In this document: one piece after another, positions 1-25,428 of the stretch
Layout of the letters: every line of letters starts with the position of its first letter
Numbering within the stretch: position 1 is the stretch's first letter
Origin: a virus
Length of the DNA: 25,428 bases
Reading direction: 5' to 3' (one strand)
Virus record (IMG/VR): IMGVR_UViG_3300032236_000886
Location: 1 to 25,428 of that record
Position numbers and translations under genes: made by a program
Notes under the pieces: model-generated
Databases searched by the model: none
What the model saw: the letters and a program-made list of their open reading frames with translations, nothing else
Told to the model about the DNA's origin: nothing

Positions 1-303
1 GGACGCCTTACCCATCTCATCGAGCATGAGGATGACAGGCACGTTGTCATGTACACCCAGCGACTCGTTGTAATAGAACTGCGTGGTCTTGCTCTCATGG
101 TCAACAGCAGGGATGCGGAAGTCACCCTCGTGCATCACGGTCATGTCCATGTAGACCTTGCGGTGGTTGGGTAGGCGCTTGGCAACGGTGTCGATCAACG
201 ACGATTTGCCTGAGCCGATGTGGCCTTGCACGATGGCGGTCACGTCATGGCCGGTTGCGCAGATGAAGTCGGCTGTCTCTTGGTAGTTCATTGAGGATTT
301 CAT
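1..303 (-). CDS. AAA+ ATPase, CobS/MoxR-like (partial, 3' end beyond left edge)
   Basis: This is the N-terminal 101 residues of a leftward gene that runs off the window. I translated it by hand from the ATG at 303. A Walker A motif, GHIGSGKSS, lies at about residues 27-35, and a Walker B motif, VILMLDEMGK, at about residues 90-99. The short N-terminus and this Walker spacing fit the MoxR/CobS branch of AAA+ ATPases, which remodel partner proteins, often together with a VWA-domain partner. No clear Shine-Dalgarno is visible (GAAAGA is the best candidate), so translation may be coupled to the gene ending at 323, only 19 bp upstream. The DUF3150-like neighbour supports the CobS-like reading, because these families are adjacent in some plasmids, ICEs and phages (recalled, not searched). 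A VWA protein would be expected just outside the window. The substrate is unknown. Confidence 0.75.
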   Translation of the reverse strand, partial: MKSSMNYQETADFICATGHDVTAIVQGHIGSGKSSLIDTVAKRLPNHRKVYMDMTVMHEGDFRIPAVDHESKTTQFYYNESLGVHDNVPVILMLDEMGKAS

Positions 304-322
304 TTTGATCTTTCAGTTGGGG

Positions 323-1189
323 TTAGATTTCAAGGTTGAATTTTTCTGTCAGGTTGTCCATCTTTACTTTCACAGACTCACGTAGCTCGGGTGATTTGCG
401 CAGCGAGTCGATGTCCACGTCCCTCAAAGATAGTTCAAGGGCGCGGCGTGCTTCTTCTAAGTCGGGGTCGTCCAATACGTTAAGCGATTTCAATGTAGAA
501 CACAAATCAAGTGCGTTCTCAAGCATGGAGACGAACAACTTCTGCGACTTGCCGTCTTCCTTGGGCAGCATCTTGTCGCGGATGTGTGTCACCTGCTCAT
601 ACAGGCGATCCCACGGTTCCTTCATGGCATCTTGCATGCGGCTGTTCATCGTGCCCTCAAACTTCTGCTTGAGTTGTGCGGCAGCTTCAGCAGGGATGTC
701 AACACGAAAGTCACCCGACTCAGGCACCGGTGTGAAGTGGTACCGCAGTGCGAACTTCTTGTGCATCTCGCTGGCCTGCGGGTACTCCTTGGAGTCGAAC
801 AGTTTGCCCAGCTTGAACGCTTGCGCTGCCACCTTGGTGGAGAAGTTGTTGACGAACGTGTTGACCAGTGCATCGAACTTCTGCTCATGCTGCGCCAGCT
901 CATGGCTGATGTCAAAGAACGCTTTGGTGGGTACCAATCGTGTGCCTGTGTCAGACCACGGCAGCGTCACGCTGTACAACCAATTGCGCACCTGCCCAGC
1001 GTATGAGTTGATGGCTGCAAGGTCAGCGTCTTCAGCAAACAGATTCTTGTGCACCGATGTGGCTGATGCCCGCGCACCCTTGGCCGTGCTGACTTCGTTG
1101 GCCGTAGCCTTGTCTTGCTTGCGCCCTGTGTAGACAGAGATGTTGAGGTCGAGCAGCATGGCGCTCGTTGAAAGTGATTTGTGTTTCAT
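323..1189 (-). CDS. DUF3150-like protein, partner of the AAA+ ATPase
   Basis: This is a 288-residue soluble protein with no signal peptide or membrane segment. The N-terminal stretch LLDLNISVYTGRKQD, followed by a Lys/Ala-rich segment and by RNWLYSVTLPWSDTG at about residues 68-82, resembles what I remember of DUF3150 proteins, which accompany CobS-like ATPases. The rest is helical and charged (about residues 170-285). Function is unknown; a role in recombination or DNA metabolism is only inferred from neighbours in other elements. The start is uncertain. The ATG at 1189 lies 3 bp from a regulatory palindrome and has no ribosome site, while the in-frame ATG at 1159 leaves 33 bp to the palindrome, closer to the 27-29 bp seen at three other genes. 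Confidence 0.65.
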   Translation of the reverse strand: MKHKSLSTSAMLLDLNISVYTGRKQDKATANEVSTAKGARASATSVHKNLFAEDADLAAINSYAGQVRNWLYSVTLPWSDTGTRLVPTKAFFDISHELAQHEQKFDALVNTFVNNFSTKVAAQAFKLGKLFDSKEYPQASEMHKKFALRYHFTPVPESGDFRVDIPAEAAAQLKQKFEGTMNSRMQDAMKEPWDRLYEQVTHIRDKMLPKEDGKSQKLFVSMLENALDLCSTLKSLNVLDDPDLEEARRALELSLRDVDIDSLRKSPELRESVKVKMDNLTEKFNLEI

Positions 1190-1192
1190 GAT

Positions 1193-1212
1193 CGTAATAC
1201 CTGTATGACGTT
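1193..1212. promoter_or_regulatory. Palindrome site 1 (CGTCATAC-NN-GTATGACG family)
   Basis: CGTAATACCTGTATGACGTT has one substitution in the left arm relative to the consensus. It sits between the stop codon of the 144-aa gene, which begins in the flanking TT, and the start of the DUF3150-like gene. It is one of eight related sites, all in the leftward arm. Confidence 0.75.
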
Positions 1213-1645
1213 AAGCGGTACGCAACAGTTCAATGCGCTGGGTTTTCTTGTTGGTGTGTACCTTGTGGTTGCCCGCCCCAAAGTTTGTAGACGCAAGGCT
1301 TGATACGCTGCTTTGCAGCTCACGTAATTCAACACCTGCTGCCATCATTGGTTCGTCAAGTTGAAACTCAAGCACGTCACCGATCTGCATGTCCTTGAGT
1401 GTTGGCATGATGGCTTTTGTCATGTATCCAAGTGGCATCTTTGACGGGGTGCGGGTGCGTTTTTTCTCGGTGGGAATTGCTGCCAGTTTCATGTTGCCCC
1501 GCTCATACATCATGCCGTCAGGCAGGCGGATGATGTACTCGGCCTTGGCCGCATTGAGGGTGCGCAGTGCTTGATCGACAGCGCGAAGTACGACTTCAGG
1601 TACAGATGTTTGTTGCATGGTAGGTAAGTTAAGTTGTTTAGACAT
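1211..1645 (-). CDS. Hypothetical phage protein (144 aa)
   Basis: I do not recognise this family. The protein has a helical N-terminus (VVLRAVDQALRTLNAAKAEY, about residues 19-38), a short strand-rich segment with LPDGMMYERGNMKLA, then a basic patch (EKKRTRTPSKMPLG) and a segment ending DVLEFQL. It is soluble. The ATG at 1645 has a good ribosome site (GGAGA, 8 nt upstream). A sigma70-like promoter candidate lies just upstream at 1683-1711. The stop codon abuts palindrome site 1. The basic centre could suggest nucleic-acid binding, but that is a guess. Confidence 0.7.
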   Translation of the reverse strand: MSKQLNLPTMQQTSVPEVVLRAVDQALRTLNAAKAEYIIRLPDGMMYERGNMKLAAIPTEKKRTRTPSKMPLGYMTKAIMPTLKDMQIGDVLEFQLDEPMMAAGVELRELQSSVSSLASTNFGAGNHKVHTNKKTQRIELLRTA

Positions 1646-1682
1646 GAAAGTTTCTCCAGTGGTTTAACGATTTACAGAATGA

Positions 1683-1711
1683 AGTTTACACGATTAACTT
1701 GAGGGTGTCAA
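1683..1711 (-). promoter_or_regulatory. Sigma70-like promoter candidate, leftward
   Basis: On the minus strand a perfect -35 TTGACA (1706-1711) is separated by 17 bp from TAAACT (1683-1688, 4 of 6 matches). Transcription would start near 1676, about 30 nt before the ATG at 1645. The -35 lies inside the 3' end of the upstream gene. An AACTTGA/TCAAGTT inverted repeat with a 5-nt loop overlaps it and could be an operator. Confidence 0.45.
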
Positions 1712-2062
1712 GTTTTTTATGTTTGTGATCGGGTCAACAGCCCGCAGCTGCTCGGCCAAGCGTTTGCACTCGGCCTTGACGTATGCCATGTTGCGGTACA
1801 CATCGTCACTATGTGCCAAATCTCTCCCGGGTACCAAATCGCCTGCGTGTGCGCAGTCGAATCCGATTCGAACGCCATCGTTGAAAGTCACGCCGCCATG
1901 CACTTCAAGAGGTACGTCATACCCAGTGTTTGCATATGGGTGGTGTCTGCCCACCAGCACATACCCACACAGCGTGCCCATCATCTTGTGGCGTTTGATC
2001 TCGCACCAATAGCCATGCTCAATGAACGTGGCTTCATTAGGTTCAGTTTCCCATTCATTCAT
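1694..2062 (-). CDS. Hypothetical phage protein (122 aa)
   Basis: This soluble protein has conserved-looking aromatic and His/Cys positions: HGYWCEIKRH, GTLCGYVLVGRHHP, HGGVTFNDG and FDCAHAGDLVPG. I recall similar unnamed proteins in phage and bacterial genomes, with the WCEI...LCGYV...HGG...GFDCAH..D pattern, but no function is known to me. Its start overlaps the stop of the upstream gene by ATGA (2059-2062), which implies translational coupling. The C-terminus overlaps the promoter candidate for the next gene. Confidence 0.75.
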   Translation of the reverse strand: MNEWETEPNEATFIEHGYWCEIKRHKMMGTLCGYVLVGRHHPYANTGYDVPLEVHGGVTFNDGVRIGFDCAHAGDLVPGRDLAHSDDVYRNMAYVKAECKRLAEQLRAVDPITNIKNLTPSS

Positions 2063-2241
2063 CGATCCATCCTCCCCGCTTCATAGTCCGCAACAACACG
2101 GTCGCGGATTTCTTTGTTTGTGATCAGCTGGCGTGTGACGTACTTGGCCACCCCAAGTTCATGGTGGTACTTGAACGCCAGCCACGTTGCGACTACGTCC
2201 CAGATTAGAAATATAAATTCTGATGTTGTGAATTCAATCAT
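2059..2241 (-). CDS. Small single-pass membrane protein (60 aa)
   Basis: I chose the ATG at 2241 over an upstream in-frame alternative because AAAGGAAA lies at proper spacing in front of it. The 60-residue product has one hydrophobic segment (FIFLIWDVVATWLAFKY, about residues 9-25) and a charged C-terminal tail (NKEIRDRVVADYEAGRMDR). This suggests an N-out or N-in single-pass inner-membrane protein with a cytoplasmic helix. Function is unknown. It sits in an early-type operon far from the lysis genes, so a holin role is not favoured. It overlaps the next gene by 4 nt. Confidence 0.65.
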   Translation of the reverse strand: MIEFTTSEFIFLIWDVVATWLAFKYHHELGVAKYVTRQLITNKEIRDRVVADYEAGRMDR

Positions 2242-2251
2242 GTTGTTTCCT

Positions 2252-3325
2252 TTATTGTGGAATGTGTAGTTTGTCAAAGATAGTGCAGAGCACGGTGTCT
2301 GCGTCATACGTTTTAATTTGTTCTTGCATGAGCTTGATGAACTTCTTGGTCAGCTTGCGTTTGTTCATGAACTTCAGTGCAAACTTCGGGTCTTCTGGGT
2401 ACACCGACTCAGCGGCCAGCATGAGCAGGTCTTCAGGCATACCGAACTCTGCATCCACCAGCGCGTCTTCAACCACCGTGCGTGCCCATTGCTCTTCGCT
2501 GTCATCGCCGTAGGTTTGCCACCAGTTCCCTTTGTTGTACATATCCTCGACCTCGCCTGCCTTGCGTTTGGTAGGCAGCTTGTCCCACTGCACACTGAGC
2601 ACGGCCTCACTCAATGCGGTGAAGTGGAGGATGTCAAGGGACTCTTGGGCGCTGTGCTCAAGGGCATACCCGATGCTGATGTTGGTGCATTCGGCGATGT
2701 GGTCAACGAACTCTGCTGTGTCGGTATACACGCCGGTGTCGTCAGGCAGATACATCATGCGCTCATCCATGTTGAGCGAGTCGGCTACCGCTTGTGCGAA
2801 CGCATCGCTACAGCAGCGGCCATACCCTTGGTGTGTGATCACGCTGTCAATGCCACGTCTGTCGAACGCAATGGCTCGGTCAAACTGCATGAGCAGGTCG
2901 CCATGTTCCTTGGCCAGATGCTTGGCACCTATGCCGCCGCACTCCTCGCCTTGGGTGAACACGTAGTAGCCGGGCACATCGTTGTGTATCAGGTGCATGA
3001 GCATGGCACAGCCCGCACCGTCATCGGCACCCAGTGGTGCATCCTTGGCAGACCATAGCTTGTCCGTCTTGGTGAACTTGTTGGGGCCGGTGTCACGATG
3101 CACCGTGTCCACGTGGGCAACGAACAGCGTGCGTGCGTCTGGGTCATTGCGTCTGTTGTCAACGTGCAGGTTGTCGCAATCATCGAGGTGTGCATACTCT
3201 TGCAGATGCACGGGCAGCTCGTCCCACATCCACTGAGTGAAGTAGTCCACAGCAGGGGTAGCATGCGGGCGCTTGATAGACAAGGCACGGCACAGAGTTG
3301 TGTAAAGGATTGAATGTTTGTTCAT
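2252..3325 (-). CDS. M20/M28-type zinc metallopeptidase-like protein
   Basis: This 357-residue protein has the full metal-ligand pattern of co-catalytic zinc peptidases of clan MH: HVDTVH (H71, D73), GADDGAG (D101/D102), GEE (E127/E128), AFDRRG (D155) and a late His in ALEHSAQE (H224). All expected ligands and the catalytic Glu are present, so it is probably active as an aminopeptidase, carboxypeptidase or amidohydrolase. The substrate cannot be read from sequence. There is no signal peptide, so it should act in the cytoplasm. After about residue 240 comes a roughly 115-residue extension rich in charged residues that is not part of the usual core. The ATG at 3325 is preferred (GGAAA upstream). 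Palindrome site 2 lies 27 bp upstream. Confidence 0.8.
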   Translation of the reverse strand: MNKHSILYTTLCRALSIKRPHATPAVDYFTQWMWDELPVHLQEYAHLDDCDNLHVDNRRNDPDARTLFVAHVDTVHRDTGPNKFTKTDKLWSAKDAPLGADDGAGCAMLMHLIHNDVPGYYVFTQGEECGGIGAKHLAKEHGDLLMQFDRAIAFDRRGIDSVITHQGYGRCCSDAFAQAVADSLNMDERMMYLPDDTGVYTDTAEFVDHIAECTNISIGYALEHSAQESLDILHFTALSEAVLSVQWDKLPTKRKAGEVEDMYNKGNWWQTYGDDSEEQWARTVVEDALVDAEFGMPEDLLMLAAESVYPEDPKFALKFMNKRKLTKKFIKLMQEQIKTYDADTVLCTIFDKLHIPQ

Positions 3326-3352
3326 AGTGTTTCCAGTTGCGGTTGTGTTAAT

Positions 3353-3371
3353 CGTCATACGTTGTCTGACG
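3353..3371. promoter_or_regulatory. Palindrome site 2
   Basis: CGTCATACGTTGTCTGACG has a 3-nt centre instead of 2 and one arm substitution, which it shares with site 3. It lies 27 bp upstream of the peptidase start at 3325 and overlaps the stop codon of the upstream Cys-rich gene. Confidence 0.7.
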
Positions 3372-4764
3372 TTTCGTCAGTGTCTTCATCTTGCTCGGGT
3401 GCGTTGTCGGGGTGGTACGTGTTGCCATCGATCTCTACGTAATCCACGTCATCGCTGTACCATTCGCCGGACTCACAGCATTGCCAGCAGTCTTCCTTGA
3501 GTCCATACTCACCGCTCTCAAGGCACACCACACGCTTGTCATCAGTCAGGTAGTTGTCACCGTCGATCTCGCATGTGTCACACTCAGGCACCACGTTGCC
3601 GTCAACATCCCACACCATGCTGTTGTCACCGAGGTAGTTTTCGTGGTAGTAGGTGTCGTCACTGTCACAGTACACAGCGTTATCGCTTGAGAAATGGTAC
3701 GCCCGCCCACCACGGCCACGCCCGTAAACATAGCTCTCGGCGCAGCACTCGCACACCATCTCATCTTCGTGATAGCCCACCCACAAGCCATCGTCTTCGT
3801 TGAAGCGATCGCCACATCCACAGAGCTGACCTTGCTGATCATCAGCGTCACCATCTTGGCGGCAGCATTCGTACGCACCGTCACTATCATCGATGGTAAG
3901 TACCTGCACCCCATTGTCATAGGTCACGTTCACGTACTGGTTGTAGCCATCGATGTACGGTGCAACAAAGCCACAGTTGTTGCTGGTTTCTATGTGGGCC
4001 ATGCGTGTGCCAATGTCCCAGCCTGAGCGATGCTCATACCCCTGCTCTTTGAGCCATGCTTGCATGCGTTCGCATGTGCGGGTACCGCCCTCATGCTTGG
4101 CATAGGTGCGCACGAAATACTTCTGACCCTCATCATCGGTGTTGCACAGCGCACGGCTCACGGTTTCGCCACCCTCTTCAAGCACAGCGAGGTGCCAGCC
4201 CAAGCGCGGGTCATAGGCACGGTACGGGTGCTCATCAAGACCATGACCAGACTTCTGCATGCACGAGTACGGGCCGCGTTGTATGTGGTAGATCATCTCC
4301 GCGATGGTGTGTACGAACTTGCACCCGCTTGTTGAGTGCAGCGCAACGATGTCACGGATGGCGTGATCGGGCATGCTCATGAAGTGAGCCCGCAGGTATT
4401 TGCCCAGCGATGTCACGGTCTGTATGTCCCCCTCACCCTTGCGCTCGGTCTGGGTGTAGGCCACACGGTTCCTATCTGTGGTGGACTGATGTGGCCACTC
4501 AAGCAAGAGTTGTTGCCAGTCGGTTGGGCGCGACATGCGCATGGCTTTGCGTACCGCAGGATGCAGTTGGTAGCGTTCTTGCTCACGCATGTGCCATGCA
4601 CGTGCCTCACGTGTAGGTGTTGGCATACCTAGAAACATGCGCTGACGGACGGGGCACCATTGCAAGGGGCGCTCTAAGTTTGTGGTGCGCACGATACGTG
4701 CGGCTGCTGTAAAGATGTTCTCCATATCATCGGCGTTGTAGCCTGCTTCGTGATAGGTAGTCAT
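3355..4764 (-). CDS. Large Cys-rich acidic protein with zinc-finger-like repeats
   Basis: The product is 469 residues. The ATG at 4764 is chosen because AGAGAGG lies upstream; an upstream ATG at 4803 is merely the ATGTATGAC-like arm of palindrome site 3. The N-terminal 200 residues are helical and basic-to-neutral. From about residue 290 the protein becomes very acidic and holds repeated CxxC or CC pairs (YECCRQ, CGCGDRF, CECCAESY, CDTCEIDG, CWQCCESGEWY). Each is followed by Tyr/Asp-rich strands such as DNYLTDD and GNTYHPD, suggesting tandem treble-clef or LIM-like zinc modules. The tail is EDTDETSDNV. Function is unknown. Such acidic zinc modules could bind a host protein or act as a DNA mimic, but this is inference only. 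Confidence 0.75.
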   Translation of the reverse strand: MTTYHEAGYNADDMENIFTAAARIVRTTNLERPLQWCPVRQRMFLGMPTPTREARAWHMREQERYQLHPAVRKAMRMSRPTDWQQLLLEWPHQSTTDRNRVAYTQTERKGEGDIQTVTSLGKYLRAHFMSMPDHAIRDIVALHSTSGCKFVHTIAEMIYHIQRGPYSCMQKSGHGLDEHPYRAYDPRLGWHLAVLEEGGETVSRALCNTDDEGQKYFVRTYAKHEGGTRTCERMQAWLKEQGYEHRSGWDIGTRMAHIETSNNCGFVAPYIDGYNQYVNVTYDNGVQVLTIDDSDGAYECCRQDGDADDQQGQLCGCGDRFNEDDGLWVGYHEDEMVCECCAESYVYGRGRGGRAYHFSSDNAVYCDSDDTYYHENYLGDNSMVWDVDGNVVPECDTCEIDGDNYLTDDKRVVCLESGEYGLKEDCWQCCESGEWYSDDVDYVEIDGNTYHPDNAPEQDEDTDETSDNV

Positions 4765-4793
4765 GGGGGACCCTCTCTGTTTCGATTGGTGAT

Positions 4794-4813
4794 CGTCATA
4801 CATGTCTGACGTT
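4794..4813. promoter_or_regulatory. Palindrome site 3
   Basis: CGTCATACATGTCTGACGTT has one arm substitution. It lies in the gap between the 88-aa gene and the Cys-rich gene, 29 bp upstream of the ATG at 4764. Confidence 0.75.
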
Positions 4814-4816
4814 TGG

Positions 4817-5083
4817 TTACTTGCTCAAAAGATAGAAGGCATATGCCTTTGGCATGGCCGCGTCCATTGCGGCCAGCACGCTGGTTGGCACCGTAGTGCG
4901 TGGGAATTCTTTGGTGAAGTTGGCTCTCAAGATCAGCTCATGGCTGTGCTCAATGTACCCATCGGGAGTGCAGTCAACGTACCGGCGCCACACACCGGTA
5001 CCCGCTGGGTTTTGCACGGTCAGGTTGAATCCCTGCGTGTGCGTATACACCATGACGTTGCCATCGATGAGTTTCTTTTTCAT
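4817..5083 (-). CDS. Hypothetical protein (88 aa)
   Basis: I do not recognise this small soluble protein. It has alternating hydrophobic/polar strands (GNVMVYTHTQGFNLTVQNP, about residues 8-26; RRYVDCTPDGYIEHSHEL, about residues 33-50) and an Ala-rich C-terminal helix. The ribosome site is weak, but the start overlaps the stop of the upstream zinc-finger gene (ATGA, 5080-5083), so it is likely translated by coupling. It belongs to the leftward operon that starts at 5471. Confidence 0.65.
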   Translation of the reverse strand: MKKKLIDGNVMVYTHTQGFNLTVQNPAGTGVWRRYVDCTPDGYIEHSHELILRANFTKEFPRTTVPTSVLAAMDAAMPKAYAFYLLSK

Positions 5084-5289
5084 GTTGTCCGTTTCGGGTT
5101 GAGTTGTTTAAGCACGTCCATGTCAGTTACTAACATGTAATTGCTTTTGTTCATAGGCACTATTGTATGCTGTTGTTTGCGTGCTGTCAATTCGCCGCAT
5201 GTCATGCATGTGTTGTACCCAAGTTTGGCCCGGTTCGGTGGGATGCGCTCGAAGAAACAGCAGGTGCAGATTAGATTGTGGTAGTGCAT
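5080..5289 (-). CDS. Small four-Cys zinc-finger-like protein (69 aa)
   Basis: Two Cys pairs, CTCC (about residues 8-11) and CMTCG (about residues 28-32), flank a 16-residue spacer with FFERIPPNRAKLGY, which looks like a zinc ribbon or treble-clef. The C-terminal half (HTIVPMNKSNYMLVTD) is strand-rich. I recall similar unnamed proteins in phages. GAGGAG lies just upstream of the ATG at 5289, a strong ribosome site. It overlaps the upstream gene by 19 nt and the downstream gene by 4 nt, so the three are co-translated. A role in binding nucleic acid or RNA polymerase is possible but not shown. Confidence 0.7.
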   Translation of the reverse strand: MHYHNLICTCCFFERIPPNRAKLGYNTCMTCGELTARKQQHTIVPMNKSNYMLVTDMDVLKQLNPKRTT

Positions 5290-5471
5290 GTCGGCTCCTC
5301 TTTGTATGCGTAGCAGCGCTCACCTGTGTTGCGCAGGGTTTGGTCGATCTGTTTGTTTTCTTTGTCGTTGAGTGTCGGGCGCATCAAGGTTATGCCCTTC
5401 ACCTTGCAATCAAGCCCAACCCAATAGCCACCATTGTGTGTGGCGTGTTGGCAGTTTCTACATGACTTCAT
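5271..5471 (-). CDS. Small Cys-rich protein (66 aa), first gene of the leftward operon
   Basis: MKSCRNCQHA begins a protein with a CxxC pair near the N-terminus and two more Cys (DCKVKG, ERCYAY) that could complete a zinc site. The ATG at 5471 has GGGGGA upstream. It is the first open frame after the 460-nt leader that starts at the promoter at 5940-5968, and palindrome site 4 lies 29 bp upstream of the start. Function is unknown; a small zinc-binding regulator is plausible. Confidence 0.65.
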   Translation of the reverse strand: MKSCRNCQHATHNGGYWVGLDCKVKGITLMRPTLNDKENKQIDQTLRNTGERCYAYKEEPTCTTTI

Positions 5472-5500
5472 ATCTATCCCCCTTCAGTTGCGAATGGTTG

Positions 5501-5520
5501 CGTCATACATGTATGACGTT
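5501..5520. promoter_or_regulatory. Palindrome site 4 (perfect arms)
   Basis: CGTCATACATGTATGACGTT has a perfect 18-bp dyad. It lies 29 bp upstream of the ATG at 5471. Confidence 0.8.
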
Positions 5521-5846
5521 GGTGTGGTACACCGCAATGGGCTCTCATAAAACCCATCACGTTGCACACTCGTCGTATCCCACTTGCGTGGAATCACTCG
5601 TTACTCGTGTTTGTTGTCCGCTGTGCTGCGAGGCAGCATGCGCTCGGTTTGCGTTTTGTTTGTATGCTTGTATTGCTTTTGCTCACGTGCTGTTACCACA
5701 CGTGAGAGCCGACTGACTACGGCACGCCTTTTCACCGAACATTGATGGGAAACTGATTTGTTGTATTGTTGTGGCCCATGTGCCAGCTTCTGCCTTGTGG
5801 CAGCGGCGGTTTGATTTACTGATTGCTAGTCAGTTGTGTCTGATAT

Positions 5847-5859
5847 GTTTTTAAAGAAC
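5847..5859 (-). promoter_or_regulatory. boxA-like antitermination element
   Basis: The minus strand reads GTTCTTTAAAAAC. It resembles the boxA element of bacterial rRNA leaders (GCTCTTTAAAAAT-like in betaproteobacteria), which binds NusB/S10. It lies about 75 nt downstream of the predicted start of a long untranslated leader, the expected place for a processive antitermination site. It is a short motif, so a chance match is possible. Confidence 0.4.
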
Positions 5860-5880
5860 TAAGCCATGTCTATGTGTAAT

Positions 5881-5900
5881 CGTCATACGTGTATGACGTT
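5881..5900. promoter_or_regulatory. Palindrome site 5 (perfect arms)
   Basis: CGTCATACGTGTATGACGTT has perfect 8-bp arms around a GT centre. It lies about 33-53 bp downstream of the predicted transcription start of the leader. Confidence 0.8.
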
Positions 5901-5939
5901 GGCCTACAAATGGAAGCGATATCCCACTCGATTAGACAT

Positions 5940-5968
5940 AGTATAACACAACTAAATGGCCTTGTCAA
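5940..5968 (-). promoter_or_regulatory. Strong sigma70-like promoter for the leftward operon
   Basis: On the minus strand TTGACA (5963-5968, perfect) is followed by a 17-bp spacer and TATACT (5940-5945, 5 of 6). Transcription would start near 5933 and read the leader and the gene cluster from 5471 leftward. It begins just after the stop codon of the 176-aa gene, so that gene may also read through into it. Confidence 0.75.
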
Positions 5969-5994
5969 GTGGAAACATGATCAAACAGTAGTAT

Positions 5995-6525
5995 CTAGCG
6001 GGTGCGCCAGATCAGCAGGGGAGATGCAGGGCCATCGATGCGTTCGGTCTTGAAGCGTTTGTCGCTTGGCTTGTTGTTGTAGTAGCTGCACAGCGCGGCC
6101 ATGTTGCGGGCCAACACATCAGGCACGATAAACTTCTGATGAATCGCCAGTTCCCTGAGCTTGGCCTTGGCCAGCGCGGGGTCATCGATGCGCTCACCTG
6201 CACGCACGGCGTCACGTTTCTCGAACACACGGTTGCGGTTGATGGCCGCGATTTCTTCTAGCTCTTGGGTGCGCACGGTTTGCCCGTGCAGGTGGGTGCC
6301 TGCTTCGATGGCGGCTTGCAGGGTGTCGTCTGGCAGTGGTTCGTTGAGGTCGATCAGCGAGTCTAGAATGGCTGCAATGTCTGGGCTGATCTTCACGTTG
6401 GGTGTGCGGTACGTCTCGGCGGGTGCCGTGCGGGGGTCTATATTTGCAGGCTCGACTTCGATGCTGCCATCCAGCAGGCCGTTGGCAAATTGTTTCAGGG
6501 ATAGGTCAGGGCGAATCAGAGACAT
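5995..6525 (-). CDS. Hypothetical phage protein (176 aa)
   Basis: I do not recognise this soluble, mostly helical protein. The N-terminus (MSLIRPDLSLKQFANGLLDG) precedes a Pro-rich linker. A helical centre (PDIAAILDSLIDLNEPLPDD) follows, and then a segment rich in Arg/Glu (QELEEIAAINRNRVFEKRDAV, about residues 84-104). The C-terminal KRFKTERIDGPASPLL is basic. The start at 6525 has AAAGGAAA 7 nt upstream. An extended -10 promoter (6558-6566) lies about 30 nt before it. No terminator follows it. Helical charged character and early position would suit a DNA-replication or regulatory accessory protein, but this is not shown. Confidence 0.65.
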   Translation of the reverse strand: MSLIRPDLSLKQFANGLLDGSIEVEPANIDPRTAPAETYRTPNVKISPDIAAILDSLIDLNEPLPDDTLQAAIEAGTHLHGQTVRTQELEEIAAINRNRVFEKRDAVRAGERIDDPALAKAKLRELAIHQKFIVPDVLARNMAALCSYYNNKPSDKRFKTERIDGPASPLLIWRTR

Positions 6526-6557
6526 TGTAAAGTTTCCTTTGTAAAGGTGGAATCAAG

Positions 6558-6566
6558 ATTGTATCA
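6558..6566 (-). promoter_or_regulatory. Extended -10 promoter candidate
   Basis: The minus strand reads TGATACAAT: TG, one base, then TACAAT (5 of 6 to TATAAT). It lies about 30 nt upstream of the ATG at 6525. There is no good -35, which extended -10 promoters can tolerate. Confidence 0.45.
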
Positions 6567-6681
6567 TGGGGTGCGTTCTGCGTGTACCAGAATTTAGGGG
6601 TCTGTACTTGATTTTTGCAAGGATAGTAAAGTACAAACGTACGGATAGTAGACGGGCGAAAGGTGGGTAAAGGTGGACAAA

Positions 6682-6699
6682 CGTCATACCGGTATGACA
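6682..6699. promoter_or_regulatory. Palindrome site 6
   Basis: CGTCATACCGGTATGACA has a CG centre and one end mismatch. It is about 115 bp upstream of the extended -10 promoter, at the edge of the AT-rich region. It is the only site lacking the flanking GTT. Confidence 0.75.
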
Positions 6700-6900
6700 T
6701 GTTCAGTGCTGTTTAGTAAATTGGATGGCGATGTACCATCGAAACTTGGTAATCAAAATATATAAAATACAAAGCACAGTCTCAGGCAAACACAGACCCC
6801 GAAAAACCAAAAACCACCATCACATAGTTAAGTCAGACCAATTAGAAAAAAGAACCTGTAAAAAACAAGTCGTTCTGGAACATCTACTCTAATATAATAA

Positions 6901-6928
6901 TATATATATATATATACTTACTTACTTA
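6901..6928. repeat. (TA)8 tract followed by (CTTA)3
   Basis: Sixteen bases of perfect TA repeat (6901-6916), preceded by AATATAATAA, run into three CTTA units (6917-6928). This is a low-melting tract in an otherwise GC-moderate genome. Confidence 0.9.
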
Positions 6929-7129
6929 GACTCTCTTGCTGGTTAGAACATTGCTACTTGGGCCAAACGTGATTATCCATGATGTTCCGCTACTTGATTG
7001 GAACTTTGCATATTTACTTGGTACGTGCGAAGTACACGCTTTGCGATCAGAACGCATAGGTGCTTAGGTGCATAGTTACTTCGGCCACCAGTTCCCTTGA
7101 CATTGTTAAGATATTTGACAAAACAAAAA

Positions 7130-7156
7130 GCCTCATACCCGTGCAAGGTATGAGGC
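7130..7156 (-). terminator. Rho-independent terminator, leftward (second of tandem pair)
   Basis: On the minus strand a perfect 10-bp stem GCCTCATACC/GGTATGAGGC with a 7-nt loop is followed by TTTTTGTTTT. It lies downstream of the first terminator of the 171-aa gene and would catch read-through. Confidence 0.8.
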
Positions 7157-7177
7157 GAAAGTGAACAGACGCAAAAA

Positions 7178-7195
7178 AGCCCGCCGAAGCGGGCT
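7178..7195 (-). terminator. Rho-independent terminator, leftward (first of tandem pair)
   Basis: On the minus strand AGCCCGC/GCGGGCT pairs as a 7-bp GC-rich stem with a TTCG loop, and is followed by TTTTT. It lies 22 bp after the stop codon of the 171-aa gene. Confidence 0.85.
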
Positions 7196-7199
7196 GAAT

Positions 7200-7219
7200 T
7201 GTCATACATGTATGACGTT
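7200..7219. promoter_or_regulatory. Palindrome site 7
   Basis: TGTCATACATGTATGACGTT has perfect inner arms and one end mismatch. It sits between the stop codon of the 171-aa gene, which it abuts, and the first terminator. It is therefore at a gene's 3' end rather than its 5' end. Confidence 0.8.
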
Positions 7220-7733
7220 ATTCGCTGAGGTCTTCGCCTGCCTCTTTGAGCACCTCTGCGATCGCATCGATCAAAGGCGTGCCATCGGCCATCAGGGTTT
7301 CGATCATGATCAGCACCTCCTCTGCTGTGTCTGACATCTTCCATACATTCAGCAAAGCCGCGATCATCTTTTCATAATCGGATTTTGCTTCGCCCGCCTT
7401 TTTGGTGTCGCCTTTGCCCTTGGCTTTGGCGCGTGCGGCGTTGAACACGAATGGCACATCATTTTCCAATGCAAAGCGGACATCAGACACATAGTTCTTG
7501 GCCGTGGCTTTGGACACGCCCTCGGCGACAAATGCATCATGAAACGTGCGGGCGTTGGTGTCTTTGCGCATATCACCCAATGAAGTCACGCCGAGACCGC
7601 GCAGGGTCTTGATCTTCTCGTTAACGATGGCCAAGCCATCCGCCGCGCCCTTGATGGCTTTGGCGGTGTCTTTGATGGCGGTGAATACTGCTGAGGTATC
7701 AGCATGAACGATGGCGAGGTTAGCTTTTGACAT
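7218..7733 (-). CDS. Hypothetical early protein (171 aa) behind a near-consensus promoter
   Basis: I do not recognise the family. The product is helical. Residues about 45-90 (DMRKDTNARTFHDAF, GVSKATAKNYVSDVRFALEND) look like a small helical DNA-binding module, similar in feel to the core-binding (SAM-like) domain of tyrosine recombinases, but no catalytic domain follows. Then come a Lys/Ala-rich linker (ARAKAKGKGDTKKAGEAK) and an acidic C-terminal helical region. AAGGGA lies about 8 nt upstream of the ATG. It is a single-gene unit: a strong promoter upstream, two terminators downstream, and palindrome sites at both ends. That isolated control suggests an abundant early protein, possibly the regulator of the palindromes; this is inference. 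Confidence 0.65.
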   Translation of the reverse strand: MSKANLAIVHADTSAVFTAIKDTAKAIKGAADGLAIVNEKIKTLRGLGVTSLGDMRKDTNARTFHDAFVAEGVSKATAKNYVSDVRFALENDVPFVFNAARAKAKGKGDTKKAGEAKSDYEKMIAALLNVWKMSDTAEEVLIMIETLMADGTPLIDAIAEVLKEAGEDLSE

Positions 7734-7798
7734 GGTGAATTCCCTTTCAAGGAATATCGGCGTATCTGTTGCGATACCTTTGTTGAACCGATGACTGA

Positions 7799-7827
7799 AT
7801 TATGGTCCCTTTTGATCACTTTGTCAA
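7799..7827 (-). promoter_or_regulatory. Near-consensus sigma70 promoter, leftward
   Basis: On the minus strand TTGACA (7822-7827, perfect) is followed by a 17-bp spacer and CATAAT (7799-7804, 5 of 6). The start would be near 7792, about 59 nt before the ATG at 7733. Palindrome site 8 begins 11 bp upstream of the -35. Confidence 0.8.
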
Positions 7828-7838
7828 CTGTTTTGTAT

Positions 7839-7858
7839 CGTCATACGCGTATGACGTT
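7839..7858. promoter_or_regulatory. Palindrome site 8 (perfect arms)
   Basis: CGTCATACGCGTATGACGTT has a perfect 18-bp dyad with a GC centre. It is centred about 56 bp upstream of the predicted leftward start, a position where activators often bind. Confidence 0.8.
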
Positions 7859-8028
7859 TTCTGCCTGAAACGCTTTTGCGCCACCAGTTCCCCCACCGCG
7901 CCCCCACCGTCCCGATACCATTCAGGAGTCCCGTCAGCTGCTTACACTCTATTCCCCTCAAACAGTCCCCAATCCCCCTGAATCCGGGACCCACCCCCTT
8001 TACTTTATAAAGCCCACCAAAAAATTTT

Positions 8029-8034
8029 TATAAT
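8029..8034 (+). promoter_or_regulatory. Possible upstream rightward promoter (-10 only)
   Basis: A perfect TATAAT follows an A/T tract, but no good -35 is present at 16-18 bp. Transcription would start near 8041 and give terS a leader of about 78 nt. Confidence 0.25.
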
Positions 8035-8082
8035 TCATTTTTCATGCAGTCACGTTCCAGAACAGGCCCCCTTTGATATTGT

Positions 8083-8112
8083 TTGCCACTTCTAAAAAAT
8101 TTTTGTTATGAT
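8083..8112 (+). promoter_or_regulatory. Late-operon promoter candidate
   Basis: TTGCCA (8083-8088, 5 of 6) is followed by an 18-bp spacer and TATGAT (8107-8112, 5 of 6). The expected start, near 8118-8120, falls on the terS ATG at 8119, so the transcript would be leaderless. Confidence 0.5.
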
Positions 8113-8118
8113 ACGCCC

Positions 8119-8724
8119 ATGCTGACCATAATCCCAGAGCTGTGTGTCCCGCTGCCCGAAGACGAGGCGGCTACGCTGACCTTGCACGAAAAGGCCGCTG
8201 CACTGTTCAAGACGGTGGAGTTCCTACAAACATTTGGCATCGAAGTCGAGCCCACGGGTGAGGATGAAGTGCGGGCCCGCGCTGCGGTGGCCGGGACGAT
8301 TGGTGCCAACCCTGAAGCTGCCGATCCCCCTGCGGGCGCCGCGATGGCCGTGGCCAACACTGCTGGGTCAGTCGTACATCTGAAAAACATACTTAGCGAA
8401 TACGACCAGATCGTGGTCAAGTCGGCCGTGCAGATTCGCACCTATGTCACCAACAAGCTGATCGAAGAGTCCAACAACCGGGACCCAAAGATTCGCATGC
8501 GGGCATTGGAATTGCTAGGCAAGATCGGCGACGTGGGTCTGTTCGTTGAGCGCACCGAGGTGACCGTGAAGCACAAGACCACGATCGAATTGCAGACCTC
8601 CATCAAGGAGCGCATCTCCCGCTTGCTGCAAGTCAAGAGCAAGGCCGAAGAAATCCAAGAGCTGCCGGTCAAGGCGGTGAGTCTGCGTGAGTCCGCAGAC
8701 CGGGTGTTGGCCGACGATGAGTAA
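8119..8724 (+). CDS. terS: Terminase small subunit (probable)
   Basis: The 201-residue protein lies directly upstream of the large terminase and overlaps it by 8 nt, the standard terS position. Its first half is acidic and Ala-rich. The second half is helical, with SEYDQIVVKSAVQIRTYVTN, NRDPKIRMRALELLGKIGDVG and a C-terminal coiled segment (TSIKERISRLLQVKSKAEEI). The alignment-free resemblance is to phage small terminases that bind the packaging site and feed DNA to TerL. An in-frame TTG at 8083 exists, but the ATG at 8119 is preferred. No ribosome site precedes it; see the leaderless-promoter note. It is the first gene of the late operon. Confidence 0.7.
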   Translation: MLTIIPELCVPLPEDEAATLTLHEKAAALFKTVEFLQTFGIEVEPTGEDEVRARAAVAGTIGANPEAADPPAGAAMAVANTAGSVVHLKNILSEYDQIVVKSAVQIRTYVTNKLIEESNNRDPKIRMRALELLGKIGDVGLFVERTEVTVKHKTTIELQTSIKERISRLLQVKSKAEEIQELPVKAVSLRESADRVLADDE

Positions 8725-10261
8725 CGCCCCCGATCATGACGAGGTGGTGCTGGCCGCGCTGCTCAGCCAAGACCTCTCTGGCCTCAGTGAGGATGAGTTG
8801 GTGGCGTTGGATGAAGAAGTCGGGGAAGTTGAGCGGAGGATTTTGGCCCGCGCATGCCGCGAGGACCTGCTGACGTTCTGTCAACGGATGAACCCGGACT
8901 ACAAGATTGGGCCCCACCACCGGAAATTGGCCCAGCTGCTAGAAGATATGGCGTTTGACCGCAAAGATCGCGTTGCGGTCTCGGTTCCACCACGTCACGG
9001 CAAGTCATTTCTCGTGTCAGTCTATTTTCCAGCATGGTTTTTAGGTAATTTCCCGAACAAAAAAGTGCTGATGGTGTCCCACACAACCGATCTGGCTGTG
9101 GATTTTGGCCGAAAAGTGCGAAATTTGGTAGACCAACCGACATATAAAGACATTTTTCCCACTGTAACGCTAGCTGCCGACTCAAAAAGTGCCGGAAGAT
9201 GGAACACCAACACAGGTGGAGAGTATTTTGCGACCGGTGTGGGCTCCGCGCTGGCCGGTCGGGGTGCGGATTTGCTCCTGATTGACGACCCGCACAACGA
9301 ACAAGACATCGTGAATGGCAATTTCGAGGCTTTTCAAAAGGCCTATGAGTGGTTCACGTTCGGTGCCCGCACGCGACTGATGCCCGGCGGGCGGGTGGCC
9401 ATTGTGCATACCCGCTGGCACCCCAACGACTTGATTGGCAACATGGCCAAGGACATGGCCCGCAATGGTGAGGCTGACGTCTACGAGTTTTTCGAGTTTC
9501 CGGCCATCTTCAACGAAAACACGCCTGAGGAGAGGGCGCTGTGGCCAGATTTCTACGATTTGAAGGCGCTGCACCGCACCCGGGCGTCCATGCCAGCCTT
9601 CCAGTGGAACGCGCAGTACCAGCAAAACCCGACGGCCGAAGAGGGCGCCGTGGTCAAACGCGAGTGGTGGAAGCTGTGGGAGCGCGAAGACCCGCCCACC
9701 TGCGACTACATCATCATGACGCTGGATGCTGCGGCAGAAATCAAAAACCGCAACGACTTTACCGCCTTGCTCACGTGGGGCGTGTTCTCTGACGAGAGAC
9801 TGACAAATGATGCCCCCCACATCATCTTGCTCAACGCCATCAACATCCGCGTGGAGTTCCCCGAGCTTAAAGACCTGTGCATGCGCGAGTACAAAGAGTG
9901 GGAGCCGGACGCATTCATCGTGGAGAAGAAGTCGGCCGGGACGCAACTGTTCCAAGAGTTCAGGCGCATGGGAATTCCCGTGGCTGAGTTCACCCCGCAC
10001 CGGGGCACGGGCGACAAATTGGCCCGTCTAAATGCTGTGGCGGATATTTTCAGATCGGGCATGGTCTGGTATCCTGCGGGTAGGCGCTGGGCGGAAGCCG
10101 TGGTCGAGCAGGTGGCCGCGTTCCCAGCCTCAGACAACGACGACATGGTTGACTGCACATCGATGGCGCTGGCACGCTTCAGGAATGGCGGTTTCATCCG
10201 GTTGGACAGTGATTACGCTGATGAGCCGAATGGGCGCATCCGCCGGGCAGCATACTATTAA
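8717..10261 (+). CDS. terL: Terminase large subunit
   Basis: This is the ATP-driven DNA-packaging motor with a headful or cos nuclease, 514 residues. The ATG at 8717 is chosen because it overlaps the terS stop (ATGAGTAA). The Walker A motif is PPRHGKS at residues 91-97 and Walker B is LLLIDDPH at about 186-193. The C-terminal RNase H-like nuclease shows its acidic residues in MTLDAAAEIKNRNDFTALL (about 333-351), DAFIVEKKSAGTQLFQE (about 396-412) and DNDDMVDCTSMAL (about 473-485). The length is normal for the family. It binds the portal, encoded next with an AAGGA ribosome site after an 8-bp gap. Confidence 0.95.
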   Translation: MSNAPDHDEVVLAALLSQDLSGLSEDELVALDEEVGEVERRILARACREDLLTFCQRMNPDYKIGPHHRKLAQLLEDMAFDRKDRVAVSVPPRHGKSFLVSVYFPAWFLGNFPNKKVLMVSHTTDLAVDFGRKVRNLVDQPTYKDIFPTVTLAADSKSAGRWNTNTGGEYFATGVGSALAGRGADLLLIDDPHNEQDIVNGNFEAFQKAYEWFTFGARTRLMPGGRVAIVHTRWHPNDLIGNMAKDMARNGEADVYEFFEFPAIFNENTPEERALWPDFYDLKALHRTRASMPAFQWNAQYQQNPTAEEGAVVKREWWKLWEREDPPTCDYIIMTLDAAAEIKNRNDFTALLTWGVFSDERLTNDAPHIILLNAINIRVEFPELKDLCMREYKEWEPDAFIVEKKSAGTQLFQEFRRMGIPVAEFTPHRGTGDKLARLNAVADIFRSGMVWYPAGRRWAEAVVEQVAAFPASDNDDMVDCTSMALARFRNGGFIRLDSDYADEPNGRIRRAAYY

Positions 10262-10269
10262 GGACTCAC

Positions 10270-12804
10270 ATGGCAATTGACAAAGCTCTCTACGGCGCAC
10301 CGATCGGCTTGAACGACGCTGCCAACCAACCTGATCTTGAGATCGAGATCGACAACCCCGACATGGTGACGCTCTCTGATGGCAGCGTGGAGATCACGAT
10401 CGAGCCCGGCGAAGACAAGCTGGCCGATGGCACGATGTTCGACGACAACTTGGCCGAGCACCTCGATGAGGGGTACATGTCTGAGTTGGCCGGGAGCCTG
10501 ATCGAAGATTACGACAACGACCTCTCAAGCCGCAAGGACTGGGAGAAGACCTATGTTGAGGGTCTTAAGTTGTTGGGTCTGCACTATGAAGAGCGCACCG
10601 AGCCGTGGAACGGCGCGTGCGGGGTCTTCCACCCCATGCTCACTGAAGCAGTTGTGCGGTTCCAGAGCGAGACGATCATGGAGACGTTCCCAGCGATGGG
10701 CCCCGTCAAGACCCAGATCATCGGCAAGCAGACACGTGCCAAGGAAGAAGCGGCCAAGCGTGTGCAAGATGACATGAACTACCAGCTCACCGAGGTGATG
10801 GTGGAGTACCGCCCAGAGCATGAGAAGATGCTGTGGAACTTGCCCATCTCGGGCAGCGCGTTCAAGAAGGTGTACTTCGATCCGTCACTGGATCGTCAGG
10901 TGTCGATGTTCATCCCCGCAGAGGATGTGATCCTGCCCTATGGCACCTCAGAGTTGTCGCTCACACCACGTGTGACGCACCGCATGCGCAAGACCAAGAA
11001 TGAGTTGTTGCGCTTGATGAACGCTGGGTTCTACCGCGAGATCGAGTTGGGTGAGCCCAGCAAGAACTTGGACGAAGTGCAGAAAGCCAAGGACAAAGAG
11101 ACCGGCTTCAGCGCAGCGTATGACGACCGCTTCCAGCTCTTGGAGATTCAGGTTGAGCTTGACATCGAAGGGTTCGAAGACAAAGACGACAAAGGCCACA
11201 AGACCGGCCTCGCTCTGCCGTACATCGTCACCATCATCAAAGACACCCAAGACGTGTTGGCCGTGCGCCGCAACTGGAAGCAAGATGATGAGACCCACCA
11301 GAAGCGCCAGCACATGGTGCATTACCAATACATCCCCGGCTTTGGCTCCTATGGCTTTGGTCTGATTCACCTGATTGGTGGCGCGGCCAAGTCGGCCACT
11401 TCCATCACACGTCAGTTGGTGGACTCGGGCACGCTCAGCAACTTGCCCGGCGGTTTGAAGACCCGTGGTCTGCGCATCAAGGGCGACGACACACCGATCG
11501 CTCCGGGTGAGTTCCGTGATGTGGACATCACATCAGGCAGCTTGCGCGACAGCATTGTGCCCCTGCCATACAAAGAGCCGAGCCAGACCCTGCTGGCGCT
11601 GATGAATCAGATCGTCGATGACGCCCGTCGCTTCGCTGCTGTGGCGGACATGAAGGTGAGTGACATGAGCGCGAACGCGCCCGTGGGCACGACACTGGCC
11701 ATCCTTGAGCGCATGTTGAAAGTGATGTCTGCTGTGCAGGCCCGCTTGCACTACAGCTTGAAGCAAGAGTTGAAACTCTTGGCTGGCATCATCCGCGACT
11801 ACACCGACGAAGACTACTCGTATGACGCCGAAGGCCCACGTGGTGCGCAGGCCAAAGAGTCGGATTACCACACCACTGAGGTGATCCCAGTCAGCGACCC
11901 CAACGCAGCAACGATGAGTCAGCGCGTGGTGCAGTACCAAGCGGTGATGCAGATGGCTCAAGCGGCCCCACAGATTTACGACTTGCCACAGTTGCACCGC
12001 CAGATGTTGGACGTCTTGGGCGTCAAGCACGCCGACAAGCTCGTGCCGTTGGAAGACGACATGAAGCCGACCGACCCGGTGACTGAGAACATGCAGATCA
12101 TGAAGGGCAAGCCGGTCAAGGCGTTCCTTGCACAGGACCACGAGGCGCACATCGCTGTGCATATGGCTGCGATGCAAGACCCCAAACTCGCGGCCGTCAT
12201 GGGCCAGAACCCACAAGCTCAGGTGTTGCTTGCCGCCGCGCACGCGCACATCGCCGAGCACTTGGGGTTCGCATACCGCGCACAGGTCGAACAACAGTTG
12301 GGCGTCCCGCTGCCACATCCCGATCAGCCGATGGACCCAGCCGTGGAAGCACAACTCGCACCGTTGGTGGCCCAAGCCGCGCAGCAGGTGTTGCAGAGCA
12401 ACCAGAAGCAGGCTGCACAGCAAGCCGCGCAGCAGCAACAACAAGACCCACAGTTCCAGCTCGACCAGCAAGAGTTGCAACTCAAGGGCAAGGAAGTCAG
12501 CATCAAAGAGAAGAAGTTGCAGATGGATGCAGCCACTCAGGCCGACAAACTTCAGATCGAACGCGAGCGTATCGCCGCGCAAAAAGAAATCGCTGGTATG
12601 CAGGTCGGTGCGAAAGCACAGTCCGACCAATTGCATGTCAGCGCACAGCATCAGACCGAAGGTCTGCGTCTCGGTGTGGACATCGCCAAACACAAGGCGG
12701 ATAAGCACCATAACGCTCTGGAAGGAGCCCACCAGCGGCACCACGAAATCATGGCCAACGCCATGAGCGCGGCGCAGCAAAAACCACCGAAGGAAAATGA
12801 TTGA
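10270..12804 (+). CDS. Portal protein with long Gln-rich C-terminal extension
   Basis: At 844 residues this is long for a portal. Residues about 90-470 contain the portal-like core: WNGACGVFHPMLTEAVVRFQ, FPAMGPVKTQIIGKQTRAK, LWNLPISGSAFKKVYFD and FIPAEDVILPYGTSEL, then a clip-like HYQYIPGFGSYGFGLIHLIG. This type is the dodecameric connector through which DNA enters and leaves the head. From about residue 690 it turns into Gln/Ala-rich low-complexity sequence (QKQAAQQAAQQQQQDPQFQL) and then a charged coiled-coil with many Lys, Glu and His. That tail may form a barrel or coiled tube inside the head, as in P22, but this is inferred. It is next to terL, as expected. Confidence 0.88.
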   Translation: MAIDKALYGAPIGLNDAANQPDLEIEIDNPDMVTLSDGSVEITIEPGEDKLADGTMFDDNLAEHLDEGYMSELAGSLIEDYDNDLSSRKDWEKTYVEGLKLLGLHYEERTEPWNGACGVFHPMLTEAVVRFQSETIMETFPAMGPVKTQIIGKQTRAKEEAAKRVQDDMNYQLTEVMVEYRPEHEKMLWNLPISGSAFKKVYFDPSLDRQVSMFIPAEDVILPYGTSELSLTPRVTHRMRKTKNELLRLMNAGFYREIELGEPSKNLDEVQKAKDKETGFSAAYDDRFQLLEIQVELDIEGFEDKDDKGHKTGLALPYIVTIIKDTQDVLAVRRNWKQDDETHQKRQHMVHYQYIPGFGSYGFGLIHLIGGAAKSATSITRQLVDSGTLSNLPGGLKTRGLRIKGDDTPIAPGEFRDVDITSGSLRDSIVPLPYKEPSQTLLALMNQIVDDARRFAAVADMKVSDMSANAPVGTTLAILERMLKVMSAVQARLHYSLKQELKLLAGIIRDYTDEDYSYDAEGPRGAQAKESDYHTTEVIPVSDPNAATMSQRVVQYQAVMQMAQAAPQIYDLPQLHRQMLDVLGVKHADKLVPLEDDMKPTDPVTENMQIMKGKPVKAFLAQDHEAHIAVHMAAMQDPKLAAVMGQNPQAQVLLAAAHAHIAEHLGFAYRAQVEQQLGVPLPHPDQPMDPAVEAQLAPLVAQAAQQVLQSNQKQAAQQAAQQQQQDPQFQLDQQELQLKGKEVSIKEKKLQMDAATQADKLQIERERIAAQKEIAGMQVGAKAQSDQLHVSAQHQTEGLRLGVDIAKHKADKHHNALEGAHQRHHEIMANAMSAAQQKPPKEND

Positions 12805-12992
12805 CAAAAGAACTTGAGATATTACGCAAGAAATTGCGCGAACGCATGAACGACGTTGCCGACTCGGTGGCGTCGGGTAGATGCGCTGATTTTGGTGAAT
12901 ACCAAAAACTCTGCGGGGTGATCGAGGGCTTGGCCTACGCAGAACGTGACTTACTCGACCTCGCAGAAACTATGAAAGAAACCGATGAGTGA
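12801..12992 (+). CDS. Small helical hypothetical protein with TTG start (63 aa)
   Basis: The TTG start at 12801 overlaps the portal stop by 4 nt. AAGGAAAATGA just upstream gives a ribosome site, and the first ATG inside would lose 15 residues. The protein is one long charged helix (KELEILRKKLRERMNDVADS) followed by FGEYQKLCGVIEGLAYAERDLLDLAE, like small helical accessory proteins seen next to phage portals. I recall similar unnamed phage proteins. Function is unknown. It ends 8 nt inside the GroES-like gene. Confidence 0.65.
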   Translation: MTKELEILRKKLRERMNDVADSVASGRCADFGEYQKLCGVIEGLAYAERDLLDLAETMKETDE

Positions 12993-13410
12993 AACCCTCA
13001 CGCTAGAACCCGGGATTTTCGCAATCCCACAAGTGACCGAAGCCAAAATTGAAGACATCCCACTGGAGGAACGAGCAAAACAACTGCCCGAACCCAAAGG
13101 CTGGATGCTGTTGGCCGCAGTCATTGAAGTACCTGACACCTTTGAAGGTACCAGCATCGTGCGTGCTGAAGTCACACGTAAATCAGACGAGTTGACCTCG
13201 CCTGTGCTCTACGTTATGGCCTTGGGCCCCGAGTGCTACAAAGATGAAACCAAGTTCCCAAGCGGCCCCCGCTGCAAGGAAGGCGACTTCATCCTCACAC
13301 GCCCCTACGCAGGGACACGCGTGAAAATTCACGGTAAAGAGTTCCGCTTGCTCAATGATGACCAAGTTGAAGCGACCGTGCAAGACCCACGTGGCATCAG
13401 CCGCGCATAA
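12985..13410 (+). CDS. GroES/Cpn10-like co-chaperonin (probable)
   Basis: The protein has 141 residues. The second half follows the Cpn10 pattern: LYVMALGPECY (about 75-85), CKEGDFILTRPYAGTRVKIH (about 97-116, matching the GDxVLFxKYAGTEVK pattern) and KEFRLLNDDQVEATV (about 118-132, matching EYLxLREDDILAVV). Residues 50-72 (VPDTFEGTSIVRAEVTRKSD) are where the GroEL-binding mobile loop would sit. Phage co-chaperonins such as T4 gp31 help the host GroEL fold capsid protein. The 40-residue N-terminal extension is unusual. It lies between portal and scaffold, the right place for a capsid-folding helper. The identification rests on motif reading only. Confidence 0.6.
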   Translation: MSETLTLEPGIFAIPQVTEAKIEDIPLEERAKQLPEPKGWMLLAAVIEVPDTFEGTSIVRAEVTRKSDELTSPVLYVMALGPECYKDETKFPSGPRCKEGDFILTRPYAGTRVKIHGKEFRLLNDDQVEATVQDPRGISRA

Positions 13411-13419
13411 GGAGAAAAC

Positions 13420-14442
13420 ATGTCCAAATTCAAGGGCGATACGTTCAAATTCCCCGATGAGGTCACCGTCAAACCCAAAGAAGGTAGCGACGATCTCAAC
13501 AAGGTGGAGTACGAAATTGAGGGCGAAGAGGCCCTCAAATCTGAGGTAAAGGTTGACAAGTCAAGTAAAGCTGACTCTGAGATCGAAATCGTCGATGACG
13601 AGCCTTTGATCGACAAGGCGACGCCCAACGTGGCAGACCCTGACGATGAAGAGTTCGAGCAATACTCGGCCGGTGTCAAAAAGCGCATTGAGAAACTCAC
13701 GTTTGCTCGACGTGAGGAAGAGCGTGCCAAACAGGCCGCAATGCGTGAAAAGAACGAGTTTGAACGCATCGCCAAAGCGATGGCGGATGACAACCGCAAA
13801 CTTCAGGAATACGTCCAAAGCGGTGAGAAAGCGTACATGGAGAAGGTGCAAGCCCTCGCCCAAGTAGAGCTGGACAACGCCAAGGCAAAGATGAAGCAAG
13901 CGTATGACGCAGGCGATTCCGGTGCATTAGCCAATGCACAGGAAGAAATGATGCTGGCCGGTATGAAAGTACAGCAAGCACAAAATTTCAAGCCTGCACC
14001 TGTACAACAGCAAAATTATGATGTACAGTCCGCCCAACAGGCTCCCGCACCCGCGCAGCCCAACCTTGATCCGAAGCTGGATAGCTGGCTGAAGAAAAAT
14101 ACTTGGTTCGGCGACGCAAGCAAAAAAGCAATGTCAGCTTATGCGATGGGCCTGCATCAGGAACTTGAAGACAAATACGGGGCCGACTTCCCCCGCACTG
14201 ATGAGTACTACACTCAAATCGACGCCGAGATGCGTCGCGTCTTCCCCGGTGAGTTCGGCCCGCCCGAATCCGACACCCGGGAACCCCCCAAAAGCAAACC
14301 CGCAACAGTTGTTGCGCCATCAAATCGTGTGACGTCTGCGAAGAAAATTCGTTTGACTCAAACGCAAGTAGCGATCGCCAAACGACTTGGTGTCCCGCTT
14401 GAAGAATACGCTAAACATGTAGCAGCAATGGAGAAACAGTAA
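13420..14442 (+). CDS. Head scaffolding-like protein
   Basis: The 340-residue protein is acidic, helical and Lys/Glu/Gln-rich, with a disordered N-terminal 90 residues and a coiled-coil at about 85-190 (RIEKLTFARREEERAKQAAM ... QALAQVELDNAKAKMKQAYD). A Gln/Pro/Ala linker (APVQQQNYDVQSAQQAPAPA) is followed by a folded domain (LDSWLKKNTWFGDASKKAMS) and a helical C-terminus (QVAIAKRLGVPLEEYAKHV). This is the general design of phage scaffolds, which bind the capsid protein by a C-terminal helix. AAGGAG lies upstream. Its position between portal and major capsid protein supports the call. Confidence 0.75.
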   Translation: MSKFKGDTFKFPDEVTVKPKEGSDDLNKVEYEIEGEEALKSEVKVDKSSKADSEIEIVDDEPLIDKATPNVADPDDEEFEQYSAGVKKRIEKLTFARREEERAKQAAMREKNEFERIAKAMADDNRKLQEYVQSGEKAYMEKVQALAQVELDNAKAKMKQAYDAGDSGALANAQEEMMLAGMKVQQAQNFKPAPVQQQNYDVQSAQQAPAPAQPNLDPKLDSWLKKNTWFGDASKKAMSAYAMGLHQELEDKYGADFPRTDEYYTQIDAEMRRVFPGEFGPPESDTREPPKSKPATVVAPSNRVTSAKKIRLTQTQVAIAKRLGVPLEEYAKHVAAMEKQ

Positions 14443-14891
14443 TGTCCAAAATCGACACAACCGCACGAGCACAATCGTCCCGCAACGCTGGAAAGCGCGT
14501 GGGCTGGCGCCCTGCCTCTGTTCTTCCTGATCCTGATCCACGTCCCGGCATCGGGCATCGTTGGATTGCTACTGCTGTTTTGGGCGAATCTCAACACGTC
14601 AACGTGTCGAAAAAACGACGCGAAGGCTGGGAACCTGTCCGTGCCGAAGACTATCCTGAACTCGAACTTCAGGGTAACCCCAACGGTAACGTAGAAGTCG
14701 GCGGGCTGATGCTATGCGCGTGCCCACTTGAGACCTTGCAGGAACGCGATGCTTACTTCGCGGAACAAGCACAGGCTCAAACTGACTCTGTGGACTCGAA
14801 ATTCTTGGGTATTTCCGACCCACGGATGCCGGTGTTCTCTGAGAAAAAATCGGGTGTATCTCGCGGTGCATCCTTTGGTTCTGGTAATTAA
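14442..14891 (+). CDS. Head-region hypothetical protein (149 aa)
   Basis: It overlaps the scaffold stop by 1 nt (TAATG). The N-terminus is basic (KIDTTARAQSSRNAGKRVGWRPA); the centre has a predicted mixed alpha/beta part with VNVSKKRREGWEPVRAEDYP and GNVEVGGLMLCACPLETLQE; the tail is Ser/Gly-rich. I do not recognise a named family. Its place between scaffold and capsid genes suggests a minor head or assembly protein. Confidence 0.6.
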   Translation: MSKIDTTARAQSSRNAGKRVGWRPASVLPDPDPRPGIGHRWIATAVLGESQHVNVSKKRREGWEPVRAEDYPELELQGNPNGNVEVGGLMLCACPLETLQERDAYFAEQAQAQTDSVDSKFLGISDPRMPVFSEKKSGVSRGASFGSGN

Positions 14892-14907
14892 CTTCAAGGA
14901 GTCTTAA

Positions 14908-15753
14908 ATGGCTTATCCAACTGTCTCGGCCCCTTACGGCCTGAAGCCAGTGAACTTGATTGGTGGTCAGGTTTTTGCGGGTTCCACCCGCAGCCTACCC
15001 GTGCCTTACGGCTACGGCACCAACATTTTCTACGGCGATTTCGTTCAATTGAACCGTGGTTTTGTCAACCGCTTGTCAGTGACTGCTGGTTCCAGCACGA
15101 TCTTTCCAGTTGGCATTTTCTTGGGCGTGACCTACACCAACCCAACCACCAAGCAAAAACTGTTCTCGCAGTACTGGCCCGCTTCCACGCTGGCTGGCGA
15201 TGCGATGGCTGTCATTTGCGACGATCCTGACACTGTGTTCAAGGCTGTCATTTGCTCTAGCGGTACCACCGTTGGCGCAGCTGCTTCTTGCATGGTTGGT
15301 CAGAACATGCAGATGTTGAACAACACAGGTAGCACCAACACCGGTAACTCGGCCAACGCCGTCGCTGGTTTGACTGCAACTGCTGCAACAACCGCCACGT
15401 TCCCCGTGCGCATCGTTGGTTTGGTTCCTGACACCGCTGTGACTTCTAGCTACACCGGTTCGTCTTCGGGCACCAGCATCACCTTGACGACTCCTTTGGC
15501 GTCTACTGCCGCTGTGGTCGTCGGTTCAGAAGTCGGCTACATCGCCGGTAACGGTCAGTACATCGGTCTGGGTTCGCAAGTCGCTTCGGTGACCAACACC
15601 ACGACCATCGTGTTGAACCAACAAGGGTTGGTGCTCGGTTCGGGCGCTGACATTCCAGCAAGTTCTACCATTGTGTTTACGCAGTACCCAGAAGTTTTGG
15701 TCAAACTCAACTTCGGTGAGCACGCGTATTACAACGGCCTCGGCGTCGCCTAA
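14908..15753 (+). CDS. Virion structural protein, head-associated (281 aa)
   Basis: The start MAYPTVSAPYGLKPVNLIGG follows a strong AAGGAG. The protein is Gly/Ser/Thr-rich and strand-rich, as for capsid decoration or minor capsid proteins, with no membrane segment. The region at about 125-250 is very rich in small residues (NNTGSTNTGNSANAVAGLTA, YTGSSSGTSITLTT). The N-terminal YGLKPV-type opening occurs in phage head proteins next to capsid genes (recalled). It might be a decoration protein at high copy; the next gene looks like the true MCP. Confidence 0.65.
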   Translation: MAYPTVSAPYGLKPVNLIGGQVFAGSTRSLPVPYGYGTNIFYGDFVQLNRGFVNRLSVTAGSSTIFPVGIFLGVTYTNPTTKQKLFSQYWPASTLAGDAMAVICDDPDTVFKAVICSSGTTVGAAASCMVGQNMQMLNNTGSTNTGNSANAVAGLTATAATTATFPVRIVGLVPDTAVTSSYTGSSSGTSITLTTPLASTAAVVVGSEVGYIAGNGQYIGLGSQVASVTNTTTIVLNQQGLVLGSGADIPASSTIVFTQYPEVLVKLNFGEHAYYNGLGVA

Positions 15754-15763
15754 GGAGTAAATC

Positions 15764-16675
15764 ATGGCTATTTCACGCGCACAACTATTGAAAGAGCTGC
15801 TCCCCGGCCTGAACGCCTTGTTCGGCATGGAGTACAAGACCTACGACGAAGAGCACAAGGAAATCTTTGAGACCGAAGCTTCTGAGCGTTCGTTCGAAGA
15901 AGAGACCAAGTTGTCTGGCTTCTCTGCTGCACCTGTCAAAAACGAAGGCTCTGCCATCGCCTATGACAACGCACAAGAAGCATGGACTGCTCGTTACAAC
16001 CACGAGACCATCGCTCAAGGTTTTGCCATCACCGAAGAGGCGATGGAAGACAACTTGTACGATTCGCTGTCGACTCGCTACACCAAAGCCTTGGCCCGCG
16101 CTATGGCTTACACCAAGCAAGTCAAAGCAGCTTCGGTCTTGAACAACGGCTTCAGCGCTGCCTACACCGGCGGTGACGGCGTGTCTTTGTTCAGTGCTGT
16201 CCACCCCTTGACCGGTGGTGGTACCAACGCGAACACTCCCGCCACCCAAGCTGACTTGAACGAAACTTCGCTGGAAAGCGCTGTGATTCAAATCGCTGCT
16301 TGGACTGACGAACGTGGTCTGTTGATCGCCGCCAAGCCCCGCAAGCTGATCATTCCGCCTGCCCTGCAATTCGTTGCTACTCGTCTGTTGCAAACCAACC
16401 TCCGCGTCGGTACCAACAACAACGACATCAACGCAATCAAGAACAACGGTTCGATCCCTGAAGGTTACGCCGTCAACCACTTCTTGACCGACTACAACGG
16501 TTGGTACTTGTTGACCGACGTGCCTAACGGCTTGAAGCACTTTGAGCGTGTGGCCTTGGCCACCTCGATGGACGGTGACTTTGACACCGGCAACGTGCGC
16601 TACAAGGCTCGTGAGCGTTACAGCTTCGGCTGGTCTGATCCCTTGGGTATCTACGGCTCCAGCGGTTCTTACTAA
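15764..16675 (+). CDS. Major capsid protein, HK97-fold type
   Basis: The 303-residue protein has features of Mu gpT-like or HK97-fold major capsid proteins: an N-terminal arm (KTYDEEHKEIFETEASERSF), a GFAITEEAMEDNLYDSLSTR spine-helix segment (about 87-106), LARAMAYTKQVKAASVLNNG, a Gly-rich E-loop-like part (LFSAVHPLTGGGTNANTPAT), then LIAAKPRKLIIPPALQFVAT and a C-terminal RYKARERYSFGWSDPLGIYG. AAGGAG precedes the ATG and a strong terminator follows at once. Position and length fit the highest-expressed late gene. It is probably folded with help from the GroES-like protein. Confidence 0.87.
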   Translation: MAISRAQLLKELLPGLNALFGMEYKTYDEEHKEIFETEASERSFEEETKLSGFSAAPVKNEGSAIAYDNAQEAWTARYNHETIAQGFAITEEAMEDNLYDSLSTRYTKALARAMAYTKQVKAASVLNNGFSAAYTGGDGVSLFSAVHPLTGGGTNANTPATQADLNETSLESAVIQIAAWTDERGLLIAAKPRKLIIPPALQFVATRLLQTNLRVGTNNNDINAIKNNGSIPEGYAVNHFLTDYNGWYLLTDVPNGLKHFERVALATSMDGDFDTGNVRYKARERYSFGWSDPLGIYGSSGSY

Positions 16676-16683
16676 GAACCATA

Positions 16684-16712
16684 GAAAAGGCCCTTCGGGG
16701 CCTTTTCTTTTT
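16684..16712 (+). terminator. Strong rho-independent terminator after the capsid gene
   Basis: A perfect 10-bp stem, GAAAAGGCCC/GGGCCTTTTC, with a TTCG loop is followed by TTTTT. It lies 8 bp after the MCP stop. The A-run before the stem would also let it terminate leftward transcripts. Confidence 0.93.
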
Positions 16713-16742
16713 GCCAATATCGGGTATATTCAACACATCTGG

Positions 16743-16808
16743 GTGATTTCTCTTGCCACCACTGCCCCAGCAGACGATGCAACGATCGGCAAGGGTTCTT
16801 TTGCATAA
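16743..16808 (+). CDS. Possible tiny open frame or gene remnant (21 aa)
   Basis: In the short gap after the terminator, a GTG-started frame encodes MISLATTAPADDATIGKGSFA and ends in TAA 9 bp before the next gene. It has no clear ribosome site. The residues look like the end of a structural protein, so it may be the remnant of a lost gene. Support is weak. Confidence 0.2.
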   Translation: MISLATTAPADDATIGKGSFA

Positions 16809-16817
16809 GGAGTCCAC

Positions 16818-17501
16818 ATGGGACGCAGTACTTTCGAAGGTCCAGTTTTATCTGGCGACAACCGTTTTGGCCCTTTCCGCAACGTCGGTTATTCCACGTT
16901 GACACAGAATGGCTACCTCAACCTTTTGAACACCACCGCAGGCACCGCAGGGTACGCCGGTGCGTCGGGTCAATTCGTTGTGGGCAACGGCATCCCCAAC
17001 GGTAACGTCACCGTTTACACCCCCAATTCTGGTTCGACCACGCTGACGGCTACGTCGATCCCCGCCGACACCACCAGCAATATCTATCGTGGTTTCGTGT
17101 GTTACATCCCCGCAGGTTGTGATATCGACGCGCCGATCATTGACGTGGCTGTTGTGCCCACCGGTGGCACGATCACCACCATCAAGATGTACATCTCGAA
17201 CAACTTCACTGCTGAAGGTGGTACGCCCACGTACGGCACTGTGTCGAGCATCTCGGCTGTCGGACGTCAAGCCATTACGCTGACTGGCACCAACGTGACC
17301 AACGCCAACAACACCTCCACCGACATCGTGTTGCCCAACGGCCAAGCCAACGTGTCGCAGATTGTGTTCACCCTGTCTATCGCTGCTACCGCGACTTTGG
17401 CAACCCCCACAGCAGGTCAGATTTACGTTGCGTTGCGCTACGTGCAGCCCGATGGCAACATCGGTACCACTACTGCATACCCATACGGTAACTTTGACTG
17501 A
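16818..17501 (+). CDS. Virion surface or fibre-like structural protein (227 aa)
   Basis: MGRSTFEGPVLSGDNRFGPF starts a Gly/Thr/Val/Asn-rich all-beta protein, typical of decoration or fibre proteins. Repeated short strands such as IPNGNVTVYTPNSGSTTLTA and NVTNANNTSTDIVLPNG are visible. No catalytic motif is seen. AAGGAG lies upstream. It is the first gene after the MCP terminator and therefore needs read-through or its own promoter; a -10-like TATATT at 16725 has no -35. Family not recognised. Confidence 0.65.
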   Translation: MGRSTFEGPVLSGDNRFGPFRNVGYSTLTQNGYLNLLNTTAGTAGYAGASGQFVVGNGIPNGNVTVYTPNSGSTTLTATSIPADTTSNIYRGFVCYIPAGCDIDAPIIDVAVVPTGGTITTIKMYISNNFTAEGGTPTYGTVSSISAVGRQAITLTGTNVTNANNTSTDIVLPNGQANVSQIVFTLSIAATATLATPTAGQIYVALRYVQPDGNIGTTTAYPYGNFD

Positions 17502-17513
17502 TAGGAGCGCGTA

Positions 17514-17846
17514 ATGCGTCCAGTCACCTATTTAGTCTCCGGGGTAGGAAACTCCCCGGTCTACGCCGTCGATACCTACATTTCGCCCAGTAACATGGGC
17601 TTGGCTGTAGCGGTGTCGGGGACAATCACGTACAAAGTGCAATACACGTTTGACAACGTGTTCGCAACGGGCTACAGCCCAACTGCTGGCACGAGCGTGT
17701 GGTTCGACCACCCAACTTTGGCGGGCTCTGCCTCGCTGAACTCCAACATTGCGTACCCCGTGACCGGAATTCGTTTGACCACGAGCGCCGGTTCTGGGTC
17801 CGCAACATTGACCATCGTCCAAGCTGGCGGCGGAGGCTTAGCATGA
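17514..17846 (+). CDS. Small all-beta structural protein (110 aa)
   Basis: MRPVTYLVSGVGNSPVYAVD begins a short beta-rich protein (SGTITYKVQYTFDNVFATGY, TGIRLTTSAGSGSATLTIVQ). It resembles a single immunoglobulin-like or capsid-decoration fold. AGGAGC lies upstream and the ATGA overlap with the next gene (17843-17846) couples translation. Function is unknown, but it is presumed a virion component by context. Confidence 0.65.
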   Translation: MRPVTYLVSGVGNSPVYAVDTYISPSNMGLAVAVSGTITYKVQYTFDNVFATGYSPTAGTSVWFDHPTLAGSASLNSNIAYPVTGIRLTTSAGSGSATLTIVQAGGGGLA

Positions 17847-18397
17847 GTATTGCTACTGACATCACCGGTGGTAGCAATGGGGGCTCGGCAAGTCAATTGC
17901 TTGATTTGCTGGCCAACCCAGATGCTTACAAAACCAAGCTGCAAGCGATGGAGAATGCCACGGCGGAGTACAAAAAGTACGTTGATGCTGTTGGTGTTGC
18001 CACCGAGATCAACACAATCCGCGATCAGGTCAAGGCCAGCCAAGCGCAAGCAGACGCTGAGGTAGCCGAAGCCAAGGCGTGGGCTGAGAAGATCAAAGCA
18101 GACGCCCAATCTGAAGCTGACACCATGATCGGTTCCGCAACAGCCGAAGCCAAAGATTTGGTCACCAAAGCCAGTGCAGCGAAAGCTGAAGCTGACACTT
18201 TGTTGGGCCAAGCCAAGGAAGCCATGCGTCAAGCCGAAGTGGCCCAAGCTGTGGCTGACAACGCCAAGGCAACTGCTGATGCGCGATCTGAGCAACTGGC
18301 ACAGACACAAGCAGCCGCAGACCAAGCATTGGCCGCTGCTGAAGCTGCAAAAGCTGACATTCTGGCCAAGCACCAAGAGTTCATTCAGGGGCTGTAA
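17843..18397 (+). CDS. Ala-rich coiled-coil protein (184 aa)
   Basis: I placed the start at the ATG at 17843, which overlaps the upstream stop, rather than at an earlier in-frame codon. After a short polar N-terminus (MSIATDITGGSNGGSASQLL) the protein is almost one unbroken helix, rich in Ala, Glu, Lys and Gln (residues about 25-180). Heptad-like repeats such as AKAWAEKIKADAQSEADTMI and ATAEAKDLVTKASAAKAEAD are visible. It is likely an elongated trimeric or dimeric coiled-coil, for example a fibre shaft or tail-chaperone-like protein. The next gene starts directly after its stop. Confidence 0.7.
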   Translation: MSIATDITGGSNGGSASQLLDLLANPDAYKTKLQAMENATAEYKKYVDAVGVATEINTIRDQVKASQAQADAEVAEAKAWAEKIKADAQSEADTMIGSATAEAKDLVTKASAAKAEADTLLGQAKEAMRQAEVAQAVADNAKATADARSEQLAQTQAAADQALAAAEAAKADILAKHQEFIQGL

Positions 18398-18727
18398 ATG
18401 TCCGTTGCACCTAACGCGGGCGTAGTTGCTTTAGACAACTTCCTACCGCCAGCAGGGGGCACTGATGGTCAGCAGGGTCAAGTGCCAAAGCCTTTGGCTG
18501 GGCAGGAAGCCTATGTGCTTAGCGCAAGTGGGTGGGCTTCAGTCGGTAGCGTAGGGGCTGGCACAGTCACGTCCGTAGCTGCTACAGTTCCTTCGGTTCT
18601 TGCCGTGGCAGGTTCTCCGATAACAACAGCGGGGACTCTGGCCATAAGCTACAGCGGCGTGCCTTTGCCAGTGGCGAATGGTGGGTTTGGAAACACAAGC
18701 GGTAGCGTTGATGGCGGGGATTATTAA
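18398..18727 (+). CDS. Small tail-fibre-like protein (109 aa)
   Basis: The repeat-like segment GTVTSVAATVPSVLAVAGSP, with ITTAGTLAISYSG, is typical of phage fibre shaft repeats. LPVANGGFGNTSGSVDGGDY closes the protein. The start sits 1 nt after the upstream stop, with AGGGG about 7 nt before. The VDGG-x-Y end also occurs in the next fibre gene. It is probably a fibre fragment, tip or chaperone-like product. Confidence 0.65.
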   Translation: MSVAPNAGVVALDNFLPPAGGTDGQQGQVPKPLAGQEAYVLSASGWASVGSVGAGTVTSVAATVPSVLAVAGSPITTAGTLAISYSGVPLPVANGGFGNTSGSVDGGDY

Positions 18728-18735
18728 GGACGATC

Positions 18736-20034
18736 ATGGCAAACAAAATTCAGATCAAACGCAGAGCCGCTTCTGGCGCCCCCTCCACGTCACAAGCCGT
18801 GCAGTCTGAGCTGGCGTACAACGAAGCAGACAACATTCTCTACATCGGCTCTGGCGGCAATGCGTCCGCCTCTGCTTCGGTCGTACCCGTTGCAGGCGCT
18901 GGTGCGTTTGTTGATCTGTCCAGCAACCAGACCATCTCTGGGACAAAAACATTCAACACTGCGCTGGGCATTTCCAGCGGGGGCACGAACTCAACCGCAA
19001 CGCCAACAGCGGGCGGCATTGGGTACGGTACAGGCACTGCGCACGCCTACACGATTGTTGGCACCAGCGGCCAAGTTCTCACATCGTCCGGTTCAGGCAC
19101 GCCCACATGGCAGAGCAACATCGCCGGTACAGCGGCAGGTCTCAGTTCCGTCTTGGTGGCCTCTTCCGGGGGTACAGGTTGGGGCGCATACACCGTTGGT
19201 GACATTCTTGCGGCGTCAACTACATCGGCCTTGGCCAAAGTGTCCCCCACGGCGGTAGGGCAGTTGCTCACATCCACTGGCGCGGGCTCGCTGCCTGCTT
19301 GGACGGCTCTGACTTCGGTTGCTTTGACAACGGGAACAATCACCACTGCTCCTACGGGAATCAACGATATTGTCAACAAGTCGTATGCAGATTCAATCTC
19401 CAACGGCATCAACTTCCACGCAGCCTGCCAATGGGCCACCACGGCAGACCTTGGCTCGGTAACGTACAGCAACGGCTCCTCTGGTGTGGGGGCAACCCTT
19501 ACCAACGCAGGCACGCAAGCCGCGCTTGTGATCGACGGGCACACGTTCACGGGCACAGACGTCACCAACGCAACCCGTGTGTTGGTCAAGAACGAATCCA
19601 ACGCAGCGTACAACGGCGTCTACACGGTTACGAACCAAGGCTCTGGGTCAACCAACTGGGTGTTGACACGCGCCACAGACTACGACACCAGCGGCACCGG
19701 GACAAACGAAGTGGATCAGGGCGACTACATGCTCGTGATCTACGGCTCCGCCAACGCCAACACCTCTTGGGTGCAGCAAACAGCCTTGCCGATCACCATT
19801 GGCACCACAAGCATTGTGTTCCTCCAGTTTGGCGCAGCAGGCAGTGCGTACACGGCAGGCACAGGCTTGACCCTTTCTTCAAACCAATTCAGCATCACCA
19901 ATACAGCGGTAACGGCCAGCTCTTACGGGGATACGTCCCTTGGGCAGAGTTTTGCTGCATTCACGGTTAACGGTCAGGGTCAACTGACTGCGGCTTCGAC
20001 GGTTGTGATCAACGTCGATGGAGGCACGTATTAA
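18736..20034 (+). CDS. Tail fibre protein with Mtd-like N-terminal segment
   Basis: The 432-residue protein has an N-terminal IQIKRRAASGAPST...ELAYNEADNILYIG pattern (about residues 4-38). This resembles the short beta motif of the major tropism determinant N-terminal domain used by many phage fibres to attach to the particle. The body is Gly/Ser/Thr-rich beta repeats. A more folded part at about 215-360 contains CQWATTADLGSVTYS, DGHTFTGTDVTNATRVLVKN, YNGVYTVTNQGSGS and NWVLTRATDYD, a beta domain seen in fibre-type proteins. It ends NVDGGTY. It probably binds the host surface. No variable repeat or reverse transcriptase is present, so there is no sign of a DGR. Confidence 0.75.
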   Translation: MANKIQIKRRAASGAPSTSQAVQSELAYNEADNILYIGSGGNASASASVVPVAGAGAFVDLSSNQTISGTKTFNTALGISSGGTNSTATPTAGGIGYGTGTAHAYTIVGTSGQVLTSSGSGTPTWQSNIAGTAAGLSSVLVASSGGTGWGAYTVGDILAASTTSALAKVSPTAVGQLLTSTGAGSLPAWTALTSVALTTGTITTAPTGINDIVNKSYADSISNGINFHAACQWATTADLGSVTYSNGSSGVGATLTNAGTQAALVIDGHTFTGTDVTNATRVLVKNESNAAYNGVYTVTNQGSGSTNWVLTRATDYDTSGTGTNEVDQGDYMLVIYGSANANTSWVQQTALPITIGTTSIVFLQFGAAGSAYTAGTGLTLSSNQFSITNTAVTASSYGDTSLGQSFAAFTVNGQGQLTAASTVVINVDGGTY

Positions 20035-20064
20035 CTTCTTGCTCTATAGCAAAGGAAACGCCCT

Positions 20065-20286
20065 ATGGCAAACCAAATCATCTTAAAGAAGTCCTCGACA
20101 GCGGCTAAAGTACCATTGGCTTCAGACTTGGCTGTTGGCGAAATTGCCATCAACCTCGCGGATCAAAAGCTTTATTCCAAGAACGCAGGCGGTACAGTCA
20201 TTCTTGTGGGTAGCGGCACTTCCACAGGCGGTGGAACATCCCTTGGTACGGTAGTTACAACAGCCCAAGGCTGGAATTTGGTTTAA
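20065..20286 (+). CDS. Mini fibre protein, Mtd-N-like (73 aa)
   Basis: QIILKKSSTAAKVPLASDL...GEIAINLADQKLYSKNAGG repeats the same N-terminal attachment motif as the fibre at 18736, but the protein ends after a short Gly/Ser/Thr tail. It could be a stand-alone attachment protein or a remnant of a fibre that lost its body. AAAGGAAA gives a good ribosome site. Confidence 0.65.
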   Translation: MANQIILKKSSTAAKVPLASDLAVGEIAINLADQKLYSKNAGGTVILVGSGTSTGGGTSLGTVVTTAQGWNLV

Positions 20287-20295
20287 GGACTTTTC

Positions 20296-20718
20296 ATGGC
20301 AGCAAACACATCCCCAATCTTTTCTCTCGCTGGCGCGGTCAGTCTTGGCACGGCTATCACGGCAGTCGTCACCGACTACACGGGCGCGGGTGCAAACAAC
20401 GTGGTGGCCTTCACGGCCAACGCGACCAACGGCGGTTTCATTCAACGCATTCGCTTCAAAGCTGCGGGTACGAACGCCGTGGCTGTGGCACGCATCTACT
20501 TGAACAACGGCTCGGCCAACACCTCGGCAGCAAACAACACGTTCTACGGCGAGATTTCCTTACCCGCAACCACGGCGATAACAACCGCAGCCACGGTCGA
20601 TATTGACTACCCCATGAACTTTGCTTTGCCAGCAGGCTATCGCATCGTTATCGGCATTTCGGCAACCACTACCCTTGCCTCTGGTTGGGTTCCCACGGTT
20701 ATTGCTGGGTCGTACTGA
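20296..20718 (+). CDS. Small beta-rich virion protein (140 aa)
   Basis: SPIFSLAGAVSLGTAITAVV starts an all-beta protein (NVVAFTANATNGGFIQRIRF, VARIYLNNGSANTSAANNTF) ending VIAGSY. It resembles short structural or decoration proteins of the fibre region. AAGGA precedes the start. It overlaps the next gene by one base (TGATG). Family not named. Confidence 0.62.
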   Translation: MAANTSPIFSLAGAVSLGTAITAVVTDYTGAGANNVVAFTANATNGGFIQRIRFKAAGTNAVAVARIYLNNGSANTSAANNTFYGEISLPATTAITTAATVDIDYPMNFALPAGYRIVIGISATTTLASGWVPTVIAGSY

Positions 20719-21692
20719 TGCTTGATTTAAACGACTTACCAACCAACCAAAAGGTTGATCAGCAGATATTTCACGCCAACTCGGCTACGACAGGCGTAGG
20801 ATGGGCAACGTGGGTGAAGCCTCGCGGAATCAACTTTATCCATGTGGTGGCTTTGGCCGGTGGCGGGGGTGGTGCTGGCGGGCAGGCGGGTACAACAACA
20901 ACAGGCGGTGGCGGTGGCGGTGGATCGTCTTCTTGCCAAACAATTGTGACTTTCCCCGCTTGGGCGCTCCCTGATACGCTGTTTGTTTCAGTTGGGTACG
21001 GCGGCGCTGGCGGTGGTATTGCCACAAGCGGAAGCGCTGGAATCGCCACGTATCTGTCCATCTACCCTGCCAACACGGCCAACTATGTGTTGGTGAACAT
21101 CACACCCGGCAACGGTGGAACTGCGGCTACTACAGGTGGCGCTGGCGGTACTGCTCCGACAATCGCTACGTTGGCAACAACCCCTTTGCAGGCGCTTGGC
21201 GCTTGGTACTCAACTGCTGCGGCTGGCGTTGGAATTGCTGGTCAGGCTGGTGGTGCTGGGGGTAGTAACTCAAACGCAGGCACTGCGGTAACTTTGCCCG
21301 TTACTGGGCTTGTTGTGACAGGCGGTGCTGGGGGTGGGGGCTACGCAAACGGCGCTGCTGCTGGTGGTGGTGCTGGGGGTGCAATAACTGTCCCTGCTGG
21401 GGGTGTTTTTCCCTTGCAAGCAGCTGGCGCTGCCGGGAGCACTGCGGGCACTCCCGGTACTGATGGCTCAAACGGATTGCAGGCTATACCCAAACTGATG
21501 TACTTCTATGGCGGTGCTGGTGGCGGCGGTTCTGGGCAAGGCGCTTCAGGATCAGCAGCAAACGCAGGCGGTAGAGGCGGGGCTGGTGCTTACGGTTGTG
21601 GCGGCGGTGGTGGCGGTGGCGGTTTTACAGGCTCTACCGTTCAAGTTGGCGGCAAAGGTGGTGATGGCTTGGTCATCATCACAGCGTACTAA
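20718..21692 (+). CDS. Glycine-rich adhesin-like protein (324 aa)
   Basis: I chose the ATG at 20718, which overlaps the previous stop. Residues 1-45 are a normal folded lead (DLNDLPTNQKVDQQIFHANS ... FIHVVALAGGGG). The rest is Gly/Ala/Thr/Ser-rich with long Gly runs, e.g. GGGGGGGSSS near 60, GGAGGGGYANGAAAGGGAGG near 215 and GCGGGGGGGGF near 300. It closes with GGDGLVIITAY. This is like glycine-rich domains and the poly-Gly sandwich of receptor-binding adhesins such as S16 gp38, which sit at fibre tips. The final strand VVIT may be a capping piece. Host recognition is likely but inferred. Confidence 0.7.
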   Translation: MLDLNDLPTNQKVDQQIFHANSATTGVGWATWVKPRGINFIHVVALAGGGGGAGGQAGTTTTGGGGGGGSSSCQTIVTFPAWALPDTLFVSVGYGGAGGGIATSGSAGIATYLSIYPANTANYVLVNITPGNGGTAATTGGAGGTAPTIATLATTPLQALGAWYSTAAAGVGIAGQAGGAGGSNSNAGTAVTLPVTGLVVTGGAGGGGYANGAAAGGGAGGAITVPAGGVFPLQAAGAAGSTAGTPGTDGSNGLQAIPKLMYFYGGAGGGGSGQGASGSAANAGGRGGAGAYGCGGGGGGGGFTGSTVQVGGKGGDGLVIITAY

Positions 21693-21735
21693 AATCGTTG
21701 CGCGGATCATAGAAACCAAGTAAAGTCAACACACT

Positions 21736-21987
21736 ATGGCAAAATCACCTGCATGGACTCGCAAAGAAGGCAAGAACCCCAACGGCGGCTTGAACGCCAA
21801 GGGCCGAGCGTCTGCGAAAAAACAAGGGATGAACTTGAAACCTCCCGCCCCGCACCCAAAAACAGAGAAGGACGCCGCCCGTCGCAAATCTTTTTGCGCC
21901 AGAATGAGTGGCATGCCGGGGGATATGAAAGATGAAAAAGGTAAGCCAACACGTAAAGCGTTGTCTTTGAAAGCATGGAACTGCTGA
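21736..21987 (+). CDS. DUF6321-like small basic protein (83 aa)
   Basis: The pattern SPAWTRKEGKNPNGGLNAKG (residues 4-23), then RRKSFCARMSGMPGDM (about 49-64) and a C-terminal Trp-Asn-Cys, matches what I recall of the DUF6321 family found in aquatic phages and plants. It is basic, soluble and without signal peptide. Function is unknown. The ribosome site is weak. Its end overlaps the start of the endonuclease gene by 13 nt. Confidence 0.65.
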   Translation: MAKSPAWTRKEGKNPNGGLNAKGRASAKKQGMNLKPPAPHPKTEKDAARRKSFCARMSGMPGDMKDEKGKPTRKALSLKAWNC

Positions 21988-22394
21988 CTAAAGCATGCAC
22001 CCGGTGTAAAACGGAAAAACCGCTTAATGCGGATTATTTTCCGTTACATAACAAAACAAAGTCTGGGTATGACAGCTGGTGTCGTGCATGTCGCAGAGAA
22101 TATAGAAACGCAAACTCAAGGGGCGCGTATCGTAATGTGATCTCTGATGAGGCGTTGCTGGAATTAAAAGCCACGACACATTCGTGTGTCATTTGTGGCG
22201 ATACAACAAAGTTGGTTGTTGATCATGATCATGCAACCGGCAAGATTCGTGGCATGCTTTGTAACCATTGCAATCGCGGGCTTGGGCATTTTAGAGACGA
22301 CCCCATGCTACTGGAGTTTGCGGCACAATACTTATACGCATCGATAGATTCCCCCAAATGGGACAACTACAAAGAAACGAAAGTGCTGACATGA
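21975..22394 (+). CDS. Endonuclease VII-family HNH nuclease
   Basis: The 139-residue protein has an N-terminal CTRC...CRAC zinc pair and the characteristic CVICG...LVVDHDHATGKIRGM...CNHCNRGLGHFRDDP block (about residues 71-110), the metal-binding His-Me finger of recombination endonuclease VII (T4 gp49 family). This nuclease cuts Holliday junctions and other branched DNA before packaging. T4 endoVII is 157 aa, so the length is similar and the domain is complete. It overlaps the holin-like gene by ATGA. Its place in the late operon suits clearing branches during packaging. Confidence 0.9.
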   Translation: MELLTKACTRCKTEKPLNADYFPLHNKTKSGYDSWCRACRREYRNANSRGAYRNVISDEALLELKATTHSCVICGDTTKLVVDHDHATGKIRGMLCNHCNRGLGHFRDDPMLLEFAAQYLYASIDSPKWDNYKETKVLT

Positions 22395-22588
22395 CCGAAC
22401 ACCACGAAACTGCCAAAACTGTCGCCGATGGGCTGGCGATCATCACCGTGCTTGGCACGCTCAATGCGTGGCTTCCGCCGTTGGCATCCCTTTTCACCAT
22501 CATCTGGATGTTGTTGCGTATTTGGGAAACAGACACCGTACGTGGCTGGACCGGCCGTAAGGAGAAACCCAGTGCCGTCGACGAGTAA
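22391..22588 (+). CDS. Holin-like membrane protein (65 aa)
   Basis: The ATG at 22391 overlaps the endonuclease stop. Hydrophobic residues from about 14 to 44 (LAIITVLGTLNAWLPPLASL then FTIIWMLLRIWE) form one or two membrane segments split by a Pro-Pro turn, followed by a basic tail (GWTGRKEKP). This is the usual design of small phage holins that permeabilise the inner membrane at lysis. No endolysin is visible in the window, so the call rests on size, hydrophobic pattern and late position. Confidence 0.65.
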   Translation: MTEHHETAKTVADGLAIITVLGTLNAWLPPLASLFTIIWMLLRIWETDTVRGWTGRKEKPSAVDE

Positions 22589-23000
22589 AAAACAACACCG
22601 TTTCATGGAAGCGGTGGCCCATAATCCAGCTTTCGCCAAGAAGGCAGGTGTTCCCCAGTCCGTGGGCGCTGATTTCAGCGCCGCAGACAAGGGTAAAAAG
22701 TTCGGCAAGGGTGGCAGCACCCGCGCAGACGTTCAGCGTGTTAATGAGCCCAAAACCCATCACGGGGACATGGCTCTTTTTAAAAAAGGTGGTGATACTA
22801 TGGCTTCTAAAATGAACCCCGGTTTTATGGCAATGATGGCAAAGAAAAAAGATGGCGCCAAAGCCGAAATGCCAATGAAAAAAGGCGGCCCTGCTAAGAA
22901 GATGGCGTCCGGCGGTTTCACCCGCGCAGCTGATGGCATTGCCTCCAAGGGCAAGACCAAGGCCAAGCAAATCAAAATGGCCTCTGGCGGAAAGTGCTAA
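22572..23000 (+). CDS. Basic phage protein with RADGIA-type C-terminal motif (142 aa)
   Basis: The GTG at 22572 has AAGGAG upstream (22559-22564) and is preferred over an earlier frame-open region. The first half (SKKQHRFMEAVAHNPAFAKK, then VGADFSAADKGKKFGKGG) resembles small basic proteins I recall in aquatic phages. After an internal ATG (22800), itself preceded by AAAGGTGG, comes a second basic part ending MASGGFTRAADGIASKGKTK and more Lys. It may be two fused genes or have an internal second start. The charge suggests nucleic-acid or capsid-interior binding, but that is not shown. Confidence 0.68.
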   Translation: MPSTSKKQHRFMEAVAHNPAFAKKAGVPQSVGADFSAADKGKKFGKGGSTRADVQRVNEPKTHHGDMALFKKGGDTMASKMNPGFMAMMAKKKDGAKAEMPMKKGGPAKKMASGGFTRAADGIASKGKTKAKQIKMASGGKC

Positions 23001-23003
23001 ATC

Positions 23004-23504
23004 ATGGCAACCCGCAAACCTCGTAAATTTGTCGATGGCGGCGACATAGAAGCCGCAAACGCTACGGATGACCCGATTGCGTCATTGAATGCTTCACGCC
23101 GCTGGACTGATAGCGAGGCGGGCCCTGCGAAAAAGTCTTTCAAGGAAGCCTTTGCAGAAGCTCGTAAAAGTGGCGGGAAGTCATTTGAGTGGGAAGGTAA
23201 AAAGTTCACCACGGATTTGGCAAGTGACAAGCCCAAAGCTGCGGCTGTTTCTACTCCCGCCAAGGAAAAATACGAGACTCCATACGATCGTATGAATCGC
23301 CAAAACCGTGAAGCTGCGCAATCCAAGGCAGACACCAAAGCCGAGACTGAACGTCTGGCCAAGCGCTCTCCTGCACCGGGGCGCGGCGTGTTCAAAACCA
23401 GTGAGCAAAAGTTCATGGGTAGTGGCATGAAAAAAGGTGGTTCCGTTTCCAGCCGTGCCGATGGCATTGCGCAACGCGGTAAGACGCGTGGGAAGTACCT
23501 ATGA
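23004..23504 (+). CDS. Basic phage protein with C-terminal RADGIA motif (166 aa)
   Basis: KPRKFVDGGDIEAANATDDP opens a polar, probably disordered protein with charged stretches (KKSFKEAFAEARKSGGKSFE, RQNREAAQ). It ends VSSRADGIAQRGKTRGKYL, which repeats the motif of the protein before it (RAADGIASKGKTKAK). The motif's terminal location suggests a tag recognised by a partner or a packaging signal. Function unknown. Confidence 0.68.
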   Translation: MATRKPRKFVDGGDIEAANATDDPIASLNASRRWTDSEAGPAKKSFKEAFAEARKSGGKSFEWEGKKFTTDLASDKPKAAAVSTPAKEKYETPYDRMNRQNREAAQSKADTKAETERLAKRSPAPGRGVFKTSEQKFMGSGMKKGGSVSSRADGIAQRGKTRGKYL

Positions 23505-23668
23505 TGCCCAGTCGCGGTATGGGGGCCGTCTCCCCCAGCAAACTGCCGGGTAAGATGCCCAAGGGCGTGAAGAAGGCCCGCCGTGACAACACCGATTTCA
23601 CCGAGTACAAAAAGGGTGGCAAGGTCACCAAGATGTGTGATGGTGGGATGTGGAAAGGGAAGAAGTGA
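23501..23668 (+). CDS. Tiny basic protein (55 aa)
   Basis: Translated by hand. The start overlaps the previous stop by ATGA and the TGA of this gene overlaps the next ATG (TGATG). Sequence features are LPGKMPKGVKKARRDNTDF and a Lys/Gly tail with KKGGKVTKMCDGG. The KKGG segment recalls the two upstream proteins. No named family. Confidence 0.6.
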   Translation: MMPSRGMGAVSPSKLPGKMPKGVKKARRDNTDFTEYKKGGKVTKMCDGGMWKGKK

Positions 23669-23820
23669 TGGCTACCAAGCCCGGCCTGTACGCCAACATC
23701 CACGCCAAGCAGAAGCGGATCGCTGAAGGCTCGGGCGAGAAGATGCGCAAGGTCGGCGCCAAGGGCGCTCCCACCAAAGCCGACTTCACAAAATCGGCAA
23801 AGACTGCAAGGAAGAAGTGA
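23668..23820 (+). CDS. Tiny basic protein of a recurrent phage type (50 aa)
   Basis: Translated by hand. KPGLYANIHAKQKRIAEGSG and EKMRKVGAKGAPTKADF define a recurrent small phage protein that I recall but cannot name. It is dominated by Lys and has no signal peptide or membrane segment. It overlaps both neighbours by one base, in the coupled small-gene run. Confidence 0.62.
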   Translation: MATKPGLYANIHAKQKRIAEGSGEKMRKVGAKGAPTKADFTKSAKTARKK

Positions 23821-23996
23821 TGGCTACCAAAAACTGGATCGCGGGTGCGATCAAAAAGCCCGGCGCTCTGCGCAAAGAACTTGGCGCCAAGAAGGGTGAA
23901 CCCATCCCTGCCAAGAAGCTAGCTGCGGCTGCAAAGAAACCCGGCACAGAGGGCAAGCGTGCCCGTCTGGCCCAAACCCTAAAAGGACTCAAATAA
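23820..23996 (+). CDS. Tiny Lys/Ala-rich histone-like protein (58 aa)
   Basis: Translated by hand. NWIAGAIKKPGALRKELGAK, then a Lys/Ala helix AKKLAAAAKKPGTEGKRARL, looks like a bacterial or eukaryotic linker-histone tail. Such proteins often condense DNA. I recall similar unnamed proteins in phages and some marine bacteria. The TAA overlaps the next start by one base (TAATG). Confidence 0.65.
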   Translation: MATKNWIAGAIKKPGALRKELGAKKGEPIPAKKLAAAAKKPGTEGKRARLAQTLKGLK

Positions 23997-24268
23997 TGTC
24001 ACAGTTCACTTTCACCCCCGAAGAAGACGCATTGGTCGTCGATTGCTTGCGTGCGCGTGCGCAGCAGCAAGAAAGCTTTTTGGGCGCCGTGTCGCCCGCT
24101 CTGGCCGCTTTGCTTGCCAAAGTTGAAGGTGAGCCTGTTGCTGAAGAAGCTCCGGCTGAAGAAGCTCCGGCTGAAGAAGCTCCGGCTGAAGAAGCTCCGG
24201 CTGAAGAAGCTCCGGCTGATGAGGCTCCTGCTGAAGAAGCCCCTGCTGAAGACGACGCTGAGGAGTAA
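23996..24268 (+). CDS. Acidic EEAPA-repeat protein (90 aa)
   Basis: A helical N-terminal 45 residues (FTPEEDALVVDCLRARAQQQ) precede seven AEEAPA-like repeats (about residues 49-84) and an acidic end DDAEE. The repeats come from a 15-nt tandem duplication. The tail is probably disordered and strongly negative, in contrast to the five basic proteins just before it. It could act as a charge partner or DNA mimic, or just be a flexible linker; this is inference. Confidence 0.65.
   Translation: MSQFTFTPEEDALVVDCLRARAQQQESFLGAVSPALAALLAKVEGEPVAEEAPAEEAPAEEAPAEEAPAEEAPADEAPAEEAPAEDDAEE
24140..24244 (+). repeat. 15-nt tandem repeat, seven units
   Basis: Five perfect copies of GCTGAAGAAGCTCCG (24140-24214) are followed by two diverged copies (24215-24244). 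The repeat is in frame and encodes AEEAP. Perfect copies beside diverged ones suggest recent slippage, so copy number may vary between relatives. Confidence 0.95.
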
Positions 24269-24270
24269 TC

Positions 24271-25203
24271 ATGGCCATCACTTCCGGCTCGACCGCGTTT
24301 AACCTTGACCTTGTTGAATTGGTCGAGGAGGCGTATGAACGCGCCGGGAGTGAGGTTCGTTCGGGCTATGACTTGCGCACAGCGCGACGTAGCCTCAACC
24401 TGCTGTTCGCCGATTGGGCCAACCGTGGGGTCAACATGTGGACGATTGAGCAGGGTGTCATCAACTTGGTGCCCGGCCAAAACACGTATCCGCTACCGAA
24501 TGACACGGTAGATTTGCTGGAGCACGTCATCCGCACCGGCGGCAATGTGGCTTCCACCCAAGCTGACTTGACCATCACACGCATTAGCGTTTCTACCTAT
24601 GCGACCATCCCGAACAAAATTCAGCAATCTCGTCCAATTCAGGTATGGGTGCAGCGGCTTGATGGCCAAACAGCTGCGCCGCTCTCGGCACTTTCGGGTG
24701 GCATTACTAGTACTGACAGTACCATTACGCTCACCACGACCGTAGGCATGCCAGCGACTGGGTTCATCAAGGTCGACAGCGAGACAATCCAGTACGGCTA
24801 CATCGAAGGCAACGTGCTGAACAACTGTTTCCGTGGGCAGAACAACACGACTGCCGCAGCCCATTCCACCGCCGCTGCGGTGTCCATGCAGAACCTCCCG
24901 GCCGTCACCGTATGGCCCACCCCTGACAGCGTGCAGGACTACCAATTCGTGTACTGGCGCCTGCGCCGCACCCAAGATGCTGGTGGTGGTGTGAACGTCA
25001 TGGACGTCCCCTTCCGCTTCATCCCCTGCATGGCAGCTGGCCTGTCGTACTACATCGCAATGAAAGTGCCCGGTGGCATGGAGCGCCTGCAAGTGCTCAA
25101 GATGCAGTACGACGAGGCTTGGAACTCTGCCGCAAACGAAGACCAAGAGAAAGCCGCTGTGCGGTTTGTGCCACGTCAGATGTTCATCGGCGGGGGCACC
25201 TGA
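24271..25203 (+). CDS. Head-to-tail adaptor, P22 gp4-like
   Basis: The 310-residue protein opens DLVELVEEAYERAGSEVRSG, YDLRTARRSLNLLFADWANR and WTIEQGVINLVPGQNTYPLP. This is the helical-then-strand pattern of podovirus adaptor proteins (P22 gp4, which stabilises packaged DNA under the portal). The C-terminus (PFRFIPCMAAGLSYYIAMKV, LQVLKMQYDEAWNSAANEDQ) fits the same family. Between about residues 130 and 215 lies an added beta-domain (STDSTITLTTTVGMPATGFI, GNVLNNCFRGQNNTTAAAHS) not needed by a minimal adaptor, perhaps surface-exposed. GAGGAG lies upstream. The next gene overlaps by one base. Confidence 0.75.
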   Translation: MAITSGSTAFNLDLVELVEEAYERAGSEVRSGYDLRTARRSLNLLFADWANRGVNMWTIEQGVINLVPGQNTYPLPNDTVDLLEHVIRTGGNVASTQADLTITRISVSTYATIPNKIQQSRPIQVWVQRLDGQTAAPLSALSGGITSTDSTITLTTTVGMPATGFIKVDSETIQYGYIEGNVLNNCFRGQNNTTAAAHSTAAAVSMQNLPAVTVWPTPDSVQDYQFVYWRLRRTQDAGGGVNVMDVPFRFIPCMAAGLSYYIAMKVPGGMERLQVLKMQYDEAWNSAANEDQEKAAVRFVPRQMFIGGGT

Positions 25204-25428
25204 TGGGTAATCGGTTTTCCTCAGGCAAGAATTCAATTGCTGAGTGTGACCGCTGCGGGTTTCGGTTCAAGCTCACCCAACTCCGACGTGAGGTCATCAA
25301 GACCAAGAATTACGAGTTGATGGTTTGTGGCCCATGCTGGGATCCCGATCAACCACAATTGCAGCTGGGCATGTACCCGGTTGACGATCCACAAGGCGTG
25401 CGCAACCCACGGCCTGACAGAAGCTACC
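25203..25428 (+). CDS. Zinc-ribbon-like protein (partial, right edge)
   Basis: Translated by hand; it runs off the window. NRFSSGKNSIAECDRCGFRF is followed by a strand and VCGPCWDPDQPQLQLG: two Cys pairs (CDRC, CGPC) 23 residues apart, like a zinc ribbon. The later MYPVDDPQGVRNPRPDRSY is Pro-rich. I recall the same small protein beside adaptor genes in other phages. Function unknown. Confidence 0.7.
   Translation, partial: MGNRFSSGKNSIAECDRCGFRFKLTQLRREVIKTKNYELMVCGPCWDPDQPQLQLGMYPVDDPQGVRNPRPDRSY

Follow-up and report, generated by a model that had tools for sequence, protein, structure and literature searches.

The window analyzed here, the whole 25,428-nt stretch of viral DNA (IMG/VR record IMGVR_UViG_3300032236_000886), contains in its leftward arm eight palindromes of the form CGTCATAC-NN-GTATGACG, far above chance expectation, together with the features summarized in Table 1. 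When the window was scanned with CGTCATACNNGTATGACG at up to 3 mismatches, seven sites (1 and 3 to 8) fell within 1 mismatch and the eighth (site 2) combined a 3-nt centre with one arm change, and 100 dinucleotide-preserving shuffles gave a mean of 0.02 sites, none of the 100 reaching seven. Right of position 7858, the window held no site at ≤3 mismatches. The arms were perfect at sites 4, 5 and 8, and, reading leftward, AA (GTT on the plus strand) preceded seven of the eight sites, site 6 having it on the opposite side. An earlier sequence-only reading of the window, made without database searches, had reported the same eight palindromes, the same three perfect sites, the same rightward limit and the same flank, all of which were reproduced. 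It had also placed every site between genes or on a stop codon. The sites indeed lie in gaps between genes or at gene ends, site 2 overlapping the stop of ORF 3355-4803, but sites 3 and 6 fall at the start of ORFs that had been extended mechanically (3355-4803 and 6506-6700), and ORF 6506-6700 matches nothing in the 12 relatives compared.

Table 1. Palindromes and neighbouring features in the leftward arm of the window.
Feature	Position	Strand	Context
Palindrome site 1, CGTAATACCTGTATGACG	1193-1210	.	between gene 1211-1645 and DUF3150-type gene 323-1189
Palindrome site 2, 3-nt centre	3353-3371	.	end of ORF 3355-4803, before peptidase-type gene 2252-3358
Palindrome site 3	4794-4811	.	upstream of gene 3355-4803
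Palindrome site 4, perfect arms	5501-5518	.	upstream of gene 5271-5471
boxA-like sequence GTTCTTTAAAAACA	5846-5859	-	after site 5
Palindrome site 5, perfect arms	5881-5898	.	42 nt downstream (leftward) of promoter-like -10; 21-23 nt before boxA-like element
Sigma-70-like promoter TTGACA-17-TATACT	5940-5968	-	upstream of site 5
Palindrome site 6	6682-6699	.	AA flank on opposite side
Second terminator-like hairpin	7130-7156	-	stem contains TCATAC/GTATGA arms, 9-nt centre
Intrinsic-terminator-like hairpin, then T run	7178-7195	-	after head gene
Palindrome site 7	7200-7217	.	directly 3' of head-gene stop codon, then terminator
Head gene, 171 aa, proposed palindrome reader	7218-7733	-	all-helical model, pLDDT 74
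Sigma-70-like head-gene promoter TTGACA-17-CATAAT	7799-7827	-	
Palindrome site 8, perfect arms	7839-7856	.	11 nt upstream of head-gene promoter -35

Sites 7 and 8 bracket the head gene of the leftward arm, a feature missed by the sequence-only reading, as were the palindrome arms in the stem of the second hairpin. The head protein of the window comprises an N-terminal domain (approximately residues 13-100) and a C-terminal module (approximately residues 117-171). A homologous head gene was found in 90 of 115 arms, and in 30 of 47 loci it was flanked by a matching palindrome pair (pair score ≤4, counted without a shuffled control). Five head proteins were compared with Pfam and PHROG and matched neither at E below 0.01, and an integrase hint for the window protein (phrog_5127, E 0.11) was set aside. 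Structure comparisons with all-helical models of the window and L074 head proteins revealed no recognised DNA-binding fold (best Foldseek E values of 1.2 and 1.8; best VIA-align Z of 5.6, for the window model), the weak VIA-align rows (VP35 helical domain, clamp-loader collar, designed repeats, POU domains) being not above helical-bundle expectation. The head-protein families A1 and A2 had no detectable homology to each other; a single-protein search found no further head homologues by sequence, and the alignment was too variable to serve as a query.

The palindromic word of the window was not conserved in its relatives, and a de novo search for other palindromes was therefore performed. Among 13 records (the window and 12 relatives), 11 possessed one dominant palindrome in approximately 5-11 copies each, and at ≤1 mismatch all hits in those 11 lay, within the extent of the records, inside the arm; of the other two, G016 showed only a degenerate palindrome and G017 includes almost no arm. 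Related phages devoid of the window's word carried another palindrome at matching places, as exemplified by ATCCTACCGGTAGGAA at the place of site 1 in G002. At least two identical copies were present in 106 of 158 distinct arms and at least three in 56 of the 59 arms over 4 kb, while block shuffles of 115 of these arms produced two copies in 0.17% and three copies never. Depending on strictness, 18 to 47 distinct words were counted across 87 loci. Only 19% of 365 sites were deep inside a leftward ORF, versus 59% of random positions, and a strong promoter-like sequence lay within 90 nt on a given side of 12-14% of 359 sites, versus 3% of random positions; the sites are thus many, dispersed, near-identical, and mostly located in intergenic gaps away from promoters. 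The exact window word occurred in three contigs of viral_contigs, at one site each, which was read as probable chance. In the first 40 kb of HTVC023P and of DSL-LC04, the named phages with the closest TerL once 023Pt_psg01 is set aside, no palindrome exceeded two copies. The sequence-only reading had regarded a lack of the arms at these sites in related phages as evidence against it, and the arms are literally lacking there; the presence of other palindromes at matching places, however, strengthens the regulator reading, and its proposals of an undescribed phage regulon and of operators for a dimeric regulator are supported by this comparative evidence.

In several comparisons, the word was found to change together with part of the head protein, and the head protein is therefore the likely reader of the palindromes. 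Contigs L191 and L192 share 98.3% nucleotide identity over 2720 nt, 98.8% over 493 nt and 82-94% in three other stretches, with all three compared palindromes switched. The C-terminal 57 residues of their head proteins are identical at 50 positions (88%), whereas the N-terminal 140 and 164 residues have no DNA match and weak protein similarity (11 of 500 shuffles scored as high); by this comparison, the N-terminal part is replaced or strongly diverged. Between L222 and L224, whose arms align at 80%, four in-register sites are switched symmetrically from the GTTATAA or GTTATAAG type to GTTATGAA, and at the remaining three sites of L222 new half-sites are found in L224, spaced by 12 nt instead of 2, namely by one helical turn more. 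This +10 spacing, observed in five cases in 87 loci (three in L224, two overlapping a normal site), is only a hint of a meaningful helical-turn arrangement.

A similar picture was obtained for the window and the phages with TTCCTAC palindromes. The TerL of the window is 86% identical to those of the nearest three TTCCTAC phages, yet its head N-domain is 22-37% identical to theirs as a group (L064 set apart), the N-domains within that group being 43-93% identical to each other; its C-module matches those of L024 and L025 (53-59%), whose sites are TTCCTAC. Sixteen of 18 other testable genes, including all six testable leftward ones, placed the window closer to G001-G003 than G001-G003 are to G004/G009, an order that the head N-domain reverses (approximately 34% versus 53%). 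As alternative readers, this comparison covered window genes with a hit in each of G001-G004, and hence neither six leftward ones (1694, 2059, 4817, 5271, 5995 and 6506) nor genes beyond the window. In a partial Mantel analysis of 46 loci, operator distance was associated with head residues 63-118 once TerL and the remaining segments were controlled for (r=0.27; p=0.001, the lowest value attainable with 999 permutations), compared with -0.03 (p=0.70) for the N segment and 0.12 (p=0.007) for the C segment. With the head protein controlled for, TerL distance was likewise predictive of the operator (r=0.23, p=0.001), and part of the association is therefore due to common ancestry. Against the pairing, similar words accompanied dissimilar head proteins in L048 and L139 (same word by the score used; head 20%, TerL 94%) and in L202 and L039 (head 26%); around the head gene of L048 there is a further palindrome of related sequence, and L064 has TTCCTAC arms and a 1-nt centre, although its N-domain shares 22-29% identity with those of the TTCCTAC group.

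The predictive value of TerL distance would also suit binding of the palindromes by a host regulator, with different hosts imposing different operators; a TerL search of genome_contigs returned one partial relative, a Berkelbacteria MAG contig at 56% identity, which was uninformative. This explanation appears very improbable, as contigs that are otherwise close relatives differ jointly in the word and in a single domain of a phage protein, and the sites bracket a phage gene. A role of the sites in genome maintenance instead of transcription seems just as remote: multi-copy symmetric sites are typical of partition, packaging and replication systems, but in the examined records the present ones stay within a single transcribed arm, avoid coding sequence and have promoters close by, and the ParA-type family PF13614 was absent from 17 of 17 records.

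Whether the palindromes act as DNA or RNA was judged from their deviations. Among 314 sites of 47 loci, 107 deviations affected one arm, seven were paired (approximately 0.6 expected by chance, by our own estimate) and two were double without pairing, and G-U outcomes numbered nine in the transcript versus 13 in the other strand. Because the deviations were nearly always one-armed and lacked a G-U preference, double-stranded DNA operators are favoured. The same counts speak against the RNA hairpin that the sequence-only reading had offered as an option. Hairpins in the leftward transcripts, bound by a phage RNA-binding protein and acting in processing or stability or in nut/boxB-like antitermination next to boxA, would account for the location in intergenic gaps with one transcription direction, for the site directly 3' of the head-gene stop ahead of the terminators, and for the boxA-like GTTCTTTAA that starts 1-2 nt after a palindrome in seven TTCCTAC phages, 15 nt after it in L021 and 21-23 nt after it in the window (nine of 14 A2-type loci overall). 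However, fully self-complementary centres, too tight for a loop, occur repeatedly (e.g., GTTAGGGAATTCCCTAAC and CCTTACAGCTGTAAGG), the site preceding the head promoter lies outside the head transcript in eight of 11 records, and the arms show no enrichment of the boxA-like motif as such (44 matches versus 35 for the reversed motif), leaving the hairpin explanation improbable. No RNA family was detected at the gathering threshold. Centres of 2 and 3 nt within one genome are unusual for a rigid dimer.

Taken together, we consider it reasonably probable that the head protein reads the palindromes as operators, regulates its own gene and down-regulates the leftward arm, and that phage lineages re-key domain and sites together. 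In this mechanism, the N-terminal domain, probably as a dimer, would bind the palindrome; the protein would regulate its own gene, flanked by sites on both sides, and would repress or meter the leftward, probably early, genes, acting at promoters near some sites and possibly blocking elongation at intergenic ones; and joint changes of reader domain and sites would generate the different specificities. An exact TTGACA follows the site in eight of 11 records, and in these the palindrome is situated 2-40 nt upstream of that -35, a position at odds with simple occlusion. This position, usual for activators, would rather suit a head protein that, on the same DNA operators, turns leftward transcription on or, as a DNA-bound Q-like antitermination factor, carries it through terminators; the site ahead of the two terminator-like hairpins and the enrichment of promoter-like sequences on both sides of the sites point the same way. 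Nevertheless, the -35 distance varies, whereas an activator would be expected to keep a constant helical phase, and the 90 nt next to most sites contain no strong promoter-like sequence, and we regard this alternative as unlikely, albeit less so than the RNA hairpin. On the same promoter counts, the promoter element entertained by the sequence-only reading fits a minority of sites.

The putative repressor and its operators resemble the stoperator system of Cluster A mycobacteriophages. In two reports on L5, Bxb1, Trixie and TipsytheTRex (PMC6550527, PMC9283540), these temperate phages are described as having 20-30 asymmetric 13-bp sites genome-wide, dispersed in short intergenic gaps and at promoters, oriented with transcription, and differing between lineages jointly with a monomeric repressor that has an N-terminal HTH (183 residues in L5). 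Shared features are the dispersed near-identical intergenic sites, the word co-varying with a putative regulator (exceptions, L048 and L064) and the small protein. In contrast, the present sites are palindromic, number approximately 5-11 in one arm and have only a short oriented flank (seven of eight in the window), and no HTH was recognised in the five head proteins searched (Pfam/PHROG). As for markers of a temperate lifestyle, PF00589 was absent from 15 of 15 and PF00239 from 19 of 19 records, many of which are possibly fragments, and PF13614 was likewise negative.

The temperate Streptomyces phage phiC31 has conserved inverted repeats (CIRs), symmetric and approximately 17 bp long, dispersed in its early region. 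Likewise, the repeats here are symmetric and confined to one arm, which would correspond to an early region. In lambdoid heteroimmunity (lambda, 434, P22), regulator specificity and operators are exchanged together, with few operators in one cassette, whereas the present sites differ across 5-7 kb while the intervening genes still align. The cultured Planktothrix phage Pag-Yong1 (OL906435) has its own palindrome, GGTTCA-NNN-TGAACC (GGTTCANNNTGAACC), at 26 places at ≤2 mismatches in 40 kb (seven inside genes), two of which bracket the hypothetical protein UMO76074.1 (187 aa), which heads the leftward genes; unlike in the window group, its sites occur in both arms, its TerL is only 42% identical, and UMO76074.1 is likened by position, not by homology. 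The literature searched, with few subscription journals within reach, yielded no account of such palindromes from these phages, and a term search of the main text on HTVC023P-type pelagiphages (PMC9599517) gave no 'palindrom', 'promoter' or 'inverted repeat'.

The best reading of these sequence data is that the head protein, of no recognised family, acts like a mycobacteriophage stoperator repressor, with symmetric sites and in phages in which no integrase was found. More tentatively, it is possible that apparently lytic aquatic phages share a broad family of private-key regulation, in which a small, modular DNA-binding protein belonging to a new family keeps its C-terminal part while its reader domain is replaced or rapidly diverges and dispersed symmetric operators are rewritten in concert; through such turnover, lytic phages co-infecting one cell would fall into groups that exclude one another, a lytic counterpart of heteroimmunity. 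If the stoperator-like reading is right, a common, largely uncultured phage group would have dispersed operators that are recognised in a lineage-specific way, an arrangement known chiefly from temperate phages of actinobacteria, in genomes in which no integrase was found, and operator-based exclusion between lytic phages would become testable. The reader domains and their DNA words, naturally paired in dozens of cases, would then be enough for a recognition code of an unknown DNA-binding fold, and would offer a route to function for a protein matching no Pfam or PHROG family. The operator set would be a switchboard to which every phage lineage gives its own key.

The sequence-only reading had confined eight near-identical palindromes to the leftward arm, and a scan of the window, a virus record of 25,428 bases in IMG/VR, bore this out, with eight in the arm and none to its right. 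Seven of them lay within one mismatch of CGTCATACNNGTATGACG (chance expectation 0.02), and the eighth had a 3-nt centre. The ATPase-type and DUF3150 gene pair was retained in relatives too. Elsewhere in the window, 12985-13410 (+), among head genes, gave a Cpn10 (GroES) family match barely over the cut-off, and HTVC023P and DSL-LC04 likewise have an annotated GroES close to the capsid gene. An ARAGORN tRNA-Val call at 19236-19328 (+), within a 432-aa ORF (18736-20034), is probably false.

Coordinates of the features of the window
Feature	Position	Strand or direction	Remarks
Leftward arm	1-7733	minus-strand genes	structural genes opposite it run rightward
ATPase-type gene	1-303	minus	beside DUF3150 gene
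DUF3150 gene	323-1189	minus	beside ATPase-type gene
boxA-like element, GTTCTTTAAAAACA	5846-5859	minus	in leader after strong promoter
Second terminator-like hairpin after head gene	7130-7156	minus	stem contains TCATAC/GTATGA
Head gene	7218-7733	minus	first leftward gene, 171 aa
Terminase large subunit gene	8687-10261	rightward
Capsid gene	15764-16675	rightward

The word of the window, that is, the arm sequence of its repeated palindrome, was not kept in relatives, being absent from all other loci of a first set collected via the terminase (80) and a DUF3150-type gene (9), but palindromes of other words stood at matching places. A de novo inverted-repeat search identified one repeated palindrome left of the terminase in many of these loci, with words including TTCCTAC-NN-GTAGGAA, GTTAGTAA, GTTATAC, TGTAGTC, GTTAGGGAA and ATGTCAACA, among others. 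The clearest single-site view was obtained upstream of the DUF3150-type gene, where the window has TAA-CGTCATACAGGTATTACG-ATCATG and the related locus L095 has TAA-TCCTACCGGTAGGA-AATCATG. Twelve longer records were retrieved whole or almost whole; counting the window, 11 of the 13 had a single dominant palindrome with all its matches, at up to one mismatch, in the arm, the exceptions being G016, with degenerate copies only, and G017, which stops before the arm. Read by eye, G002 had a match beside the equivalent genes for no fewer than five sites of the window (1193, 3353, 4794, 7200 and 7839), and its position 62935 corresponded to site 5881, the one associated with boxA.

After two more terminase queries and one from the L191 group, the sample numbered 158 distinct arms no shorter than 1.3 kb. 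Picked by terminase similarity, it includes close relatives and many fragments; 106 of the arms had at least two identical palindromes of equal spacing, and the 52 arms without a repeat were mostly short. Among the 59 arms longer than 4 kb, 56 had at least three identical copies. When the first 115 arms were block-shuffled, two copies occurred in 0.17% and three never. Compared by parity and the seven inner bases, the words of the 87 loci with at least three copies comprised 47 distinct strings; single linkage at one mismatch gave 18 classes.

The suggestion that the palindromes form RNA hairpins was not supported. When 314 sites from 47 loci were each compared with their own genome's word, 107 deviations affected one arm, 7 both arms with pairing and 2 both arms without pairing, and one-arm changes gave G-U 9 times in the transcript versus 13 times on the opposite strand; pairing as such is thus not conserved. 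Several words, such as GTTAGGGAATTCCCTAAC and CCTTACAGCTGTAAGG, had wholly self-complementary centres. Compared with random positions that were not restricted to gaps, the 365 sites were less often deep in a leftward ORF (19% versus 59%), more often started at -12 to +30 nt from a stop codon (22% versus 7%), and had a strong promoter-like sequence within 90 nt upstream in 13.6% or downstream in 11.7% (3.1% each at random), indicating that most are intergenic without a strong promoter near. An RNA variant of antitermination, unlikely overall, is favoured by a boxA-like element that follows one site in 9 of 14 loci whose head protein is of the A2 family. In seven TTCCTAC phages (relatives with TTCCTAC arms) this element starts 1-2 nt after a palindrome, and in the window no long ORF occupies the roughly 350 nt leftward of it, up to site 5518. 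This leader arrangement recalls rRNA-type antitermination leaders.

Two palindromes bracket the head gene of the window, one upstream of its promoter and the other directly 3' of its stop, the latter followed by two terminator-like hairpins; the stem of the second hairpin contains the operator arms with a 9-nt centre. A matching pair flanked the head gene in 30 of 47 loci, and an exact TTGACA followed the upstream palindrome by 2-40 nt in 8 of 11 records. The position of that palindrome upstream of the head promoter favours a less likely alternative, activation or DNA-bound antitermination. Two profiles without detectable relation to each other, A1 (76) and A2 (14), recovered homologues of the head gene from 90 of 115 arms. 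The head protein had no match in Pfam or PHROG, and its model was all-helical without a clear fold match.

Close pairs of loci suggested that the head protein and the word change together. The terminase proteins of L191 and L192 are identical, and the two share DNA at 98.3% identity over 2720 nt, 98.8% over 493 nt and 82-94% in three further stretches. The three TTGTATACATATGTATACAA-type palindromes of L191 have TTAGGTAATTACCTAA-type counterparts in L192; register is tight for the first and near for the third, and the second lies inside a diverged stretch. In their head proteins the C-terminal 57 residues are kept (50 identical), while the N-terminal parts (140 and 164 residues) had no DNA match and only weak protein similarity (score reached by 11 of 500 shuffles). 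Between L222 and L224, whose arms are 80% identical, words were switched at four in-register sites, the pair 3701/3179 showing mirrored changes between nearly unchanged flanks; at L222's remaining three normal sites, the half-sites of the new word in L224 (5390, 6383 and 7675) are separated by 12 nt rather than 2, an additional helical turn. L040 and L039/L204, about 89% identical, differ in word (TGTTAGTCA versus TGTTAGGCA), and their head proteins are 64% identical in the middle and 89% in the C region.

In the window, the head N-domain was 22-37% identical to those of the TTCCTAC phages except L064, which share 43-93% with one another, while its C-module resembled those of two TTCCTAC phages, L024 and L025 (53-59%). 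All six other testable leftward genes behaved oppositely to the N-domain, the window being closer to the longer records G001-G003 than these are to G004/G009; this order held for 16 of 18 tested genes (exceptions, 14908-15753 and 21736-21987), six leftward genes having been left out for too few matches. Across 46 A1-type loci, the word was predicted, with terminase and the remaining segments accounted for, by the middle head segment (residues 63-118 of L074; r 0.27, p 0.001), weakly by the C segment (0.12, p 0.007) and not by the N segment, while terminase distance kept its own effect (0.23, p 0.001). At the sequence level, this statistic agrees with the window comparison in pointing to a linkage of word and head protein. 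Against it, the outlying word of L048 is that of L139 and L065, yet the heads are only 20-23% identical, and L064 combines TTCCTAC arms with a distant head N-domain, though a second, related palindrome surrounds the head gene of L048, and L064 agrees with the TTCCTAC group, unlike the window, in the residues at window positions 52, 58, 76 and 83. Centre spacing that differs by one inside some genomes also counts against the head protein as reader.

A similar design was found in the cultured Planktothrix phage Pag-Yong1 (OL906435.1 25000-65014), with its own palindrome, GGTTCANNNTGAACC, at 26 places in 40 kb, in both arms. Its leftward arm (noted at 454-1494 and 13933-14496 of that segment) is similar, with VWA-domain and ATPase genes, and includes one gene annotated as AcrVA2-like anti-CRISPR. 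Tyrosine and serine integrases were not found in 15 and 19 records, respectively, which may be fragments. One of the closest known systems, the stoperators (dispersed repressor sites) of Cluster A mycobacteriophages, is alike in its way of working and in mostly intergenic sites without a nearby strong promoter, but differs in site symmetry, by which the palindromes fell outside that system. By analogy with these phages, as described in parts of PMC6550527 and PMC9283540, the head protein may be a repressor that blocks elongation. Most likely, it would read the palindromes via its N-terminal domain, control its own gene and down-regulate the leftward genes via dispersed operators.

What the first reader, a model, noticed from the sequence alone, without database searches (positions are those of the whole stretch)
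22572..24268. Five tiny basic proteins in a row followed by an acidic repeat protein
Seen: the genes at 22572, 23004, 23501, 23668 and 23820 encode strongly Lys-rich proteins, the last looks like a histone tail, and the 23996 gene is its charge opposite. Four of the five junctions overlap by 1-4 nt and one has a 3-nt gap, so they are likely co-expressed. Inference: DNA-condensing or internal head proteins with an acidic chaperone-like partner.
Basis: partly seen in the sequence, partly recalled or inferred. Interest (0 to 1): 0.62.

Follow-up and report, generated by a model that had tools for sequence, protein, structure and literature searches.

The report
Phage basic-protein cassette with C-terminal tag
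A row of tiny lysine-rich phage genes is a conserved, mix-and-match set that keeps turning up among head-assembly genes of very different phages, and some members end in a shared short tail tag that may be an address label for loading proteins into the virus particle.

Summary
In detail: p1-p5 and DUF6321 (21736-21987) are the six most basic genes in the window (run of five, P about 0.0003), tightly coupled upstream of an SU10-type adaptor. Relatives keep 4-5 basic ORFs there. The acidic gene is not conserved, so the chaperone-partner idea is not supported.

The proteins are modules. p4 and DUF6321 homologues lie between scaffold and capsid genes in T7-like pelagiphage HTVC022P. DUF6321 ends long Lys-rich proteins beside gp16/gp17 in T4-like cyanophages, once behind a sequence resembling T4's capsid-targeting sequence. 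The p1 N-terminal domain begins CBB_322, detected in virions by mass spectrometry.

New: p2 ends in a tag, GG...(A/G)DG(I/C)A-x-(R/K)GKT(R/K)G-x-x-x-COOH, carried by many unrelated bodies (77 single-linkage clusters) around the adaptor. 247 of 367 unique copies end exactly three residues after the core; third codon positions are nearly randomised, so it is conserved as protein. Some DUF6321 genes here carry it.

Best reading: virion cargo, the tag being a putative loading signal that works like T4's (inferred). No tagged protein has been shown in a virion, and the CTS-bearing cyanophage protein is absent from its phage's published virion proteome. DNA condensation is untested.

The parts
21736..21987 (+). 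DUF6321 protein (83 aa, net +15), basic module of the same set
   Evidence: Pfam PF19846 89.3 bits against cut-off 28.5; 69 loci by phmmer; in 508 phage records
22391..22588 (+). holin-like single-TM protein, context gene
   Evidence: sequence; phmmer homologs in 38 loci; no PHROG or Pfam hit
22572..23000 (+). p1, 142 aa, net +20, N-terminal SKKQ-type domain plus KKGG-rich C-terminus
   Evidence: PHROG 16759 (1.5e-19) and PHROG 22033 'virion structural protein' (1.5e-10); 74 loci
22572..22709 (+). SKKQ-type domain of p1 (residues 1-46)
   Evidence: 72% identical over 39 aa to PHIKZ165.1; N-terminus of CBB_322; CBB_322 detected in virions (PMC5259590)
22923..22997 (+). p1 C-terminus, longer variant of the tag (ADGIASKGKTKAKQIKMASGGKC)
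   Evidence: tag scan: tails of 10-14 residues form the second class
23004..23504 (+). p2, 166 aa, net +14, variable body with C-terminal tag
   Evidence: no Pfam or NCBIfam family and no credible PHROG (best E 0.29); hits in other loci are largely to the tag
23427..23501 (+). canonical C-terminal tag MKKGGSVSSRADGIAQRGKTRGKYL
   Evidence: 410 cores in 166 loci; 247 of 367 unique end 3 residues after the core
23501..23668 (+). p3, 55 aa, net +11, N-terminal module SRGMGxxxPSKMP...DFTEYKKGGKV
   Evidence: homologs in 78 loci; fused to p4, p5 or another basic module elsewhere
23668..23820 (+). p4, 50 aa, net +11, GLYANIHAKRKRIA...GEKMRK module
   Evidence: PHROG 16028, 4.4e-25; 123 phage records incl. 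cyanophages and pelagiphages
23820..23996 (+). p5, 58 aa, net +13, WIxxAIKKPGALRKxLG...IPAKKLAAAAKKPG module
   Evidence: 22 loci; HTVC027P 70% identical to a family consensus; alignment A5
23996..24268 (+). p6, acidic repeat protein (90 aa, net -23), probably not part of the conserved cassette
   Evidence: 15-bp tandem repeat; only L126 weakly similar
24271..25203 (+). portal adaptor (SU10_adaptor), anchor gene of the cassette
   Evidence: Pfam PF24175 32.0 bits against cut-off 27

Best explanation
The cassette encodes modular virion cargo (internal head or ejected proteins). The strongly basic modules p1, p3, p4, p5 and DUF6321 are made late with the head genes and, by inference, enter the procapsid with the scaffold and stay with the DNA. 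The variable members such as p2 are carried by a shared C-terminal tag, inferred to bind a fixed assembly component (scaffold, portal or adaptor) and so load unrelated bodies into the particle, as the N-terminal CTS does for T4 internal proteins. Shown: modules, synteny, fusions, C-terminal anchoring and protein-level conservation of the tag. Inferred: virion location, the tag's partner and its loading function, interaction with DNA, ejection.
For: Same modules among head genes in three phage types: upstream of the adaptor in P22-like relatives; HTVC022P gp31 (p4) and gp32 (DUF6321) between scaffold gp28 and capsid gp33, S-RIP1 gp54-gp55 between head-assembly and major head genes; DUF6321 at the end of Lys-rich proteins (many +37 to +66) next to gp16/gp17 in cyanomyophages. 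S-SZBM1_192 starts MKTFKQYITEA, with aromatic residues at 4 and 7, I at 8 and E at 10, the CTS positions discussed in PMC9026906; only 2 of 3,473 Met starts in that genome fit the motif, the adjacent genes 191 and 192. In this lineage 10 of 114 unique DUF6321 ORFs carry the tag at the C-terminus: the same cargo domain with a CTS-like start in one lineage and the tag in the other. p1's N-terminal domain begins CBB_322, found in virions with 30 peptides. Tag: 77 body clusters among 246 bodies; 247 of 367 unique copies exactly 3 residues from the stop against about 1% by chance; within-locus aa identity 78% but third-position identity 38%; where the adaptor is in the locus the tags lie -4.1 to +1.4 kb from it, and in 12 long records they form one cluster each.
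Against: No tagged protein is known in a virion. S-SZBM1_192 is not in that phage's published virion proteome of 30 proteins, and in silico digestion gives it 8 usable tryptic peptides, so low detectability is only a partial excuse. The tag lies nearest the adaptor, so a tail or connector location fits as well. The large candidate ejection proteins of G005/G006 lack the tag. Many tagged bodies are only slightly basic. Most other DUF6321 proteins examined have no CTS-like start; S-CAM3 gp139 only resembles one.
Confidence: 0.5

Rival explanations
1. The tag anchors minor proteins to the outside of the connector or tail (adaptor, nozzle, fibres), and the basic modules are structural cement there.
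For: Tags cluster around the adaptor gene on both sides, and 76 of 85 loci found by tag alone contain this adaptor family.
Against: The same basic modules sit between scaffold and capsid genes in T7-like phages and beside terminase genes in T4-like phages; DUF6321 is linked to a head-targeting-like sequence in S-SZBM1. The bodies show no obvious fibre features.
Confidence: 0.2
2. The genes are late-expressed cytoplasmic proteins that act on host or phage DNA or on stress tolerance and are never packaged.
For: Small basic proteins of unknown function; DUF6321 protein absent from one virion proteome.
Against: Persistent head-operon synteny across unrelated phages; CBB_322 in virions; an exact C-terminal tag is unexpected for unrelated cytoplasmic proteins.
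Confidence: 0.18
3. One reading: histone-like DNA-condensing proteins held soluble by the acidic repeat protein.
For: Charges of +11 to +20 against -23 in adjacent genes.
Against: 49 of 52 cassettes have no strongly acidic ORF; besides the window the two others are unrelated. Its repeat is a 15-bp tandem array. No credible histone or nucleoid-protein family hit and no PDB fold match.
Confidence: 0.07
4. The shared C-terminus is a DNA-level feature (recombination or insertion site) that happens to be translated.
For: High turnover of bodies next to a constant end.
Against: At identical residues third-position identity within a locus is only 38% over 986 sites, and many synonymous codons of G, A, T and R are used.
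Confidence: 0.05

Closest known systems
Phage T4 internal proteins IPI, IPII, IPIII and Alt with capsid-targeting sequence
   Same: Small basic proteins, variable between relatives, unrelated bodies sharing a short terminal signal, head cargo (PMC9026906).
   Different: T4 signal is N-terminal and removed by prohead protease; here it is C-terminal, different in sequence, and cleavage is unknown.
DUF6321 (PF19846) and its T4-like cyanophage carriers (T4-GC119)
   Same: 21736-21987 is a full member; the cyanophage proteins are strings of Lys-rich modules ending in DUF6321.
   Different: Here most modules are separate tiny genes rather than one long protein.
SKKQ-type domain proteins of jumbo phages (PHIKZ165.1, CBB_322, RaK2 ORF156)
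   Same: p1 residues 1-46 match in sequence and N-terminal position.
   Different: p1 continues into a KKGG-rich tail with a tag-like end, not into a large structural protein.
P22/T7 ejection proteins
   Same: Would also be internal, ejected head cargo encoded in the late operon.
   Different: No sequence relation found; the candidate large ejection proteins of relatives (737 and 2887 aa in G006) carry no tag.

Membership tests
DUF6321 (PF19846) | score above curated cut-off | tested here: met
   89.3 bits against 28.5, residues 12-81 of gene 21736
SU10_adaptor (PF24175) | score above curated cut-off (gene 24271) | tested here: met
   32.0 bits against 27
T4-type internal proteins with CTS | N-terminal ~10-residue CTS like MKT(F/Y)xx(F/Y)IxE | tested here: not met
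   none of p1-p5 or DUF6321 starts so in the window; S-SZBM1_192 does. Not filed as members; the claim is 'works like'
T4-type internal proteins with CTS | present in the virion head | not testable with these tools
   no virion proteome of a tagged phage found; CBB_322 shares only the p1 N-terminal domain
T4-type internal proteins with CTS | basic, variable bodies sharing one terminal signal | tested here: met
   77 body clusters with one C-terminal tag, 81% of bodies net positive though often weakly
Histone-like or nucleoid proteins | sequence or fold relation to a known DNA-binding family | tested here: not met
   no credible Pfam/NCBIfam/PHROG hit; p6 matches Rv3852_fam at 20 bits against cut-off 100, low complexity; no Foldseek match for DUF6321 or p5 models of pLDDT 72 and 64
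Acidic chaperone partner of basic proteins | conserved acidic gene beside the basic cassette | tested here: not met
   49 of 52 loci have no strongly acidic ORF there

The most novel reading that the evidence does not exclude
A previously undescribed C-terminal virion-loading tag lets an abundant, almost uncultivated phage lineage package a rapidly changing set of unrelated proteins, a C-terminal counterpart of the T4 capsid-targeting sequence that could be used to find injected phage effectors by sequence alone.
Probability: 0.4. Interest if true: 0.78.

Novelty: new variant of a known kind. Interest (0 to 1): 0.6.

Why it matters
If the tag loads proteins into virions, any gene ending in it becomes a candidate injected phage protein, giving a sequence handle on host-takeover and anti-defence proteins in aquatic phages that are nearly all uncultivated. 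It also links little-understood tiny basic genes of cyanophages, pelagiphages and jumbo phages to one common theme, head cargo.

Tried and rejected
Acidic partner: p6 compared over all loci and its N-terminal half searched separately; not conserved. PDB sequence searches of p1 and DUF6321: nothing. AlphaFold models of DUF6321 and p5 are low confidence and Foldseek gave no match. Tag alone by tblastn in isolates: no match, the query being very short; genome contigs gave 5 loci, four with tag-bearing ORFs on MAG contigs and one doubtful (L253). DNA-repeat explanation of the tag rejected by codon variation. Cleavage of cyanophage strings at E|G sites by a prohead protease was looked at but the site definition is too loose to count. 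Naming the p3 extension 'DUF5872' was dropped: Pfam gave no hit for it; only an HTVC023P module hits DUF5872, below cut-off. RaK2 ORF156 is annotated virion structural protein but the paper's main text does not name it.

Full report
What the window is. The window is a whole 25,428-bp IMG/VR virus record. Plus-strand genes include a terminase at 8687, portal 10270, a scaffold-like gene 13420, coat 15764 (by position and homologs in annotated relatives) and an SU10-type adaptor at 24271. Relatives of its portal among isolates are distant (44% identity or less): Planktothrix phage Pag-Yong1, DSL-LC04, 023Pt_psg01, Pelagibacter phages HTVC023P and HTVC027P, Roseobacter phages CRP-901/902. Uncultivated relatives are many.

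Observation. The five basic genes and the acidic one are as described, with junctions +3, -4, -1, -1, -1. p1-p5 and the DUF6321 gene at 21736 are the six most basic genes of the window; a run of five this basic has P = 0.0003 under shuffled gene order. In 52 loci (the window included) with at least 4 kb upstream of the adaptor there are on average 4.5 basic ORFs there, and apart from the window no counterpart of the acidic gene.

Modules. p1 is found in 74 loci, p3 in 78, DUF6321 in 69, p5 in 22 and p4 in 20. p3's N-terminal part is fused to p4 (for example L084, L139), to p5 (L113, L160, L018) or to another basic module (L002, L013); PHROG 11180 holds both p4 and DUF6321 stretches. These fusions suggest that the window's separate genes act together.

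Head context elsewhere. In T7-like HTVC022P, gp31 (p4) and gp32 (DUF6321) lie between scaffold gp28 and capsid gp33; in S-RIP1 the same pair lies between head-assembly and major head genes. In T4-like cyanophages DUF6321 ends long Lys-rich proteins with further basic modules, next to gp16 or gp17. In S-SZBM1 the DUF6321 protein (gene 192) starts MKTFKQYITEA. T4 internal proteins are basic, variable and carried into the head by a 10-residue N-terminal CTS whose residues 4 and 7 target and 8 and 10 govern cleavage (PMC9026906); the T4 sequence itself (MKTYQEFIAE) is from memory. A scan of all Met starts in S-SZBM1 found the motif only in the adjacent genes 191 and 192. S-CAM3 gp139 (MKSFKDLRSDITEAAWTRKEGK) resembles it; most other DUF6321 proteins examined do not start so. 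Against this, S-SZBM1_192 is not listed among 30 MS-detected virion proteins.

p1's N-terminal domain. It matches PHIKZ165.1-type proteins and the N-terminus of CBB_322, detected in CBB virions with 30 unique peptides and 43.6% coverage (PMC5259590).

The tag. Many cassette ORFs with unrelated bodies end alike. Over 249 loci there are 410 tag cores in 166 loci; of 367 unique cores 247 end exactly three residues after the core, where about 1% would by chance, and most of the rest 10-12 or 19-20 residues after it. Bodies of 246 canonical proteins form 77 clusters by single linkage at E < 1e-3. Residues D, G, G and T of the core are invariant; the last three residues are typically K/R, then M/F/I/Y, then V/C/Y/I/L. 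Within a locus tags share 78% of residues but only 38% of third positions at identical residues, so selection acts on protein. In 12 records of 52-68 kb the tags fall in one cluster; where the adaptor is in the locus they lie -4.1 to +1.4 kb from it, and 76 of 85 tag-first loci contain the adaptor. One isolate, Pag-Yong1, has it on UMO75986 between coat and adaptor. Ten of 114 unique DUF6321 ORFs carry the tag.

Mechanism. Two lineages attach the same basic domain to different terminal signals: a CTS-like N-terminus in a T4-like phage, the C-terminal tag here. The simplest account is that the tag is a loading signal for virion proteins. Which component reads it, whether it is cut and whether cargo is ejected are inferred. 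A tail or connector location is the main rival, since the tag is tied to the adaptor gene. DNA condensation by the strongly basic modules is plausible but untested; tagged bodies are on average only slightly basic.

Novelty. Known kind: internal head proteins with a targeting signal. New here: a C-terminal tag whose carrier p2 has no match to named families in the libraries searched, and the cross-phage link of the basic modules. The literature search was limited to open papers and does not prove the tag undescribed.

Noticed in passing
L261 1322-1513 (G006) and L256 16978-17244 (G005): Small basic proteins just downstream of the adaptor end in a second, similar C-terminal motif, TDGIK(I/M)RGTGAATKG...RGPMA, possibly a relative of the tag.
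   Followed up: partly
L264 197-802 and 3135-3872 (HTVC023P gp30, gp32): Pelagiphage basic proteins end in other short motifs (IKARGGGMARMKPTKMY; RPDGIRGVGAAIRGHKFIGVK); gp30 has a hydrophobic N-terminal stretch like the large tagged family.
   Followed up: no
L269 23312-23629 (S-SZBM1_191); L277 2755-3069; L275 2742-3050: The gene beside the DUF6321 gene in cyanophages has a conserved CTS-like start (MK(S/N)F(K/Q)xFLSES) on a ~100-aa protein, another candidate internal head protein.
   Followed up: no
window 21975-22394: Endonuclease VII-like gene between DUF6321 and the holin-like gene; a similar-looking endonuclease ORF interrupts the cassette of L012 (9375-9833), so mobile endonucleases may help reshuffle it.
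   Followed up: no
window 24140-24252: 15-bp tandem repeat (7.5 copies, 93% match) encoding EEAPA repeats in the acidic gene, likely length-variable.
   Followed up: partly
L253 around 8001-8075: A tag occurs on a Patulibacter MAG contig without other phage markers of this lineage; possibly a chimeric or misbinned contig.
   Followed up: no
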